Shown here: piece by piece, positions 1 to 64,000 of the stretch
Layout: the number at the start of each line of letters is the position of its first letter
How positions within the stretch are numbered: position 1 is the first letter of the stretch
Assembly: GCF_017313765.1 (NCBI RefSeq)
Contig: NZ_JAFLNC010000002.1
Location: 806,001-870,000 of the forward strand
Direction of reading: 5' to 3'
Length of the DNA stretch: 64,000 nucleotides
Source: Sneathiella sedimenti
Lineage (GTDB): Bacteria > Pseudomonadota > Alphaproteobacteria > Sneathiellales > Sneathiellaceae
Notes under the pieces: generated by a model
Seen by the model: only the letters and a program-made list of their open reading frames with translations
Databases searched by the model: none
Told to the model about the DNA's origin: nothing
Translations under genes and position numbers: made by a program

Positions 1-685
1 GCTGGGTCAGCATTTCCTCCATCGAAATGCCGCGCATGATCCGCGCCATCTCGATCCCGTCGAGGTTTCTCTGCCGCCCGAGGGAATAGATATAGGGCAC
101 CTTTTCCGTCAGCGTCGCAAAATCCCGCCCGCATTCCAGATGCCGGATAGAGGCGTGGATGTCTACCGGCTCCACTGGATAGCCGCCGCTGGTCCCGAGG
201 ATATTGAGGCTCTGGGTCAGTTTCAGGAAATTTCGGAAATCCACCCGGTTGCCGGTCCGTCGTCCGCCATCCATATCCATGGCGTTGGGCGTGCTTGCGA
301 CCATGGAGAAAACAAGATTCTGTCCGCCAATGGCGAGGTCGCACTCGGGGTTGGGGGCATGCAGGGTGAATTCGGATGGCGCGTGCGACATTGCCTCCAT
401 GATGAAGCCGCGATCGAAATAGACGATCTGGGTATCTTCATCGACTTTTTGCCCGGCTTTTTTCAGGATTTCCCGCGCCTTTGGCAGACGGACCATGATG
501 CCGATATTTTCAAGGATTTCCATGGAGGCGTTATGGATATCCTCGATCTGGTCTTCGGACAGAAGCTCGGTGGGCTTGAATGTATTGACGACTTTCTGGC
601 GGGGGAGCTGGGTGAAGCTTGCCTTGACCCGGTGGCCGCGCCGGGAGCGCCGACCGGGAGAGCGTTCATTTCCTGCCGTCATCAT
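1..685 (-). CDS. MttB-family corrinoid methyltransferase (5' part only)
   Basis: The first 228 residues are present; the gene runs off the left edge. The translation resembles the trimethylamine:corrinoid methyltransferase (MttB) superfamily, which moves a methyl group from a quaternary or tertiary amine to a corrinoid protein. Recognisable are a basic N-terminus, an amphipathic helix containing EDIHNASMEILENIGI, and a QNLVFSMVASTPNAMD segment. The start is a double ATG at 685/682 preceded by AGGAG. It lies 26 bp downstream of the DMGDH-like gene, probably in one operon. Most bacterial members lack pyrrolysine and use substrates such as glycine betaine; the pyrrolysine position is outside the window, so the substrate is unknown. 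Confidence 0.8.
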   Translation of the reverse strand, partial: MMTAGNERSPGRRSRRGHRVKASFTQLPRQKVVNTFKPTELLSEDQIEDIHNASMEILENIGIMVRLPKAREILKKAGQKVDEDTQIVYFDRGFIMEAMSHAPSEFTLHAPNPECDLAIGGQNLVFSMVASTPNAMDMDGGRRTGNRVDFRNFLKLTQSLNILGTSGGYPVEPVDIHASIRHLECGRDFATLTEKVPYIYSLGRQRNLDGIEMARIMRGISMEEMLTQ

Positions 686-711
686 AATCTCCTCTTAATA
701 GAGCGGGACGT

Positions 712-3129
712 TTATCCCCGCATCCGTTCCGCCGTCGGATCGAGCAGCGGCTCAAGCACCATTTTCGCGGGTCGCATTTCTCCCAGTATCTCGATTTCGA
801 ACGCGCCGCCGTCCTCGATCATGTCAGGCGGGGTAAAACCAATGGCGACAGATTTCCCGACATAATGGGCATAGCCGCCGGAAGTGACGAAGCCGACAAC
901 CTTGCCGTCCTTCCAGATCGGCTCATCTCCATGGACATCGGCATCCAGCGCCTCGACAACGAAGGTGGAGAGCTTGCGCGTCACGCCCTCCGCCTTTTCT
1001 TTCAGCACAGCGGCCTTGCCGATAAAGTCGGCGGGTTTGTTATAGGCGACGAAGCGATCGAGGCCGGTTTCCTCCGGTGTGTAGTCGGGCTTGAATTCCC
1101 GCATCCAGGAACCGAAGGATTTTTCAAGGCGCAAACTCATCATCGCACGCATCCCGAAGGGCGTCAGGCCAAATTCCTCTCCCGCCTCGGCCAGCACTTC
1201 ATAAAGGCCGATCTGTTCATCGGCAGGGACATAGATTTCATAGCCGAGATCGCCGGTATAGGTGACCCGCTGAACAATGGCATCGGAAAGCCCGACGCCC
1301 ATGCGTTTCACCGCCATAAAGGGAAAGGCTTCGGTCGAGACATCCTCATAAGTGACCTTGGCGAGCAGGTCTCGGGCGCGGGGGCCGGCAATCTGGAGCC
1401 CGATGCGTTTGAGGCTGACATTCTCGATCTCGACGCCTGTCTCCGGCAAATGATCCCAGAACCAGCGAAGATGATAGCCTTGCGCCCCGAAGGAGGCGGT
1501 GAGCTGAAATTCCTCCTCTGCCAGCCTCGCAATGGTGAAGTCGCCAATCAGGCGTCCTTTCGGGCTCAGCATCGGGCTCAGGCTCATGCGGCCGACCTTG
1601 GGCACGCGACCCGCCATGATCATATCGATCCAGTCCGCCGCGCCGGGGCCCGTCACCTTGTATTTTCCGAAGTTGTGGATTTCCGTGATTCCGACTTTTT
1701 CGCGCACGGCCCGGCATTCGGCGCCAACGGCATCAAAGGCGTTGGAGCGGCGGAAGGAAGGTGTCTCCAGTAGCGGCTCTCCTTCCGGTGAGAAGTAGTT
1801 GACCGCCTCCATCCCGTAGGCCTGCCCGAAGACGGCACGCTGATCTTTCCAGATCGAATAGGCGGGTGTTGTCTGGAAGGGACGCGCAGCGGGTAGTTCC
1901 TCATTGGGGTAGGAGATACTGAAGCGGCGCTGGTAATTCTCGGTCACTTTCTTGCGCGCATAGGGACGGGAGCAATAGTCGCCATAGCGCGCCACATCCA
2001 TGGCAAAAACATCACGGCTCGGTTCGCCCTCGATCATCCATTCGGCGAGGGTGAGGCCGACACCGCCGCCCTGACTGAAACCTGCCATGACCGCACAGGC
2101 GGACCAGTAGTTCCTGAGGCCGGGCACTGGCCCGACTAGCGGGTTGCCGTCCGGCGCGAAGGTGAAGGGGCCATTGATCACGTTCTTGACGCCTGCCGTG
2201 CCGAGGACCGGGAAGCGATTGAAGGCGAATTCCATACTGTCCTCGATACGGTCGAGCTTGTTGGGGAGCAGTTCATGGCCGAAATCAAGCGGTGTGCCAT
2301 TCACGCCCCATGGATCGCAGTCCTGTTCGTAAAAGCCAATGCATAGACCGCGCCCTTCCTGCCGGAGATAGCTTTCGCCCTCGGGGTCCATGACATGCGG
2401 ATGCTCGCGCCCCAGCTCGTATATTTCCGGAATATCCTCGGTGATCAGATACTGGTGTTCCATCGGGTGCAGCGGGAGGAAGATGCCGACCATCTCGCCC
2501 AGTTCCCGTGCCCAGAGACCGCCCGCATTGACCACATATTCGGCGTTGATCGTGCCGTCCTTGGTGACGACCTGCCAGCTTCCGTCTGGTTGCGGGTTCA
2601 GTTCCAGAACGGGATTGCGAAGATAAATCTCGGCGCCGAGTTTGCGTGCGCACATGGCATAGGCGTGGGTGGTGCCGGAGGGATCTAGATGACCATCCAG
2701 CGGATCATAGAGGCCGCCGATCACGCCCTCGACATTGGTAATGGGGGAGAGTTCCTTGATCTCCGCCGGCCCGATGATATGGGTATCAAGGCCCATATAG
2801 CGATGTTTCGCTCGCTCAGTTTTGAGGTAATCCATTCGGTCCGGCGTGCCCGCGAGTGTAATGCCGCCCACATGATGCAGGCCGCAGGATTGCCCGGACA
2901 GTTCCTCGAGCTCCTTGTAAAGCTTGATGGTATACCCCTGCAGCGCGGCGATATTGGTGTCGGAGTTGATGGTATGAAACCCGCCGGCGGCGTGCCAGGT
3001 GGAGCCGGAGGTCAGCTCCGACCGCTCAATCAGCGCGATATCAGTCCAGCCGAGCTTGGCCAGATGATAGAGGACGGAACAGCCGACGACCCCCCCTCCG
3101 ATAACGGCTACCTTGACATGGGATTTCAT
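712..3129 (-). CDS. FAD-dependent oxidoreductase with GcvT domain (dimethylglycine/sarcosine dehydrogenase-like)
   Basis: The protein has 805 residues. An N-terminal DAO fold starts with the dinucleotide-binding motif IGGGVVGCSVLYHLAKLG (about residues 9-26) and extends to about 365. A short FAO_M linker follows, then an aminomethyltransferase GcvT domain (about 430-700) and a GcvT C-terminal barrel (about 715-795). Length and architecture match dimethylglycine dehydrogenase and sarcosine dehydrogenase, which oxidise N-methyl groups and pass the C1 unit to tetrahydrofolate. The ATG is preceded by GAGAGGG. It sits between a second FAD oxidoreductase and an MttB-family gene, so a role in stepwise demethylation of a methylated amine is inferred; the exact substrate is not readable. 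Confidence 0.87.
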   Translation of the reverse strand: MKSHVKVAVIGGGVVGCSVLYHLAKLGWTDIALIERSELTSGSTWHAAGGFHTINSDTNIAALQGYTIKLYKELEELSGQSCGLHHVGGITLAGTPDRMDYLKTERAKHRYMGLDTHIIGPAEIKELSPITNVEGVIGGLYDPLDGHLDPSGTTHAYAMCARKLGAEIYLRNPVLELNPQPDGSWQVVTKDGTINAEYVVNAGGLWARELGEMVGIFLPLHPMEHQYLITEDIPEIYELGREHPHVMDPEGESYLRQEGRGLCIGFYEQDCDPWGVNGTPLDFGHELLPNKLDRIEDSMEFAFNRFPVLGTAGVKNVINGPFTFAPDGNPLVGPVPGLRNYWSACAVMAGFSQGGGVGLTLAEWMIEGEPSRDVFAMDVARYGDYCSRPYARKKVTENYQRRFSISYPNEELPAARPFQTTPAYSIWKDQRAVFGQAYGMEAVNYFSPEGEPLLETPSFRRSNAFDAVGAECRAVREKVGITEIHNFGKYKVTGPGAADWIDMIMAGRVPKVGRMSLSPMLSPKGRLIGDFTIARLAEEEFQLTASFGAQGYHLRWFWDHLPETGVEIENVSLKRIGLQIAGPRARDLLAKVTYEDVSTEAFPFMAVKRMGVGLSDAIVQRVTYTGDLGYEIYVPADEQIGLYEVLAEAGEEFGLTPFGMRAMMSLRLEKSFGSWMREFKPDYTPEETGLDRFVAYNKPADFIGKAAVLKEKAEGVTRKLSTFVVEALDADVHGDEPIWKDGKVVGFVTSGGYAHYVGKSVAIGFTPPDMIEDGGAFEIEILGEMRPAKMVLEPLLDPTAERMRG

Positions 3130-3159
3130 GTTTCTGCCCTCTCGTATTTACACTGTCTT

Positions 3160-4464
3160 CTATCCAAGGACGGTGAAGCTGCTGTCCTGGCTGACCTCCC
3201 GGTTGCGCGAAAAAGTGCCCATGGAAAGATCGTAGTCGATATTTTCAAGATGGAAATGAACCGGGTCCCTGTCGTGATCACGGCCCGCCTCGCATTCGCG
3301 GATCAGTTTTTCCATCATCCGCCCGGCGACCGGTGCGTTCTTGAACTGGTTGCCGCTGGTGCCGATGGCGAGGTAAAAGCCGTCCAGACTCGACTTGTCA
3401 TAGATCGGTACCCAGTCGCGGGTCACGTCATAAAGCGCAACCACACCTTTTGTCTTCCGTGGTATACCCAGCGCCGGAAATCGCTGGGCAAGGCGCAAAA
3501 CCTGCGCATTCCATTGCTCGGTAAAGTCTTCGTTGAAATTATCCGGATCGACCCATTCCTGCGTGTCGCATTTCGGGTCTTCTGATCCGATCAGGATATG
3601 GTTGCCAAGCTCTGGCCGGCAGTAGATACCGGCATCGCTGTCGGACAGCACGACGCCGTCGGTCTCGAAGTTAAACCCGTCGGGAGAGGGGACATGGGCG
3701 ACCTCATGACGAAGGGCGCGGGTGGACATTTTCATATCCTCCAGCACCCCGGCCATGTCATTGACCTTGGCGGAATGCGGCCCGGCGACATTGACGACAA
3801 TATCCGCGTCAATCTCAGTCCCGTCTTTCAGGGTGACACCGGTGACGCGGCCTTTCTCCTGGCGGATCGCGCTGACCTCGGCATTGAACCAGAACTTTGC
3901 GCCATGGGCCTCTGCCGCGCGCTGGGCATTATGGGCGGCAAGCTGCGGGTCGCTGACATAACCGCCGCGCGGGAAGAACACGCCCCCCGGAACGCTGTCG
4001 CCCGTCGGTTCCCCAAAGGCCGGATCGTCGGGCCGTTTTACCGGCGCAAACTGGTGGGTGTCGATAATCGGCAGTTTCTCGCGCATCTGCTCCGGCGTGA
4101 GATGGTCATAGGGGCAGCCGATCTTGTCCATCAGGGTGCAGATTTTGCGCATGTAGTCATTATGCGGCGTCTTGACGATCAAGGCGCCCGTATTGTGATA
4201 TTTGATCAGGCCTTTTTCATCCTCCGCCCCGATATAATCCGCCCAGTTCATCCAGTAGAACCACCCCTCATAGGCGAGCGCGCAAGTGTCCAGCGCGGAA
4301 TAATAGGTGCGGATAATGGCGCAGGAAGCGGAGGTTGAGCCGAAGCCGGAGGCGGGCAGGCGGTCGATCGACAGCACCTTGCGACCCGCCTTCGCTAGTT
4401 CATAGGCAATGCAGGCACCGATAACGCCCGCACCAATTATGACGGCATCATACTTGTCGCTCAT
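3160..4464 (-). CDS. FAD-binding oxidoreductase, DAO family (sarcosine oxidase beta-like)
   Basis: The protein has 434 residues and is a single DAO domain with a Rossmann motif near the N-terminus (IIGAGVIGACIAYELAKAG, about residues 9-27). A conserved C-terminal FAD-contacting stretch, YLAIGTSGNQFKNAPVAGRM, lies near 367-386. Family members oxidise secondary or tertiary amines such as sarcosine or glycine derivatives. It is the first gene of a three-gene minus-strand operon, 30 bp ahead of the DMGDH-like gene. The ATG follows a strong purine-rich site (GGGGGAGAG). No separate alpha, gamma or delta subunit genes are present, so it is probably not a heterotetrameric sarcosine oxidase subunit. 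Confidence 0.83.
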   Translation of the reverse strand: MSDKYDAVIIGAGVIGACIAYELAKAGRKVLSIDRLPASGFGSTSASCAIIRTYYSALDTCALAYEGWFYWMNWADYIGAEDEKGLIKYHNTGALIVKTPHNDYMRKICTLMDKIGCPYDHLTPEQMREKLPIIDTHQFAPVKRPDDPAFGEPTGDSVPGGVFFPRGGYVSDPQLAAHNAQRAAEAHGAKFWFNAEVSAIRQEKGRVTGVTLKDGTEIDADIVVNVAGPHSAKVNDMAGVLEDMKMSTRALRHEVAHVPSPDGFNFETDGVVLSDSDAGIYCRPELGNHILIGSEDPKCDTQEWVDPDNFNEDFTEQWNAQVLRLAQRFPALGIPRKTKGVVALYDVTRDWVPIYDKSSLDGFYLAIGTSGNQFKNAPVAGRMMEKLIRECEAGRDHDRDPVHFHLENIDYDLSMGTFSRNREVSQDSSFTVLG

Positions 4465-4780
4465 TGGTAGTCTCTCCCCCTACCGATAGTTCGGAAGTTC
4501 CGTCAACTATTCCACCTGAAAAAGTGCCTATGCAAGCAGAAACTGCTAAATTAGAGGACATTAGTATTAAAAACCGGATGGCATGTCGTTTTCATTAAAA
4601 AGCGGGTCGGCGGGGTATAAATTACTCCGGCCGCTGATCGTTGCATTAAGCCAATCCTCGCAGGATTATCTGTATTCCTTGGAGAGTCGCGGAGAGAATA
4701 ATCCAGAACAGGCTCCCGACAGGCGCAATTTCGTGGCATAATATTCTCATTGAACAGAAGAGTAAGGGGGATGTCGTCAA
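4465..4780. other. Divergent intergenic region between the amine oxidoreductase operon and the bax-like gene
   Basis: About 316 bp separate the divergent starts and must hold promoters for both directions. A weak candidate -10 for the rightward gene is TAATAT at 4739-4744, with a poor -35 (CCCGAC, 4715-4720, 18-bp spacer). No RNA gene, strong terminator or convincing operator was seen. Confidence 0.3.
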
Positions 4781-5695
4781 ATGAAGAAAAGAAAACTGAT
4801 CAAAGTACTGGCGGGAGGGGCCCTCGTCGGCGCTTTTATGCTGGGGGCTGCACTGCCGCTTCGCGCGGAAACAATCACCATGCAGAACTTTGATGAGTTC
4901 TCCAGTTTCTTCGAGGGCAAAGGCTATTCTATAGCGAAATGGAAAGAGGGAACACAGCCGGTTCCACCCTATGTTATCCTTGATATCCCGGAGGAGTGGC
5001 GCAAGAAAGTTGCCCCGGAGTTGCCGGTCGCGGAGAAAAAGCGCACCTTTCTCCGGCTCTCCATTCCGCTTGCCTTCGTTGCCAACCACGCTCTCCGCGA
5101 AGACAGGAAAAAGCTGAAGGCTCTGGAGGAGGATCACGCTTCGGGCAAGGCGCTGTCGAAAGCCGATGAAAAATGGCTTCTGGGGCAGGCCGATAACTAT
5201 GGTCTTGGTGGCCGCGATATCGACGAAAGTTTCTGGCACGAGCTCAAGCATCGGGTGGATATCGTTCCGCCGTCCCTGATTGTCGCACAAATGGTGGATG
5301 AGAGCGGTTGGGGCACATCGCGCTTTGCGGCGGAGGGCAATGCGCTATTCGGTCAGTGGAGCTACAAGGGCGGCATCAAGCCGAAAGAGCAGCGCAAAAG
5401 CAAGGGCAATTACAGTATCGAAGCCTTCAAGACGCCGCTTGCCTCGGTGCAGGCCTATATGCTCAACCTTAACTCTCACGACGCCTATGCGGATTTTCGA
5501 AAAGCGCGGGCAGCCCTACGCGCGCAAGAGCGGGCCGTTACCGGTCCGGATTTGGTGGGCACCCTGATCAGATATTCCGAACGGGGCGAAGCCTATGTGA
5601 AGAATATCGAGGCGATCATGACGCATAATGACCTGCCGCCCCTCGATCAGGCTAAAATTGCCGATGAGAAAATAATGTATGTGACGTTGAAATAG
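4781..5695 (+). CDS. Bax-like glucosaminidase-domain protein, exported
   Basis: The protein has 304 residues. A Sec signal peptide is evident (MKKRKLIK, a hydrophobic stretch, and a likely cleavage after LRA near residue 29). Residues about 150-290 match the glucosaminidase family (PF01832) as in E. coli Bax and the FlgJ C-terminus: IVPPSLIVAQMVDESGWGTS carries the catalytic Glu, followed by NALFGQW and a SVQAYMLNLNSH segment. Such enzymes cut peptidoglycan between GlcNAc and MurNAc. The ATG is preceded by AAGGGGG. It is convergent with the glycosyltransferase gene, with an 11-bp gap. Its target and timing are unknown. Confidence 0.85.
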   Translation: MKKRKLIKVLAGGALVGAFMLGAALPLRAETITMQNFDEFSSFFEGKGYSIAKWKEGTQPVPPYVILDIPEEWRKKVAPELPVAEKKRTFLRLSIPLAFVANHALREDRKKLKALEEDHASGKALSKADEKWLLGQADNYGLGGRDIDESFWHELKHRVDIVPPSLIVAQMVDESGWGTSRFAAEGNALFGQWSYKGGIKPKEQRKSKGNYSIEAFKTPLASVQAYMLNLNSHDAYADFRKARAALRAQERAVTGPDLVGTLIRYSERGEAYVKNIEAIMTHNDLPPLDQAKIADEKIMYVTLK

Positions 5696-5705
5696 CGCTC
5701 AAGGA

Positions 5706-6938
5706 TCAATCGGAGGCAGCGGCCCGGGTCGTGGACATGATCGCCCGCCGTTTATCAACTGCCTTGAAGCGCAGCCGTACAAGCCGGTTCAGGTTTGTCA
5801 GCCCGTCGAGCAGGCCGGGGATAATCACCTCCGACGGCTTCTTTTGCTGCGATAAATGGCGTAGTGCGGTCAGCATGGTATCGCTTGCGCGCTCGCCATC
5901 GTCAACAAGAACGCCGATCAGTCCGGCCTCGGCCGCGCGTGTCGCCCGGATGTATTGCTCAAGGCGGGGAACCGTCCGCGGAATGATGAGCGCCCGCTTA
6001 TTCATGGAGAGCACTTCACAGAAGGTATTGTATCCGCCCATGGCGACAACGGCGGTCGCCTCCTGCATCAGGCTTTCCAAATGGCTGTCGAACGTCACTG
6101 CCCGCACGCGGGGTAATTGCTGTATCCGGTCGCGAAAGCTGGCACGGGTATCCGGCGGCATGAAGGGGCCAAGCACGAACAAGGCGCTGAGTGGGGGTTG
6201 CCGGTCTCCCTCATAGGCCCGGATGACCCAGTCTGTCAGGATGTCGCCATCGCCGCCGCCACCGACCGTTACCAGAACATAGGGCTCTGTCATCTCATCC
6301 AGGATTGCCGGTCGCGAGACTGCGGGTGCCGTGCGCGGCAGATAGCCGGTATAGGTGATTTTCCGTTTGACGTTGGCCGGAATATCCAGGCCCGTCAGGG
6401 GATTGTAGATCTGCTTTACGCCGAAAATCCAGATATCATCATAGATGTCCTCAAGGGCAGGGAGGACATTCTTGCGCTCCCATTCCGGTTCGAGCAGGGC
6501 CGGGTCATCCAGGACATCCCGAAGACCAAGCACGAGATGCGTCCCTGAGGCCTTCAGCATTTCGAGTGTGTCGGTCACTTCCCCTTTCAGGCCATAGGGT
6601 TCCTTGTCGACAATGAAGATGTCCGGATCAAAGGTTTCCGCCGTGTGCTGGATGATGGAGGCGCGCATGGCCAGCGTCTGTTCCGTATCGATATGCAGGC
6701 TGAGAGAGGTGTACTCCCCGTTGCGTAGCTTGATAATGCCGGGAATGCGGACAAAATCGACGCGGGCCTTGAAATCGAAACTGCCGATGATGGGAGAGCC
6801 GGAGAGGATGAGAACCGAGAGGTTCTGGTTCTGCTCCACCAGCGAGTTGGCCATAACCATGCACCGCCTTAAATGGCCGAGACCAAATGAGTCGTGGCTG
6901 TAGATTAAGATGCGTCGCGCGCTATCGACCCTGTTCAT
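5706..6938 (-). CDS. MurG-like (COG4671-type) glycosyltransferase
   Basis: The protein has 410 residues from the ATG at 6938, which follows GGAGG. An upstream TTG would add 26 residues with no such site. The N-terminus RILIYSHDSFGLGHLRR is typical of the GT28/MurG-like predicted glycosyltransferases. The C-terminal donor-binding half contains YVLVTVGGGGDG and AVVAMGGYNTFCEVLSMNKRAL, the loop that contacts the sugar nucleotide. No transmembrane helix is obvious. Family members modify polysaccharide or lipid acceptors, but no acceptor is known here. It is monocistronic; its promoter region is shared back-to-back with the pilin promoter region. Confidence 0.75.
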   Translation of the reverse strand: MNRVDSARRILIYSHDSFGLGHLRRCMVMANSLVEQNQNLSVLILSGSPIIGSFDFKARVDFVRIPGIIKLRNGEYTSLSLHIDTEQTLAMRASIIQHTAETFDPDIFIVDKEPYGLKGEVTDTLEMLKASGTHLVLGLRDVLDDPALLEPEWERKNVLPALEDIYDDIWIFGVKQIYNPLTGLDIPANVKRKITYTGYLPRTAPAVSRPAILDEMTEPYVLVTVGGGGDGDILTDWVIRAYEGDRQPPLSALFVLGPFMPPDTRASFRDRIQQLPRVRAVTFDSHLESLMQEATAVVAMGGYNTFCEVLSMNKRALIIPRTVPRLEQYIRATRAAEAGLIGVLVDDGERASDTMLTALRHLSQQKKPSEVIIPGLLDGLTNLNRLVRLRFKAVDKRRAIMSTTRAAASD

Positions 6939-7205
6939 GTCGGCCTCCGCTAGTTCAGCTTCGCATATACGGGGTAAATGGCGATAGTTCAACTTTATAT
7001 ATCTGTCCTGCGGCAATTACTCGAAGAATAGCGGCTTCCGCGCAACCTAGATGGAAAATAGGACGTGTATAGACGGTAAGAAATCACATAAATGCCAAGT
7101 CTATGATTCAACGAATCTATCTAAGCGAGCGCGAACCTGTTTCGAAATTACAATTATAAATTGCTCAACCTATATATTTAAACACGCTAATGTATTTTTT
7201 GCGTG

Positions 7206-7221
7206 TAAATTACGTAATTTA
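7206..7221. promoter_or_regulatory. 16-bp perfect palindrome in the pilin promoter region
   Basis: TAAATTACGTAATTTA is perfectly self-complementary. It overlaps by three bases the left half of the TTAA-N7-TTAA site. A dimeric regulator site is possible; chance is not excluded in such AT-rich DNA. Confidence 0.35.
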
Positions 7222-7233
7222 ATACCCGATTAA
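7219..7233. promoter_or_regulatory. Candidate CtrA binding site (TTAA-N7-TTAA)
   Basis: TTAATACCCGATTAA matches exactly the full CtrA consensus spacing known in alphaproteobacteria. It lies about 314 bp upstream of the Flp pilin start. In Caulobacter the pilA pilin gene is CtrA-dependent, so the placement is functionally sensible. The distance is rather long and the local AT content raises the chance expectation. Confidence 0.4.
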
Positions 7234-7490
7234 CTATAAATTAGGCAGAAAAATACTGACAAATGTATTAAAATTTTTAATATTAGAAATATCAGTAATT
7301 CAAAAATATGAGCAAAAATAAGCCGGTAACTAATTTAGATATATAATTATCAAATTTAACCGTTTTTTGTAGTGTATTTCGTAAAAATCCGAAATTGAGT
7401 TGAGAGTCATCGGCGAAGATTGAATTTGCCGGAACCAGAAAGAGTGTGTCTTTTCTGACTAAATTCGGACGATAACAATCAATGAGGGTG

Positions 7491-7503
7491 TAGATCTGAT
7501 CTA
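7491..7503. promoter_or_regulatory. Dyad TAGATC-T-GATCTA upstream of flp
   Basis: A 6-bp perfect inverted repeat with a one-base centre, 44 bp before the pilin ATG and therefore near a likely transcription start or 5' leader. An operator is possible; no cognate regulator is recognised. Confidence 0.3.
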
Positions 7504-7546
7504 GCAGAAATTACGCCGGTCTATTTTCGACAGGAGGGGTGAAAAA

Positions 7547-7735
7547 ATGAAAAAATTCCTGAGTGAACTTTTAAAGGATGAAAGTGGCGTCACGGCCGTT
7601 GAGTATGCCTTGATGGCGGCCGCCGCAGCGGCTGTTGTCGGTGTTGCCGGAACGGCATTCTATACGAAGCTACAAACCGCCTTTAATGACATCGATCTTT
7701 CCGGATCCGGCGGTGGCGGCGGCAGCTCGAACTAG
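7547..7735 (+). CDS. flp: Flp/Fap-type pilin
   Basis: The protein has 62 residues and is the structural subunit of the Tad pilus. The prepilin motif is clear: a short basic leader ending in Gly14, then VTAVEYALMAAAAAAVVGVAG, with the conserved Glu at +5 and Tyr at +6 after cleavage by CpaA. The mature pilin is about 48 residues and ends in a flexible Gly/Ser tail (SGSGGGGGSSN). A very strong AGGAGGGG site precedes the ATG, as expected for an abundant subunit. It is first in the tad cluster; a hairpin follows before cpaA. Confidence 0.95.
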   Translation: MKKFLSELLKDESGVTAVEYALMAAAAAAVVGVAGTAFYTKLQTAFNDIDLSGSGGGGGSSN

Positions 7736-7752
7736 ATTTTTTATAACCTGTA

Positions 7753-7783
7753 CCTCCCGGCAGGTCTTCACCGAGCCGGGAGG
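7753..7783 (+). promoter_or_regulatory. Intercistronic hairpin between flp and cpaA covering the cpaA Shine-Dalgarno
   Basis: CCTCCCGGC (7753-7761) pairs perfectly with GCCGGGAGG (7775-7783), leaving a 13-nt loop. The 3' arm contains the GGAGG upstream of the cpaA ATG at 7795. There is no T-tract after it, so it looks like a stabilising or translation-damping stem rather than an intrinsic terminator. Confidence 0.55.
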
Positions 7784-7794
7784 AGTAAGGCACC

Positions 7795-8295
7795 ATGACT
7801 TCTTTTTATCCATTTCTGGCGATAATACTGCTTTGGTTGGCCGCCTATACAGATATGACGCGCCGCCTGATCCGTAACTGGGTCTCTCTCGCGGTGTTAT
7901 TGCTATTTATTCTTTATGCGACATTTACCTCCGTACCGCTCGATATCATGGGGCATATCCTCTGGGCCGGGACGTTGTTTGGGCTAATGCTTGTCGGCTT
8001 CGCTCTTGGCAAGATCGGCGGCGGCGATGTCAAGCTGGCGACAGTTGTCATGCTCTGGGCCGGTCCTGGAGCGGGCCCTGAATTTCTTGTCATAACAGCG
8101 CTTTGCGGCGGACTTCTCGCCCTTTTTATCGTTATTCCAATCCTTCGGATGATTCACGAATGGGCGTCCTCGCCATTTCTGAAATATGGCTTGATGACGG
8201 AAGAGGGCCTTTCTCCCTCCGTGCCGTATGGCGTCGCCATTGCGGCGGGTGGTACCGTGGCGCTTTCCCGCATCCCTCTGCAGGGCATGGGGTGA
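7795..8295 (+). CDS. cpaA: Prepilin peptidase, A24 family
   Basis: The protein has 166 residues and is an integral membrane aspartyl protease that trims the Flp prepilin. The first catalytic Asp lies in AAYTDMTRRLIRN (about residue 19) and the second in the hallmark GKIGGGDVKLATVVMLWAG (about residues 72-90). Four or more hydrophobic segments are visible. Length fits the small TadV/CpaA class that lacks the N-methylation domain. A site AAGG lies 5 bp before the ATG. The stop is 5 bp before the CpaB start, so the two are translationally close. Confidence 0.92.
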   Translation: MTSFYPFLAIILLWLAAYTDMTRRLIRNWVSLAVLLLFILYATFTSVPLDIMGHILWAGTLFGLMLVGFALGKIGGGDVKLATVVMLWAGPGAGPEFLVITALCGGLLALFIVIPILRMIHEWASSPFLKYGLMTEEGLSPSVPYGVAIAAGGTVALSRIPLQGMG

Positions 8296-8300
8296 CCGCG

Positions 8301-9134
8301 ATGAAAAGCTTTATTTTCATACTCCTCGCGGCGCTGTTCTTGGGATCTGCGGCCTATCTTGGCAATAAATACCTCTTCGAGCCTGTGGAGCCAGCCGAAC
8401 CGGCATCCTCTCCGATTGCACAAGCTCCCGAGAAATGGGCCCTGCGGCTGGTGCAAGATGTCAACAGAGGCGATATTCTTTCAAAGAGCCTGGTGGAATG
8501 GCAACGGCTTCCCGCGGGGCAGGTGGGAGACCATCTGTTGATCCGGGGAAACACCGACCTCGCCCTGTGGCAGGGGGCGGCGTTTACGCAGTCGCTGACC
8601 AGGCACGCCTATGTCCAGGATGTACATCTCGTTTTGCCGTCCGATGCGGCCTATCTGAAAACACTGCTGCTGGACGGCATGCGCGCGCGTCCCGTCGCCG
8701 TTCACAACCGTCGTGATTTCGAGCAGTTGCGTCCCGGCGACCATGTCGACCTCATCCTCACCTATATCACGCCGCCCCACGCGGCCCGGGCCGGAGAGAC
8801 GGTGGTGAAAACCCTGCTTGAAAATATCCGCGTCATCGGCGTCGAGGCAGGAGCGGTGAAAGAGAATTCCGTAACCCTCGCGCTGTCTCCGGACGAGGTT
8901 GAGCTTGTCTCCATGGCCGAGTCGATTGGAAAATTGCGGATATCGCTTCATGGCGGCCCCCTAGGGAAGCATTTTCAGCGCCCGTCTGACAAAGTCGCTT
9001 TTTCAGCAAGTGATCTGTTTCCCGATCTGAAACCGGTTCCGGTGATATCGAAACAGTCCTCGTCCCGGGCCATCCGGGTCATGCGCGGCGGGGAGACCTC
9101 TGTTATCACGCTGTCGCCGGTGACGGGAAAATAG
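8301..9134 (+). CDS. cpaB: Flp pilus assembly protein CpaB
   Basis: The protein has 277 residues. An N-terminal signal/anchor (MKSFIFILLAALFLGSAAYLG) is followed by a SAF-like domain (ALRLVQDVNRGDILSKSLVEW, about 51-71) and an RcpC-type beta domain (RPVAVHNRRDFEQLRPGDHVDLILT). CpaB/RcpC is a periplasmic partner of the secretin and may help gate it. The reading frame is open upstream within cpaA, but the ATG at 8301 gives the expected signal sequence and sits just after the cpaA stop. Confidence 0.88.
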   Translation: MKSFIFILLAALFLGSAAYLGNKYLFEPVEPAEPASSPIAQAPEKWALRLVQDVNRGDILSKSLVEWQRLPAGQVGDHLLIRGNTDLALWQGAAFTQSLTRHAYVQDVHLVLPSDAAYLKTLLLDGMRARPVAVHNRRDFEQLRPGDHVDLILTYITPPHAARAGETVVKTLLENIRVIGVEAGAVKENSVTLALSPDEVELVSMAESIGKLRISLHGGPLGKHFQRPSDKVAFSASDLFPDLKPVPVISKQSSSRAIRVMRGGETSVITLSPVTGK

Positions 9135-9143
9135 GGGGCCGTG

Positions 9144-10547
9144 ATGAGAAACAGCATCCAGAAAATTGGCTATATGGTCCTGATGCTGACGGTTCTTCTT
9201 CTGTTGTCAGCTCCGGTGGGTGTCGCGCGCGCGACGAACGGGACGGAGCCACTTTCGCTCGACGTCAATCAGGGACATCTTGTCCCGCTAGGCGGACCCG
9301 TTGCCGAAGTGCTGGTCACCAATCCGGCGATTGCGGACATCCAGATTACTGCCTCCAACGGTCTTTTCGTTTTCGGCAAGGCGCCGGGGCGGACCCATGT
9401 GATGGCGATCGGGGCAGGCGGCGCGGTCCTGTTTGACCAATCCGTCACTGTCACGCGCGATCTTGTCATGCTCTTGCAACTCCTTGCCGAGCAGTTCCCC
9501 GATGCAAATCTTGACGTCAAGTCGAGCCCGGGCCGCCTTCTCCTCTCCGGCGTTGCGCGTACGCCCGTGCAGGCGGAGCAGATTGTCTCCGTTGTTCGCG
9601 GATTTCTGGGGGAAGGGGAGGAAATCGTCAACCGCATGGAGGTGCTGGCGCCGTCCCAGGTGAATATTCGGGTGCGTATCGTGGAGATGAACCGGGAGGC
9701 AACGAAAAACCTCGGCATAAACTGGGATATGCTGCTGAACCCGGGATCTTTGGTGGTCGGGTTGATAACGAACCGCTGGCCGTCAGTGATTGGCAACGGC
9801 CTGATCCCGAGTTCCGCAATTTCGGGTGTCGGCGGAAGCGGATTGCTCGGATATCGGGGCAGTCAGGGGTCCGTCTCGGCCGTAATCGATGCTCTGGCCG
9901 AGGAAAATCTCATCACCATTCTGGCGGAGCCCAACCTCTCGTCCCGCTCTGGCGAGACGGCGAGCTTTTTTGCCGGTGGGGAATTTCCGATACCGGTATC
10001 CGCGACGAACGATCAGGTGACGATCGAGTTCAAGAAATTCGGCGTTATTCTCGATATCACCCCGACGGTTCTCTCGGATCAGCGCATAAGCATTCATATT
10101 CGGCCCGAGGTGAGCGAAATTTCCGAAATCGGGGCGGTTGTCGTCAATAACTTCCGGATTCCGGGTATCGCGGTCCGCCGGACGGAGGCGACGATTGAGC
10201 TTGCCAGTGGGCAGAGCTTCGCGGTTGCCGGGCTGCTTCAGAACCAGACCCGAAACCTCGTCAATGAGGTTCCCTGGCTTGCCGATCTTGCTGTTCTTGG
10301 CCCGCTGTTCCGGTCCAGCCGCTATCAGAAAATGGAAACGGAGCTCGTGATTATCGCGACCGCCAATATCGTGACACCGCGCGATAACAGCCTGTTCGCC
10401 AGCCCGGCGGATCAGTATCGGCCGACAGGGCAGGCAGAGAAAATGACGACGGGGCAACTCGCGCTTCCGACGCTCGCCCCCGAGATTCCACAAAGTATGG
10501 GGCAGGATGGCCTGACCCTCAAGGGGCCGGCGGGGTATATCTATTGA
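9144..10547 (+). CDS. cpaC: Tad pilus secretin CpaC/RcpA
   Basis: The protein has 467 residues and is the outer-membrane secretin of the Flp pilus system. A signal peptide ends near residue 30 (GVARA). The pilus-associated N-domain begins with LSLDVNQGHLVPLGGPVAEV, followed by a BON-like segment. The C-terminal secretin core has ALAEENLITILAEPNLSSRSGETASFFAGG and VEFKKFGVILDITPTVL-like blocks. AGGGGG lies 5 bp before this ATG; the GTG three bases earlier is too close to it. Residues after about 420 form a low-complexity Pro/Gly tail. Confidence 0.93.
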   Translation: MRNSIQKIGYMVLMLTVLLLLSAPVGVARATNGTEPLSLDVNQGHLVPLGGPVAEVLVTNPAIADIQITASNGLFVFGKAPGRTHVMAIGAGGAVLFDQSVTVTRDLVMLLQLLAEQFPDANLDVKSSPGRLLLSGVARTPVQAEQIVSVVRGFLGEGEEIVNRMEVLAPSQVNIRVRIVEMNREATKNLGINWDMLLNPGSLVVGLITNRWPSVIGNGLIPSSAISGVGGSGLLGYRGSQGSVSAVIDALAEENLITILAEPNLSSRSGETASFFAGGEFPIPVSATNDQVTIEFKKFGVILDITPTVLSDQRISIHIRPEVSEISEIGAVVVNNFRIPGIAVRRTEATIELASGQSFAVAGLLQNQTRNLVNEVPWLADLAVLGPLFRSSRYQKMETELVIIATANIVTPRDNSLFASPADQYRPTGQAEKMTTGQLALPTLAPEIPQSMGQDGLTLKGPAGYIY

Positions 10548-10566
10548 GGAAGGGAAAGGCGCCAGA

Positions 10567-11199
10567 ATGCGACATTTCATGACAGGCGGTGTTTTTATCC
10601 TCGCAGCTTACGGGCTGTTGATCGGTTGCAATGGACCCGAACCCTCGGGGCGCCTCCCGCAGACACTTGCCGAAAATAGCCTCCAGAGCCAGAGCTACAG
10701 CCTTTCCTTTTATGAGAATGAACTGGATCGTTCTCTTACGGCGCGAAACGGGCAGACTTTATCCATGGTATTACAGGAGTTGATGCGGGACCCGCCGGGA
10801 TACATCCGGTTCCAGTCTCTGGGGGAACGTCCCACGGAACGGGACCTGTTCCGCCTGCTGGAGGACTCGGGACTCAATCGCTATAGCGCCATTGAGGTAG
10901 CGCCCGCCGTTCCGGCACCGGAGGCAGGGGGGCCGGCCCTTAAACTTGAGATGACATATTTTACTTATGCCTTTGGCGATTGCGGCGCGCATCTGCACCG
11001 CCGACTGATTGACCATGAAGCGTGGGGGACACCGGGCTTTGGCTGCGCCGTAAACCGCAACCGGCTAGTCAGCCTTGTTCGCCCGGGCAAAGCCGGCTCG
11101 GGTGGATATCTTGCCCCGCCGCTTGCCGGCCCGGAGGTGAAGGCCATCACCTCCTATCAGACCCGCCCGCCGACACCGTTTCCGCCCGCCAACAAATAG
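10567..11199 (+). CDS. cpaD: Pilus assembly lipoprotein CpaD
   Basis: The protein has 210 residues. A lipobox (LLIGC, Cys at about 22) marks an outer-membrane lipoprotein. The C-terminal half carries the CpaD hallmark, here TPGFGCAVNRNRLVSLVRP, where a conserved Cys and Asn precede a short hydrophobic patch. The N-terminal half is poorly conserved, as in the family. Its position directly after the secretin and before CpaE is the standard order. CpaD is needed for secretin stability or localisation in Caulobacter. Confidence 0.82.
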   Translation: MRHFMTGGVFILAAYGLLIGCNGPEPSGRLPQTLAENSLQSQSYSLSFYENELDRSLTARNGQTLSMVLQELMRDPPGYIRFQSLGERPTERDLFRLLEDSGLNRYSAIEVAPAVPAPEAGGPALKLEMTYFTYAFGDCGAHLHRRLIDHEAWGTPGFGCAVNRNRLVSLVRPGKAGSGGYLAPPLAGPEVKAITSYQTRPPTPFPPANK

Positions 11200-11213
11200 T
11201 CAGGATATCAACG

Positions 11214-12434
11214 ATGCCGGTACGGAAAAAACCAGAAATCGTGACCTTTCCAACTGCCGATGGAGCCGCCGTGTCGGCCGCCGCCTATGTCGCGGACCGG
11301 GAGACGGAAAAGCAGCTGAAAGACCTGTTGCCGAAATGGGGATATGAGACGGCGCATATCGGGCGCGGCACGCTCCGCGAGGTGATCCGCGATTACAGCG
11401 AGAAAACCATGCCGACGGTCCTCATCGTTGATATCTCCCGGGTATCGCTGCCACTTTCGGATTTGCAGGCGTTGGCTGATATCTGTCCGCCGCGGGTAAA
11501 TGTGGTGGTGCTGGGGACAGAGGATAACGTTGGCCTTTATCGCGACCTGATGGAAATCGGCGTGACGGACTATCTGGTCAAACCCGTGCCGAGCGATCTG
11601 CTCTTTCGGGCGGTTGCCCGGGCCAGCGGCCGACTCACCGCACGCAAGACGGAACCACGGGTCGGCAAGTCCGTCGCGGTGTATGGCGTTCGGGGCGGGG
11701 TCGGGGCGACAACGACCGTCCTGAATACGGGATGGCTGCTCGCCAATCACCATAACCGGCATGTCATGCTCGTCGATCTCAACCTGACAAGCGGTACTCT
11801 TGCCCTTGAAATGGGTCTGGAGCCGACGTCCGGTCTCTCTGATCTCCTGACGGACCCGGACCGGATCGACCCCGTCTTTGTTGATCGCGCCACGCTGGCG
11901 GCTGAAGATAAGGTGAAACTCCTGGCATCGGAAACGGATTTCGCGGCCGCTGCCCCTTATGAGGCGGATGCCGTTGCGCAGTTGATGCAGCATCTTCGCA
12001 GCCGGTATCATTTCATCATTCAGGATGTCGACCGGGCCGCCCCGGAAACGGCCATGACAGTCCTTCAAAATGCGGATGTCCGGGTGCTGGTGATGGACCC
12101 GACCTTGGCTTCGGTGCGGGATGCGGCGCGGATTGTGAAGCTGCTGAAATCGGAAACAGGGGAGAAGAAGATCCTCCTTGTTCTCAATCGATCGCGGTCG
12201 CGCGCCGGCGGAGATGTGCCGATCGAGAAGATTTCCCGCTTCGTGGATCACCCTGTCGACATCATCATTCCGTTCGAGAAGAAAAGGCTCGCCCTCGCCA
12301 GCCTGAATGCCGAGCCGGTTGTCCGCGAGAAAATTCCGGTCACGGACGCCTTTCTGAAACTGGCGGCGGAGTTGATTGGGCGGAAGGGAACGTCGTCTCG
12401 ATCCGGTTGGCTCTTCGGCTTAAGGGGAGGCTGA
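11214..12434 (+). CDS. cpaE: CpaE/TadZ: receiver-like plus ParA/MinD-like ATPase
   Basis: The protein has 406 residues. Residues about 20-140 form an atypical receiver domain (PTVLIVDISRV and TDYLVKPVPSDLL). The rest is a ParA/MinD-like ATPase with the deviant Walker A GVRGGVGATTT (about 158-168), where the usual signature Lys-Gly-Gly reads Arg-Gly-Gly and the canonical Gly-Lys-Thr reads Gly-Ala-Thr, as is common in CpaE. CpaE/TadZ positions the pilus apparatus at the pole. The ATG at 11214 was preferred because the upstream extension overlaps cpaD and lacks family similarity. Confidence 0.92.
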   Translation: MPVRKKPEIVTFPTADGAAVSAAAYVADRETEKQLKDLLPKWGYETAHIGRGTLREVIRDYSEKTMPTVLIVDISRVSLPLSDLQALADICPPRVNVVVLGTEDNVGLYRDLMEIGVTDYLVKPVPSDLLFRAVARASGRLTARKTEPRVGKSVAVYGVRGGVGATTTVLNTGWLLANHHNRHVMLVDLNLTSGTLALEMGLEPTSGLSDLLTDPDRIDPVFVDRATLAAEDKVKLLASETDFAAAAPYEADAVAQLMQHLRSRYHFIIQDVDRAAPETAMTVLQNADVRVLVMDPTLASVRDAARIVKLLKSETGEKKILLVLNRSRSRAGGDVPIEKISRFVDHPVDIIIPFEKKRLALASLNAEPVVREKIPVTDAFLKLAAELIGRKGTSSRSGWLFGLRGG

Positions 12435-12435
12435 C

Positions 12436-13788
12436 ATGTTTGGCCGTAAGACCGAAAGCGAAAGACCGGGCGGCGTTGCGGAAACAGATGAGGCATATAT
12501 CGGCAAGCCCGGACCGCGAGAGCGGGAATTCGACGTCCCGCCCGAACTGGTCGACCGGGTGAGAAAGCAGTTTTTCAACCGCATCGATCCCACCGCGGCG
12601 TCGACCATGCCGCCCGAGCAGCTTTCGATGCGCATAACCGAGGCGGTTTCTAAAATTGTCGATGAGGAAAAGCTCCAGGTCAACTGGATGGAGCAAAGTG
12701 CCATCGCACGGGAACTGTTCGATGATATCGTCGGGATTGGGCCGATTGAAAACCTGCTCTCCGATCCGAAGGTGACGGATATCCTCGTCAATGGGCCGGA
12801 CACGGTATATGTGGAGCGGGGCGGGCGGCTGGAACTGACCAGCTATAAGTTCCGCGATGATGATCATGTACTGGAGGTGGCGCGGCGGATCGCCGCCTCT
12901 GTCGGGCGGCGGGTGGATGAGGCAAATCCCATGGTGGATGCGCGCCTGAAAGACGGCAGCCGTGTCAATGTGATCGCGCCGCCGTTGTCCGTCTATGGCA
13001 CAATCATCTCTATCCGCAAATTCTCCAAGGAATTCATGAGCCTGAATGACCTGGGTCACGGCGGCTCCTGCTCTCCTGCCATGGTCAGGTTTCTTGAAAT
13101 CGCGGCGCGCTGCCGACTGAATATCCTGATTTCCGGCGGCACCGGGTCGGGAAAGACAACCCTGCTCAACGCGCTTTCGGGATTGATCGATGAAAATGAG
13201 CGGATCGTCACGATCGAGGATGCGGCGGAGATCGCCCTGCAACGCCCGCATGTGGTGAGTCTGGAAACCCGCCAACGCAATACCGAAGGGACCGGAGAGG
13301 TGTCGCAACGGGACCTTCTGCGCAACAGCCTGCGGATGCGGCCGGACCGCATCATTATCGGCGAGGTGCGCGGCCCGGAAGTCTATGACATGCTGCAGGC
13401 GATGAATACCGGTCATGACGGGTCCATGTCGACCATCCACGCCAACAGTGCGCGCGATGCGCTGCTGCGCCTTGAAAATCTGATCCTGTCGACGCTTTCG
13501 AATTACCAGAGCCGCGGCGCGAGGCAACAGATTGCGAGCGCCCTTGATCTTGTAATCCATGTCGAGCGGGGGGCAAGCGGACGCCGCTTCATCCGGGAGA
13601 TTTCCGAGATTGTCGCCCTGGAAGGGGACGTGATCACCAGCCAGACCCTGTTCGAGTTTGTGGAGGGGGCTGCCCGCGCGCAAGGGAACGGGGAGGTGTT
13701 CCGCTGTACCGGCGGACGCCCTCATTTCGAGGAGAAAATAGGCAAATTCGGGCTTCTGGAAGATATGCAGGAGGCGCTGCATCCATGA
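12436..13788 (+). CDS. cpaF: Tad pilus assembly ATPase CpaF/TadA
   Basis: The protein has 450 residues and is a secretion NTPase of the type II/IV superfamily that powers pilin assembly. Visible are the N-terminal regulatory domain, Walker A ILISGGTGSGKTTLLNALSG (about 231-250), an Asp box with IVTIEDAAEI, and the His-box region GSMSTIHANSARDALLRLE. An N-terminal extension of about 60 residues precedes the conserved core. It starts immediately after the cpaE stop and overlaps tadB by 4 bp (ATGA), so translation is coupled. Confidence 0.96.
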   Translation: MFGRKTESERPGGVAETDEAYIGKPGPREREFDVPPELVDRVRKQFFNRIDPTAASTMPPEQLSMRITEAVSKIVDEEKLQVNWMEQSAIARELFDDIVGIGPIENLLSDPKVTDILVNGPDTVYVERGGRLELTSYKFRDDDHVLEVARRIAASVGRRVDEANPMVDARLKDGSRVNVIAPPLSVYGTIISIRKFSKEFMSLNDLGHGGSCSPAMVRFLEIAARCRLNILISGGTGSGKTTLLNALSGLIDENERIVTIEDAAEIALQRPHVVSLETRQRNTEGTGEVSQRDLLRNSLRMRPDRIIIGEVRGPEVYDMLQAMNTGHDGSMSTIHANSARDALLRLENLILSTLSNYQSRGARQQIASALDLVIHVERGASGRRFIREISEIVALEGDVITSQTLFEFVEGAARAQGNGEVFRCTGGRPHFEEKIGKFGLLEDMQEALHP

Positions 13789-14744
13789 CGCAGGAATTTT
13801 TATTGCTCAGCTTCCCGAATTGGCCCAACTGGGTCGCCTTTTCGGTACTTGTCTTAAGCGGGCTGTCGCTCCTGCTTTTGCTTTACCGCAAACTGGGAGA
13901 GGGGGAGCGCCGGCTCACGGCACGCCTTGCAGGTCTTAAGCCCGACCGTGCGGAAAGTGAGACGATGCCGACCCTGTCCTATGCGGACGTTGCTCCCCTT
14001 TATCGCGAAGAGGGGGAAGGCGCGGGTTGGCGTCAACGGTTGCAGGGGCGAGCCCTGCCGATAACGATTTTACTGCTGCTTCTGCTGGGGATACTCGCAA
14101 TTGGCATTGTTGATTATCCCCTTGTCACCCTTGCCAGTGCCGGGGGCGTGATGGTGCTTGCCGGCGGCTTTGTCGCCTTTCATGCCTATCGACGGAATGC
14201 GCGACGCCGGCGCTTCATTGATCAACTGCCGGAAGCGATTGACATCATTATCCGTGGCGCGCGTGTCGGGATGTCCTTGCAGGAGAATTTTCAGGTGATC
14301 GCCCGTGAAATGCCGGATCCGGTTGGCAGCCAGTTTCGTATCCTGGCGGAAAAGCTTGGGATCGGGATTGATCTCGAAACGGCGCTCGGCGCGGCGGTGG
14401 AGGAGGTCGCGGTGAAGGAGTTGCAGTTCATGGCGACAACGCTCATTTTGCAACGGCGCACTGGCGGTCAATATACGGACGTGCTTGAGAATCTCGCCCA
14501 GGTCCTCCGGGATCGGCGGGCGCAGTTCCTCAAGGCGAAGGCGCTCACATCTGAATCTCGGGTTTCCGCCCGGATCGTCACGATCGTTACCGGCGTCATC
14601 CTGGTCATCCTTGCGGCCACGAACAAGGCGCAGTTTGACTTTTTGTTCGAGGATCCGCTGGGTCATAACCTGTTGATCTATTCCGGGATCAGTATTTTAG
14701 TCGGATTCTTCATCCTCTCCCGATTGTTGAGGACGCTTCAATGA
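13785..14744 (+). CDS. tadB: Tad inner-membrane protein TadB
   Basis: The protein has 319 residues, a type II secretion F-domain platform protein. One transmembrane helix is near residues 12-30, two adjacent helices at about 90-130, and a C-terminal pair at about 265-315. The cytoplasmic F domain includes FIDQLPEAIDIIIRGARVGMSLQE. It pairs with TadC to form the inner-membrane platform on which CpaF acts. ATGA overlaps join it to cpaF and tadC. Confidence 0.93.
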   Translation: MTQEFLLLSFPNWPNWVAFSVLVLSGLSLLLLLYRKLGEGERRLTARLAGLKPDRAESETMPTLSYADVAPLYREEGEGAGWRQRLQGRALPITILLLLLLGILAIGIVDYPLVTLASAGGVMVLAGGFVAFHAYRRNARRRRFIDQLPEAIDIIIRGARVGMSLQENFQVIAREMPDPVGSQFRILAEKLGIGIDLETALGAAVEEVAVKELQFMATTLILQRRTGGQYTDVLENLAQVLRDRRAQFLKAKALTSESRVSARIVTIVTGVILVILAATNKAQFDFLFEDPLGHNLLIYSGISILVGFFILSRLLRTLQ

Positions 14745-15718
14745 ACGGGGCCTGGCCGTCATCGATGGAGGAGGTGCTCTTGCTGGCGTCAATTGGTGTC
14801 TGCGGGTTTTTTGCGCTCGTTTTTCTCTTCAGTGCGCTCAGCGCGCGGAACTCTGAACGTTTCGATCAGCGGCTGCAAAAAATCACAGGAACCGGCAGTG
14901 AGACCGCCGAAACACCGGCGTTGCTGGACAGGATTGATCTGGAACGGGAAGAGGCGGTTCCTGCCGGTCCCGAGAAATGGACCCGGGCCATTCCCCTTGG
15001 GAAAGTGGGAGACAGAAAACTGGGTCTGCATCGCCGTTTCATCCGGGCGGGCATTGATCCCGTGCGCGGGAAAAAGCTCTTTCTCCTGGCGCGGATAACT
15101 TTCTTTCCGGGCGGTTGCTTTGTCGCCGCATATCTGTTCGGCGGGCTTTTTCCTTTAACGGATAATGTTATGCTGCTGGCTCTTGTTATTGTCGCTGCCG
15201 GGATCGGGTGCAGTTTCCTGCCGTTCCTGTTGCTCAGCTATCATATCCGGGAAAGGCAGCGGCGGATCGAGCGGACCATGCCGGATATGATAGATCTCCT
15301 CATTCTTTGTGTTGAGGCGGGACTGACGCTGGAAGTGGCCCTTGCGCGTGCGGTAGAGGGGCTGGAACCTTTTGCGCCGGAGGTCGCGGCGGAGATGAAA
15401 ATCACGCTGAGCGAACTTCGGATCCTGCCCGACAAATCGATGGCGTTGACCAACCTGGAGGAACGCACTGCATCGCGGAGCCTGAAGTACCTTGTGCTGT
15501 CCCTTCGCCAGTCGGAACGCTATGGCACATCAATCACCGGCGCGCTGAAGGCGGTGGCGGCGGAGAACCGCAAGCATGCCATGCTTGAGCTTGAGAACAA
15601 CGCGGCGCGCATGCCCGCACTCCTGAGTATCCCGCTTATTCTGTTTATTTTACCGCCCGTCGTCGCCCTTTCCGCAGGTCCCGGATTCGCGCTGATGATG
15701 CGGGCGATCGGAGGATAA
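14741..15718 (+). CDS. tadC: Tad inner-membrane protein TadC
   Basis: The protein has 325 residues and is the second F-domain platform protein. Hydrophobic segments occur near residues 10-28, 105-165 and 285-320. The conserved segment MPDMIDLLILCVEAGLTLEVALARA is followed by SLRQSERYGTSITGALK. It follows tadB with a 4-bp overlap and precedes tadD by 4 bp. It is distinguished from TadB by position and by the MPDMIDLL motif. Confidence 0.93.
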   Translation: MNGAWPSSMEEVLLLASIGVCGFFALVFLFSALSARNSERFDQRLQKITGTGSETAETPALLDRIDLEREEAVPAGPEKWTRAIPLGKVGDRKLGLHRRFIRAGIDPVRGKKLFLLARITFFPGGCFVAAYLFGGLFPLTDNVMLLALVIVAAGIGCSFLPFLLLSYHIRERQRRIERTMPDMIDLLILCVEAGLTLEVALARAVEGLEPFAPEVAAEMKITLSELRILPDKSMALTNLEERTASRSLKYLVLSLRQSERYGTSITGALKAVAAENRKHAMLELENNAARMPALLSIPLILFILPPVVALSAGPGFALMMRAIGG

Positions 15719-15722
15719 AGGA

Positions 15723-16544
15723 ATGTATTTACGCGTATTGTTGCTTTCGGTTTTGGCCATTCTTCTTATGGGCTGCGCTCTCCCGGGCAAGGGGTTGCAG
15801 GTGCAAAACCTGTTTGATGATGGAGCGGCGCGGGAACGGGCACTGAAAATTGCTGATGTTTCCGTTCAGTCGGGTAATTATCTCGCTGCCATCGAAATTT
15901 ACCAGAAGCTGCTGGCCAGGAACAAGTTTGATGATGAGGTCCTCTCTGCGCTTGGTTCGACCTACCTCAAAGCCGGCGCGCCTATTGAGGCGGTATCCGT
16001 TTTTGAGAATCTGGAGGCAACGGCGCCTGACGATATTCGGCCCCTCCTCGGGCTTGGCCGGGCGCATTTGTTCCTGTATCGGCCGGAAACGGCGGCGCTT
16101 TATTTCGCCAGGGCCGAGACACTGGAACCAAGGAATATTGATGTGCTCGGCGGGCTCGCCATCGCGGCGGATATGGCGGGCAATCATGAGGAGGCGCGCA
16201 AGCTGTATGCGGCGGCCCTTGACGTTGCGCCGGACGATATGCGGATCAGGAATAATGTCGCCCTTTCCTACCTGATGGAGGGGGAGTATGACGCGGCCGT
16301 GACCTCCCTGGAGGCGTTGGCCTTTGCGCCGCAATCATCACCCCAGATCCGCCAGAATCTTGCGATGGCCTACGGTCTCGCGGGGGATGAGGCGGCATCG
16401 GTCCGCATTGCGCGGCTTGATCTTGATCCGGAAACCGCGAACAACAACCTCAAATTCTATAACCTTGTCCGCCGGATGAAGGACCACAACCTGCTGAGAC
16501 GGTATTTGCTGGGGCCGCGACCGGGGATCGCCGGTGCCACATGA
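15723..16544 (+). CDS. tadD: TPR lipoprotein TadD
   Basis: The protein has 273 residues. A signal peptide with lipobox (ILLMGC, Cys at about 18) is followed by at least four tetratricopeptide repeats from about residue 45 to 220 (for example YLAAIEIYQKLLARNKFDDE and HEEARKLYAAALDVAPDD). TadD is a pilotin-like outer-membrane lipoprotein needed for pilus biogenesis. The stop overlaps the next start by 4 bp. Confidence 0.9.
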   Translation: MYLRVLLLSVLAILLMGCALPGKGLQVQNLFDDGAARERALKIADVSVQSGNYLAAIEIYQKLLARNKFDDEVLSALGSTYLKAGAPIEAVSVFENLEATAPDDIRPLLGLGRAHLFLYRPETAALYFARAETLEPRNIDVLGGLAIAADMAGNHEEARKLYAAALDVAPDDMRIRNNVALSYLMEGEYDAAVTSLEALAFAPQSSPQIRQNLAMAYGLAGDEAASVRIARLDLDPETANNNLKFYNLVRRMKDHNLLRRYLLGPRPGIAGAT

Positions 16545-17023
16545 GGGCCTGCGCGCATCGGGTGCGGATGGTCGCCTCGGACTGTCGCGCATCGCTTCCC
16601 GTCGAACTCGCGGTTATTCTGCCGCTTGTATTCGCGCTCGTCTTTGGCGTGGTGGATGTCAGCCGTGTTTTGCTCGCCCGCAGCCTGCTCGATCATCTGG
16701 CCGTTGCGTTGTCCGATGAAATCAAGTTCAACAGTGCCGCCGGGACCGAAGGTGTCCTTACTTCTGGGGAGGCAGAGGCAATGCTTGTCACTCTCGCGCC
16801 CGACCTGGTCGGCAGCCTGGTCGATGTTTCCCGCCTGAGTGTGACGGTTAGTCGATATGAGAGTCTCGCGGATTTTGTGGGCGCAAGCCCGTCAGATGAG
16901 GGGACACTGACTGCCTATCGTCTGCACTATGGTGTCACCTTGATAACGCCCTTCGTGAATTATCTCTATAATTCTGCCGACGTGACGGAGAGTGCCCTTG
17001 TGGTGGTCAAGAATGGCTCATAG
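16541..17023 (+). CDS. tadE: TadE-like minor pseudopilin
   Basis: The protein has 160 residues. A TadE-type N-terminus shows a Glu in a short motif before a hydrophobic helix: SLPVELAVILPLVFALVFGVVDVSR (about 19-43; the Glu sits at +5 relative to a likely CpaA cleavage). The C-terminal periplasmic part is small and unremarkable. TadE and TadF are processed by the same peptidase as Flp. Overlaps join it to tadD and to the next gene. TadE/TadF assignment rests mostly on order. Confidence 0.82.
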   Translation: MRACAHRVRMVASDCRASLPVELAVILPLVFALVFGVVDVSRVLLARSLLDHLAVALSDEIKFNSAAGTEGVLTSGEAEAMLVTLAPDLVGSLVDVSRLSVTVSRYESLADFVGASPSDEGTLTAYRLHYGVTLITPFVNYLYNSADVTESALVVVKNGS

Positions 17024-17573
17024 TCATTTGATGGCAAAGCTGATCGCGAATTGCCGGGGCAGCGTGATGGTGGAGGTGGCGCTGTTCGTGCCGGCAATCC
17101 TGTTTCTGCTGCTGGCGGGGGTTACCTTTTCGAATATCCTCCAGCTTTCGCGCAACGCCGACCGCGCCGCCATTGTCCTCGCCGATGATTTCTCGCGAAA
17201 AGCAGCTCTTGCGGAGGGGGATTTCGATATCGCCCTCGCGGCAATGACGGACTTGATCGAGTGGAACGGGTCGGAGGGAACATCTCGGTTGAATGTCACG
17301 GCAATTGAACTGAATCCCGACAACGGCGCGACTTTCCTCTGGAGCCGAAGCCGCGGAGAGGACGGCGGCAATTGCACGGAATCAAACCCCGTCTTTACGT
17401 CGCCGGACGGGAATATCGAGGGGGCGGGCAGTCTCTATCTGGTGCAGGTTGATATTTGCGCGACACCGGGCACAGGATTTTTTCTTGCAAGTGCCTTGAG
17501 CGTGATCGATTTTTCGGTTCATGCCCGCGCTGTTGCGCCCGTTCGGCAGGCTGTTCTTCGCAGTCCTGACTAG
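17013..17573 (+). CDS. TadF/TadE-like minor pseudopilin
   Basis: The protein has 186 residues from the ATG at 17013; an ATG at 17031 is an alternative, and neither has a clear ribosome site. It overlaps the preceding gene by 11 bp, which suggests coupling. The prepilin-like segment is RGSVMVEVALFVPAILFLLLAG (about 16-37), again with Glu near +5. The remainder has two Cys residues (GGNCTESNP and VDICATPG) that could form a periplasmic disulfide. TadF is the expected occupant of this position. Confidence 0.75.
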   Translation: MAHSHLMAKLIANCRGSVMVEVALFVPAILFLLLAGVTFSNILQLSRNADRAAIVLADDFSRKAALAEGDFDIALAAMTDLIEWNGSEGTSRLNVTAIELNPDNGATFLWSRSRGEDGGNCTESNPVFTSPDGNIEGAGSLYLVQVDICATPGTGFFLASALSVIDFSVHARAVAPVRQAVLRSPD

Positions 17574-17582
17574 GGAGGACGG

Positions 17583-18899
17583 ATGATGCTGACAATGCTC
17601 CGGAAGTTCTGCGCGGAAGAAGGGGGGACGGCGCTGCTTGTCTTTGCTCTGGCCCTTTTTATCGTTATCGGCGGGATGGCGTTCGCCATAGATATGGCCC
17701 GGTTTTTAGCCGCGAAATCACGCCTCGGCATCGCCACTGAGATGGCCGTCGTGACAGCCGCCCAGAATTTCCGTTTTCTGAGCGCAGAAGAACTCGATCA
17801 ACTGGCAACAGAGATTGTGCGGGCAAATTTTCGAGGTACGGATTTACTGACCTATTCAGACGATACAATCGCACCTCCTTCTGTCAATCTTGCGACAATT
17901 GCGGGGACGGGTGAGATAACGCTAACGGCCTCGGTGGAAATTCCAACAACCCTGCTGCGTGCATTTAATTTTTTTGATGACGTGGCGGTTTCCACCTCAA
18001 TTTCGGCGGTGCAGGAAATGCCGGAAGCGGAGGTCGTGCTGGTCCTTGACGCGTCCGAGAGTCTGGGCTCATCAGGAAGGCTGGGCGATGTGACATCCGC
18101 GGCCACTGCCTTTGCTGGCTCGCTGGAGGCGGAAGTCGCACAGACGCAGGGGATAAAATGGGCCCTTGTTCCTGTTGGAAATGCCATTGTAAACGTCGCG
18201 CCACATAACAACTGGTTGGAAGAGGGGGCCTGGCCCGAAAACCTCCCGCCCGAGGGACCGGGAACGACGGAATGGAGCGGGGATCTGGCTGAGGATCGCT
18301 GGTGCGTCGCGCCGCGTGCGGGAACGGCAGGAGAGGGGGATACACTGCCTGGCACTGCCGCTTTTCCCTTGATCCTGACACTGGATTCGGAAATAGATCC
18401 CGATACCGGGCAACCGCATTACAGGAATATTACGACGGCGGATTGCCGGTCGGAGCGGATCAGGGGGCTTGCCGACAGCCTCAGCCTGACCGCAGCGCTC
18501 GGCACGCTCGAGGGGCATGGCAGTACGGCCTATGGCCGGGGAATTCTCTGGGCGGAACGGGTCCTTTCTCCGCAGTGGCAAGGGGTCTGGAGTGAGGAGA
18601 GCGGCCTGCCGGTGGCCTATGAAGACAACAGCGTTGAGAAAATTGCGGTCCTTGTCATCGGTACCAGCGCAGCGGATGCGGGGGAGGATACCCTCCTCGC
18701 CAATAGCTGTGCACGGATGAAACAGAACGGCATAACCCTTTATGTGATCGACTATCTAGCACCGGAGCCCACCCCCACGCTTTTGCGTCATTGCGCGACA
18801 TCTGGCGGACATTACTTTCGTGTAACGGAGGCGGCCTCCCTGCGGCGCGCGTTTTTTACCATCGCCAAGTTCATGACTGTGGTCCGCTTTTCCGGTTAA
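17583..18899 (+). CDS. tadG: TadG-like pilus protein with VWA-type domain
   Basis: The protein has 438 residues. The N-terminal Flp-like helix TALLVFALALFIVIGGMAFAIDMARFL (about 18-44) is typical of TadG. From about 150 it has a von Willebrand A-like fold with a MIDAS-type DASESLG motif, a large insertion rich in Gly/Pro, and a C-terminal segment GITLYVIDYL. GGGAGG precedes a double ATG. It ends the pilus operon and overlaps the convergent DUF1853 gene by 4 bp, with no visible intrinsic terminator. Confidence 0.85.
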   Translation: MMLTMLRKFCAEEGGTALLVFALALFIVIGGMAFAIDMARFLAAKSRLGIATEMAVVTAAQNFRFLSAEELDQLATEIVRANFRGTDLLTYSDDTIAPPSVNLATIAGTGEITLTASVEIPTTLLRAFNFFDDVAVSTSISAVQEMPEAEVVLVLDASESLGSSGRLGDVTSAATAFAGSLEAEVAQTQGIKWALVPVGNAIVNVAPHNNWLEEGAWPENLPPEGPGTTEWSGDLAEDRWCVAPRAGTAGEGDTLPGTAAFPLILTLDSEIDPDTGQPHYRNITTADCRSERIRGLADSLSLTAALGTLEGHGSTAYGRGILWAERVLSPQWQGVWSEESGLPVAYEDNSVEKIAVLVIGTSAADAGEDTLLANSCARMKQNGITLYVIDYLAPEPTPTLLRHCATSGGHYFRVTEAASLRRAFFTIAKFMTVVRFSG

Positions 18900-19792
18900 G
18901 CCGGCCAGCCTTCTGGGGTGATAAAGAAAGTGCCTTGGGAGGTAAGGCTGTCCGCTCCCTCATCGCGCATCAGATGAACAAGATGGGGCATGCGCCGCTG
19001 TGCGAAGACCCGGTCGATTGCCGCCAAAAGGGCCGGAACCTCCCCGGTCAGGGTTTCCTCGGGATAGAAGTAGGGGGTGAGCCACCGCTTTTTCTCGAGG
19101 ATGAGGAAATGGTCGAAGGCAGGCAGGGATACCTCCGCAAGTTTGTTTCTACCGAGCCATGGCCGTTTCAGGCCGCCTTCTGAAATTCTCTCCGGCAGGA
19201 CAGCGGGCGTTGCACCGGTGGAGTACGGGTAGAAAAGACAGCCTTTGATCCAGGGATGTGAGGTGACGTCTTGAAGGCCGAGGGAGGTCAGCACGGCGGC
19301 GGTTTCCGCTTGGGCGGGCAGCAGAAGCTGGTGACAATAAAGCCGGTCGAGTTTTCTTTTCAGCGTGTCTTTCTGCATCGGCCCGACGAAATCAGCTTCA
19401 TCCGCGGGCGATCCGATATTGAGATAGAATTTGATGGCGAGTTCCCAATGCCGGGCGCGGCCCTCAAATAGAAACGCGAGATCAATTTCCCCCAGACTGC
19501 GCTTCTCCCGGAAAATCGGGATATTACTGCCAACCAGCGTGACGGAGGGGAGGTTGTCGAGCCAGAAAATGACCAGCTGCTCAAAATACCGGCCAAGATT
19601 GAGCCGGGGCGTGGCGGCAAGATGGGCCAGCAGGGGCGCGGGGTCAGCCCTCAGCCGCGTGAGTAATGCGTTCGTTTCGGGGTGCTGCCCCAGGTCGGGA
19701 TCCGGCCTGTCCTTTAACAGAAAGGGAGAGGCGATGACCCATTCCAGATCCCGCAGGGCATAGGGCGTTCTGTGGTGCCGCGCCGCCGCCAT
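18896..19792 (-). CDS. DUF1853 family protein, probable PD-(D/E)XK fold
   Basis: The protein has 298 residues and matches DUF1853 by the blocks YFEQLVIFWLDNLPSVTL, SLGEIDLAFLF and RHWELAIKFYLN. The E-x-D, about 15 residues, E-x-K pattern (GEID then WELAIK) resembles the active site of PD-(D/E)XK nucleases, an inference from the pattern. Function in the family is not established. Its start overlaps the stop of the TSUP transporter gene (TAATG), so the two are co-translated. Confidence 0.75.
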   Translation of the reverse strand: MAAARHHRTPYALRDLEWVIASPFLLKDRPDPDLGQHPETNALLTRLRADPAPLLAHLAATPRLNLGRYFEQLVIFWLDNLPSVTLVGSNIPIFREKRSLGEIDLAFLFEGRARHWELAIKFYLNIGSPADEADFVGPMQKDTLKRKLDRLYCHQLLLPAQAETAAVLTSLGLQDVTSHPWIKGCLFYPYSTGATPAVLPERISEGGLKRPWLGRNKLAEVSLPAFDHFLILEKKRWLTPYFYPEETLTGEVPALLAAIDRVFAQRRMPHLVHLMRDEGADSLTSQGTFFITPEGWPA

Positions 19793-20622
19793 TATCCATA
19801 CAGGCTGTAAAACATCCGCAGGGATGTAAGGAACAGGAAGAAGGCAAAGGCTTTTTTCAGGAGGCTCCCGTTGATCTGATGGGCAATTTTCGCACCAACC
19901 GGCGCGAACAGGGCAGCCATTGGAAAGATCACCAGAAAGCCCAGGATATTGACATAGCCGATATTCCCCGGCGGAAGCTTGGCGGTATCCAGGCCTGCGA
20001 TCAGGAAACCGATGGTGCCGGGTACGGCAATGATCAGCCCAATGGCCGCTGCCGTGCCGACAGCCTTCCGGATCGGGTAATTGAAGAGGGTCAGGATCGG
20101 CACGGTAAAGGTGCCGCCGCCGATGCCCATCATGGCGGAAAAGCCACCGATAAAGAGCGCGATGAGCTGCTTGAACGGGGCCTTCGGCAGGCTTTCGGAG
20201 ATATGCACGTTATCGGGCCGAAACGCCATGTTCGCCGCGACGACAAGGGCGAGTGTCGCAAACACAAGGGTGAGCAGATTGCTGTTGGCGTAGGCGGCAA
20301 CAATCGTGCCCAGTATGACCCCGATAAAGATCACCGGCCCCCAGCTTTTCAGGAGATCGACATCAATCGCCCCCTTTTTGTAATGGGACCGCGCGGAGGA
20401 GATTGAGGTTGGGATAATGGTGGCAAGAGATGTTCCGATGGCGACGTGAATCCTGATCGTGTCATCGACACCGAAAAAAGGCAGGATATTATAGAGCACG
20501 GGCACAATGACAATGCCACCGCCAACACCGAGTAGACCGGCCAGAACGCCGCCTACAAGTCCCGTTCCGGCAAGTGCCGCAATCAGGCCAATCAAAAGCG
20601 GCAGGGAAACATCAGCGAACAT
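19792..20622 (-). CDS. TSUP (TauE/SafE) family membrane transporter
   Basis: The protein has 276 residues with about eight hydrophobic segments. The two family repeats each begin with a Gly-rich motif: GLLGVGGGIVIVPVLY near residues 30-45 and MMGIGGGTFTVPILTL near 165-180. TSUP proteins export or import sulfur-containing or other organic anions; sulfite, sulfoacetate or taurine-derived sulfur are known substrates, but none is assigned here. Sulfite is worth testing because a SoeABC locus lies 26 kb away. Confidence 0.88.
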   Translation of the reverse strand: MFADVSLPLLIGLIAALAGTGLVGGVLAGLLGVGGGIVIVPVLYNILPFFGVDDTIRIHVAIGTSLATIIPTSISSARSHYKKGAIDVDLLKSWGPVIFIGVILGTIVAAYANSNLLTLVFATLALVVAANMAFRPDNVHISESLPKAPFKQLIALFIGGFSAMMGIGGGTFTVPILTLFNYPIRKAVGTAAAIGLIIAVPGTIGFLIAGLDTAKLPPGNIGYVNILGFLVIFPMAALFAPVGAKIAHQINGSLLKKAFAFFLFLTSLRMFYSLYG

Positions 20623-20679
20623 ACAGCAAAACTCCTCATTTACGGGATAATGGACTTTAAGCGTTGGGTAGAACCTATC

Positions 20680-22125
20680 TTAGTTGCTTTTTAGCAGGTC
20701 ACGAAGGATAAGTTCCAGCTTATTGAGGGAATTACATGTCTGTGCCGTGGTGCAATAGGGCGCGATGCGGAGCATTTCCGAATCCCCGGATCCCCAGATC
20801 GACTTGCGTTCCGGGTTGAGCCAGATAACCCTCTTCGCCCGCAGTTTGATTTCCTTCAGGATGTCGACCCGAGGGTCCGCGCCGTTGGAGCGGCCGTCGC
20901 CGAGGAAAATCACCGTCGTCCGGTTGTCGATATCGTTCAGGCAAAGGTCCTTAAAATCCTCAAGCGCCCGTCCGTAATCCGTAGATCGTCCGCCATATTT
21001 GTCGATGGCATAGGGAATCGCCTCTTCCGGGCCGAGCCGGTCGAACTCCGCCGTTATTTCGCCAAGGTCGCCCGAGAACGCGAAGGATCGCACTTTGGGC
21101 AGCACCTCATTGAGGCTATAAAGGAATAGCAGCAGAAAACGCGCTACCGACGCGACGGAGCCCGAAACGTCGCAGACCGCCAGGACCTTCGGCCGGTCCT
21201 TATGCTTTTGCTTCCAGTGCGTCTCGAACAGGATGCCGTCATAGGCAACGTTGCGGCGCATGGTCTTGCGAATATCGAGGTGACCCCGGTTCTTCACTTT
21301 TTTCACGCGCGAGTTCATGTCGGTCAGGCGTTTCGCCATGCGCTGAACAAGCAGGCGCATATATTTGAAGTCGCGATGCTCGACGTTGGAGAGACGGACA
21401 TTCTTCAGGATATCCTGCCGGAATTGCTTGGCCTTGCCGCTGCTGGTGAGCGCGAGTTGACGCTCCACCATGTCGCGCACCGCATCGAACAGGAGCTCCG
21501 TTCGCCCGGACAGGCGATCGGCACCGGCCGCGTCGCCTTCCTGGTTGCGCCGGGAAATCTCCCGATTTACCTGATCGAGTCCCATCCCCTCCATGATCCG
21601 GCGGGTATAAAGGCCCCGCTGGGTCATGAGAACGATATTGCGAAGGTTGGCGGCATTCGCTGCGGCTGTCATGGCCATGGTCAGCTCGGTCCGGTCATTG
21701 CGTTCCAGCAGGTCAATGAGCGGGGCAGTCGCACCGCCCTGGCTCTGTTCGCCGGAAAAGCCGCCTCCGCCTTCTCCTCCGCCGGAGGCTGGGCTGGGTT
21801 GCCCCTCATCATCATTCGCAGCTGTAGGTGGCGGCGAGGACTCAGCAGTCTGGGACGTTTCCGGATTTTCGGCCTCTTCCTGCGTGTTCTCCGGATCGAG
21901 GTCGGGATTGATCTGGTAGCTGAAAAACTCGTCGAAACACCGCTCGAAACTTTCCTGTTCCTCGATCGTCTTGGCCATGACTTGCGCGAGCGCGGTTTTC
22001 AGCAGGCCTCGATCCTTGTAGCCGAACAGACGTACGGTCTCAGCGGCGTCGACGCTTTCGCTGATCGACACCGGCACATCCGAATAGCGCAGCATCTCAA
22101 CAAAATCTGCGAGCGCCTTATCCAT
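20680..22125 (-). CDS. VWA domain protein, CoxE-like
   Basis: The protein has 481 residues. It has the DUF58-like/CoxE organisation: an N-terminal helical part, an acidic Pro/Ser/Gly-rich linker (about 95-130), then a C-terminal VWA domain with the MIDAS motif CDVSGSVAS (about 318) and later TVIFLGDGRSNG. With the adjacent MoxR ATPase it forms the AAA+/VWA pair that inserts metals or remodels enzyme complexes (CoxD/CoxE in CO dehydrogenase). No CO dehydrogenase genes are nearby. Start and upstream stop overlap (TAATG). Confidence 0.85.
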   Translation of the reverse strand: MDKALADFVEMLRYSDVPVSISESVDAAETVRLFGYKDRGLLKTALAQVMAKTIEEQESFERCFDEFFSYQINPDLDPENTQEEAENPETSQTAESSPPPTAANDDEGQPSPASGGGEGGGGFSGEQSQGGATAPLIDLLERNDRTELTMAMTAAANAANLRNIVLMTQRGLYTRRIMEGMGLDQVNREISRRNQEGDAAGADRLSGRTELLFDAVRDMVERQLALTSSGKAKQFRQDILKNVRLSNVEHRDFKYMRLLVQRMAKRLTDMNSRVKKVKNRGHLDIRKTMRRNVAYDGILFETHWKQKHKDRPKVLAVCDVSGSVASVARFLLLFLYSLNEVLPKVRSFAFSGDLGEITAEFDRLGPEEAIPYAIDKYGGRSTDYGRALEDFKDLCLNDIDNRTTVIFLGDGRSNGADPRVDILKEIKLRAKRVIWLNPERKSIWGSGDSEMLRIAPYCTTAQTCNSLNKLELILRDLLKSN

Positions 22126-23072
22126 TAGCGGAACTCTTTGCGTGCCACAGCGATAAATTTCGGGACTTCGCTGCTCATATTATCAATGTCTTCCTCGAAT
22201 TTCAGCAGCATGTTCAGCGTGTTCCGTACAAGGTCGACATCGAGCTTGTCCGCATGGAGCAGCATCAAGGTGCGGGCCCAGTCGATGGTCTCGCTGACCG
22301 CCGGAAGTTTCTTGAGATCCTGCGTGCGAAGCTGCTGGACGAAGGAGACGAGCTGGTTGCGCAAATTCTCTTCCAGTTCCGGCACCCGCGTCTGGATGAT
22401 CCGCCGTTCCAGGGAGGCATCGGGGAAAGGGATGTAAAGATGCAGGCAGCGGCGTTTCAGTGCGTCGCTCATTTCCCGGCTGTTGTTACTGGTCAGGAAG
22501 ACGAGCGGCTTGGTTTTTGCCTTGATCGTGCCGATTTCGGGAACGGATATCTGGTAATCCGAGAGGATTTCCAGAAGATAGGCCTCGAACTCATGGTCCG
22601 ACTTGTCGATCTCGTCAATCAGGAGAACCGTTTTCTCCTTCGACTGCAACGCTTGCAGGAGAGGGCGGGCGTCCAGGAATTTTTCAGAGTAAAAGCTGTC
22701 GCCGAACTGGTGCAGCTTTTCCATGGATTGCTCCAAACCGACGGCATCTTCCAGAAGATCGCCGAGCTTTTCCTTCAGGATCTGGGTATAGAGAAGCTGC
22801 TTGCCGTATTTCCATTCATAGAGCGCTTTCGATTCATCCAGCCCTTCATAGCATTGCAGGCGGATCAGCGGCGCGGAGAGTATTTCCGAGGCGGCCTTGG
22901 CCAGTTCCGTCTTGCCGACGCCGGGCGGTCCCTCGACCAGGATAGGCTTATCCAGCTTCTGCGACAGGTAGATGGAGGTGGCGATATGGCGATCGCAGAT
23001 ATAACCGGCCGTTTCAAATCCCTCTTTGATCAGGTCGATGGCGGTTGCTGGGTCTTTATCAATGAATGTCAC
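22125..23072 (-). CDS. MoxR-type AAA+ ATPase, CoxD-like
   Basis: The protein has 315 residues. Walker A is VEGPPGVGKTELAKAASE (about 46-63), Walker B is VLLIDEIDKSD (about 149-159), and sensor 1 is FLTSNNSREMSDALKRRC. It starts at GTG (23072); no nearby in-frame ATG exists. It is paired with the VWA gene. Likely acts as a cytoplasmic chaperone that uses ATP to mature a client enzyme; molybdenum enzymes elsewhere in the window are candidates by inference only. Confidence 0.9.
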   Translation of the reverse strand: MTFIDKDPATAIDLIKEGFETAGYICDRHIATSIYLSQKLDKPILVEGPPGVGKTELAKAASEILSAPLIRLQCYEGLDESKALYEWKYGKQLLYTQILKEKLGDLLEDAVGLEQSMEKLHQFGDSFYSEKFLDARPLLQALQSKEKTVLLIDEIDKSDHEFEAYLLEILSDYQISVPEIGTIKAKTKPLVFLTSNNSREMSDALKRRCLHLYIPFPDASLERRIIQTRVPELEENLRNQLVSFVQQLRTQDLKKLPAVSETIDWARTLMLLHADKLDVDLVRNTLNMLLKFEEDIDNMSSEVPKFIAVARKEFR

Positions 23073-23202
23073 GTATCGGTTCCATGTTATTATTATTGTT
23101 CACTGGTTAAAAAAGATTACCTATTCAATAGCAGGCTCGTCCGCGCTTTGCTAGGGCAATCCAACTGGACAGCGGATGCAGGGCGCGGTAAAAAGCGGCA
23201 AC

Positions 23203-23224
23203 AATGCGGCTTATATGCCGCATT
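23203..23224 (+). promoter_or_regulatory. Perfect 8-bp inverted repeat in the alaS leader
   Basis: AATGCGGC-TTATAT-GCCGCATT lies 30 bp upstream of the alaS ATG, in the likely promoter or 5' leader. E. coli AlaRS represses its own gene by binding a palindrome at the transcription start, so an operator is one reading; a leader hairpin is another. Confidence 0.4.
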
Positions 23225-23253
23225 TTACTGCTTAGGTGAACGGAAATGGCAAA

Positions 23254-25938
23254 ATGAGTACGACAAAAGAAATACGCAGCTCCTTTCTCGACTATTTCGC
23301 AAAGAATGGTCATGAAAAGGTGGACAGTTCCCCGCTGGTGCCGCGGAACGATCCCACCTTGCTGTTCACCAATGCAGGCATGGTGCAGTTCAAGAATGTC
23401 TTCACCGGCCAGGAAAAGCGGCCCTATGACCGCGCAGTGACGACACAGAAATGTGTCCGGGCGGGCGGCAAGCATAATGACCTTGAGAATGTCGGCTATA
23501 CCGCGCGCCACCACACCTTTTTCGAGATGCTGGGCAATTTCTCCTTTGGCGACTATTTCAAGGATCAGGCGATTGAGCTGGCCTGGAACCTGCTGACCAA
23601 GGAATTCGGCCTGCCGAAGGAAAAGCTGCTGGTTACTGTCTATCATGATGATGACGAGGCCGCGGGGCATTGGAAGAAGATCGCGGGGCTGTCCGATGAC
23701 AGGATCATCCGGATCGCAACGTCCGATAACTTCTGGTCCATGGGCGATACGGGCCCCTGCGGTCCCTGTTCCGAGATTTTCTTTGACCATGGCGAGGGAA
23801 TCCCCGGCGGACCGCCGGGCAGCCCGGACGAGGACGGCGACCGCTTTATCGAGATATGGAATCTCGTCTTTATGCAGTTCGAGCAGTTGGCCGGCGGCAA
23901 GCGCGAAAATCTTCCGCGTCCGTCGATTGATACCGGCATGGGGCTGGAGCGGGTGACCGCCGTCCTGCAGGGCAAGCACGATAACTATGACATTGACCTG
24001 ATGCGCCATATTATCGAGGCCTCGGCCGATGTTTCGGGCATTTCGGCGGATGGGGAATTCAAGGTCTCCCACCGGGTGATTGCCGATCATTTGCGCTCCT
24101 CCTCCTTCCTTGTTGCGGACGGTGTTCTGCCGTCAAATGAGGGGCGGGGATATGTGCTCCGGCGGATCATGCGCCGCGCCATGCGCCATGCCCATATGCT
24201 GGGGGCGAAGGAACCGATGGTCTACAAGCTGGTGCAGACCCTCGTTAGTGAAATGGGAGAGGCTTTTCCCGAACTCGCCCGTGCCCAGTCGCTGATTACC
24301 GAGACATTGAAACTGGAGGAAACCCGCTTCAAGGAAACCCTCGATCGCGGCCTCAAGCTGCTGGGCGATGCCACAGAGAAACTCGGCGGCAGTGATCCGC
24401 TTCCGGGCGATGTCGCCTTCAAGCTCTACGATACCTTCGGCTTTCCGCTCGATCTCACGAAAGACATCCTTCGCGGCCAGAATCGTCAGCTTGATGAGGC
24501 TGGCTTCGACGCAGCGATGAAGAAACAGAAGGAAGCAGCCCGTGCCGCCTGGTCCGGCTCCGGGGATGCGGCAACGGACACCCTCTGGTTCGACCTGCAT
24601 GAAAAAGTCGGCGCGACCGAATTCTTGGGCTACCAGACCGAAACAGCCGAAGGCAAGGTGCAGGCCATCATCAAGGACGGCAAGGAAGTTAAATCCGCAA
24701 CACAGGGTGAGGAGGTCATGGTCGTCCTCAACCAGACGTCCTTCTATGGCGAAAGCGGTGGCCAGGAAGGCGATCACGGCATGCTGAAGTCTGCCGAGGG
24801 CTTTGCCATGGTGGTCAAGGACACTCAGAAGAAGCAGGATCTTTTCATCCATATCGGGCAGGTCGCCAAGGGGACGCTGAACGTGGAGGATGTGGTGGAA
24901 ACCCATGTCGATCACCGTCGCCGCAGTCGCCTTCGCGCCCATCATTCGGCGACCCATCTGCTGCATGAGGCATTGCGCCAGACGCTGGGCGATCATGTGA
25001 CCCAGAAAGGCTCCCTCGTGGCGGAAGATCGGCTGCGCTTCGATTTCGCCCACCAAAAACCGATGAGCGATGCCGAACTTGCCGAAGTGGAGAAGGCGGT
25101 GAATGACCGCATTCGCGTGAATGCCGATGTAGCCGTGCATCTCACCACACCGGAAGAGGCCATCAAGGCCGGGGCCATGGCGCTCTTTGGCGAGAAATAC
25201 GGTGATGAAGTCCGGGTTGTCTCCATGGGGGGATTGGATGAAAGCAAAGGGGCCGGTCGCAACTACTCGACGGAGCTCTGCGGCGGTACCCATGTCGCGC
25301 GCACCGGTGATATCGGGTTCCTGAAAATTATAGGTGAGGGAGGTCTTGCCGCCGGTATCCGCCGGATCGAGGCAGTGGCCGGGGAGGCCGCGCTTGACTA
25401 TGTGAACGATCGCGAGAAAATCCTGGCGGACGCCGCCGCGACTCTCAAGATCGCACCGCATGAACTTGGCAATCGTATCCAGAGCCTGCTGGAGGAGCGG
25501 AAAAAGCTCGAACGCGAGCTGGCCGATACCCGCAAGAAACTGGTAAGCGGCGGGGGTGGCAGCGCAGCGGACGCGCCGGAGAAGGTCGGCGATATTTCGC
25601 TGATGGCCCGTCTTTTGAGCGATGTCCCGCCGAAAGACCTGAAGCCCATGGCCGATGAGATCAAGAAGCAGCTGAAGAGCGGCGTTATTGTCCTGATCAG
25701 CAATAACGAGGGGAAAGCCTCCATCGTTGTCAGCGTCACGGGTGATTTAACGAGTGAAATCAGCGCGGTGGATCTGGTCCGCGCGGGCTCCGAGGCGCTT
25801 GGCGGCAAGGGTGGCGGCGGTCGCCCGGATATGGCGCAGGCGGGCGGCCCCGATGGGACGAAGGGCGAGGAGGCCGTTACCGCCATCAAGAGCCTGATCG
25901 CAAAACTGACCTCCGGCGAGATTTTGGCCGGGCAGTAA
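23254..25938 (+). CDS. alaS: Alanyl-tRNA synthetase
   Basis: The protein has 894 residues, near the usual class IIc AlaRS length. It has the N-terminal aminoacylation core ([15 protein letters not shown], then [14 protein letters not shown] and a motif 3-like [13 protein letters not shown]). The editing domain has the HxxxH zinc site ([12 protein letters not shown]) and [13 protein letters not shown]. The C-Ala region ends with a Gly-rich loop [16 protein letters not shown]. The ATG at 23254 matches the typical N-terminus; an upstream GTG would add six residues. It is monocistronic, with a leader dyad and a downstream hairpin. Confidence 0.98.
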
Positions 25939-25945
25939 CATACTC

Positions 25946-25980
25946 AAAAAGCCGGCAGGTTTGCCGTCCTGCCGGCCCTT
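25946..25980 (+). terminator. Probable terminator of alaS
   Basis: AAAAA is followed by GCCGGCAGG (25951-25959), an 8-nt loop and CCTGCCGGC (25968-25976), a perfect 9-bp GC-rich stem 13 bp after the alaS stop. Only CCTTA follows, so it is not a canonical T-tract terminator. Confidence 0.6.
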
Positions 25981-26000
25981 ACACTACAGGTTAATCGACT

Positions 26001-26044
26001 GTGCCGTCCCGATCCAATCGGGGTAGTATTGGCAGGGACGGCAC
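26001..26044. ncRNA. Structured 44-nt intergenic element between alaS and htpX
   Basis: GTGCCGTCCC (26001-26010) and GGGACGGCAC (26035-26044) form a perfect 10-bp stem. Inside it, CCAAT (26014-26018) can pair with ATTGG (26028-26032). Alternatively CCCGAT-CCA-ATCGGG (26008-26022) forms a competing hairpin. Either a second terminator, a small RNA or a protein-binding dyad; the RNA class and strand are not known. Confidence 0.3.
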
Positions 26045-26172
26045 TTCCTCCCTAGACTTGCCGGCTTCCAGTCATTTAACTGCTAACCGGTAAATCTGCA
26101 TTTGGTGGTTTGATGTGACGGAAAAGCGGCAATTTCGGGGTAATTCCATGGCCGCCATATTTTGCGGCATCG

Positions 26173-26203
26173 CTTGATATTCCCGCTATTTCCAATACAT
26201 ATA
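26173..26203 (+). promoter_or_regulatory. Candidate htpX promoter
   Basis: CTTGATA (26173-26179), then 16 bp, then TACATATA (26196-26203), about 38 bp before the htpX ATG. The CTTGA start resembles heat-shock sigma (RpoH) -35 elements, which fits htpX; the -10 is a poor match to CCCATNT, so a housekeeping promoter is also possible. Confidence 0.35.
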
Positions 26204-26241
26204 AAGGGCGCCTGCAAAGGTATGCCTGTTGGGTGAGGAAC

Positions 26242-27228
26242 ATGAATTATTTCAAGACCGGATTGTTGATTGCCGCCATTACCGCGTTGTTTCTGGCCGT
26301 TGGATTTATGCTCGGCGGAACGACAGGGATGCTGGTTGCACTTGTCGTGGCGATTGCCATGAACGGCTTCGCTTTTTGGAACTCGGACAAGATGGTCCTC
26401 AAGATGTATGGTGCGCGGCAGGTCAGCCGGAGCGACGCGCCCGGGCTCTATCGGCTGGTGGAGGAACTGGCGGCTCGGGCCGACTTACCCATGCCGAAGG
26501 TGTTCATCATGGAAAATCCGCAGCCCAATGCCTTTGCAACGGGCCGAAATCCCGAAAACGCCGCTGTTGCGGTGACCACCGGCCTCATGCGGATTTTGAA
26601 TGAACAGGAGACGGCGGGCGTTCTTGCCCATGAGCTGGCCCATATCAAGAACCGCGATACCCTGACCATGACAGTGACGGCAACCATTGCCGGTGCGATC
26701 AGCATGCTGGCCAACTTTGCCTTCTTCTTTGGTGGCAGCCGGGATAACCGGGGCGGCATTCTCGGTACTCTTGCGATCATGATCCTTGCGCCACTCGGTG
26801 CGATGCTGGTGCAGATGGCCATCAGCCGGACACGGGAATATTCTGCGGATCAAACGGGTGCGGAAATATGCGGAAATCCGGAGTGGCTGGCGACGGCGCT
26901 GCAAAAGCTGGAAAGCACGGCGCGCGGTATCGAGAATATTCCGGCGGAGAAAAATCCCGCCTCGGCCAGCCTGTTCATAATCAATCCCCTGCATGGACAG
27001 CGGGCAGATAATCTCTTCTCGACCCATCCGTCGACGGCAAACCGCGTTGAACGGCTGAAAGAACTGGCAAAATCACTGGTGCCGTCCGGTGCCCGGAGAA
27101 TGCGCACAGGTACCCGCGACCGTTATTCCCATGAGGGAATGTTCAGGAAGAAGTCGTCACGCGGCGCCATTCCCTACACTGATGATCCCGCGACGCGGCC
27201 CCGTCCGAAGAAAGGCCCCTGGGGCTGA
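26242..27228 (+). CDS. htpX: Membrane metalloprotease HtpX
   Basis: The protein has 328 residues. Two N-terminal transmembrane helices (about 5-22 and 26-42) are followed by the M48 zinc site [14 protein letters not shown] (about 131-144). Two further helices follow, and a downstream Glu in [14 protein letters not shown] completes the zinc ligands. HtpX degrades misfolded inner-membrane proteins. The C-terminus is extended by about 50 basic residues. GAGGAA precedes the ATG at 26242; a GTG three codons upstream overlaps that site. It abuts the convergent tetR-type gene with no gap. Confidence 0.95.
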
Positions 27229-27861
27229 TTATTTCAGGTATTTCGGCGACTTAACGAGGGCTCTTGTCAGGAATCGGCTCAAGTGATCGACATACTCCTG
27301 ACGACTTTGCCCCTTGCGATACGCCATGGGAGCAGAGAACTGGATCAAGCCGATCATGGCGTGGCCAATCAGATCGGGGTCAATGTCCTCATATAGCTCC
27401 CCTTTGACCTTGGCATTCTGCAATTGTTTAATAAAGCCTGAGGCGAACCTGGTGCGCACTTCCTTTGAGGTCGAGTCAGTCGGGTCGAAAACCTTGGTAT
27501 CGACAAGGGCCGAACGTAGCAGGCCGGGGTTTTGTTCGGCGAATTCCTGTATAGCCGTCAGGCTGTAGCGGATATAATCCTCAAAACTGTCGACTTTGGG
27601 AATGCGTGTGTGAACATAGGTATGTAAATCTTCCTGCGCGCCACTTGCGAAGGCGAGAAAAATCTCTCTTTTGTCTGTATAGTGGCTGTAAAAGGTGCCA
27701 TGGGCGACATCCGCCTCTTTGGCAATATCTTGGGGTCTTGTTTCGTGATAACCCTTATTGACGAAGAGTTTCCGGGCCGCCGACAATAATCGGATGCGCT
27801 TTTCCTCTTTTCGTTTACTGGCCCTGTCTGACGCCACCGTGACGGGTGTTGATTGATTCAT
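27229..27861 (-). CDS. TetR family transcriptional regulator
   Basis: The protein has 210 residues. The N-terminal helix-turn-helix is typical: RIRLLSAARKLFVNKGYHET, then AKEADVAHGTFYSHYTDKREIFLAF (about 22-70). The C-terminal ligand domain is not close to a named subfamily. It is divergent from the acyl-CoA ligase operon across a 135-bp promoter region, so it probably represses that operon and responds to a CoA-activated intermediate (inference). Confidence 0.87.
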   Translation of the reverse strand: MNQSTPVTVASDRASKRKEEKRIRLLSAARKLFVNKGYHETRPQDIAKEADVAHGTFYSHYTDKREIFLAFASGAQEDLHTYVHTRIPKVDSFEDYIRYSLTAIQEFAEQNPGLLRSALVDTKVFDPTDSTSKEVRTRFASGFIKQLQNAKVKGELYEDIDPDLIGHAMIGLIQFSAPMAYRKGQSRQEYVDHLSRFLTRALVKSPKYLK

Positions 27862-27914
27862 CCGCCTCCCACCTTTTTATTTTTATGTTTTTTCGCGTCT
27901 ATTGCTGGCAATTA

Positions 27915-27943
27915 TTACAACAATTTGTCAGTATTCTTACAAT
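27915..27943 (+). promoter_or_regulatory. Promoter of the acyl-CoA ligase operon with an embedded dyad
   Basis: TTACAA (27915-27920), a 17-bp spacer and TACAAT (27938-27943) form a good housekeeping-type promoter. Its spacer and -10 contain TTGT-N10-ACAA, a plausible part of the operator of the divergent TetR regulator. Confidence 0.45.
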
Positions 27944-27996
27944 AACAGTCCGGTGCGTAAAATAGAACAAAAAAATCAACGGAGATTGTTCCCCAT

Positions 27997-29904
27997 ATGT
28001 CATCAAATATTCCATTTCGGCCATTCAATCGGCCGGCTCCAGATATTTCGGTCGCTCAAAATGACGATGGGAGCTGGATTGTCAAGAGCAATATCTCGCT
28101 TGGCGAGTATTTGACCAATATCGGTACTTATTTTAGGCGGGCGGCAGAGGAATTTCCCGATCGTCCCTTTCTTGTCCAATGCCGGCCTGAAGGGGATTGG
28201 CCTGAACTTACCTATCAGCGCCTGAAAGACGAGGCGGGTCAGGTCAGCAGTTACCTGCTGGCAAATGGCTATGGCCCGGACAAACCCGTCATGATCCTCT
28301 CCGGCAATAGTTTTTCCCATGCGATCCTGAAAGTTGCGGCGCTGCAGGTCGGCGTGCCGATAACTGCCTGCTCGCCGTCCTACTCGCTCATGGGGACAGA
28401 TTTTACGAAGCTGCTCTATGCCGTGGACCTGACCGAGCCGGGGATGATTTTCGCAGAAGACGGGGACAGCTTCGCCGCCGCACTCAATGCGCTTGACCTT
28501 GCCCATATCGAGGTCGTCACCGTTAGCGGCAATTCTCACGGCGGCAAAAGGTTCTCCGACTTGCTGGGCGTCACGAATACGGAAGCGCTAGAGGCGGCCT
28601 TTAACGCGGTGACCGGGGAGGATCTCGCCTTGATCCTGTTTACGTCAGGCTCGACAGGAATGCCGAAGGCGGTGCCGAATACGCAAAAAATGCTTTGTGC
28701 CGCGCAGAAGACGCTTGAACTCATTTCAGAGGCACCTGATCCCGTCAATGACCCGACGCGCGTGCTGGATTGGCTGCCATGGCATCACACCTATGGCGGT
28801 ACGGTGAATTTCTTCGGTATTGCAAGAAGTTGCGGCACTCTCTTCATGGATGACGGGAAGCCGACCCCCGGCCTGTTCGGCCGGACAATCGAGAATCTGA
28901 AGGTTGTCTCACCCTCCCGGTTCAGCACGGTCCCGGCCGCGTACAGCTTTCTTGCTGACCAGCTCGAGGAGGATGAGGAGTTGGGGCACGCCTTTTTCAA
29001 GAACCTCAAGATCTGCCAGTATGGCGGCGCCGCTCTCTCGCAGGAAATGTTCGAACGGATGCAGCATCTTGCCATCAAATATACCGGCATGCGTATTCCT
29101 TTCGGCACGGGATGGGGCGCGACGGAAACGACGGGCACGGGAACGGCGGTTCACTGGAATAGCGAACGGGTCGGGCTTATCGGCCTGCCGACGCCCGGTA
29201 TTACGGTGAAAATCCTCCCGGTCGGGGAAAAGCTGGAGATTCGGATCAAGGGGCCGAATGTTCATGCAGGCTATTACAAGCGGCCTGATCTCACCGCGCA
29301 ATATTTCGACGAGGAAGGATATTATTGCATTGGCGATGCGGTTAAATGGGTAAATCCCGACAATCCGGCGTCGGGCATGATCTTTGATGGCCGTGTCGCC
29401 GAGGATTTCAAGCTGACCAACGGGACATGGGTCAGCACGGGTTCCTTGCGCCTGTCGCTCGTGGATGCGCTTGATCCGATAGCCCGTGACGTGGTGATTG
29501 CCGGCCACGACCGGGAGGAAATCGGGATCATGATCCTTCTGACTGAGGCCAGGCACAGGCAATTCGCGGAACAGGGGGACGCGCTGTCGGCGGATGGCAA
29601 GCGGATTATTGCCCCGTCGTTGATTGAGGCTGTTCAGGAGAAACTCAGTCGTTATAATCAGGCCAACCCGTCGCTAAGCCGACGGGTGGGGAGGGCGCTG
29701 ATCATGGCGCAGCCGCTTTCGGTGGATAAGAATGAAATAACGGACAAACAATATATCAACCAGGGAGCAGTGCTTTCCAATCGTGCGGATCTCGTCGCCT
29801 GTCTGTTTAATGACCCAGTCGAAAGAGATATAATTAATCTTAACAAAAACAATGAGATGAAAGGCACTTCAAATGTCAGCAATGAACAAGCAGATATTGC
29901 TTAA
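27997..29904 (+). CDS. AMP-dependent acyl-CoA ligase, feruloyl-CoA synthetase-like
   Basis: The protein has 635 residues. The adenylate-forming signature LILFTSGSTGMPKAVP lies at about 211-226, GWGATETTGTGT at about 370-381, and YYCIGDAVKWVNP near 441. The motif FKLTNGTWVSTGSLR near 469-483 is typical of feruloyl-CoA synthase relatives. It would activate an aromatic or other carboxylic acid to its CoA ester. GGAGA is 11 bp before the ATG. The 3' end overlaps the reductase gene by 32 bp. The Asn/Lys-rich last 25 residues differ from the core and may be non-essential. Confidence 0.82.
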   Translation: MSSNIPFRPFNRPAPDISVAQNDDGSWIVKSNISLGEYLTNIGTYFRRAAEEFPDRPFLVQCRPEGDWPELTYQRLKDEAGQVSSYLLANGYGPDKPVMILSGNSFSHAILKVAALQVGVPITACSPSYSLMGTDFTKLLYAVDLTEPGMIFAEDGDSFAAALNALDLAHIEVVTVSGNSHGGKRFSDLLGVTNTEALEAAFNAVTGEDLALILFTSGSTGMPKAVPNTQKMLCAAQKTLELISEAPDPVNDPTRVLDWLPWHHTYGGTVNFFGIARSCGTLFMDDGKPTPGLFGRTIENLKVVSPSRFSTVPAAYSFLADQLEEDEELGHAFFKNLKICQYGGAALSQEMFERMQHLAIKYTGMRIPFGTGWGATETTGTGTAVHWNSERVGLIGLPTPGITVKILPVGEKLEIRIKGPNVHAGYYKRPDLTAQYFDEEGYYCIGDAVKWVNPDNPASGMIFDGRVAEDFKLTNGTWVSTGSLRLSLVDALDPIARDVVIAGHDREEIGIMILLTEARHRQFAEQGDALSADGKRIIAPSLIEAVQEKLSRYNQANPSLSRRVGRALIMAQPLSVDKNEITDKQYINQGAVLSNRADLVACLFNDPVERDIINLNKNNEMKGTSNVSNEQADIA

Positions 29905-30907
29905 ATCACGGCCCGTGGGAGAGCCGACCGCGGATAATTTCGAATTGGTGGAAACTGCTGTGCCAACGCCGGGACCAGGCCAGTTTCGGGTCAAGGTCAT
30001 CTATATGTCCCTTGATCCCTACATGCGCGGCCGGATGGGAGCGGAAAAAAGCTATGCCGCGACCGCAGATCTTGGCGTGCCAATGGTTGGAGGCGGCGTC
30101 GGTGTAGTCGAGGAATCCAACAATGACCAGTTCAAGGTGGGCGATTATGTCATGTGCGGCACCGGCTGGCAGAGCTATTGTCTTTCCGACGGCACCGGGG
30201 TGATGAAGCTCAATCCCGATCAGGCGCCCATCTCGACCGGGGTCGGTGTTCTTGGGATGCCGGGGCTGACGGCCTATTATGGCCTCCTCGAAATTGGCAA
30301 ACCCCAGGCTGGGGAGACGGTTGTTGTCGCTGCGGCCTCCGGTGCCGTTGGGAGTGTCGTCGGACAGATTGCCCGGATCAAGGGTTGCCGCGCCGTTGGG
30401 ATTGCCGGTTCACCCGATAAATGTGCCTTCGTGGTGGATGAGCTCGGCTTTGATGTCTGCCTTAACTATAAGGATGCGGATTTCCCGGAGCAACTCGCGA
30501 AAGCCTGCCCGGACGGGATTGACGTTTATTTCGAGAATGTCGGTGGCAAGGTGTTCGAGGCGGTCCTGCCGCTTCTGAATGACGATTCCCGCGTTCCCCT
30601 CTGCGGCCTGATTTCGCAGTACAATATGACGGAACTGCCGAAAGGGACAAACATGCTGCCCGCGTTGATGCGCGCAATGCTGACCCATCGAATTCTCATA
30701 CAGGGCTTTATTATTTCTTTCCATTTCAATCACTTGCCAGCCTTTTTGAAAGATGTGAGTGGCTGGATCAAAAGCGGCAAGCTCAAGTATCGCGAAGATA
30801 TCGTGGAGGGTATCGAGAACGCGCCAGAGGCGTTCATGGGCCTGTTGAAGGGAAAGAATTTCGGGAAATTGCTGGTTCGTGTTGCCGACGATCCGACAAG
30901 AAACTAA
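29873..30907 (+). CDS. Zinc-independent MDR family NADP-dependent oxidoreductase
   Basis: The protein has 344 residues, of the prostaglandin reductase/curcumin reductase-like (YncB/CurA) MDR class. It has YMSLDPYMRGRM near 43-54, the nucleotide-binding AAASGAVGSVVGQIARIKGCR near 150-170, and CGLISQYN near 243. Such enzymes reduce the double bond of enones or enoyl compounds with NADPH. It starts inside the ligase gene (32-bp overlap; a second ATG 9 bp later is an alternative), so translation is coupled. Confidence 0.85.
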   Translation: MSAMNKQILLKSRPVGEPTADNFELVETAVPTPGPGQFRVKVIYMSLDPYMRGRMGAEKSYAATADLGVPMVGGGVGVVEESNNDQFKVGDYVMCGTGWQSYCLSDGTGVMKLNPDQAPISTGVGVLGMPGLTAYYGLLEIGKPQAGETVVVAAASGAVGSVVGQIARIKGCRAVGIAGSPDKCAFVVDELGFDVCLNYKDADFPEQLAKACPDGIDVYFENVGGKVFEAVLPLLNDDSRVPLCGLISQYNMTELPKGTNMLPALMRAMLTHRILIQGFIISFHFNHLPAFLKDVSGWIKSGKLKYREDIVEGIENAPEAFMGLLKGKNFGKLLVRVADDPTRN

Positions 30908-30955
30908 AAGAGACGAATACAGTCAAAAAGAACCCCAGAAGGAAGGAAGAAGAAA

Positions 30956-33040
30956 ATGACTGCCATTACTGATTTTGTCAGTTATGAGGCGCGTGGAACC
31001 GTGGGTGTCATTACGGTAGACAGCCCGCCGGTCAATGCCTTGAGCCAGGGCGTTCGCGCCGGTATCCAGGGCGGGATCAAGGCGGCCGTGGCCGATGACT
31101 CCGTCAATGCCATTGTCCTCGCCTGTGCCGGGCGGACCTTTATCGCCGGCGCGGATATCACGGAATTCGGGAAACCCCCGCAGGAGCCGGGCCTGAACGA
31201 CGTGATTGCCACCATGGAAAGCTCGACCAAGCCGGTTGTCGCGGCCATTCATGGTACCGCCCTCGGCGGCGGGCTGGAAACGGCGCTTGGCTGTCACTAC
31301 CGTGTTGCGGTGCCCTCTGCCAAGGTGGGCCTGCCGGAAGTGAAACTGGGCATCCTGCCGGGTGCCGGCGGTACGCAACGCCTGCCGCGTGTGGTTGGCG
31401 TACAAAAGGCGCTCGAAATGATCACGTCCGGCAACCCGATCGGCGCGAAGGAGGCCCATAAGGTCGGTCTCGTCGATCAAGTGGTAGAAGGTGACCTGAC
31501 GGAAGGGGCTATTGCCTTTGCCAAGAAGGTCGCCGCGGAAGGGCGTCCGCTCGTAAAAATCAGCGAGCAGAACGACAAGCTGGCGGAAGCGAAGAAAAAT
31601 CCTGCCATCTTTGATGATTTCCGCAAGAAAAACGCCCGCAAGTTCCGGGGGTTTGAAGCACCGGAAAACTGCATCAAGGCAATTGAAGGCGCGGTTAATC
31701 TTCCGTTCCCGGAAGGACTCAAACGCGAACGTGAGCTCTTTATGGAACTGATGGTCGGGGAACAGGCGAAGGCGCAGCAGTACTTCTTCTTCTCCGAACG
31801 TCTCGCCAACAAGATCCCGGATGTCCCGAAGGACACGCCGCTGATTGATATCAACACGGCGGGTATCGTCGGTGCGGGCACCATGGGTGGCGGTATTGCG
31901 ATGAACTTCCTGCAGGCCGGTATCCCGGTCACGATTGTCGAAACCTCGCAGGAGGCGCTCGACAAGGGCATCGGTATTATCAAGTCGAACTATGCGGCGA
32001 CCGTCTCCAAGGGACGGCTGTCACAGGAGGCGATGGATAAATACATGTCATTGCTCACCGGCTCGACCAATCTTGAAGATTTGAAGGATGTCGATATCGT
32101 CATTGAGGCGATCTTCGAGAATATGGACGTGAAGAAAGAGGTTTTCGGCAAGCTTGATAAAATCTGCAAGCAGGGTGCCATCCTCGCGACGAATACCTCA
32201 ACGCTAGATGTCGATGAGATTGGTGAAGCCACGAGCCGGCCAGAGTATGTCATCGGCCTGCATTTCTTTTCACCGGCCAATGTCATGCGGTTGCTGGAGG
32301 AAGTCCGGACCAAGAAAACCAGCCCTACCGTTATGGCGACCTGCATGGCGCTTGCGAAGAAAATCGGCAAGGTACCGGCCATGGTTGGTGTTTGCGATGG
32401 CTTTGTCGGCAACCGCATGCTGGCAAAACGTGGTGAACAGGCGAGCCAGCTCATTCTTGAGGGCGCCAAGCTGGAAGATGTGGACCGGGTTCTTTATGAC
32501 TTCGGTTTCCCGATGGGGCCCTTCGCCATGTCGGACCTTGCCGGTAATGATGTTGGCTGGCGTATTCGTCAGGGTCGGGGCGTGACCAGCCCGGTTGCGG
32601 ACGCGATCTGTGAACTTGGCCGGTTTGGCCAGAAGACTGGCGATGGCTACTATCACTATGAGAAGGGGAGCCGGACACCGCAGCCGGACCCAATCGTTGA
32701 GGAAATTATCGTCAAGGCCGCCCGCGATGCCGGAATCAACCGTCGGGAAGTTTCAGATGAGGAAATCCTCAAGCGCTGCATCTACCCGATGATCAATGAG
32801 GCGGCGAAAATCCTGGAAGAGGGCATTGCGACCCGCGCCAGCGACATCGACGTTATCTGGGTTTATGGCTATGGCTGGCCGATCTATCGTGGTGGCCCGA
32901 TGCGCTATGCCGATCATATCGGCCTTGAGAATATCTATAACGATATGCTCAAGTTCAAGGCGGAGCATGGGGACGAATGGACCCCGGCCCCTCTCCTTGA
33001 AAAGCTGGTCAAGGAAGGCAAGGGCTTCAAGGATCTCTAA
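30956..33040 (+). CDS. Bifunctional enoyl-CoA hydratase/3-hydroxyacyl-CoA dehydrogenase
   Basis: The protein has 694 residues, FadB/peroxisomal multifunctional-enzyme-like. The N-terminal crotonase half has AGADITEFG (about 62-70) and [19 protein letters not shown] (about 100-118). The NAD-binding motif [20 protein letters not shown] is near 302-321, the catalytic [14 protein letters not shown] near 439-452, and a second 3HCDH C-terminal domain near 590-690. It performs two steps of beta-oxidation. With the ligase and reductase it suggests side-chain shortening of an activated acid. A purine-rich site (GGAAGGAAGAAG) precedes the ATG and a strong terminator follows. Confidence 0.93.
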
Positions 33041-33063
33041 GCCGGATTACCCATTGACGAAGA

Positions 33064-33092
33064 AAGCCCCGCATTTTCGCGGGGCTTTTTTT
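33064..33092. terminator. Bidirectional intrinsic terminator
   Basis: AAGCCCCGC (33064-33072), loop ATTTTC, GCGGGGCTT (33079-33087) then a T-run. It ends the FadB-like operon. The MFS stop codon lies in the T-run, and read leftward the same stem is followed by TTTCTT, so it can serve both strands. Confidence 0.88.
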
Positions 33093-34548
33093 ATTGCTTG
33101 GCGTGGCGCGCCAGATAGATGACGGGGATCAGGGCAAAGGCGAAAACAACACCGGATACCATGAAGCAGTCATGGAAGGTAAGGGTCATCATTTCGACCG
33201 TTTGCTCAACAGTTAGAGCCGCACCGCCGTTTGCGGCCATGATCTCGGCCCCGTAATGGGCGGAGCGGGCGGTGATCAGCACGGCGATGATATTGACCCC
33301 GATGGTGCCGCCAAGCATGCGGCAGAAATTGAGCGCCCCGGAGGCTTGCGGCACTTGCGGTGACAGGACGCTGGAAAGGGACAGGGTGCTGTTGGCGGGC
33401 AGAATCAGGCCGAGCGCCGCCCGCCCGATGACGACCCATCCTGCGATCATCCAGAAGCCGCTTGCCTTATCAGCGAGGGTGAGGGCGTAGATCGAGATTA
33501 CGAACAGGATGATGCCTGTGAAGAGAAGCCTGTGTGCAGGCAGGCGATCCACCAGCCGTCCGGCAATTGGCGAGACAATGGCAAGCGCCAGTCCACCCGG
33601 CAGCAGCAGCAATCCGGCGTCCGTTGCATCGCTCAATTGCACCGTTCGGGCAAAAAGCGGCAGCATGTAAATGGTGGAGAACATGCCGGCACTGGTAATG
33701 GCGCCAACGATGACGGTTGACGTAAATTTGAGATTACGGAACATGTCGAGCCGCAAAAGCGGCGACTTGCTGCGGCGTTCCCGGCGGAAAAACAGGATAA
33801 AGCTGATCAGCGAAATGAGAAGATAAACGATGACCTGCGGTTCTTCCATCGGGTAAAACTGGCTGTTGGACAGCCCGGTCAGCAAGGTACCGACGGTGAG
33901 GCCGATTAGGCAGAAGCTGATGATATTGAACCGGCTTGATTGCTGGCTGTCATCGCGGTCGGGAAGGAAAATCCATCCCGCGATGGCCGCAAATAGCGAG
34001 AGCGGCAGCGCGGCCGTAAAGGTATAATGCCAGTCGAATACATCGGTAATGACGCCGCCGATGGTCGGCCCGACAGCGGGCCCGAGGACAACCACCATGC
34101 TGAAGGTGCCAATAGCCGATCCGCGCCTGTTCTCTGGAAACAGCATAAAGACTAGCGCCATGGAAAGCGGCTGGATAATCCCGGCGCCTGCGCCCTGCAG
34201 GATACGCGCAAAAATAAGCAGGTTAAACGCCGGGGCGAACTGGCCGATCATGCAGCCGGTGAAAAACAGGATCGAGGCAAACAGGAAGGTCTTCCGCGCC
34301 CCGAAATTCTGCAACAACCAGGCGGAGGCCAGCATGCAAACGGCATTGGCGCAGAGGAACCCGGTGGACATCCACTGTGCGGAGGCCTGCGTCACGTTAT
34401 AGTCGGCCATGATGTTGGTGAGCGCGACATTGATCATGGTCGAGGAAAAAATACTCGCCAATAGACCGAAAATCACCGCGAGAACCGCGAACCACTTAAA
34501 TCGGGCGCCGTACTTTCGTTCCAGCAGCTCTAGCCGTTCGCTCGACAT
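33091..34548 (-). CDS. MFS transporter, DHA2 (EmrB/QacA) drug:H+ antiporter family
   Basis: The protein has 485 residues with about 14 hydrophobic segments. The N-terminal motif MINVALTNIMADYNVTQASAQW is typical of DHA2; motif C-like GPAVGPTIGGVITD is near 155, and GRILQGAGAGIIQP-like ARILQGAGAGIIQP is near 115. The start at 34548 is one base beyond the upstream TGA, matching typical N-termini; an upstream start would overlap the CaiB gene by 44 bp. Efflux of an organic compound is probable; the substrate is unknown. No MFP adaptor (EmrA-like) gene is adjacent. Confidence 0.87.
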   Translation of the reverse strand: MSSERLELLERKYGARFKWFAVLAVIFGLLASIFSSTMINVALTNIMADYNVTQASAQWMSTGFLCANAVCMLASAWLLQNFGARKTFLFASILFFTGCMIGQFAPAFNLLIFARILQGAGAGIIQPLSMALVFMLFPENRRGSAIGTFSMVVVLGPAVGPTIGGVITDVFDWHYTFTAALPLSLFAAIAGWIFLPDRDDSQQSSRFNIISFCLIGLTVGTLLTGLSNSQFYPMEEPQVIVYLLISLISFILFFRRERRSKSPLLRLDMFRNLKFTSTVIVGAITSAGMFSTIYMLPLFARTVQLSDATDAGLLLLPGGLALAIVSPIAGRLVDRLPAHRLLFTGIILFVISIYALTLADKASGFWMIAGWVVIGRAALGLILPANSTLSLSSVLSPQVPQASGALNFCRMLGGTIGVNIIAVLITARSAHYGAEIMAANGGAALTVEQTVEMMTLTFHDCFMVSGVVFAFALIPVIYLARHAKQ

Positions 34549-34549
34549 A

Positions 34550-35674
34550 TCAGGCCGAAAACTCGTCTCGGATTTTCTGGTTATGCTCTCCAAGGGAAGG
34601 AATGGAACCGTACTTGCCCGTCTCGCCGCTGAGGTGGATGGGTGAGGCGATAAGGTTCACCGGACCGGCGCTGCTCTGAACCTCCGTCCGTTCCAGCTGC
34701 GGATGATGGGAAAGATCGGCAACGCTGTTCAGGGCGCCAAAGGCGATGCGTCCTTTTTGCAGTCGCTCAATCACCTCTGTCCGGGGGAGTTGTCCGAAAA
34801 TCTTGTCGATCTCGGCATTGAGGGCGGGCCGATTGGCGACACGCTGCTCATTGGTGGCAAAGCGGGGATCATCCGCAAGAGCCGGATTTTGCAGGCCATG
34901 CTCGCAGAGATTTCGCCATTCCGTCTGGTTCTGGATGGAAATGACGACCGGGCCGCCTTCCGCTGTCTCATAGGCTTCATAGGGCGCGATGGACGGATGG
35001 GAGAGACCGCCACGTCCCGGCGCCTTGCCGCCATATTCCTGATGCAGCAACGGGACCGTCATCCAGTCGGCCATCCCAGCGAACAGGGTCGATTTGACGG
35101 CGCGGCCCCGGCCGGTCCGGTCGCGTTCATAAAGGGCTTCCAACACGCCGACAAGGCCATGCATCCCGGCGGCGATATCGCATACCGAAACGCCGACACG
35201 GCCGGGCCCTTCTGGAGAGCCGGTGACCATGGCGAGGCCGGTCTCGCTCTGGACCAGCATGTCATAGGCCTTCATCTTGGCATACGGCCCGTCCTCTCCA
35301 TAACCGGAGATATCGACGGTTATCAGGCGCGGATTGCGCGCCTGCAGCGTCTCGCAGTCAAGACCATAACGCCCAACAACGCCCGGGGCGAGATTCTGGA
35401 TAAAGACATCCGCCTTATCGATCATGTTTTTCAGAAGCGCGAGATCCTCGTCCTTCTTGATGTCGATCTGGACGGACTCCTTGCCCCGGTTGAGCCAGAC
35501 AAAATAGGCGCTTTCGCCATTCACGACTGTATCATAGTTGCGGGCAAAATCGCCTTCGGGACGCTCGACCTTGATAACGCGCGCGCCGGCATCGGCAAGG
35601 CGGCAGGAAAGATAGGGGGCGGCAACTGCCTGTTCGAGGGAGATGACCAGGATGCCATCGAGAGGGCCGGACAT
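34550..35674 (-). CDS. CaiB/BaiF family CoA-transferase
   Basis: The protein has 374 residues, a class III CoA-transferase. N-terminal GPLDGILVISLEQAVAAPYLS, VIKVERPEGDFAR and VQIDIKKDEDLALL fit the family, as does the catalytic Asp region YDMLVQSETGLAMVTGSPEG. It moves CoA between carboxylic acids, often with formyl, succinyl or similar donors. Directly upstream of the MFS gene with coupled translation, so the two may handle the same organic acid. At 374 residues it is near normal length. Confidence 0.87.
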   Translation of the reverse strand: MSGPLDGILVISLEQAVAAPYLSCRLADAGARVIKVERPEGDFARNYDTVVNGESAYFVWLNRGKESVQIDIKKDEDLALLKNMIDKADVFIQNLAPGVVGRYGLDCETLQARNPRLITVDISGYGEDGPYAKMKAYDMLVQSETGLAMVTGSPEGPGRVGVSVCDIAAGMHGLVGVLEALYERDRTGRGRAVKSTLFAGMADWMTVPLLHQEYGGKAPGRGGLSHPSIAPYEAYETAEGGPVVISIQNQTEWRNLCEHGLQNPALADDPRFATNEQRVANRPALNAEIDKIFGQLPRTEVIERLQKGRIAFGALNSVADLSHHPQLERTEVQSSAGPVNLIASPIHLSGETGKYGSIPSLGEHNQKIRDEFSA

Positions 35675-35754
35675 GTTACTCTTCTTTTATTTGTTGATTA
35701 CGGGTTGATATATCTATGCCCCGCATTGCGGATTTAATCAATAGGGGCACATAC

Positions 35755-36435
35755 CTAACCCGTCCAGATGGCGAGGGTCCGGCTGATATGGGCGTAGGGT
35801 GCGCCGCTTTCCTCATGCCAGCGGTTGAAAGCCTCCTGCACTGCGGTGCGGTCCTTCTTGGACGTGAGCTTGCCGCTGCCCACGCCAAGTCGATTGAGCG
35901 CGGTCACCACATCGGGCGTCATGATATAGCCGTCCTTGCCCATCATGCGGACGAAATAGGGGCCGGAATTGCCACCAAGCTGCTTGAAGCGGATCTTGAT
36001 GTCCTCATATAGCCCGGCAATATTCCCAAGTGGCCAATCGGCGAGATAATTACCGATGGAGCCATGCTCTTTTTCCAGCTCCACAAGGGCAAGCGCATTA
36101 TGATGGGTCGCCCGGATTTTCCCGAGATGGCGGATGATAGCCGTATTCTCCATCAGCGCGGCAATATCATCCTCGCTCATGAAGGCGACCTTGGCCGGTT
36201 CGAAGCCGTGAAAAGCCTCCTCGAACGCGGGCCATTTGTTCCGGACCATCGTCTGGTTGAGGCCGGTGGAGAAAATGCGAAAACTCATTGCCGAGAAATA
36301 CTCGGCGGCAGGCGTCTTGCGAATCTCCGCGTCAGTTTTAAGCTCCGGCATCCGGGCGGCAAGCTCCGCCGCGCCGCCCGCATTTTCTTCCGCTTTTGCG
36401 CGGATATCTTCATATGAGATCATGGCGTCGATCAT
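35755..36435 (-). CDS. DNA-3-methyladenine glycosylase I family protein
   Basis: The protein has 226 residues and belongs to the Tag/adenine-glycosylase family (PF03352), supported by FRIFSTGLNQTMVRNKWPAF and IRHLGKIRATHHNALALVELEK. It also has the C-terminal MTPDVVTALNRLGV helix-turn segment. The enzyme removes 3-methyladenine from alkylated DNA. It is longer than E. coli Tag (187 aa) and belongs to a divergent subgroup, so a changed substrate range is possible. ATG codons at 36435 and 36423 are both possible starts. It is monocistronic. Confidence 0.75.
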   Translation of the reverse strand: MIDAMISYEDIRAKAEENAGGAAELAARMPELKTDAEIRKTPAAEYFSAMSFRIFSTGLNQTMVRNKWPAFEEAFHGFEPAKVAFMSEDDIAALMENTAIIRHLGKIRATHHNALALVELEKEHGSIGNYLADWPLGNIAGLYEDIKIRFKQLGGNSGPYFVRMMGKDGYIMTPDVVTALNRLGVGSGKLTSKKDRTAVQEAFNRWHEESGAPYAHISRTLAIWTG

Positions 36436-36489
36436 CCAATCCGTTTAACTCTGTCCCTGAGACAGAATACCGCCAGATGACCTTTACCG

Positions 36490-38757
36490 CTATGCTATAA
36501 ATCCGGCCCGGGAGATGGGCAGTTCGCGAAGGCGCTCCCCCGTACCTGCAAAAATCGCGTTGGCCAGCGCCGCCGCGATGGGCGGGGTGCCGGGCTCTCC
36601 AACCCCGCCGAGAAGGCGTCCGCTCGGCGCGAGATGAACCTCGATTTCCGGGCAGTTGGCGAGGCGGATCATTTCATAGTCGGGGAAGTTACTGTTGAGC
36701 ACCACCCCGTCCTCAATCTCAATCTCGCCATAGAGCGCCGCCGTGAGGCCGAAGACAATCCCGCTTTCCATCTGCGCTTTCACGGTGTCGGGATTAACGA
36801 CGGCCCCGCAGTCGATAACGCAATAGACTTTGTCCACGGTAATTTCCTTGTCGCCGTTTACCGTAATCTCTACCACCTGCCCAACGATGGAGGAAAAGGA
36901 TTCATGCAGCGCCACGCCGCGTGCCCGGCCTTGGTCAAGCGGTGTCGACCAGTTGCTGACCTTCGCAAGCTGTTTCAGCACATTGGCAAAATCGGGATGG
37001 TTCTCGAGATGGGCGAGGCGAAAGTCGACAGGGTCCGCCCGCGCGGCATAGGCCATTTCATCCATGAAGGATTCGGTGAAGAAGGCGTTGTAGGAATGAC
37101 CGACGCTGCGCCAGAAACCAACCTCAATCGGCAGCTTCACCGGCACATGATCGACAAGGCGGCTGGTGAACTCATAAGGGATATCCGCGGCGCCCTCGCT
37201 TGTCGTGTTGTCGGGGACGTCCATTGTCGCCCAGGGAAGAAGCCGCGCCGTGTAGGAACCCGACACCGACTGGCTGACGATCCGGTTCGCCCAGGCGGAT
37301 ATCCTGCCGTCCGACCCAAGCGTGCCTTCAAGCCGGCTGACGGCGGCAGGGCGGAAGATATCATGCTGGATATCATTTTCCCGGGTCCACAGAAGTTTGA
37401 CCGGGCGGTTCTTCATTTCCTTCGCGATTGCCACGGCCATGATCACCAGGTCAATTTCTAGCCGCCGGCCGAAGCCGCCGCCAAGCAAGGGCGTATGAAC
37501 AATGACATTCTCCGCCGGGACATCGGCGATTTTCTCGGCAAACCACTTAATCAGGGTCGGGACCTGGTTTGGCATCCAGATTTCAACACCAGTGTCGGTC
37601 ACCATTGCCGTGCAGTTCATCGGTTCCATACAGGCATGGGCAAGGAAGGGAACCTTGTAGACCGCCTTTACAGCGGATTGGGCCTCATCTATCGCCGCGC
37701 GCGCATCGCCGGTTTCCGCATAAATGCGGGAGTCCTCGCTCTCGAGATTTTCCTCCAGAAGGGTGAGGATGCCGCCCGAGGAAAATTCCTTGGCGGGACC
37801 GTCATTAAAGGTCGCGGGCAACGCCTCGACGGCTGTCTTGGCGCGCCAGAAACTATCAGCAATGACGGCAACGCCACTCTCGAACGGCACGACCTTAAGC
37901 ACGCCCGGCATATCCTTGACGGCCGACGCATCGTGGGAGGCGAGGGTCCCGCCGAGCACGGGGGAAAGCTTGACCGCCGCATGCACCATCCCGTCAAGCT
38001 CTATATCGACGCCAAATTCCGCGGTGCCATCGACCTTCGACGGGATATCAAGGCGTGGCTGCGGTGTGCCGATCAGGGTAAACTCGCTACTCTTTTTAAG
38101 AACGGGATCAAGGGAGACAGTCTCCGATGCAGCTAGTATCGCGAAGTCACCGAAACCACCCGACATCCCGCTGCCGCCGTGGGAAAGGACTCCGTTTGTG
38201 ACGCTGATCTCGGCAGGCGGTACATCCCAGGTGCGCGCCGCCGCCGCGACAAGCATCGCCTTTGCCGTAGCTCCGGCCTGACGCATGGGGAGCCAGGCAT
38301 CCCGCACGGAGCTGCTGCCGCCGGTTACCTGTACGCCGAGGAATTGCCCAAGCTTGGCCATTCCCCAGGCACCGATTGTATCCTCTCCCTCATGATGCTT
38401 GTCGGAAAAGGGCAACGCGTCCTTCATCACCGCAATATTGGCATATACATCCGCGACCGGGGCCTGCTCCACCACCAACTCGCTGAAATTTGCGTCCATT
38501 TCCTCCGCAACCAGCATGGCGAGCGCCGTATAGACGCCCTGTCCCATTTCGGAGCGGGGAATGGCAACCGTGACCAGGCCGTCCTTGTCCACCTTCACCC
38601 AGGCATTGAGCGCGACTTCACCTTCCATGGTCGTTGCGGTAAGGGCCGCGTTCGCGGGATCTCCATCACGAAGAAAGCCATATCCAACGGCGAGGCCACC
38701 GCCGACAAGTGCGCCGCCAACGATGAATTTACGCCTGGTCAAATTTAATTTAGTCAT
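36490..38757 (-). CDS. Molybdopterin-binding subunit, isoquinoline 1-oxidoreductase/aldehyde oxidase type (IorB-like)
   Basis: The protein has 755 residues. It starts with a Tat signal containing RRKFIVGG and a hydrophobic segment to about residue 35, as in the periplasmic IorB class. Molybdopterin-contact segments include [18 protein letters not shown] near 405 and PMNCTAMV near 370. The C-terminal [19 protein letters not shown] (about 710) carries the catalytic Glu. It overlaps the 2Fe-2S subunit stop by ATGA. The natural substrate (aldehyde or N-heterocycle) is unknown. No cytochrome c electron acceptor gene is adjacent, although family members often have one. Confidence 0.88.
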
Positions 38758-39218
38758 TCCTGCACCCCTCCCTGCAGGGCGGCGGCACGTTTGATCGCGC
38801 GCTTGATGCGCGGATATGTGCCGCAGCGACAGATGTTGGTAATACTGTCGGCAATGTCTTCGTCGCTCGGGTTGGAATTTTCCGCGAGAAAGGCGGAAAC
38901 CGCCATGATCATGCCGGACTGGCAATATCCACATTGTGGCACCTGCTCCTGGATCCAGGCGAGCTGTACCGGGTTCAACATCTCCCCGCTAATACCTTCG
39001 ATTGTCGTGATTTTGGTCCCCACGGCACCAGACACCGGGTAGCTGCAGGATCGGACGGCTTCCCCATCCACATGGACGGTGCAGGCACCGCAGGCGGCAA
39101 CGCCACAGCCGAATTTCGTGCCCTTGAGACCGATGGTATCGCGCAACACCCAAAGCAGGGGCGTGTCCTCTTCTACATCCACCTCATGTAGTTCGCTGTT
39201 GATATCAAGACGCAGCAT
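38754..39218 (-). CDS. 2Fe-2S subunit of the molybdenum hydroxylase (IorA-like)
   Basis: The protein has 154 residues. The plant-type cluster motif is [15 protein letters not shown] (Cys near 44, 49, 52) with a Cys near 64. The second, all-helical domain has [11 protein letters not shown] (about 99-109) and [17 protein letters not shown] (about 131-147). It passes electrons from the Mo site. GGGAGGGG immediately precedes the ATG at 39218. No signal peptide; it would be co-exported with the Tat-bearing partner. Confidence 0.92.
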
Positions 39219-39346
39219 CTTCCCCTCCCACATTCTGTCAGGATAGGAATTATCCCTGGTTCCTATATAGGGTGCTTTTCGGCTGCCCGGTAAAGGGAAA
39301 TATATTTTGTTCTTTCAGGGACCGCGCGGCAAAGTGATGGTTCGAG

Positions 39347-41152
39347 TCAGGGATAGTTTTCCTCAATCGCCTTGAGGAAGGCCGGACCGTACTTTTCCTG
39401 CTTGCTGCGGCCAACCCCCTGCAGCTCGCCAAAGGCGGTAAGCGACGTCGGTTTAAGCTGCGCCATCTCGATCAGTGTCTTGTCGTGAAAGATAACATAG
39501 GGCGGAACATTCTGCTCTTTTGCCAGATCGAGACGCACCGACTTGAGGTAATTGAACAGCGCCTCTTCCTGGTCGTTCCCGAAACTGCGTACCGTGCCGG
39601 ACGCAGACGTCCCTTTGCGCGAGCGGACGGGGGCCTTCTTGAGGTCGAGCCGTGTCTCTCCTTTAAGGATCGGACGGCAATTCTCGTTCAGGGAAAGGCT
39701 GCCATAGCCTTCGGTATCGACATTAAGCAACCCGAGTGCGAGAAGCTGCCGGAAGATCGACTGCCAGTCGGCGCGGTTAATGCCTTTGCCCATGCCATAG
39801 GTGCTCATGCGGTCATGGCCGAACTTCTTTATTTTGTCCGTGTCGGCACCGAGCAGAATATCGATGATGTGGCCCGCGCCGAACATCTCCCCACTCCGGT
39901 AAATGCAGGACAGCGCCATTTGGGCGGCTTCGGTGGCATCGAAAAGGGCCGGCGGCTCGAGGCAGTTATCGCAGTTGCCGCAGCTCTCCGGCGGGGATTC
40001 ACCGAAATATTCCAGCAAGAGGCGACGGCGACAAAGCGCGCTTTCACAAAACTGCAGGAGGGATTCCAGCTTGCCGCGGTCAAGTTTCTGCTGCTGCAGC
40101 GTCTTATCCGGGTTCTGCATCAATGATTTTAGTTTCGCCACATCCTGCAGCCCATAGGCAAGCCAGGCATTGGCAGGCAGGCCATCGCGCCCGGCGCGGC
40201 CCGTTTCCTGGTAATAGCTTTCCATGTTCTTCGGGAGATCGAGATGGGCAACGAAGCGGACATCCGGTTTGTCGATTCCCATCCCGAATGCGATGGTGGC
40301 GACAATAATGACGGCATCGTCTTTCAGGAATCGCGCCTGTGTCTCGCGTCGGACCTGCGGATCAAGCCCCGCGTGGTAGGGCAGGGCGACGCGTCCGGTG
40401 GCCGCGATTTTCTCCGCCACCTGCTCGACCTTGCGCCGGGACATACAATAGACAATGCCGGCATCGGTCGCATGTTCGCCCTTGATGAAGTTGAGAAGCT
40501 GGGTGACGCCATTCGTCTTGGCCGTCAGCCGGTAACGGATATTCGGCCGGTCGAACCCGGCGCGGAAAATCTTGCCATAGGAAAGCCCCAGCCGCTCGAT
40601 AATATCCTTTTCCGTTGGTGCATCGGCAGTTGCGGTGAGGGCGAGGCGCGGCACGGACGGGAATTTCTCGGCCAATATTTCAAGGCGCAGGTATTCGGGT
40701 CGGAAATCATGGCCCCACTGGGAGACACAATGCGCCTCGTCGATTGCGAACAGCGAAATATCGCACCGTTGCAGCAGATCGATAAAGCCGCCCGAAAAAA
40801 GTCTCTCCGGCGCGATATACAGCAGCTTGATCTCGCCGTTCAGAAGCGCAGTGCGGATGGTGGCCTGTTCTTCCATAGAATGAGCGGAATTCAGTGCGGC
40901 GGCAGCAACGCCAAGCTGTTGCAAGGCCTCGACCTGGTTCTGCATCAGCGCGATCAGCGGGGAAATGACAACTGCCGTCCCGTCCATACAGAGGGCGGGA
41001 ACCTGGTAACAGAGTGATTTTCCGCCGCCGGTGGGCATCAGCACAAGGGCATCGCCGCGGGCGATCACATGGTCGATAATCTGGGCTTGTTCCCCGCGAA
41101 AGGCAGGGTATCCGAAGATGGATGTAAGAATTTGGGACGGGTTACGCGACAT
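39347..41152 (-). CDS. recQ: ATP-dependent DNA helicase RecQ
   Basis: The protein has 601 residues, the normal RecQ length. Walker A is MPTGGGKSLCYQVPAL (about 39-54), the DEAH box is AIDEAHCVSQWGHDFRPEY (about 138-156), and RecQ zinc Cys residues occur in CESALCRRR and SCGNCDNC (about 366-395). A winged-helix domain and a C-terminal HRDC domain (about 525-601) follow. It acts in recombination repair and the RecF pathway. AAGGGGG precedes the ATG. It lies just downstream of the reb-linked HTH gene on the same strand. Confidence 0.97.
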   Translation of the reverse strand: MSRNPSQILTSIFGYPAFRGEQAQIIDHVIARGDALVLMPTGGGKSLCYQVPALCMDGTAVVISPLIALMQNQVEALQQLGVAAAALNSAHSMEEQATIRTALLNGEIKLLYIAPERLFSGGFIDLLQRCDISLFAIDEAHCVSQWGHDFRPEYLRLEILAEKFPSVPRLALTATADAPTEKDIIERLGLSYGKIFRAGFDRPNIRYRLTAKTNGVTQLLNFIKGEHATDAGIVYCMSRRKVEQVAEKIAATGRVALPYHAGLDPQVRRETQARFLKDDAVIIVATIAFGMGIDKPDVRFVAHLDLPKNMESYYQETGRAGRDGLPANAWLAYGLQDVAKLKSLMQNPDKTLQQQKLDRGKLESLLQFCESALCRRRLLLEYFGESPPESCGNCDNCLEPPALFDATEAAQMALSCIYRSGEMFGAGHIIDILLGADTDKIKKFGHDRMSTYGMGKGINRADWQSIFRQLLALGLLNVDTEGYGSLSLNENCRPILKGETRLDLKKAPVRSRKGTSASGTVRSFGNDQEEALFNYLKSVRLDLAKEQNVPPYVIFHDKTLIEMAQLKPTSLTAFGELQGVGRSKQEKYGPAFLKAIEENYP

Positions 41153-41209
41153 ACCCCCTTTATACAGTCATCGCCGCGCCAATCAACGCCGGAATGATGT
41201 TACGGGGCG

Positions 41210-41500
41210 CTAATCGCGATCTTCTGCTTTTGTCCAGCCGCGTTGCTTGAGTTGTTCCTTAAGGGCCTGGATCTCAAGCGCCGCCTCAGCGAGAAGCGCT
41301 TTCAGCCGCTGGTTTTCCTCATCAACCTTTTTCAGGCGGTTGATTTCCTCGGCGCCGGTCTTCTCGGCGCGCTTTTTCCAGCGGTATATGGAGGCCTTGG
41401 AAATGTCATATTGTTTGGCGAGATCTTCGACCGTCTGGCCATCTGCCAGTTCCTGAAGGATCATCTTGACCTCCTGCTGAGAATAATATTTGCGTTCCAT
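41210..41500 (-). CDS. Orphan IS3-OrfA-like helix-turn-helix protein beside the reb cluster
   Basis: The protein has 96 residues from the ATG at 41500 (GAGGACG upstream); a GTG at 41518 would add six. The N-terminal HTH (MERKYYSQQEVKMILQELAD, then DLAKQYDISKASIYRWKK) and a C-terminal leucine-rich coiled coil (INRLKKVDEENQRLKALLAE) resemble OrfA of IS3-family transposases. No OrfB with a DDE domain, no slippery frameshift site and no terminal repeats were found around it. It sits 94 bp after the last reb gene on the same strand, so a domesticated transcriptional regulator of the reb cluster is the favoured inference. Confidence 0.7.
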   Translation of the reverse strand: MERKYYSQQEVKMILQELADGQTVEDLAKQYDISKASIYRWKKRAEKTGAEEINRLKKVDEENQRLKALLAEAALEIQALKEQLKQRGWTKAEDRD

Positions 41501-41539
41501 GAGACGGGGCGTCCTCACCTTTAGGTTTCAATCAAGCCA

Positions 41540-41549
41540 TCAGGCCTGA
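41540..41549. repeat. Palindrome TCAGGCCTGA before the HTH gene
   Basis: A 10-bp perfect palindrome in the 94-bp space between the last reb gene and the HTH gene, about 40 bp upstream of the HTH start. It could be an operator; too short to exclude chance. Confidence 0.2.
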
Positions 41550-41612
41550 GTTTTCTTGTGTCGGATCAATTCTCCCTCACCCGGCGGCGCGGCGGTCGCA
41601 TATTGGTCCGTG

Positions 41613-41945
41613 TTATTGCTGCTTGCCGAGTTCATTGACGACGGCCTGGAGGGCGGCGAGATTTTCCGGGATGGCGCTACCGGCGATCAGTTCCTGCGAG
41701 GCCTTTGCCGCCGCCGCGGGATCGGTGCTCAGCAGCTGCTTGGAGGCTGCGATGGTAATGGCATTATGAATGGAGTAGCTGTGCTGCTGCTGGGAAATGA
41801 CATTCTGGAGTGCCAGCCCGATGGTGTGGGCCATCTGCTGATAGAGTATGGCCATGGCTTCCGCGGGGGCGTCGCCGAGAACGCTCAGATTCGTCTGCGC
41901 GATGGATCCTGTGATCTGGCTGTTTACATAAGACTCTGACGTCAT
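41613..41945 (-). CDS. RebB-family R-body protein, paralogue 1
   Basis: The protein has 110 residues. The family signature is clear: VNSQITGSIAQTNLSVLGDA, then APAEAMAILYQQMAHTIG and a QNVISQQQHSYSIHNAI segment. Nearly all predicted helix, with no signal peptide or transmembrane helix, as for known R-body subunits that polymerise in the cytoplasm into coiled ribbons. The C-terminal ASQELIAGSAIPENLAALQA block is the conserved family tail. AGGAGAG precedes the ATG. It is the last of seven tandem copies; 94 bp downstream is the HTH gene. Confidence 0.88.
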   Translation of the reverse strand: MTSESYVNSQITGSIAQTNLSVLGDAPAEAMAILYQQMAHTIGLALQNVISQQQHSYSIHNAITIAASKQLLSTDPAAAAKASQELIAGSAIPENLAALQAVVNELGKQQ

Positions 41946-42000
41946 TGCCGCTCTCCTGCTTGTCTTGTGGAAATTCCGGGGGTTGGTTGCTTATCGGGGG

Positions 42001-42399
42001 CTATTTCTTCATCGGCGTATGCGGCGGCACATGGGATGGCTGGGCCGTCGCCACATTTACGGGCGCCGCGGCATGCCTGCCATAATGATGGCGGGTCGCG
42101 GCGGGACTGCCCCTCTGCGATAACAACCCTGCAGTACTGCGCGCCGCCGAGGAGGACGATAACGCGAGGAGCGAGTTCAGGTTCTGCGCGGTCGAGGCGA
42201 GGCTGAGGCTGTACATATTCTGCTGGTTCGCGACGGCGTTCTGGATCGCCACCCCCACAGCCTGGGCCGTGGTCTGGTACAAGGTACCGAGTGATTGTGC
42301 GGGGGCAAGCCCGATATTCATCGTGTTTGCCTGGGTGATGGCATCCGTAATCTGGCTATTCACCGATTTGACATGTTCCGAATTTCTCTGCGCTGTCAT
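42001..42399 (-). CDS. RebB-family R-body protein, paralogue 2, with His/Pro-rich tail
   Basis: The protein has 132 residues. Residues about 12-75 follow the family (VNSQITDAITQANTMNIGLAPA, LYQTTAQAVGVAIQNAVANQ). The conserved C-terminal ATQEILSGN block of other copies is absent; instead it has a Ser/Ala stretch and a low-complexity tail rich in His, Pro and basic residues (ATRHHYGRHAAAPVNV and a lysine end). This divergence suggests a non-structural or capping role, or a degraded tail. GGATAAGG precedes the ATG. A large inverted repeat lies just upstream of it. Confidence 0.82.
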   Translation of the reverse strand: MTAQRNSEHVKSVNSQITDAITQANTMNIGLAPAQSLGTLYQTTAQAVGVAIQNAVANQQNMYSLSLASTAQNLNSLLALSSSSAARSTAGLLSQRGSPAATRHHYGRHAAAPVNVATAQPSHVPPHTPMKK

Positions 42400-42431
42400 G
42401 GCCTTATCCTGTTGTCATTGCTGCCGGCGGG

Positions 42432-42482
42432 TCGAATATTGCGCATATCCGGCCGGTAAGGGGCGGGCGGCGCAATATTCGA
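42432..42482 (-). promoter_or_regulatory. 13-bp perfect inverted repeat between two reb genes
   Basis: TCGAATATTGCGC (42432-42444) and GCGCAATATTCGA (42470-42482) are exact reverse complements separated by 25 bp. The loop includes the palindrome CCGGCCGG. It lies wholly within the 122-bp space between paralogues 3 and 2. In the leftward transcript it forms a long stem; no T-tract follows, so RNA stabilisation, processing or attenuation is more likely than simple termination. Confidence 0.6.
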
Positions 42483-42521
42483 TTTACCAATGGGAAGAGA
42501 TCACTTCCCGGATCGGCGGGG

Positions 42522-42878
42522 TTAGGTATTAAATCTCGGAGAGTTGGGACTGCTTTCCTTGAAACTCGCCAGCACGCCTTTCAGCGACGCCATGGTTTCC
42601 GCGACAGGATTTCCGCTCAGGATTTCCTGCGTGGCCTTGCCTTCGGCCGCCACATCAAGGGTGTAGAGCAGGCTCACAGCGCCTGTTACAACGGCAGAGT
42701 CGATAGAGTTCTTATGCTGCTGGTTAGCAACCATGTTCTGCATTGACATACCTGTTGACTGGGCCATCATCTGATAGAGCATGCCCATGGATTCCGCGGG
42801 GGCATCGCCCAGCACCTTGACGTTCGTTTGTGTGACAGCGTCTGTAATCTGGCTGTTCATCCAAGTGTTATCCGCCAT
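42522..42878 (-). CDS. RebB-family R-body protein, paralogue 3
   Basis: The protein has 118 residues and closely follows the family: MNSQITDAVTQTNVKVLGDA, APAESMGMLYQMMAQSTGMS, QNMVANQQHKNSIDSAV, and the tail ATQEILSGNPVAETMASLK. It is notably methionine-rich in the central helix (MGMLYQMM, MSMQNM). AAAGGAG lies 7-10 bp before the ATG. A structural ribbon subunit is likely; the assignment to a named RebA, B, C or D is not possible without alignment. Confidence 0.9.
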   Translation of the reverse strand: MADNTWMNSQITDAVTQTNVKVLGDAPAESMGMLYQMMAQSTGMSMQNMVANQQHKNSIDSAVVTGAVSLLYTLDVAAEGKATQEILSGNPVAETMASLKGVLASFKESSPNSPRFNT

Positions 42879-42918
42879 TTTTCAGCTCCTTTAGGGTTTA
42901 TTTATGAGGAATGTTAGA

Positions 42919-43239
42919 TCAGAACGCGCGCGCGGCGGCCTGAAGGGAGGAGAGGGCCTCGGCAACCGGGTTGCCGCCGAGAATCTCGGACGTTGCTTTC
43001 GCGTCGGTCGCGGTCGCCATGGCGTACAGGACATTCGTTCCCTGCGTGGTGACGGCGAGGTCTACGGTATTCGCTCCTTGCTGGTTCGATACCGCATTCT
43101 GCATGCTGGCGCCGACAACCTGGGCAAATACCTGATAGGCATTTGCCATGGCGATTGCGGGAGCATCCCCCAATACACCGACATTGGATTGGGTGACGGA
43201 ATCAGTAATCTGGGCATTGACTGGTGTATCCCCTGGCAT
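42919..43239 (-). CDS. RebB-family R-body protein, paralogue 4
   Basis: The protein has 106 residues, the shortest copy. Signature segments: VNAQITDSVTQSNVGVLGDA, APAIAMANAYQVFAQVVGAS, QNAVSNQQGANTVDLAV, then ATSEILGGNPVAEALSSLQA. It ends right after this block (AAARAF) and so represents a near-minimal unit of the family. AAAGGAG precedes the ATG. It is separated from its neighbours by 40 to 50 bp, each with its own ribosome site, as expected for subunits needed in different amounts. Confidence 0.9.
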   Translation of the reverse strand: MPGDTPVNAQITDSVTQSNVGVLGDAPAIAMANAYQVFAQVVGASMQNAVSNQQGANTVDLAVTTQGTNVLYAMATATDAKATSEILGGNPVAEALSSLQAAARAF

Positions 43240-43288
43240 GGGTCATTCTCCTTTAATAATCAGGCCTAAAATCCTGTTAGGTGATGTG

Positions 43289-43642
43289 TTAAGTCTGTGA
43301 CGTTTGTTCGGTTTGCGCTTTCTTTAATTCAACGATGATAGCCTTAAGCGCGGAGACTATTTCTGCGTTCACATTTCCCGAGAGGATCTCCTGCGTGGCT
43401 TTCGCTTCGACAGAGCTGTCCATGCTGTAAAGCATGGCGATCCCCTGGCTGACGATGGCATTGTCGATGGTGTTCATATTCTGCTGGTTCGCGACCGCGT
43501 TCTGCATGGACACACCGACGGCTTGCGCCATCATCTGGTAGACGGTTCCCATCGACTGGGCAGGGGCGCCGCCGATTACAACCAGGTTGGATTGTGTGAC
43601 GGCATCGGTAATTTGGCTGTTGACGGGTGTGTCGTTTGCCAT
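43289..43642 (-). CDS. RebB-family R-body protein, paralogue 5
   Basis: The protein has 117 residues from the ATG at 43642, preceded by AGAGGA. An upstream ATG at 43756 in the same frame would add 38 residues with no family similarity and was not used. The N-terminus MANDTPVNSQITDAVTQSNL is the most typical in the cluster. It continues APAQSMGTVYQMMAQAVGVS, QNAVANQQNMNTIDNAI and ATQEILSGNVNAEIVSALK, followed by a polar KKAQTEQTSQT end. It is first after a 443-bp gap and might have its own promoter. Confidence 0.92.
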   Translation of the reverse strand: MANDTPVNSQITDAVTQSNLVVIGGAPAQSMGTVYQMMAQAVGVSMQNAVANQQNMNTIDNAIVSQGIAMLYSMDSSVEAKATQEILSGNVNAEIVSALKAIIVELKKAQTEQTSQT

Positions 43643-44085
43643 TGATTGATCCTCTCTCGTTCCTGTCGTGGTCGATTGACTGGGTTTTCCTCTTTCAATG
43701 TGCTGAAGACGCTGTCGGTTGAGAAAATGTGACGCAGCCATGAGATTTTCTTCCATCGATTGCGAAAACTCTCACTCTTCCAGCGACGGAACTGTAACGC
43801 TGAAATAGGCGTCGGGCTTCAAGCGCGGTGCGTAGTATCGATATCTCGGTGCAAGTGAATGTTCTGTTTTTCGCAGAAGTCTGCGCTCTGGCGGGCATAT
43901 CGGCGGAAGGACAGGATCGGGAATCCCGCCCAGTCTGCCAGGACGAAAAAGGGACAGAGGTCAAAGGGGGTAGCTGCGCGTCCGTCGGCGCAGGAGGGTT
44001 TTACTTGTCGAGGCAACTGCCTGCAAAAAGACGAGTTAATCGCTCAAGGGGAGGAGCCGCAGCTCCTCCGCATGTGCGAGGTCGT
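43643..44085. other. Unusual 443-bp gap inside the reb cluster
   Basis: All other spaces in the cluster are 122 bp or less. Overlapping ORFs here on both strands (for example minus 43819-44016, 65 codons) lack ribosome sites and family similarity. It may carry an internal promoter for paralogues 5 to 1 or the remains of a lost gene. Apart from the hairpin at 44050-44069, nothing definite is seen. Confidence 0.4.
44050..44069 (-). terminator. Hairpin after reb paralogue 6
   Basis: GGAGGAGC-CGCA-GCTCCTCC is a perfect 8-bp stem with a 4-nt loop, 17 bp after the stop of paralogue 6 in the leftward direction. No T-tract follows. Partial termination or 3'-end protection of the upstream reb mRNA is plausible. 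Confidence 0.45.
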
Positions 44086-44538
44086 TTATCCGCCCATTTG
44101 TTTGACGATCTTGTCCATCGCAACCGCTGTTGCCGCGACGGCATCGGCAGTGATGCCGGCAATTTCCTGGCTGGTCTGTGCGGCAAGCGCGGCCCCGCCG
44201 GCACTGGTGACCGCGTTGAGGCTCGTCACCGCCGACTGGGTCTGGGCATTCAGGGCCTGGGTGATCGCGGCTGTTTGCGCGTTATAGGATTCCCCGATGG
44301 TTGCCTTCTGGGCGGAGATCGAGATGGCCTCTGCATTTTTAAGCGCGGTCAGGGCCGCCGCGCCGGCATTCGTGACGCTGTTCATCATGTTTGAGTTCGC
44401 CGTCGCGTTCTCCAGGGCTAGGCCGGAGGAATGGGCGGCAAACTGATATAGCAGGCCCATGGCGAACTGGGCTGAATCTTCGATTTTTGCGGGCGCCGTG
44501 GAGGAAGCACTCGTGTCGCCGGGGGAGGAGGTAGCCAT
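44086..44538 (-). CDS. Divergent RebB-family protein, paralogue 6, with long Ala/Gln-rich coiled region
   Basis: The protein has 150 residues. The N-terminal VNSQITDAVTQ segment is replaced by a Ser/Thr/Ala-rich stretch. The middle is recognisable (SAQFAMGLLYQFAAHSSGLALENATANSNMMNSV compared with the family LYQ..A..GLA.QNA..NQQ pattern). It is followed by about 80 residues of alanine-rich helix (ALNAQTQSAVTSLNAVTSAG) and ends MDKIVKQMGG. No strong ribosome site is seen. It resembles the larger accessory Reb proteins more than the small ribbon subunits; the function is not established. Confidence 0.75.
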   Translation of the reverse strand: MATSSPGDTSASSTAPAKIEDSAQFAMGLLYQFAAHSSGLALENATANSNMMNSVTNAGAAALTALKNAEAISISAQKATIGESYNAQTAAITQALNAQTQSAVTSLNAVTSAGGAALAAQTSQEIAGITADAVAATAVAMDKIVKQMGG

Positions 44539-44610
44539 GATTATGTATCCAGTATGGTTTGAGCTAAAATTTATTCTTTAAAAAATGTATATCTAAAGTT
44601 GCAGAAGTCC

Positions 44611-45066
44611 TTATCCGCTGCTGTCGGACGCTGTCGTGTCCGACGTCGCCGACCCGTCGGACTTGGCGGGACTGTCCCTGGTGGTTGAGGTGTTGTCGCC
44701 AGTTCCTGTTCCCGTGGATTGCGCAGAGTCTGTACCGTCAGTCGCCGCTGCCGCCCCTGCAGCGGGGTTGGTGGCGAGGGTCAGCAGCTTCTGCAGATAG
44801 TCGAGACGTTCCGCCGGGGTCAGTTTCTCTATCTGATCGGCCATACCAGTCCTGAGAAGCCCGCTGGTGCCAGCAGCTACGGCAGCGGCACCCAGAATAT
44901 TGAGATGCTGCTGATTGGTGACGGCATTTTGCGACGCCATACCCGCTGCATGTGCCAAATTAAGATACATGGTTGCCATTGACTTGGAAGTAGAACTACC
45001 AAGCAAGATTTCATTAGTTGCCATTATTGAGTTTTTAATCTGCTCGTCGCTTTGAGAGTTCGCCAT
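44611..45066 (-). CDS. RebB-family protein, paralogue 7, with acidic Ser/Thr-rich tail
   Basis: The protein has 151 residues and is first in transcription order. Residues 1-75 keep the family pattern (DEQIKNSIMATNEILLGSST, SMATMYLNLAHAAGMASQNAV, TNQQHLNILGAAAV). From about residue 100 it has a low-complexity tail rich in Asp, Ser, Thr and Gly (TDGTDSAQSTGTGTGDN, ending ATSDTTASDSSG). Disordered acidic tails are not usual in the small subunits. An AGGAA site lies 9 bp before the ATG. The extremely AT-rich promoter region lies directly upstream. Confidence 0.82.
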   Translation of the reverse strand: MANSQSDEQIKNSIMATNEILLGSSTSKSMATMYLNLAHAAGMASQNAVTNQQHLNILGAAAVAAGTSGLLRTGMADQIEKLTPAERLDYLQKLLTLATNPAAGAAAATDGTDSAQSTGTGTGDNTSTTRDSPAKSDGSATSDTTASDSSG

Positions 45067-45255
45067 TATTATATTCCTGTAATAAAAAAATAATTATATT
45101 TAATGAAATAAATATTAATAAATAAAATTCAATTTTAAATATTAAATTAATTGTTAATGTATTCATTTAATAAATAAAAATACTCAATAAGTAAATGGAT
45201 CATACACCCGTATTAAAGATATAAAAAAATAGAAATGCACTTTAAAAGTGATATT
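45067..45255. promoter_or_regulatory. Extremely AT-rich promoter region of the reb cluster
   Basis: About 190 bp composed almost entirely of A and T (runs of AATAAA and TTAA), in sharp contrast to the flanking DNA. It holds several TTAA tetramers but none spaced by exactly 7. It separates the leftward reb genes from the rightward sigma factor. Such DNA is a typical target of nucleoid silencers (H-NS-like or MucR) and suggests acquired, tightly silenced genes. Confidence 0.6.
45238..45250. promoter_or_regulatory. Dyad CACTTT-A-AAAGTG
   Basis: A 6-bp perfect inverted repeat at the edge of the AT-rich region, followed 5 bp later by TCACT. A candidate operator for a dimeric regulator of the reb or sigma gene. 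Confidence 0.3.
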
Positions 45256-45528
45256 TCACTCCCAAATGAAGAGACACAACGCGGGTGGTCCAGCTTGTAA
45301 GCCATCCTTAGTCAGTTTTGTTTTCCATAAATTCAAATCTTCTAGGGGGTCACTGTGAATCCGCTCAGGCAAGAATTCGTCTCCAAATCCAACCTTTCCA
45401 CGCTCCCATCCTGCCAACGTTCCAAGCGGCCAATACCCGTAAGTCTCTCCGTCACGACATTGCAGACTGAAATTGCTGGCCGGACAGAAGCGACACGGAA
45501 AGGCCCGGGAATGTCCGTCTCCCATCAT
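45256..45528 (-). CDS. Possible small protein antisense to the sigma-factor 5' end
   Basis: A 90-codon minus-strand frame that overlaps the first bases of the sigma gene. Its translation looks protein-like (ETYGYWPLGTLAGWERGKVG, FGDEFLPERIHSDPLEDL) and has a CRFC pair. Codon choice (TTA, CTA, TTG, GGA, CCA) is AT-leaning and unlike the chromosomal genes around it. There is no convincing ribosome site at its ATG pair (45528/45525). It could be a remnant of an acquired gene or a real reb-linked small protein. No family was recognised. Confidence 0.2.
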   Translation of the reverse strand: MMGDGHSRAFPCRFCPASNFSLQCRDGETYGYWPLGTLAGWERGKVGFGDEFLPERIHSDPLEDLNLWKTKLTKDGLQAGPPALCLFIWE

Positions 45529-46074
45529 CCGGAAAACACGAATTGTCCGGAGCATTTTTGGGCTGCGTGGCACTCTCATAAGGAGTATCTCATTAAGCTC
45601 AGCATGATCTGGATGAATGTCAGCGCGGCGGATGCGGAAGATGCCTTCAGCGACGCCACCATTCGTGCCTATGAGAAATATGCCGCCCATGCGCCGCAGA
45701 TCAGCAATGAGCGGGCCTGGTTTGCCCGGCTGCTCCACAATATCTGCATCGACAAGCACCGCGCCAACAAGCGTATCAAGAATCTTTATGACAGGGTGAA
45801 GGAAATAAGCGCCATTGATATGTCGGCGCTCGACACCCGGCAACAGACACCGGAAGGCAATCTCATGAATAGCGAACTCAGCCATCGGCTGCGGACCGCC
45901 ATCGAGAATCTTCCCGAACGGCTGAAGGCTCCGGTCATTCTGCGTCTTGTCCAGGGGGAGGAATATGACGAAATTGCCCGCAAACTCGGGATCTCGAATG
46001 ATAATGTCCGAAAAAGGGTGCAGCAGGGCCGCGGGCTCCTGCGGGAAAACCTGAAAGCCTTCCGTGACGGGTGA
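45511..46074 (+). CDS. ECF-type RNA polymerase sigma factor divergent from the reb genes
   Basis: The protein has 187 residues. Region 2 spans about residues 15-85 (FWAAWHSHKEYLIKLSMIWM, DAEDAFSDATIRAYEKY, ERAWFARLLHNICIDKHRANKR) and region 4 about 120-180 (LPERLKAPVILRLVQGEEYD, EIARKLGISNDNVRKRVQQGR). GGAAAGG is 7 bp before the ATG at 45511. An upstream GTG at 45355 also has a ribosome-like AGGGGG but would add 52 residues with no sigma similarity. No anti-sigma gene is adjacent. By position it is the prime candidate for activating the reb promoter. Confidence 0.87.
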   Translation: MSVSHHPENTNCPEHFWAAWHSHKEYLIKLSMIWMNVSAADAEDAFSDATIRAYEKYAAHAPQISNERAWFARLLHNICIDKHRANKRIKNLYDRVKEISAIDMSALDTRQQTPEGNLMNSELSHRLRTAIENLPERLKAPVILRLVQGEEYDEIARKLGISNDNVRKRVQQGRGLLRENLKAFRDG

Positions 46075-46196
46075 ACCCGAGGAAAGGGCGCAGAAATTTA
46101 TTTTTAGCTATCGACAGTGCCCCGCCAAATCGGGTAACGATAAGGTGAGTACTTCCGGCCTCGCGCCGTTCTCAAGTAGCTGGGGAGCTATTTTCA

Positions 46197-49190
46197 ATGA
46201 CAGAAGGTATCGTTCTGCGCGATGAACGCGCGGACACTTCGCCCATTGTCTCGGACGAAGTAAAATACACAACTTGCTATATGTGCGCCTGCCGCTGCGG
46301 GATAAAGGTGCATCTCAAAGACAACAAGATCCGTTATATTGAGGGAAATCCCGATCATCCGGTCAACAAGGGCGTGCTTTGCGCAAAAGGCTCTGCCGGG
46401 ATCATGCAGCAGAATTCGCCGGCCAAACTGCAGAAGCCGCTGCTCCGTGTTGGCGAGCGGGGCGAAGGAAAATTCAAGGAAATTGAATGGGAAGAGGCGC
46501 TTGGCCTTGCGGCGGGCTGGCTCATGGATGTGCGCGCGGATGATCCATCGAAGCTCGCCTTTTTTACCGGGCGGGACCAGTCGCAAAGCTTCACCGGATG
46601 GTGGGCCAAGCAATATGGCACCCGGAATTTTGCCGCCCATGGCGGTTTCTGCTCCGTCAATATGGCGGCGGCGGGTCTATACAGCATTGGCGGATCCTTT
46701 TGGGAGTTCGGCGAACCGGATTGGGACCTGACGAAATATTTCCTGATGTTCGGTGTCGCGGAGGATCATGACTCCAACCCGATCAAGATAGGTCTTGGCA
46801 AACTGAAAACCCGGGAGGATGCGAAATTCGTCTCCGTCAATCCTGTCCGGAGCGGTTATTCCGCCATTGCCGATGAATGGGTCGGTATCACGCCCGGCAC
46901 AGATGGCCTGTTCGTCATGGCGATTATTCATGAACTGCTGAATGCGGAGAAAATCGACTGGGAGTATCTGAAGCGCTACACCAATGCGTCCTGGCTCGTC
47001 ATTCAGGCGGAGGGTGAGGCGGACAACGGGCTTTTCGCGCGGGATGCGACCGGCACGGCCCTGATTGCGACCCCGTCGGGCAAGCTGCTTCCGAACAGTG
47101 ACCGGAAAGCCGATCCGGCGCTTGTCGGGACCTATACGCTTCCCTCCGGAAGGACGGCGGTTCCCGCGTTTCAGTTGATGGCGGCGCGGTATCTGGATGA
47201 GAAGTACTCTCCCGACGCTGTTGCGGACAAAACGGGGATCAAGGCGGCGACCATCCGGCGGATAGCGGCCGAGATAGCCGAAGTCGCCTTCGAGCAGGAA
47301 ATCACCCTCGATATCCCCTGGACAGACTGGGCAGGTCGACGCCAGGAGAAAATGATCGGCCGCCCGGTCTCCATGCATGCGATGCGCGGGATATCGGCGC
47401 ATTCCAACGGCTTTCATACCTGCCGCGCCATTCACCTGTTGCAGATGATCCTGGGTTCGATTGATGTGCCCGGCGGCTTCCGGCACAAGCCACCGTATCC
47501 GAAACCCTGTCCGCCGGGCCCGACCCCCGCAGGAAAGGAAACCCAGGCGAATACGCCGCTTGACGGTATGCCGCTCGGTTTTCCGAAGGGACCCGCGGAT
47601 TTGCTGGTGGATGACGCGGGGAACCCCAAACGGATCGACAAAGCCTATAGCTGGGAATATCCGCTTTCGGCTCATGGTCTGATGCATAGCGTGATCCATA
47701 ATGCCTGGGCGGGCGATCCGCAGGAAATCGATGTCCTGTTCATGTATATGGCCAATATGGGCTGGAACAGCTCGATGAATGTGCCGGACACGATCCGCTA
47801 TCTGACTGACAAGAACCCGGATGGCAGCTACAAAATTCCGAAAATCATCTATTCCGATGCCTATTCCTCTGAAACTGTGGCGTACGCGGACCTGGTGCTG
47901 CCGGATACGACCTATCTGGAACGCTGGGATTGCATTTCGCTGCTGGACCGGCCGATTTCCTCGGCCCATGGTGCCGCGGATGCCATACGCCAGCCCATCG
48001 TCACCCTTGATCGCGATGTCCGGCCGTTCCAGGATGTGTTGCTGGAACTTGGCGTAATGCTCAACCTTCCCGGCATCGCGGCGGAAGACGGATCGGCGCT
48101 CTATCCCGGCGGCTATGCGGAATATATGGTTCGTCATGAACGCACGCCCGATATCGGGCCGCTAGGTGGCTGGCGCGGTGAAGATGGCACCGGGCAGGGT
48201 CGCGGCACGCCCAATATGAAGCAACTGGATGCCTATATCGCCAATGGCTGTTTCTGGGAGAAGAAATTCACGCCCGAACAGTCCTATTACAAGTTCGCCA
48301 ACAAATCCTATCTGGACGAGGCTGTCCGTATGGGCTGGCTTGCCATGCCGGGGCAGGTGATGATGGAGATATATTCCGAAACACTGCAGAAATTCCGTCT
48401 TGCGGCACAAGGCTTTGGCGAACTGCAACCGCCCGACCATTTGCGCCCGCGTATTGATACCTTCTTCGATCCGATGCCGATCTGGTATTCCGCGCTTGAG
48501 GAAGAAGGTCTCCCGCAGGATGATTTCCCGCTTCATGCGGTGACCCAGCGGCCCATGCATATGTACCATAGTTGGGGCGGCCAGAATGCCTGGCTGCGCC
48601 AGATAACAGCGCGCAACCCGTTGTTTATACATGCGGAGACAGCGGCGGCGAAAGGCATCGCGGATGGGGACTGGCTCTGGGTCACGTCCCCGCACGGGCG
48701 GGTGAAGGCGCAGGCGAAGCTGATGCAGGGCGTCAACCCGCATACGGTCTGGACCTGGAACGCCATCGGCAAGCGAAAGGGTGCGTGGAACCTGAAGGAA
48801 GATGCGCCGGAGGCCACCAAGGGCTTTTTGCTGAACCATATCATTTCCCAACTGCTACCTGCGCGGGAGGATGGATATCGCTACTCCAACTCCGATCCGG
48901 TGACGGGGCAGGCCGCCTGGTACGACCTGCGTGTGAAAATCGAGAAATGCGCTGCCGATGAGTATGAGGAAACGGAACCCATGTTGCCACCGCAGGATCA
49001 TTTCGGCCTTCCTGAACCGACGGAACTGTTGCGATACGGTGCGGATCTCAAGGGCGAGGCGAGCGGCCTTGCGCCCGTTGCGATGAAGGACTGGATCGGC
49101 AACAGGGAGGAAAATGCCGGACAGAAGAGTGGGATCAGGCCCGGTCACGGCAATAAGCTGACCGATGTACCTGGGAAGGAAAAAGAATGA
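46197..49190 (+). CDS. soeA: Sulfite dehydrogenase (quinone), molybdoprotein subunit
   Basis: The protein has 997 residues, of the DMSO-reductase family. An N-terminal [4Fe-4S] site uses Cys27, Cys30, Cys34 and Cys62 (CYMCACRCG and VLCAKG). A GGFCSVN segment (Cys152) lies where the Mo ligand is expected, and a C-terminal cofactor domain has MYHSWGGQNAWLRQI. With the downstream subunits it matches SoeABC, the cytoplasm-facing, membrane-bound enzyme of Allochromatium and roseobacters that oxidises sulfite to sulfate and feeds quinone. No Tat signal is present, which agrees with SoeA and not with exported relatives. GGGGAG precedes the ATG. Confidence 0.85.
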   Translation: MTEGIVLRDERADTSPIVSDEVKYTTCYMCACRCGIKVHLKDNKIRYIEGNPDHPVNKGVLCAKGSAGIMQQNSPAKLQKPLLRVGERGEGKFKEIEWEEALGLAAGWLMDVRADDPSKLAFFTGRDQSQSFTGWWAKQYGTRNFAAHGGFCSVNMAAAGLYSIGGSFWEFGEPDWDLTKYFLMFGVAEDHDSNPIKIGLGKLKTREDAKFVSVNPVRSGYSAIADEWVGITPGTDGLFVMAIIHELLNAEKIDWEYLKRYTNASWLVIQAEGEADNGLFARDATGTALIATPSGKLLPNSDRKADPALVGTYTLPSGRTAVPAFQLMAARYLDEKYSPDAVADKTGIKAATIRRIAAEIAEVAFEQEITLDIPWTDWAGRRQEKMIGRPVSMHAMRGISAHSNGFHTCRAIHLLQMILGSIDVPGGFRHKPPYPKPCPPGPTPAGKETQANTPLDGMPLGFPKGPADLLVDDAGNPKRIDKAYSWEYPLSAHGLMHSVIHNAWAGDPQEIDVLFMYMANMGWNSSMNVPDTIRYLTDKNPDGSYKIPKIIYSDAYSSETVAYADLVLPDTTYLERWDCISLLDRPISSAHGAADAIRQPIVTLDRDVRPFQDVLLELGVMLNLPGIAAEDGSALYPGGYAEYMVRHERTPDIGPLGGWRGEDGTGQGRGTPNMKQLDAYIANGCFWEKKFTPEQSYYKFANKSYLDEAVRMGWLAMPGQVMMEIYSETLQKFRLAAQGFGELQPPDHLRPRIDTFFDPMPIWYSALEEEGLPQDDFPLHAVTQRPMHMYHSWGGQNAWLRQITARNPLFIHAETAAAKGIADGDWLWVTSPHGRVKAQAKLMQGVNPHTVWTWNAIGKRKGAWNLKEDAPEATKGFLLNHIISQLLPAREDGYRYSNSDPVTGQAAWYDLRVKIEKCAADEYEETEPMLPPQDHFGLPEPTELLRYGADLKGEASGLAPVAMKDWIGNREENAGQKSGIRPGHGNKLTDVPGKEKE

Positions 49191-49930
49191 CGTCACTTCC
49201 GAAAAATCCGCCGAAGAAGAAACTCGGCCTGGTGATCGATCTGGATATCTGCGTCGGATGTCATGCCTGTGCGGTGAATTGCAAGGAATGGAATTCCGGC
49301 GGTCATTCCGCTCCGATGACCGACACGGAGCCCTATGGCGCGGATCCGACCGGGGTCTGGTTTAACCGCATCCACAGTTTTGAGGTGGAGAACGAGGAAA
49401 CGGGCGGGCGTACGGTCCATTTCCCGAAAAGCTGCCTGCACTGTGACGATGCGCCCTGCGTGACGGTCTGCCCGACCGGCGCGTCCTACAAGCGGGAAGA
49501 AGACGGCATCGTTCTCGTCAATGCGGATCACTGCATCGGCTGCAAGCTCTGTTCCTGGGCGTGCCCCTATGGTGCACGGGAGTATGACGAGGATGCCGGG
49601 GTGATGAAGAAATGCACTTTGTGCGTCGACAAGATTTATAACCCCAACCTGCCCGAGGAATCCCGGGTTCCGGCCTGTGTCTCGACCTGTCCGGTGGGCG
49701 CGCGGTCCTTTGGTGATCTCGGCGATCCCGAGAGCGATGTGAGCAAGCTGGTCGCCAAGCGCGGCGGCTACGACCTGATGCCGGAGCAGGAATGCAAGCC
49801 CACCAATAAGTACCTTCCGCCGCGTCCCAAGAAAATCGGGCGTGAGGGGCAAGCGCCGGAACTCGTTCCGGTCGCTGACAGTTCCGCAGGCGTTATCGCC
49901 CGCTGGGTCGACAAGTTTCTATCTGCGTAA
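49187..49930 (+). CDS. soeB: Sulfite dehydrogenase, iron-sulfur subunit
   Basis: The protein has 247 residues with four ferredoxin-type Cys groups: CVGCHACAVNCKEWN (about 20-34), CLHCDDAPCVTVCPTGA (about 83-99), CIGCKLCSWACPYGA (about 115-129), and CTLC followed by CVSTCPVGA (about 141-175). It carries electrons from SoeA to the membrane subunit. Its start overlaps the soeA stop by 4 bp. Close to DmsB and PsrB in design; the Soe assignment rests on the operon and the SoeC-like third gene. Confidence 0.88.
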   Translation: MTSLPKNPPKKKLGLVIDLDICVGCHACAVNCKEWNSGGHSAPMTDTEPYGADPTGVWFNRIHSFEVENEETGGRTVHFPKSCLHCDDAPCVTVCPTGASYKREEDGIVLVNADHCIGCKLCSWACPYGAREYDEDAGVMKKCTLCVDKIYNPNLPEESRVPACVSTCPVGARSFGDLGDPESDVSKLVAKRGGYDLMPEQECKPTNKYLPPRPKKIGREGQAPELVPVADSSAGVIARWVDKFLSA

Positions 49931-49942
49931 CAAGAGGCCACG

Positions 49943-50893
49943 ATGCATCCGGCAAAATCGGTTATTTTCTTCACGACTGCTTCCGGCGCGGGGTATGGGC
50001 TTCTCTGCCTGTTGATCGCCGGCAATATCCTTGGGATGATGCCCGGGAATTTCTGGCTGGCCTTCACCGGCTATGCGGTAAGTTATGTATTGATCGCGGG
50101 CGGGCTTCTCTCCTCCACCTTTCACCTTGGTCATCCGGAGCGGGCATGGCGTGCCCTGACCCAATGGCGGTCTTCCTGGCTCAGCCGGGAAGGGGTGATG
50201 GCCCTGCTGACCTTCCTCCCGACGGGCCTCTATGCGCTGCATCACCTGTTCTTTGCGGATATGATGCAGGGCCTGATGGGACTGGTCGGGATAATCGGGG
50301 TAATCTGCGCGATCGTGACGGTGTATTGCACGGCCATGATCTATGCGAGCCTGAAGCCGATCCATGCCTGGTCGAACGGTTATGTCCCGGCGGGCTATCT
50401 TCTCCTCGCCCTGATGAGCGGGCTGCTGCTGTTGAATGTCCTGCTGGCACTCTGGGGGACTACAGAAACGTCCCTGCAGCTTGCCACCTTGCTGATCCTC
50501 GGGATTGGCCTTGTGTGGAAAATCATCTACTGGCGTTTTCTCGATGGCAGCAAAAGCATTTCGACGCCCGAAAGCGCCACGGGCCTTGGCGAGTTTGGAA
50601 CGGTCCAGCTGTTTGAGGGCCCTCATACAGAGGCCAACTACCTGATGAAGGAAATGGGCTTCAAGATTGCCCGGAAACATTCCGCCAAGCTCCGCCTGAT
50701 TACCTTGATGGGGGCCTTTGTTGTGCCGTTTGTACTGATCCTGCTCAGCCTGTTGTTCGGGTCGGTCGGCGCGGGGATTTCCCTCGTTCTGGCGCTCCTG
50801 GCCGCGGCGGTTGGTCTCGTGACGGAACGCTGGCTCTTTTTTGCCGAGGCGCGCCATACGGTCGGCCTTTATTACGGTGCCTCCCACGCATAA
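49943..50893 (+). CDS. soeC: Sulfite dehydrogenase, membrane anchor (DmsC-like)
   Basis: The protein has 316 residues with about eight hydrophobic helices. The N-terminus MHPAKSVIFFTTASGAGYG is characteristic of SoeC-type DmsC proteins, and STFHLGHPERAWRALTQWR (about 59-77) is the conserved loop between helices. It anchors SoeAB on the cytoplasmic side and reduces quinone. AAGAGG precedes the ATG. It ends the operon, directly before an intrinsic terminator. Confidence 0.87.
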   Translation: MHPAKSVIFFTTASGAGYGLLCLLIAGNILGMMPGNFWLAFTGYAVSYVLIAGGLLSSTFHLGHPERAWRALTQWRSSWLSREGVMALLTFLPTGLYALHHLFFADMMQGLMGLVGIIGVICAIVTVYCTAMIYASLKPIHAWSNGYVPAGYLLLALMSGLLLLNVLLALWGTTETSLQLATLLILGIGLVWKIIYWRFLDGSKSISTPESATGLGEFGTVQLFEGPHTEANYLMKEMGFKIARKHSAKLRLITLMGAFVVPFVLILLSLLFGSVGAGISLVLALLAAAVGLVTERWLFFAEARHTVGLYYGASHA

Positions 50894-50896
50894 AAA

Positions 50897-50920
50897 AAAG
50901 GCCGGTAAAAACCGGCCTTT
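50897..50920. terminator. Intrinsic terminator between soeC and the helicase gene
   Basis: AAAGGCCGGT (50897-50906), loop AAAA, ACCGGCCTTT (50911-50920), then CTCTATC. A-rich on one side and T on the other, so it can stop convergent transcripts from both directions. Confidence 0.85.
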
Positions 50921-50943
50921 CTCTATCTTATTGCCACGGGTTA

Positions 50944-52323
50944 TCAACTAGCGCGCTTAAATTTCTGCTGGCGAGCATTTGAACGTTTATGCGGCGCATC
51001 TGCAGTCGGGTGCGCGGATTTGCCAGACTTAAATCCCGGTTTGCCTTTATTCTTGCTGACGGTCTTCTTCGGACGCTTGCGAAATGGCTTAACATCGCCC
51101 GTTGGTAATGCGTCACGCTTTGCACCCGCAGGAGGTCCATTTCGCCGCGAACGATGCTTTTTCTGTTCTGGTTTGGCCGTCGGTGCGGGGAAGGGATGAT
51201 CTTCATCGATGCGTACCTTTTGCTTGATGGTTTGTTCAATGTTTCTCAGCAGGTTGCGTTCACGCGGCTCGCAGATTGAAATCGCGATGCCGGTCGCCCC
51301 GGCGCGACCCGTCCGGCCGACACGGTGAACATAGTTCTCCGCTTCCATCGGCAGGTCATAGTTGATGACATGGGTAATGCCATTTACGTCAATCCCACGC
51401 GCGGCAACATCTGTTGCCACCAGGACTGAAAAACGACCGTTCTTGAAGGAGCGCAGCGTGCGTTCGCGGGCGCGCTGATGCAGGTCACCATGGATCGCCG
51501 CCGTTTTGATGCCCTCGACTTCGGCCTCGATTTCCTCAGCCAGCTTGTCGGCGGTTGCCTTGGTGCGGACAAAGACGAGAACCCGTTCCTTGTCGCCCAT
51601 GCCGAGCAGATGCATCAGCAGGTCTTTCTTGTCATGTCCGCGCACCATCAGGACCGAATGGTCGATGGTTTCTGCAACGGCTGTCTTGCGTTCCACTTCG
51701 ACAAATTCCGGATTGGTCAGAAGCTTCTGGGAAAGACGCTTGATGGCCGCGCTCATGGTGGCGGAGAACATCACGGTCTGATGCTCTTCCGGCAGCTTGT
51801 CGGCGATAAAGGTCACATCCTCGATAAAGCCCATGTCCAGCATGCGGTCGGCTTCGTCCAGGATAAGCGTTTCAACATTATCAAGCTGGACAGTGCCACG
51901 CTTCATATGATCCATCATCCGGCCTGGTGTTGCCACCATGATATCGACGCCACGGGAAAGCTGCTGCAGCTGCGGACCGTAAGGCGCGCCGCCATAGACG
52001 ACTGTGTGAAACAGCTTCATGCCGCGCGTAAAGACACGGATGCAGAGCCCGATCTGGTTGGCAAGCTCGCGTGTGGGCGCAAGAATGACAGCTGTCGGAC
52101 GGTTCGGTTTTGGCTTGCGGCGGTCATGCTGCAACCGCTGCAGGAGCGGGAGCACAAAGGCGGCCGTCTTGCCACCCCCTGTTTCGGCAATACCCATCAG
52201 GTCGCGCCCTTCCATCAGAGCCGGGATGCTCTGCATCTGGATCTGTGTCGGCACGGTGAAACCCTGTTTGTCGATTGCACGCAAGAGCGGCCCAACGAGG
52301 TTGAGCTCGGTAAATTCGGTCAT
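50944..52323 (-). CDS. DEAD-box RNA helicase, RhlE-like
   Basis: The protein has 459 residues from the ATG at 52323 (GAGG 11 bp upstream). Motifs: Q motif (GFTVPTQIQMQSIPALMEGRD), motif I AETGGGKT where AQTGTGKT is usual, PTRELANQIG, DEADRMLDMGF, SAT in MFSATMSAAIK, and HRVGRTGRAG. After about residue 370 comes a strongly basic Lys/Arg/Pro-rich tail (for example KKTVSKNKGKPGFKSGKS) typical of RhlE-type helicases for non-specific RNA binding. Role in ribosome assembly or cold adaptation is likely by family. Confidence 0.92.
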   Translation of the reverse strand: MTEFTELNLVGPLLRAIDKQGFTVPTQIQMQSIPALMEGRDLMGIAETGGGKTAAFVLPLLQRLQHDRRKPKPNRPTAVILAPTRELANQIGLCIRVFTRGMKLFHTVVYGGAPYGPQLQQLSRGVDIMVATPGRMMDHMKRGTVQLDNVETLILDEADRMLDMGFIEDVTFIADKLPEEHQTVMFSATMSAAIKRLSQKLLTNPEFVEVERKTAVAETIDHSVLMVRGHDKKDLLMHLLGMGDKERVLVFVRTKATADKLAEEIEAEVEGIKTAAIHGDLHQRARERTLRSFKNGRFSVLVATDVAARGIDVNGITHVINYDLPMEAENYVHRVGRTGRAGATGIAISICEPRERNLLRNIEQTIKQKVRIDEDHPFPAPTAKPEQKKHRSRRNGPPAGAKRDALPTGDVKPFRKRPKKTVSKNKGKPGFKSGKSAHPTADAPHKRSNARQQKFKRAS

Positions 52324-52737
52324 AAAATGTAAGTCCTCAAAAAAAACTATATGCTGTTGCCACTTGGTGCAGGGCAACCTGTTAAGGCCAAAAAAGGTGA
52401 GAACCGTGCCTCCTTGACCTTATGCCGGACTGAATACATTGTCGGGCTGTCAGCAACGCGTGTGCGCTGTGGAAATACTGTTCCTATACCTGATGTTTGG
52501 TTTCAACGGCTTGACGGCCGTTAGCACCACTATGCCAATGCAAAAAACATTGTGCACCGCACATATGCGCATAAATATAGCCCATGTCAAGGAATTATGG
52601 GACTCTTGGTTAATTATCCGGGAATTGAAAAAGTCCTTGATTTGCGGCTTTTTTTGACGTTATCAGTCGCCTACTATAGGAACAGGTTACGTAAAGATTT
52701 TATCACGGCTTAATGCCAGGTGACAAAAGGGGTAGTT
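52324..52737. other. Divergent intergenic region between helicase and mscS
   Basis: About 414 bp. It should hold the helicase leader and promoters in both directions. AACGGC-TTGACG-GCCGTT (52505-52522) is a small perfect hairpin. The AT-richer half near 52560-52690 has a weak TTGACG (52654-52659). No small gene or known RNA was recognised. Confidence 0.35.
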
Positions 52738-53553
52738 ATGGATTTAAAAGAAATAATGGATGAGATCGTCCTTATTATTACGCAATATGGCCTCGACGTG
52801 ATTGGCGCGTTAGTCATCCTGATTATCGGCTACATCATATCGAAGCGCGTGCCATCCGTCCTGGAAAATTTGATGCACAAGCGCGGTATCGATCCAACGG
52901 TTAGCGGTTTTCTGGGTAGCCTGACACGGTTCGTTATCCTTGCCATCACCTTGCTCTTGGTCCTCGCGCAGTTTGGGGTGCAGACAGCCAGCCTGATTGC
53001 GGTTCTTGGTGCAGCCGGCCTTGCCATCGGCCTGGCGCTTCAGGGCACGCTCAGCAATGTGGCGGGCGGCGTGATGCTGCTAATTTTCCGGCCAATGAAG
53101 GTGGGTCAGTACGTAGAAGTCGGCGGCCATGGTGGCACGGTCAAGAATGTCAGCCTGTTCACGACGGAGCTGGCGACGCCGGATAACATCCAGGTGATCA
53201 TCCCGAACGGGTCGGTCTGGGGCAATGCCATCCGCAACTTCAGCTTTCATCCCACGCGGCGGATGGATCTGGTCATGGGGATTGCCTATGAGGACGATAT
53301 CGACAAGGCCCGCGACATCATGCTCCGGCTGATCGAGGCGGATGAGCGGTCCCATAAGGAGCCGGCACCGCTGATCGAGATTGCGGAACTGGCCGACAGC
53401 TCGGTTAATTTCACCGTGCGTGTCTGGTGCGACAACGGGAACTACTTCCCACTGAAATTCGCGCTGACCAAGGCGATCAAGCAGGCGTTTGACAAGGAAG
53501 GGATTTCAATTCCGTATCCGCAACGCGATATCCACCTGATCAAGGAAGACTGA
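52738..53553 (+). CDS. Small-conductance mechanosensitive channel, MscS family
   Basis: The protein has 271 residues. Three transmembrane helices lie near 18-40, 60-80 and 84-110. The pore helix VLGAAGLAIGLALQGTLSNVAGG (about 89-111) and then FRPMKVGQYVEVGGHGGTV start the beta domain. It opens under membrane tension to release solutes at osmotic down-shock. The length equals that of E. coli MscS (286) with a short N-terminus. AAGGGG precedes the ATG at 52738; a GTG six codons earlier is less likely. Confidence 0.95.
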   Translation: MDLKEIMDEIVLIITQYGLDVIGALVILIIGYIISKRVPSVLENLMHKRGIDPTVSGFLGSLTRFVILAITLLLVLAQFGVQTASLIAVLGAAGLAIGLALQGTLSNVAGGVMLLIFRPMKVGQYVEVGGHGGTVKNVSLFTTELATPDNIQVIIPNGSVWGNAIRNFSFHPTRRMDLVMGIAYEDDIDKARDIMLRLIEADERSHKEPAPLIEIAELADSSVNFTVRVWCDNGNYFPLKFALTKAIKQAFDKEGISIPYPQRDIHLIKED

Positions 53554-53559
53554 TAAAGC

Positions 53560-53592
53560 AAGCCGCTCCGATCCGTCGGGGCGGCTTTTTTT
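53560..53592 (+). terminator. Intrinsic terminator of mscS
   Basis: AAGCCGCTCCG (53560-53570), a 6-nt loop, CGGGGCGGCTT (53577-53587) with one G-T pair, then a T-run. The T-run runs into the stop codon of the convergent channel gene. Confidence 0.85.
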
Positions 53593-54031
53593 AACCCTGA
53601 TAATGATCCATGCCGTGTTTCTTCCAGAAGAAGGCACGGGCATTGACAAGGAAGGCCGTACTCCAGCCGAACAGGATAATGCCGCTTACCGCCTGGAGGG
53701 AGGAAGTCAGGTTCCAATTATCGCTGAGCACCACATCACCATAGCCGAGCGTCGTATAGGTCACGGTGGAAAAATAGATGGCCTCGTTCAGCCCGTTGAG
53801 TTCCCCGCTCAAGTAATAAAAGAACCCCCAGAGCCAGGCCTCGATCGTATGCGCCGCAAACAGACCCATGACCACGATAATCATGATGACGATATGGCCA
53901 TATACCGGCATCCGGCGGTCCCATTTCGGGCCGATATGTTTCAGGCGACGGAGCAACAGCTCCAGACAGACCGCATGATTGACCACACATAGGACTATCA
54001 GGACCGTCCCGACAATGAGTTGGATGAACAT
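53591..54031 (-). CDS. Two-helix potassium channel family protein
   Basis: The protein has 146 residues. Hydrophobic helices are near 3-24, 46-70 and 105-130. The K+ selectivity filter is exact (TVTYTTLGYGDVVL, about 90-103). It has no cytosolic RCK/TrkA domain, so it is a minimal ion channel (PF07885). AGGAG precedes the ATG. It is convergent with mscS, and together with it suggests an osmotic or membrane-potential role. Confidence 0.88.
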   Translation of the reverse strand: MFIQLIVGTVLIVLCVVNHAVCLELLLRRLKHIGPKWDRRMPVYGHIVIMIIVVMGLFAAHTIEAWLWGFFYYLSGELNGLNEAIYFSTVTYTTLGYGDVVLSDNWNLTSSLQAVSGIILFGWSTAFLVNARAFFWKKHGMDHYQG

Positions 54032-54064
54032 AGAGTTTACTCCTGTGGCAATAGAAAGGGCGGT

Positions 54065-55648
54065 TTATCCCGCCGCCTTGATTAAATCCGCCGCCTTCTC
54101 GCCGATCATGATCGTCGGGGCGTTGGTATTGCCGCCAATGACGGACGGCATAATGGAGGCGTCGGCAATGCGCAACCCGGCAATACCATGAACCCGTAGT
54201 TCCGGATCGACAACCGCCATGGGATCGGTGCCCATCTTGCAACTGCCAACGGGATGATACACGGTATCGGCGCGGCTGCGGATGGCATCCTCAATGGCCG
54301 CGTCGGATGTCATGTCGACAGCATAGAGCGGCTTGCCGCGATAGGGGTCAAAGGCCGGCGCATCAAAAATTCTCTGCGTCATTTTCACACCCTTGACCAG
54401 CGTGTCGACATCTTCCTGCTGGCTCAGGAAATTCGGGTCGATCCGCGGGGGATCAAGCGGATTACTGCTGTTGAGCCCAACATGACCGCGGCTTTTCGGC
54501 CGGAGGACGCAGACATGGCAGCTAAAGCCATGGCCCAGATGGGTTTTGCGCGCATGATCATCAAGCGGTCCTATGACGAAATGCAGCTGGATATCCGGTC
54601 GCGTCAGAGCCGGATCAGTTTTCAGGAAGCCCCCGCGCTCCGCAAGCGGGGAGGAAATGATGCCTGTCCGTTTTTTCCGCCATTCGAATATCCCCTTGAT
54701 TAAATCAGCCCCTCCGCCAAGGGAGATACCCATTGTTTCTCGCGATGAGGACTTATGCGCCACCACATAGTCGATATGGTCTTGGAGGTTCTGCCCGACG
54801 CCCGGAAGCTCATGCACTGTCTCTATCCCGTGCATGTTAAGCTCCTTCGCAGGCCCGATCCCGGAGAGGAGCAACAATTGCGGCGACGCAAAGGCGCCAC
54901 CTGCGAGGATGATTTCTTTCCCCGCCCTGATCTCCGCCGTCTTGCCGTCCTTGATATAGGCAATCCCGACGGCCTTTTTCCCCTCCATCAGGATTCTACC
55001 CGCATGGGCATGTGTAATGATATGAAGATTGGGTCGGTTGAGATTGGGCGTCAGATACGCTTTTGCCGCGCTCCAACGCTCACCGTTTTTCTGCGTCACC
55101 TGATACGTGCCAAGCCCCTCCTGCGTGGCGCCGTTGAAATCCTTGCTCATTGGCATCTGGACCTGCATCGCTGCATCCAGGAAGACATCGCTGATTGGCA
55201 TGTGTGCACGCATCTTCGCGACATTGAGCGGACCCTCGGTGCCATGATACGCATCGGCGCCACCCTCGTTATTCTCCGACTTCTTGAAATAGGGGAGCAC
55301 GTCTTTATACGACCAGCCCTTATTGCCCAAGGCTGCCCAGTCGTCGTAGTCTGCGGGGTGTCCGCGTACATAGAGCATGGCATTGATCGAGCTGGAGCCG
55401 CCCAACGTCTTGCCGCGTGGCTGATATCCTTTGCGCCCCTTGAGCCCCGGTTGCGGCACCGTCTCATACGCCCAGTTGTTAATCTTGCGCGGCAGCATCA
55501 CCGCAATGCCGATCGGGGCGTGGATCAGGATGCTGTTATCCGGTCCTCCCGCCTCCAGCAGGCAGACCTGCGTTTTCAGATCCTCCGACAGGCGGCTTGC
55601 CACAACAGCCCCGCCCGATCCGCCGCCAACCACGATATAGTCGTACAT
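54065..55648 (-). CDS. GMC family FAD oxidoreductase (choline/alcohol dehydrogenase type)
   Basis: The protein has 527 residues from the ATG at 55648, which follows GGGAGGAAAAC. The FAD motif is YIVVGGGSGGAVVASRL (about 4-20), with the GMC signature GKTLGGSSSINAMLYVRGHPADYD near 78-101. The catalytic His is near VYHPVGSCKMG (about 459-469). The substrate may be choline, an alkanol or polyethylene glycol; which is not clear. It is downstream of the HIBADH-family gene with a 50-bp gap, so the two are likely cotranscribed. Confidence 0.88.
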   Translation of the reverse strand: MYDYIVVGGGSGGAVVASRLSEDLKTQVCLLEAGGPDNSILIHAPIGIAVMLPRKINNWAYETVPQPGLKGRKGYQPRGKTLGGSSSINAMLYVRGHPADYDDWAALGNKGWSYKDVLPYFKKSENNEGGADAYHGTEGPLNVAKMRAHMPISDVFLDAAMQVQMPMSKDFNGATQEGLGTYQVTQKNGERWSAAKAYLTPNLNRPNLHIITHAHAGRILMEGKKAVGIAYIKDGKTAEIRAGKEIILAGGAFASPQLLLLSGIGPAKELNMHGIETVHELPGVGQNLQDHIDYVVAHKSSSRETMGISLGGGADLIKGIFEWRKKRTGIISSPLAERGGFLKTDPALTRPDIQLHFVIGPLDDHARKTHLGHGFSCHVCVLRPKSRGHVGLNSSNPLDPPRIDPNFLSQQEDVDTLVKGVKMTQRIFDAPAFDPYRGKPLYAVDMTSDAAIEDAIRSRADTVYHPVGSCKMGTDPMAVVDPELRVHGIAGLRIADASIMPSVIGGNTNAPTIMIGEKAADLIKAAG

Positions 55649-55698
55649 GTTTTCCTCCCAGGTGTCCTTAAACCGCCGACCGGCGCGGGCGGTGCGCT

Positions 55699-56523
55699 TC
55701 ATTCCTCGGGGAGGTTGCGAAGCTCCGCGATGACGCTTCTGGCGAATTCGTTGATCCTGAGTTCCGGGAAGTCGGCCGTTGTATCGATCAGGGCGTTGAC
55801 GTCCTTCTCCAGGATGCCGATGGTATTGACGAGGGAATAGCCTTCTGTCGCCCAGGAGATTTTATCTAGATTATCGCCGAACCAGGTCGCACCGGAACTG
55901 CTGCTGGCAACTTCGAGCAGGCGGTCGCGCGGAAACTCGAGCGCGTCGGCGGCTTTCAGTATTTCCCGCACGGCGACAACGGAACTCGCTGCCAGCATAT
56001 TGTTGAGCACCTTGCACAACATTCCTTGTCCCAGCGGGCCGAGATGATTGATCTCGCTGCCCATGGCGGTGAAGGCGGGCATTATCTCCGCAATGTCGTC
56101 CGCGTCCCCGCCCAGCATGAAGGTGAGGGTGCCTTCTTCCGCGCTGAAGGGGGCGCCCGACATCGGGGCGTCAATCAGCCGCGTTTCGGAAGGCAGGCTC
56201 TTGCGCAAAATCGAGATAATCTTTGGGGACAATGTGGAACTGACGACAAGAATATGCGGGTGCGCATCCCCGGTAAAGAGGCCCTTGTTTCCGAAACAAA
56301 GCTCCTCGGTCTGACTCCAGTCGCGCACAACCGAGATAACCACCGGGCATCGCGCTGCGAGGGCGGCGGCATCTTCCAGCATGCGCGGTGAGAAGTCTCC
56401 GAAAGCCGTTTTCGGACGCACGTCATAGCCATAGACGTCGAATCCTGATCGTTGAAGGCTTTTGGCCATCGGCAGGCCCATCGCCCCGCAACCCGCAACG
56501 CCGATTGTCGGCAGTGTTACCAT
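55699..56523 (-). CDS. NAD(P)-dependent beta-hydroxyacid dehydrogenase (3-hydroxyisobutyrate dehydrogenase family)
   Basis: The protein has 274 residues from the ATG at 56523 (GAGGGAAG upstream). N-terminal GVAGCGAMGLPMAKSLQRSG is the NAD(P)-binding motif of the family. LIDAPMSGAPFSAEEGTLTFMLGG (about 117-140) is the substrate-binding block and contains the conserved Ser/Gly. KVLNNMLAASSVVAVREI (about 171-188) has the catalytic Lys. Substrate could be 3-hydroxyisobutyrate, tartronate semialdehyde or similar; a glycerate kinase gene 3 kb away makes tartronate semialdehyde reduction worth considering. Confidence 0.85.
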   Translation of the reverse strand: MVTLPTIGVAGCGAMGLPMAKSLQRSGFDVYGYDVRPKTAFGDFSPRMLEDAAALAARCPVVISVVRDWSQTEELCFGNKGLFTGDAHPHILVVSSTLSPKIISILRKSLPSETRLIDAPMSGAPFSAEEGTLTFMLGGDADDIAEIMPAFTAMGSEINHLGPLGQGMLCKVLNNMLAASSVVAVREILKAADALEFPRDRLLEVASSSSGATWFGDNLDKISWATEGYSLVNTIGILEKDVNALIDTTADFPELRINEFARSVIAELRNLPEE

Positions 56524-56716
56524 TCCACTTCCCTCAACATTTTTTAAAACTATACCCGCATCCGAAGGGAGCGTCATTACTTTCTAATATATAAGCTTGT
56601 GAAATATCTTCCTGATTGGACCCTTCAAATCATACTAATTGGCCCTTTTTTCCTAACCAGTTCAAGATCATGATACACTCAACTAATACCGTGATTTTTG
56701 CGATGAGGATGAAACC

Positions 56717-58744
56717 ATGTCTCTTGAACTCGCCAGTGTGTGCCCGCTCGACTGCCCTGATACCTGTAGCTTCACCGTGACGGTGGAGGAAGGCAAGGTC
56801 GCGAAAGTGCGCGGCTCCAAGGCCAATCCGCTGACCAATGGCGTCGTCTGCAACAAGGTCGCGCGCTATTATCCGGAGTTCGTGCATGGCAAGAACCGCC
56901 TGACCTACCCGATGAAGCGGGTCGGCCCGAAAGGCGGGGAGGCGTTTGAGAGGATTTCGTGGGAAGAGGCAATCGACACGATCTATGAGCGCTTCACCGC
57001 CATCATTGAGGAGCATGGCCCGCAGGCGATCATTCCGTATAACTACGCCGGACCGCACGGCATGTTGGCAATGGGGTCAATGGACCTTCGCTTCTTCTAT
57101 CGTCTGGGGGCGTCAATCCTGTTCCGGCGCGCCATGTGCGGCGGCGTCAAGTCGGAGGCGTTCAAGGGCACCTTCGGCCTTGCCGGTGCCATGCAGCCCG
57201 AGCAATGCGCCAAATCAAAGTTGATTGTCGTCTGGGGAAATAACGTAACCTACTGCAACCTGCATCTGGCACCGATCATCAAGAAGGCAAAGGCAGAGGG
57301 CGCGAAGCTCGTCGTGATCGATCCCAAACGGATCAAGATCGCGGAGCAGGCGGATATGTATCTTCCCGTTCGGCCGGGGATGGATCTGATCCTCGCCTGG
57401 GCCATCGCGGTGGAACTTGAACGCATTGGCGGATTTGATCAGGCCTTTATCGACCAGCATGTCGAGGGTGCCGAGGAATTCATGACCGAGGCTCGCAAAT
57501 ACAGCATTGAGCAATCGGCGGAACTTTGCGGCGTGTCTGAAGAGGATATCCGCGCCTTTGCCAGGCTCTATAAGGAGACAGCCCCCGCCGCGATATCCGT
57601 CGGCAACGGGATCGAGCGGAACCGCAATGGCGGCAACGGCATCCGGGCAATTTTCGCGCTGCCGGCGCTTGCCGGAAAATTTGGCGTGGCCGGTGGCGGT
57701 ATCGTCGGTGGGGCGGGCAACCTCTTTCCGAAGACGATTGATAAACTGCAGCGGCCTGACCTGATCCCCGAAGGCACCCGCACCCTCAATATCATTGATA
57801 TCGGGCGGCACCTGGTGGAGGAGGATCTCGATATCCCGCTGAAAGGCGTGTTTATCTACAACCACAATCCGGTGGTCGTTTCCCCGGACCAGAATTTGAC
57901 GAAGAAGGGCCTCTCGCGGGAGGATATCTTTACTGTTGGTTGCGATGTCGCTATGACCGACAGCATGAAATATTGCGACATCATCCTGCCGGCGGCGACC
58001 CATTTCGAGCATGATGATATCTTCTGCGCCTATGGCCAGCCCTATCTGCAACGGGCGGAACCGGTGATTGCTCCGGTCGGGGAATCGCTCCCCAATACGG
58101 AGATTTTCCGCCGTCTAGCCGCCCGCTTCGGCTTCAACGAGGGGATATTCAAAGCGACGGACAAGGAACTTATCGATGATGCCATCGACAACAACGATCC
58201 ACGCCTGAAAGGCTATCGCCCAAGCGAAATCCCGGTCGGCACCGCTCTCTCCATGGAGCGGAACGGGGAAGACACGATCCTGTTCAAGAACGCCAAGCCG
58301 GCAACCCCAAGCGGCAAGATCGAGCTGAAATCGGGTTATCTCCGCGACACCTTCGGGGAAGAGATTCCGACCTATCACCCGGTTGAGGATAGTTTTCCGC
58401 TCTCCCTCGTCACGCCGTCATCGAATAAGATGATAACCTCGACCTTTGGCGGGGTGAAGGCAAATGACGATGTGCCGGAACTGGAAATACATCCGGAGGA
58501 TGCCGCAGCGCGCGGGCTGAAAGATGGTATGCAGGTCAAGGTTTTCAACAATCTGGGCGAGGTTTACCTGCCGCTGAAAATCAGTGACAATGTCCGCCCC
58601 GGTGTGCTCTATTCTCCCAAAGGATCCTGGTTCAAGACAACGACGAATAACCAGACGGTTTCGGCGCTTGCCCCGACATTCAAGGCGGACCTCTCCGAAG
58701 GTGCCTGCTTTAATGACTGCCGGGTTGAGGTTGTAGCCGCCTGA
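56717..58744 (+). CDS. Orphan molybdopterin oxidoreductase of the DMSO-reductase family
   Basis: The protein has 675 residues. An N-terminal [4Fe-4S] site CPLDCPDTC (Cys9, 13, 17) is completed by Cys45 (VVCNKV). Cys141 in AMCGGVKSEAF is the probable Mo ligand. KLIVVWGNNVTYCNLH and PGMDLILAWAIAVELE are cofactor-binding blocks. No signal peptide is seen and no iron-sulfur or membrane subunit gene is adjacent, so it probably uses a soluble electron partner. Substrate is unknown. GAGGATG precedes the ATG, and GFA and glycerate kinase genes follow. Confidence 0.87.
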   Translation: MSLELASVCPLDCPDTCSFTVTVEEGKVAKVRGSKANPLTNGVVCNKVARYYPEFVHGKNRLTYPMKRVGPKGGEAFERISWEEAIDTIYERFTAIIEEHGPQAIIPYNYAGPHGMLAMGSMDLRFFYRLGASILFRRAMCGGVKSEAFKGTFGLAGAMQPEQCAKSKLIVVWGNNVTYCNLHLAPIIKKAKAEGAKLVVIDPKRIKIAEQADMYLPVRPGMDLILAWAIAVELERIGGFDQAFIDQHVEGAEEFMTEARKYSIEQSAELCGVSEEDIRAFARLYKETAPAAISVGNGIERNRNGGNGIRAIFALPALAGKFGVAGGGIVGGAGNLFPKTIDKLQRPDLIPEGTRTLNIIDIGRHLVEEDLDIPLKGVFIYNHNPVVVSPDQNLTKKGLSREDIFTVGCDVAMTDSMKYCDIILPAATHFEHDDIFCAYGQPYLQRAEPVIAPVGESLPNTEIFRRLAARFGFNEGIFKATDKELIDDAIDNNDPRLKGYRPSEIPVGTALSMERNGEDTILFKNAKPATPSGKIELKSGYLRDTFGEEIPTYHPVEDSFPLSLVTPSSNKMITSTFGGVKANDDVPELEIHPEDAAARGLKDGMQVKVFNNLGEVYLPLKISDNVRPGVLYSPKGSWFKTTTNNQTVSALAPTFKADLSEGACFNDCRVEVVAA

Positions 58745-58761
58745 CTTCATTGGGAGGAAAC

Positions 58762-59202
58762 ATGAGTGACAAGAGTGAAAAGAACCTTCGGGCAAAGGGG
58801 GGCTGCCTCTGCGGCGGTATACGGTTCGAGATTTATCAGCCGCTTCGCCCCGTTGTCGTCTGCCATTGCAAGCAGTGCCGACAGACCGCAGGCTATATGA
58901 ACGGGTTTACTGTCTGTCTGCCGGAGAATCTCGTCTTCACCAGGGAGGAAACGCTGACCTGGTATGAGAGCTCGGAAGAGGCGAAGCGAGGGTTCTGCAA
59001 CAAATGCGGCTCCAGCATATTCTGGACCTATAAGTCAGGCGGCAATATGGGAATTGCCCCGGGGTCTCTCGATGAACCCACGGGCCTTAAAACTGCGATG
59101 CATATCTTCACCGAGTTTGCTGGCGATTATTACGAGATTACCGACGGACTGCCCGAACGTCCGGGACAGCGCCATGATGACGATATTCTGGAAGCCAATT
59201 GA
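58762..59202 (+). CDS. GFA family (CENP-V/glutathione-dependent formaldehyde-activating-like) protein
   Basis: The protein has 146 residues. The zinc-type Cys pattern is complete: GGCLCGGIRFEI (about 15-26), CHCKQCRQTAGYM (about 35-47), and GFCNKCGSSIFW (about 77-88). Members bind zinc; some act on S-hydroxymethyl glutathione, others have no proven activity. It starts 17 bp after the molybdoenzyme with GGAGGAAAC upstream, so it is in the same operon. Confidence 0.9.
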   Translation: MSDKSEKNLRAKGGCLCGGIRFEIYQPLRPVVVCHCKQCRQTAGYMNGFTVCLPENLVFTREETLTWYESSEEAKRGFCNKCGSSIFWTYKSGGNMGIAPGSLDEPTGLKTAMHIFTEFAGDYYEITDGLPERPGQRHDDDILEAN

Positions 59203-59266
59203 AATACCGCTGGCCATTTGATCCCGACTTCCGTTAAAAAACAGGCTGTTTTGCCGGAGGGGACAG

Positions 59267-60541
59267 ATGGATCAGGATAATCGAGCATTTTTGGCCAGCC
59301 TTTTTGACGCGGCGGTCAGCGCCGCGGATCCGCGCGAGACCCTTGTCCGGCATCTGCCTCCCGTGCCGAAGGGCCGCGCGGTCGTTATCGGGGCGGGCAA
59401 GGCCGCGGCCTCCATGGCGAAAGCGGTGGAGGAGAATTGGCAGGGCCCGCTTGAGGGCCTCGTCATCACCCGCTATGAGCATGGCCTGCCGCTTGAAAAA
59501 ATAAAGGTGGTGGAGGCGGGGCATCCGGTCCCCGATGCGGAAGGGGCCAAGGCCGCAGATGATATCCTTGAGCTACTTGAGGGTTTGACAGAAGATGATC
59601 TCGTGCTCTGCCTGATTTCCGGCGGCGGATCATCACTCCTTGCGAAGCCAGGAGAAGGCATCACGCTGGACGAAAAGAAAGCCGTGACCAAGGCGCTGCT
59701 GGCCTCCGGGGCGAATATTACCGAGATGAACACCCTGCGTAAGCATCTCTCCGCCATCAAGGGCGGGCGGCTTGCCGTTGCGGCCTATCCGGCCAAAGTC
59801 GTTACCCTGATGATTTCCGATGTGCCGGGCGATGATCCGGCGGTGATCGCCTCTGGTCCGACTGTGCCGGATGCAACGACCTCAGCCGATGCGCGTGGCG
59901 TGCTTGAAAAATACAATATCGACATTCCGCCCTCCATCGACGCCTATCTCAACAGCCCGGCGTCGGAAACACCGGCACCAGATCATCCGGCATTTGCAAA
60001 GGCGCAATCGATCATGATTGCCACGCCGCAGGAGTCGTTGCAGGCCGCCGCCGCCCTTGCCGCGTCAAAAGGCATCACGCCGGTCATTCTTGGCGACAGT
60101 ATCGAGGGGGAGGCGCGGGATGTTGCCGCCGTTATGGCCGCCATCGTTCGCCAAGTGAAGTTTCATGACCAGCCGTCCGCAAAGCCTTGCGTCCTAATTT
60201 CCGGCGGGGAGACCACAGTCACGGTCAAGAGTGAAAGCGGGGACACCGGGCGCGGCGGTCGCAACTGCGAGTTTCTGCTCGCCCTGGCGCATCATCTGAA
60301 TGGCCTCGATGGTGTCTATGTTCTGGCCTGCGATACGGATGGCATTGACGGCACCGAGGATAATGCCGGTGCGATTATCACGCCGGATACTCTAGAACGA
60401 GCTAGTAAAGCGGGCCTCAGTGCGAAAAACTATCTCGCCCGGCATGACAGCTACAGCCTGTTCGACGGGCTGGGAGACCTTATCAAGACGGGGCCGACAA
60501 GGACTAATGTGAATGACTTTCGGGCGATCCTGATCTTGTAG
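59267..60541 (+). CDS. Glycerate 2-kinase (MOFRL/GckA family)
   Basis: The protein has 424 residues. N-terminal domain: GRAVVIGAGKAAASMAKAVE (about 36-55), then VVEAGHPVPDAEG and LVLCLISGGGSSLLAKPGEG (about 109-128). The MOFRL C-terminal domain has CVLISGGETTVTV and GRGGRNCEFLLALA. The reaction is D-glycerate + ATP to 2-phosphoglycerate, typically at the end of glycolate, tartronate or serine pathways. GGAGGGG precedes the ATG. It ends the plus-strand run, abutting the convergent regulator gene. Confidence 0.9.
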   Translation: MDQDNRAFLASLFDAAVSAADPRETLVRHLPPVPKGRAVVIGAGKAAASMAKAVEENWQGPLEGLVITRYEHGLPLEKIKVVEAGHPVPDAEGAKAADDILELLEGLTEDDLVLCLISGGGSSLLAKPGEGITLDEKKAVTKALLASGANITEMNTLRKHLSAIKGGRLAVAAYPAKVVTLMISDVPGDDPAVIASGPTVPDATTSADARGVLEKYNIDIPPSIDAYLNSPASETPAPDHPAFAKAQSIMIATPQESLQAAAALAASKGITPVILGDSIEGEARDVAAVMAAIVRQVKFHDQPSAKPCVLISGGETTVTVKSESGDTGRGGRNCEFLLALAHHLNGLDGVYVLACDTDGIDGTEDNAGAIITPDTLERASKAGLSAKNYLARHDSYSLFDGLGDLIKTGPTRTNVNDFRAILIL

Positions 60542-61117
60542 CTAAATCTGCTTGCCCATCAGCACGACGAGGAGCGCGCGCGCCTCTTCCGCGCCGGTGT
60601 TGGCAATCTCATGCGGTTGATCGGCGGCATAACGTGCTGTCTCGCCGGCATAGACCCGTTCCGTCTCAATACCTGCCTGAACAGTGAGTTCTCCGCTGAA
60701 GACTGTCAGATGCTCTGTTGTCCGCGCGGTATGGGCGCTAGACGTCATCATGCCGCCCGGCTTGATCGTGACATCATACCATTCCATATCGTTAACAAGG
60801 CTGGCCGGCCCCAGCACCTTCAGGCTGTAGTGGCCCTTCGCGTCATTGAGGACGGGGATGGACGCGCCGCTGATAACCGTCAGGCTGTGGGTCGGGTCAT
60901 CGCCGCGCACAATATCGTCAATGGTGACGCCCAATGCCTCGGCGAGCCGCCAGACAGTCGCCAGGGTCGGGTTGGTCTCATTGCGCTCGATCTGGGAAAG
61001 CATGGACTTCGACACACCGCAGACCGCCGCCAGCTGATCGAGGGTGAGATGTTTCTCTTTGCGCAGGCGATTGACAGTGGCGCCCACGGCAGGGGGATTA
61101 TTTATTGTTTCTGACAT
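60542..61117 (-). CDS. XRE-cupin transcriptional regulator
   Basis: The protein has 191 residues. HTH: LRKEKHLTLDQLAAVCGVSKSMLSQIERNETNPTL-type segment (about 18-53). The C-terminal cupin (about 110-185) has GMMTSSAHTARTTEHLTVFSG and QPHEIANTGAEEA and probably binds a small ligand. It is divergent from tdh-kbl over 89 bp with repeated TCCGAT motifs, so control of threonine degradation is inferred. The start is the only ATG near the HTH. Confidence 0.87.
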   Translation of the reverse strand: MSETINNPPAVGATVNRLRKEKHLTLDQLAAVCGVSKSMLSQIERNETNPTLATVWRLAEALGVTIDDIVRGDDPTHSLTVISGASIPVLNDAKGHYSLKVLGPASLVNDMEWYDVTIKPGGMMTSSAHTARTTEHLTVFSGELTVQAGIETERVYAGETARYAADQPHEIANTGAEEARALLVVLMGKQI

Positions 61118-61120
61118 TTT

Positions 61121-61176
61121 TCCGATTGACAGGAATTAAATCCGATATATTTTACTAAATACAGTATAACGGATTT
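61121..61176. promoter_or_regulatory. Repeated operator-like motifs between the XRE-cupin gene and tdh
   Basis: TCCGAT occurs at 61121-61126 and 61141-61146, exactly 20 bp apart (two helical turns). AAATCCG (61138-61144) is matched by its inverse CGGATTT (61170-61176). They cover the probable promoter of tdh and the 5' end of the regulator transcript. Confidence 0.45.
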
Positions 61177-61206
61177 TTATCCAATTGCTAGAAAAATAGG
61201 TGTCCC

Positions 61207-62265
61207 ATGTTCACAATTGCCAAAACCGAAGCCGCCCGCGGAATCTGGTCCGCGTTTAAGGAGCCCCTGACTGCACCGGCGCGCGGCATGGTCATGGTGG
61301 ACGTAATTGCCGCCGGTATTTGCGGCACCGATTATCATATCTATAGCTGGGATAGCTGGTCGGCCGGTCGGATCAAGACACCGATGACCATCGGTCATGA
61401 ATTCGTCGGGCGGATCAGCGCGATTGGCGAGGGCGTCACGGGTTACGAGATTGGTGACCGGGTTTCCGCCGAATGCCATATTTCCTGCGGGGAATGCCAT
61501 TACTGCCGTACGGGCAATGCCCATATCTGCGAGAAGACGAGCATTATCGGTGTTGACCGACCCGGTGCCTTCGCGGAGCAGGTGGAAGTGCCCGCAAGCA
61601 ATCTCTGGCGCGTGCCAACTGCCATTCCTGATAAACACGCGGCTGTTTTCGATCCGGTGGGCAACGCCATGCATATGGTCTCGGCCGGCAAGGTCACCGC
61701 AAAAAACGTCCTTATTGTCGGCGGCGGTCCCATCGGTCTCTTCGCGGCAGCCATTGCCAAGGCTCATGGCGCGCGCACAGTTGCTTTGCAGGAACCGAAC
61801 CAGGCCCGCGCGGCAATTGCCAGAAGCCTAGATCTTGATCTCGTTGTTAATCCGCGTGATCCCGACAGCGCCGCGCAAATTCTCAACCTTACCGACGGTC
61901 ACGGGCCGGACGTGGTTCTCGAGGTGAGCGGAAACGGCGTCGCCCTGAATGCCGCGCTCGAGATTGCCGCACCGGGCGGGACATTCGCGCTTCTCGGCAT
62001 TCCCAGCGGACCGGTGGAGCTTGACCTCGGCGCAAAGGTGGTCATGAAGGGCGTCAGCCTGATTGGCGTCACCGGGCGGCGGATGTTTGAAACCTGGTAT
62101 CAGGTGGAGGCTTTCATGCTCAAGAACCCGGACCTGATGGAGAAGGTAATCACCCATGTCCTGCCCGCGACCGATTTTCAGCGGGGGTTCGAGTTGATGG
62201 ACGAAGGCGCCTGCGGCAAGATCGTCCTTGATTTCCAGCAGATTGACCAGAGGTTGCCAATATGA
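61207..62265 (+). CDS. tdh: L-threonine 3-dehydrogenase
   Basis: The protein has 352 residues, a zinc MDR dehydrogenase. Catalytic zinc Cys in AAGICGTDYHIYSWD (about 36-50) is followed by GHEFVGRISAIGEGV, and structural zinc Cys residues in ECHISCGECHYCRTGNAHIC (about 90-109). The NAD motif is NVLIVGGGPIGLFAAAIAKA. The length and DYHIY(S)W pattern match Tdh. It oxidises L-threonine to 2-amino-3-ketobutyrate. The ATGA overlap with kbl confirms the pathway. Confidence 0.95.
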   Translation: MFTIAKTEAARGIWSAFKEPLTAPARGMVMVDVIAAGICGTDYHIYSWDSWSAGRIKTPMTIGHEFVGRISAIGEGVTGYEIGDRVSAECHISCGECHYCRTGNAHICEKTSIIGVDRPGAFAEQVEVPASNLWRVPTAIPDKHAAVFDPVGNAMHMVSAGKVTAKNVLIVGGGPIGLFAAAIAKAHGARTVALQEPNQARAAIARSLDLDLVVNPRDPDSAAQILNLTDGHGPDVVLEVSGNGVALNAALEIAAPGGTFALLGIPSGPVELDLGAKVVMKGVSLIGVTGRRMFETWYQVEAFMLKNPDLMEKVITHVLPATDFQRGFELMDEGACGKIVLDFQQIDQRLPI

Positions 62266-63455
62266 GCAATGCATTACTTTCACGGCTGACGGAAGACTTG
62301 TTCGCCGCCGACAAGGCCGGAACCTACAAGCGTCTTAAAGTGATCGAGGGGCCGATCGGCGACCGGATCAGGCTCGCGGGGAAGGGGGAGGTAACGCTCC
62401 TTTCCTCCAATGATTATCTCGGATTTGCGAACCATCCGGAAGTTGTCGAGGCGGCGCGCGCCGCGCTCCTGAAATACGGGGCGAGCACTGCCTCGGTGCG
62501 CTTTATCTGCGGCACTCAGGATGTGCATGAGACCTTGGAGGCCGATCTGGCTCGTTTTCACGGGACCGAGGCGGCGCTCACTTATTCCTCCTGCTGGGCG
62601 GCGAATACGGGTCTGTTTAACGCCATATGCGGGGCGGGCGATGTTATCCTCTCCGATGAGCTTAATCACGCGAGCCTGATTGATGGAATCCGCGCGACCG
62701 CCAAGGATGTGGTGCGTGGTGTCTATAAACACAGCGATATGGCCGACCTGGAAGCGAAGCTTAAACAACATGCAGGCGCGCCCTCGCGGATGATCGTCAC
62801 CGATGGCGTTTTCTCGATGGAAGGGGATATTGCCCCGCTCGACAAGATCGTCGCGCTTGCCGAGAAATACGATGCGCTGATTGTGCTGGACGACTCTCAT
62901 GGTCTCGGCGTCATGGGCAAGACGGGCCATGGCACGGCGGAACATTTCGGCGTCATGGACAAGATCGATATCTTTACCGGCACCCTCGGCAAGGCGCTCG
63001 GCGCCGGAACCGGCGGTTTTGTATCGGGACCGATGGCCGTCACCGAGACATTGATCCAGAAATCACGGCCGCATCTCTTTTCGAACGCGCTGCCCGCAAG
63101 CGTCGCCGCGGCGGGGAGCAAGTCGCTGGAGCTTCTGGAGGCCCATCCCGAGCGGGTGCAGTCCCTGCAGGAGAAGGCGGCAAGATTCCGGGCGCGGCTG
63201 AAAGAGCTGGACCTCGATCCGCTGGAAGGCGACAGCGCTGTTGTGCCGGTTATAGTCGGGGAGACGGCAACCGCCATCCGCCTTGCGGGTGAACTGCTGG
63301 ATAAGGGCATCTTTGTCACGGGGTTTGGCTTTCCGGTGGTGCCGGAAGGCGAGGCGCGACTGCGTTTCCAGGTCTCCTACGCTCATACGAAAGCGGAACT
63401 GGAGGAGGCCGGACATGCGCTTGCGACCCTCCTGTTGACGGCTCCCGCCAAATAA
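62262..63455 (+). CDS. kbl: Glycine C-acetyltransferase (2-amino-3-ketobutyrate CoA ligase)
   Basis: The protein has 397 residues, an alpha-oxoamine synthase. The PLP lysine is in FTGTLGKALGAGTGGFVSG (about 235-253). SSNDYLGFANHPEVVEA (about 47-63) and the DDSHGLGVMGKTGHGT block (about 208-223) are typical. It splits 2-amino-3-ketobutyrate with CoA to glycine and acetyl-CoA. Overlaps tdh by 4 bp. No intrinsic terminator with a T-run is seen after it. Confidence 0.96.
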   Translation: MSNALLSRLTEDLFAADKAGTYKRLKVIEGPIGDRIRLAGKGEVTLLSSNDYLGFANHPEVVEAARAALLKYGASTASVRFICGTQDVHETLEADLARFHGTEAALTYSSCWAANTGLFNAICGAGDVILSDELNHASLIDGIRATAKDVVRGVYKHSDMADLEAKLKQHAGAPSRMIVTDGVFSMEGDIAPLDKIVALAEKYDALIVLDDSHGLGVMGKTGHGTAEHFGVMDKIDIFTGTLGKALGAGTGGFVSGPMAVTETLIQKSRPHLFSNALPASVAAAGSKSLELLEAHPERVQSLQEKAARFRARLKELDLDPLEGDSAVVPVIVGETATAIRLAGELLDKGIFVTGFGFPVVPEGEARLRFQVSYAHTKAELEEAGHALATLLLTAPAK

Positions 63456-63510
63456 ATCCAATGGCGAGGTTGTTTTAGTCAGTGTCGCCCTTTAAACAGG
63501 GAGGCGGGCT

Positions 63511-63532
63511 GGAGCCCCCTATACTCGGCTCC
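63511..63532. promoter_or_regulatory. Dyad GGAGCC-N10-GGCTCC before the betA-like gene
   Basis: A perfect 6-bp inverted repeat about 30 bp upstream of the choline dehydrogenase start. It may be an operator or leader hairpin. Confidence 0.25.
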
Positions 63533-63561
63533 TTGACGCGTTAAGGGACTGAAACAGGCTG

Positions 63562-64000
63562 ATGACGGAACAACGGGCATTTGACTATGTGATTATCGGC
63601 GCAGGCTCCGCCGGATCGGTGCTCGCCAATCGCCTGAGCGAGAACCCCGAAATCTCCGTCCTGTTGCTGGAAGCGGGCGGCGCCGGCCCCTGGTGGGACT
63701 GGCGCATCCATATGCCCTCGGCCCTCAGCTATCCGATGCATTCCCCCTCGCTCTCGTGGCAATACTACACCGAACCGCAGGAACATCTGAACGGACGGAA
63801 AATCTACTGGCCCAGGGGCAAGGTACTGGGCGGCTCCTCGGCCATCAACGGCATGTGCTATGTGCGCGGTAACGCGCTCGACTATGACGGCTGGGCCGCT
63901 GACCCGGGTCTCAAGGAATGGTCTTATGCCCATTGCCTGCCGTATTTCAGGAAAGCCGAGACCTATGATCGCGGAGAGGATCAGTATCGCGGTGGCAACG
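63562..64000 (+). CDS. betA: Choline dehydrogenase, BetA-like (5' part only)
   Basis: The first 146 residues are present; the gene continues beyond the right edge. FAD motif [17 protein letters not shown] (about 9-25) and LLLEAGG. The segment [30 protein letters not shown]-like (about 88-117) closely matches BetA, more than the other GMC gene in this window. BetA oxidises choline to betaine aldehyde and on to glycine betaine for osmoprotection or catabolism. The start ATG matches the typical BetA N-terminus. Confidence 0.87.

What the first reader, a model, noticed from the sequence alone, without database searches (positions are those of the whole stretch)
41613..45066. Seven-copy reb (R-body) locus in a probably free-living alphaproteobacterium
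Seven consecutive minus-strand genes (106 to 151 residues) share the RebB-family pattern VNSQITDAVTQ.N, LYQ..AQ..G, QNAV.NQQ and ATQEILSGN, each mostly with its own ribosome site. R-bodies are coiled protein ribbons that unroll; in Caedibacter they deliver toxicity to Paramecium. Seven paralogues exceed the four-gene rebABCD model, so this cluster may encode a ribbon of different composition or function.
Basis: partly seen in the sequence, partly recalled or inferred. Interest (0 to 1): 0.85.

Follow-up and report, generated by a model that had tools for sequence, protein, structure and literature searches.

The report
Seven-gene R-body locus of Sneathiella
This is a genuine but ordinary-sized gene cluster for R-bodies (coiled protein ribbons that some bacteria make), kept with the same seven genes across the genus Sneathiella, and comparison of relatives shows DNA switches and an RNA hairpin that probably control how the ribbon parts are made.

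Summary
Seven consecutive minus-strand genes (41613-45066) are RebB-family paralogues: six pass Pfam PF11747's cut-off. The seventh, b, scores below it here, but its sister-genus orthologue scores 53 bits. The genome is a Sneathiella. Seven copies are not unusual: one to nine per genome are published (PMC3583457), so "exceeds the rebABCD model" is no evidence of a new ribbon.

Relatives add detail. 21 of 23 other Sneathiella genomes have reb; the two without are about 65% complete. In 17 of 17 uncut loci the seven-gene order is the same and each position forms its own group in the tree, so the seven are old, separately maintained subunits (median dN/dS 0.03-0.19). A divergent ECF sigma gene adjoins. 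An ECF-type site, TCACA-N16-CGTC, precedes the c-g unit in 21 of 21 Sneathiella loci. With spacer 15 or 16 it occurs at 9 of 12 other ECF-linked reb loci against 3 of 86 unlinked. A covarying RNA hairpin with no Rfam match lies between e and f.

Verdict: new member of a known kind. Ribbon formation and use of the site are inferred.

The parts
44611..45066 (-). reb gene a, 151 aa: Reb core plus variable Ser/Thr/Asp-rich tail
   Evidence: PF11747 42.6 bits; tail varies among species
44086..44538 (-). reb gene b, 150 aa: divergent Reb without the N-terminal QITD segment; very conserved, predicted single long helix
   Evidence: PF11747 19.7 bits, below cut-off; orthologues 53 bits in the sister genus, 27-32 bits in six congeners; AF2 helix 23-147, pLDDT 86.5, pTM 0.38
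43289..43642 (-). reb gene c, 117 aa
   Evidence: PF11747 92.6 bits
42919..43239 (-). reb gene d, 106 aa
   Evidence: PF11747 80.7 bits; 73-98% identical in the 14 best loci
42522..42878 (-). reb gene e, 118 aa
   Evidence: PF11747 93.2 bits; AF2 helix 6-87, pLDDT 73.4, pTM 0.29
42001..42399 (-). reb gene f, 132 aa: Reb core plus variable tail, Pro/His-rich in the window's clade
   Evidence: PF11747 74.6 bits; alignment
41613..41945 (-). reb gene g, 110 aa
   Evidence: PF11747 64.0 bits
43706..43732 (-). predicted ECF-type promoter of the c-g unit, TCACA-N16-CGTC(TT)
   Evidence: 21 of 21 Sneathiella loci; shuffles 0.0023 per locus; position; use by the sigma factor inferred
43761..43773 (-). 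conserved GAGAGTTTTCGCA box upstream of the promoter, possible activator site
   Evidence: alignment of upstream regions; function inferred
45238..45250 (-). near-palindrome CACTTTTAAAGTG upstream of a, possible operator
   Evidence: exact copy occurs once in the 3.58 Mb genome; exact in 10 of 18 Sneathiella loci, one mismatch in 6, two in L108, three in L110; absent (5 mismatches) in the sister genus
42432..42482 (-). RNA hairpin in the e-f spacer, 13 bp stem, 25 nt loop
   Evidence: perfect inverted repeat; fold of the spacer z -4.0; 11 of 14 pairs with two-sided changes in 17 trimmed sequences
45508..46074 (+). divergent ECF sigma factor, 188 aa from ATG (ORF 239 aa from GTG)
   Evidence: Sigma70_r2, r4_2; sigma70-ECF 80.6 bits
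41210..41500 (-). small HTH_Tnp_1 / IS3-OrfA-like DNA-binding protein with a leucine-zipper-like tail, downstream of g
   Evidence: PF01527 50.9 bits; found at this place in 19 of the 21 Sneathiella loci scanned and in the sister genus, not in L110 or the cut L112; regulatory role inferred

Best explanation
This is a reb locus that encodes an R-body, a coiled ribbon built of several different Reb subunits. Shown by sequence: seven Reb paralogues in a fixed order across Sneathiella, each position an old lineage under purifying selection, in two blocks (a-b and c-g), next to an ECF sigma gene. Inferred: under some stress or growth signal the ECF sigma turns on c-g from TCACA-N16-CGTC. The hairpin between e and f protects or processes the mRNA, so that c, d and e (likely ribbon subunits) are made in different amounts from f and g. 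a and b, expressed from their own promoter with a separate operator, act as accessory subunits such as initiators, caps or length control. The long helices pack into a ribbon that coils in the cell and extends when a predator or host takes up the cell.
For: PF11747 in six of seven, and in orthologues of the seventh. Same seven genes in the same order in 17 of 17 uncut loci, the window's included. Each position one side of a branch in a 218-row tree. Median dN/dS 0.03-0.19. Long single helices predicted. Promoter site 21 of 21; other ECF-linked reb loci 9 of 12 against 3 of 86 unlinked. Seven of the ten or so more distant reb-linked ECFs score 141-167 bits against the Sneathiella ECF model (L076, L124, L125, L126, L134, L156, L157), while the two other matches in the window's genome score 65 and 25. 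Hairpin covariation. Precedents: an ECF sigma (FecI2) controls rebP1P2 in P. aeruginosa (PMC8322103, passages). In Azorhizobium rebAZC3, rebAZC4 and either rebAZC1 or rebAZC2 are needed for R-bodies (PMC5527310, abstract and passages), so Reb copies are not freely interchangeable.
Against: No paper on R-bodies or reb in Sneathiella was found, so no ribbon is on record. The a-b unit lacks the ECF site in Sneathiella. The strict motif failed in the first two new ECF-linked loci (Ruegeria, Burkholderia: 0 of 2), which have a TCACG variant instead. Four reb-linked ECFs score low against the Sneathiella model: L050 92, L158 72, Ruegeria 52, Burkholderia 38, the last two below the window genome's own paralogue (65), so one sigma clade for all is not shown. 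Six other TCACA-N15-17-CGTCTT sites in the genome were not examined. Branch support for position c is only 25. RNAalifold on the untrimmed e-f spacers found no pairs. One locus, L107, lacks the hairpin, and the fold of the corresponding sister-genus spacer is unremarkable (z -1.7). AF2 models have low pTM.
Confidence: 0.8

Rival explanations
1. Redundant copies: the seven genes are recent or homogenising duplicates that make one interchangeable subunit, and the number is a matter of dosage.
For: Copy number varies widely across bacteria (PMC3583457). The sister genus has eight, at least two of them e-like. In Azorhizobium two of four copies can replace each other (PMC5527310, passages).
Against: Each position is its own group across the genus and the sister genus shares several of them, so there is no homogenisation. 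None of 17 uncut loci has lost or gained a copy. Strength of purifying selection differs by position.
Confidence: 0.1
2. Domesticated relic: the cluster no longer makes R-bodies and survives as a stress-induced helical protein set with another use.
For: a, b and f have diverged; b lost the QITD segment. No report of R-bodies in the genus found.
Against: c, d, e and g keep the family motifs and strong purifying selection. The regulatory sites are kept in register across the genus.
Confidence: 0.1
3. The TCACA-N16-CGTC element is a binding site for something other than the neighbouring ECF sigma, for example the HTH protein, or serves a more general sigma factor.
For: The published consensus TGTCACA-n16-CGTC belongs to ECF41 (PMC3426412, passages), whose C-terminal extension this sigma lacks. 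Three unlinked loci also carry a site upstream of a reb gene (L066, L095, L113). Six further copies of the CGTCTT form lie elsewhere in the genome.
Against: The association with ECF linkage (9 of 12 against 3 of 86) and the 15-16 nt spacing.
Confidence: 0.2

Closest known systems
Caedibacter taeniospiralis pKAP298 reb locus (rebA, rebB, rebC, rebD)
   Same: RebB-family small proteins in a tight cluster; the three annotated pKAP298 Rebs match the same model
   Different: Seven Rebs instead of three homologous ones; the Caedibacter proteins fall outside the seven Sneathiella groups; here a large chromosomal-type contig, genus-wide, with an ECF sigma gene
Pseudomonas aeruginosa PA14 reb cluster (rebP1P2, rebD, rapA, fecI2, rcgA)
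   Same: Reb genes next to an ECF-type sigma factor that controls them (PMC8322103, passages)
   Different: Two RebP plus RebD there. PA14 sequences were not compared here, so presence of rcgA or rapA homologues is untested; an HTH_Tnp_1-type protein is in the locus here
Azorhizobium caulinodans rebAZC1-4 operon
   Same: Several Rebs with unequal roles under stringent transcriptional control (PMC5527310, abstract and passages)
   Different: PraR and the Crp-Fnr activator RebR there; an ECF sigma, a CACTTTTAAAGTG box and an intercistronic hairpin here
Thalassospira reb loci (L076; the unnamed L124, L125, L134, L157, one genus, have the same layout)
   Same: ECF gene at the head of a 7-9 gene reb array and TCACA-N15-CGTC sites before several reb genes
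   Different: ECF transcribed in the same direction as reb and spacer 15 instead of 16; arrays not compared gene by gene

Membership tests
Reb / R-body (PF11747) | RebB domain over the curated cut-off | tested here: met
   6 of 7 over 24 bits; b 19.7, orthologues of b over it
Reb / R-body (PF11747) | At least 3 reb genes in a cluster (criterion used in PMC13430693) | tested here: met
   seven within 3.5 kb
Reb / R-body (PF11747) | QITD and NAV..QQ signature motifs (PMC13430693) | tested here: met
   QIT in c-g (QITD in c, d, e, f; QITG in g); QN...(N/Q)QQ in a and c-g; neither in b
Reb / R-body (PF11747) | Helical, cysteine rare and never paired (PMC13430693) | tested here: met
   AF2 of e and b only; no cysteine in any of the seven
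Reb / R-body (PF11747) | SDS-insoluble coiled ribbon that extends | not testable with these tools
   needs electron microscopy
Reb / R-body (PF11747) | Killing or harm to a eukaryote | not testable with these tools
Raymann Group 2 synteny | Sigma factor gene in the reb locus (HP2.3) | tested here: met
   ECF 45508-46074
Raymann Group 2 synteny | HP2.1 and HP2.2 (205-220 aa) and a Crp-type regulator in the locus | tested here: inconclusive
   none recognised by eye between the ECF gene and RecQ; the HP2 sequences themselves were not at hand
ECF41 sigma factors | Target promoter TGTCACA-n16-CGTC (PMC3426412) | tested here: met
   TCACA-N16-CGTC, 21 of 21; the window copy reads CGTCACA, one base off TGTCACA; that this sigma uses it is not shown
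ECF41 sigma factors | Fused C-terminal regulatory extension | tested here: not met
   188 aa; region 4 match ends at residue 180

The most novel reading that the evidence does not exclude
The Sneathiella R-body is an obligate heteropolymer of at least five non-interchangeable Reb subunits, with its stoichiometry set by a conserved intercistronic RNA hairpin. ECF-linked R-bodies form a distinct, widely shared regulatory class, switched on through TCACA-N15/16-CGTC promoters. In this genus R-bodies are a core trait rather than a patchy killer trait.
Probability: 0.4. Interest if true: 0.62.

Novelty: new member of a known kind. Interest (0 to 1): 0.42.

Why it matters
R-bodies are known from many genomes, but their control and subunit roles are known in few. 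This locus gives a genus in which the whole system is fixed, with predicted sites (promoter, operator, hairpin) precise enough to test by transcript mapping and deletion. The promoter signature offers a simple way to predict which other ECF-linked R-bodies are controlled alike.

Tried and rejected
Copy number as evidence of novelty: rejected, published range one to nine (PMC3583457), and 1 to 11 matches in other reb-bearing alphaproteobacteria.

b as a non-Reb gene: rejected after the sister-genus orthologue, which keeps VNEQTTDAVTQ, scored 53 bits. b as the Pro-rich, HP1.3-like type: ten such proteins were aligned; most keep VNSQIVD-like starts and Pro-rich tails, unlike b. No profile comparison was run, and which published group (S1-S4) a and b belong to was not tested.

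Mobile or phage island: not favoured. GC of the reb genes is like the flanks, apart from an AT-rich spacer at 45000-45499; a RecQ-like gene and oxidoreductase genes (named by my reading) adjoin; no tRNA in the window; no known RNA family in 38000-50000. No search for integrases or islands was made.

Solved structure: none; the one phmmer match (E 0.035) is to an unrelated carboxylase subunit. Fold search was not run because pTM was 0.29 and 0.38.

Sigma-70 promoters and intrinsic terminators: no more than in shuffles (4 against 3.4; 3 against 5.5).

Extra TCACA..CGTC sites before f in L037, L038, L039, L107 and L108 lie in the e-f spacer, where TCACA is often part of the hairpin stem; treated as doubtful.

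Remnant of the aminopeptidase gene in the short-gap species: none beyond two 16-residue matches at E 0.8-0.9 in L035.

Motif tests. First (note): strict form 0 of 2 linked, 0 of 5 unlinked. The plan named two genome draws; the first gave no new locus, the second two, so I added five of the 17 plasmid records, a departure from the plan. Both linked loci were among those five. Second (note): all six new genomes were fetched; strict form 3 of 3 linked, 0 of 2 unlinked; the sixth, L161, had no reb hit of 30 bits and was not counted. In the pooled count L135 was left out for the same reason. The unlinked set holds many near-identical Xanthomonas and Stenotrophomonas loci, and some contigs are cut so that an ECF gene could be missed. 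Sneathiella loci were kept out of the pooled count.

Hairpin. RNAalifold on the 20 whole spacers gave no pairs; the left arms of the two groups are out of register there. Trimmed hairpins gave 14 pairs, but trimming leans towards the structure, and L033, L035 and L107 were left out (17 of 20). In a separate 12-bp scan of all 20 spacers 18 had 12 pairs, L036 11 and L107 10; of 60 shuffles each, none reached the observed value in 14 loci, 1 in L032, L110, L037 and L108, 5 in L036 and 44 in L107.
Full report
WHAT IS THERE. Seven ORFs on the minus strand between 45066 and 41613 (a-g) are RebB-family paralogues. Six pass the PF11747 cut-off of 24 bits: a 42.6, c 92.6, d 80.7, e 93.2, f 74.6, g 64.0. 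b scores 19.7. Its orthologue in the sister genus scores 53.1 and still has the N-terminal VNEQTTDAVTQ segment that b has lost, and b genes of six congeners score 27-32. So b is a divergent Reb. The genome has one reb locus. A divergent ECF sigma gene lies at 45508-46074 on the plus strand. A small HTH_Tnp_1-type gene (41500-41210) follows g, then a RecQ-like gene (named by my reading).

ORGANISM AND SPREAD. The closest loci are from Sneathiella. Of 23 other genomes of the genus, 21 have PF11747 matches; the two without are 65 and 66% complete. In an even draw of the class 17 of 387 genomes had a match, six of them Sneathiella including the window's own; match counts in the other eleven were 11, 6, 6, 6, 1, 2, 7, 3, 6, 4 and 7. 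A second, overlapping draw gave 26 of 359, eight of them Sneathiella. A draw from the phylum gave 13 of 397, one from the class of G708 4 of 370, one from the order of G357 1 of 16. So reb is patchy in general but near-universal in this genus, and seven copies is within the normal range.

FIXED SEVEN-POSITION ORDER. In all 17 uncut loci (the window's included) the order is ECF (divergent), a, b, gap, c, d, e, f, g; cut loci are consistent with it. In a tree of 218 Reb domains (219 collected; L110 b fell at the score limit and was dropped) each of the seven positions is one side of a branch. Support (SH-aLRT): a 95, b 99, c 25, d 99, e 92, f 94, g 92. The tree rests on 90 columns and has long branches, one of them L034 a. 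Sister-genus copies fall nearest to particular positions, for example d, e and g. Among eight close loci the median dN/dS is a 0.11, b 0.05, c 0.08, d 0.04, e 0.03, f 0.19, g 0.03, from 19 to 28 usable pairs of 28; dS is near saturation, so these are rough. a and f have variable tails; b is conserved over nearly its whole length.

TWO UNITS. The gap between b and c is 443 bp in the window but 940-962 bp in eight loci, where it holds an opposite-strand Peptidase_M24 gene (245-280 aa ORFs; PF00557), which I read as a methionine aminopeptidase. Each of these eight genomes also has another M24 gene of 274-298 aa, presumably the housekeeping enzyme. So a-b and c-g are separate units at least in those species. 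An inverted repeat follows b (44040-44079).

PROMOTER. Upstream of c, TCACA-N16-CGTC occurs in 21 of 21 Sneathiella loci with that region; dinucleotide shuffles give 0.0023 per locus. One further locus, L132, also has it. The published ECF41 consensus is TGTCACA-n16-CGTC (PMC3426412, passages read), but this sigma lacks the ECF41 extension. In the sister genus, where b and c are 69 bp apart, a site lies 76 bp before a. Outside Sneathiella, reb loci with a related ECF gene within 6 kb carry TCACA-N15/16-CGTC upstream of a reb gene in 9 of 12 cases, against 3 of 86 unlinked loci. The rule was set after seeing Sneathiella and the first Thalassospira-like loci, four or five of the nine are from one genus, and the unlinked set holds many near-copies, so the p-value of 2.8e-8 overstates the case. 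In two tests fixed beforehand on new loci the strict form scored 0 of 2 linked and 0 of 5 unlinked, then 3 of 3 linked and 0 of 2 unlinked (two of the three linked in genera not seen before). The two failures (Ruegeria, Burkholderia) show TCACG-N15-CGT(C/T) before two reb genes each, a post hoc observation; with that form the pooled count is 11 of 12 against 5 of 86. Scores of reb-linked ECFs against the Sneathiella model: sister genus 303; L076, L124, L125, L134, L126 141-167; L156 157, L157 163; L050 92, L158 72, Ruegeria 52, Burkholderia 38. The two other matches in the window's genome score 65 and 25. So a close ECF relative marks several genera, not all.

OPERATOR. Upstream of a, CACTTTTAAAGTG is exact in 10 of 18 Sneathiella loci and within one mismatch in 16 of 18; it is absent in the sister genus. 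It occurs exactly once in the 3.58 Mb genome, with two other places at one mismatch. Its binder is unknown.

RNA HAIRPIN. The e-f spacer holds a stem of 11-16 bp in 19 of 20 loci; L107 lacks it. The stem sequence differs between two groups of loci but still pairs: 11 of 14 pairs show changes on both sides in 17 trimmed sequences. The window copy is 42432-42482; the spacer folds with z -4.0. RNAalifold on the untrimmed alignment found nothing. The corresponding sister-genus spacer folds with z -1.7. Rfam has no match over gathering score in the window stretch or in four relatives. No U-tract follows in the window, so a stabiliser or processing site is more likely than a terminator (inference).

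HOW IT PROBABLY WORKS. See Best explanation. Sequence shows the gene set, order, selection and conserved sites. That the sigma uses the site, that the hairpin sets stoichiometry, and that a ribbon forms are inferences. Precedents: FecI2-dependent rebP1P2 in P. aeruginosa PA14 (PMC8322103, passages) and unequal need for Rebs in Azorhizobium (PMC5527310, abstract and passages).

NOVELTY. A new member of the R-body kind. For the promoter signature I found no report in what I could see: the 2026 survey (PMC13430693: outline, Results, first part of Discussion, term search) has no occurrence of 'promoter' or 'Sneathiella' in its main text. The PA14 paper has no occurrence of 'motif' or 'consensus'. 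The passages on reb in the Pf-5 iron paper give none (PMC3377617). Searches for Sneathiella with R-body or reb found nothing, and those on FecI2/reb and reb/ECF terms listed no title or abstract start that describes such a site. Subscription papers and supplementary files were not searchable.

Noticed in passing
L034 8628-9470, L036 8657-9445, L037 5007-5762, L038 8657-9394, L106-L109 (gap between b and c): An opposite-strand Peptidase_M24 gene (by my reading a methionine aminopeptidase) sits inside the reb locus of eight Sneathiella loci; the window's own clade lacks it. It might trim Reb N-termini; no paper with both R-body and methionine aminopeptidase was found.
   Followed up: partly
window 45067-45250: Very AT-rich spacer (35% GC in 45000-45499 against 53-61% around) upstream of a.
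   Followed up: no
L050 5340-7631: In a Candidatus Anammoxibacter reb locus the ECF sigma is fused to TPR repeats (763 aa). A GTCACA-N15-CGTCT site lies 363 bp before the first reb, just outside my limit.
   Followed up: no
L113 (G052) 6939-12970: A reb locus with nine hits over 30 bits (eleven in all) and two TCACA-N15/16-CGTC sites but no related ECF gene within the 18 kb fetched.
   Followed up: no
L076, L124, L126, L111 ECF genes: These reb-linked ECF ORFs carry about 160-270 residues before sigma region 2; whether this extension is real or an ORF artefact is open.
   Followed up: no
window 42492-42509: A second, shorter stem (GGGAAG..CTTCCC here, GAGAAG..CTTCTC in close relatives) precedes the e-f hairpin in the window's clade.
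   Followed up: no
window 46197-50893: Molybdopterin oxidoreductase-, iron-sulphur- and membrane-anchor-like genes (named by my reading) lie beyond the ECF gene, unrelated in appearance to reb; the first stays adjacent in L026, L027, L030, L031, L032, L034 and L035.
   Followed up: no
window 60485-60512: One of six other TCACA-N15-17-CGTCTT matches in the genome lies in the window; whether these mark further genes of the same sigma was not examined.
   Followed up: no
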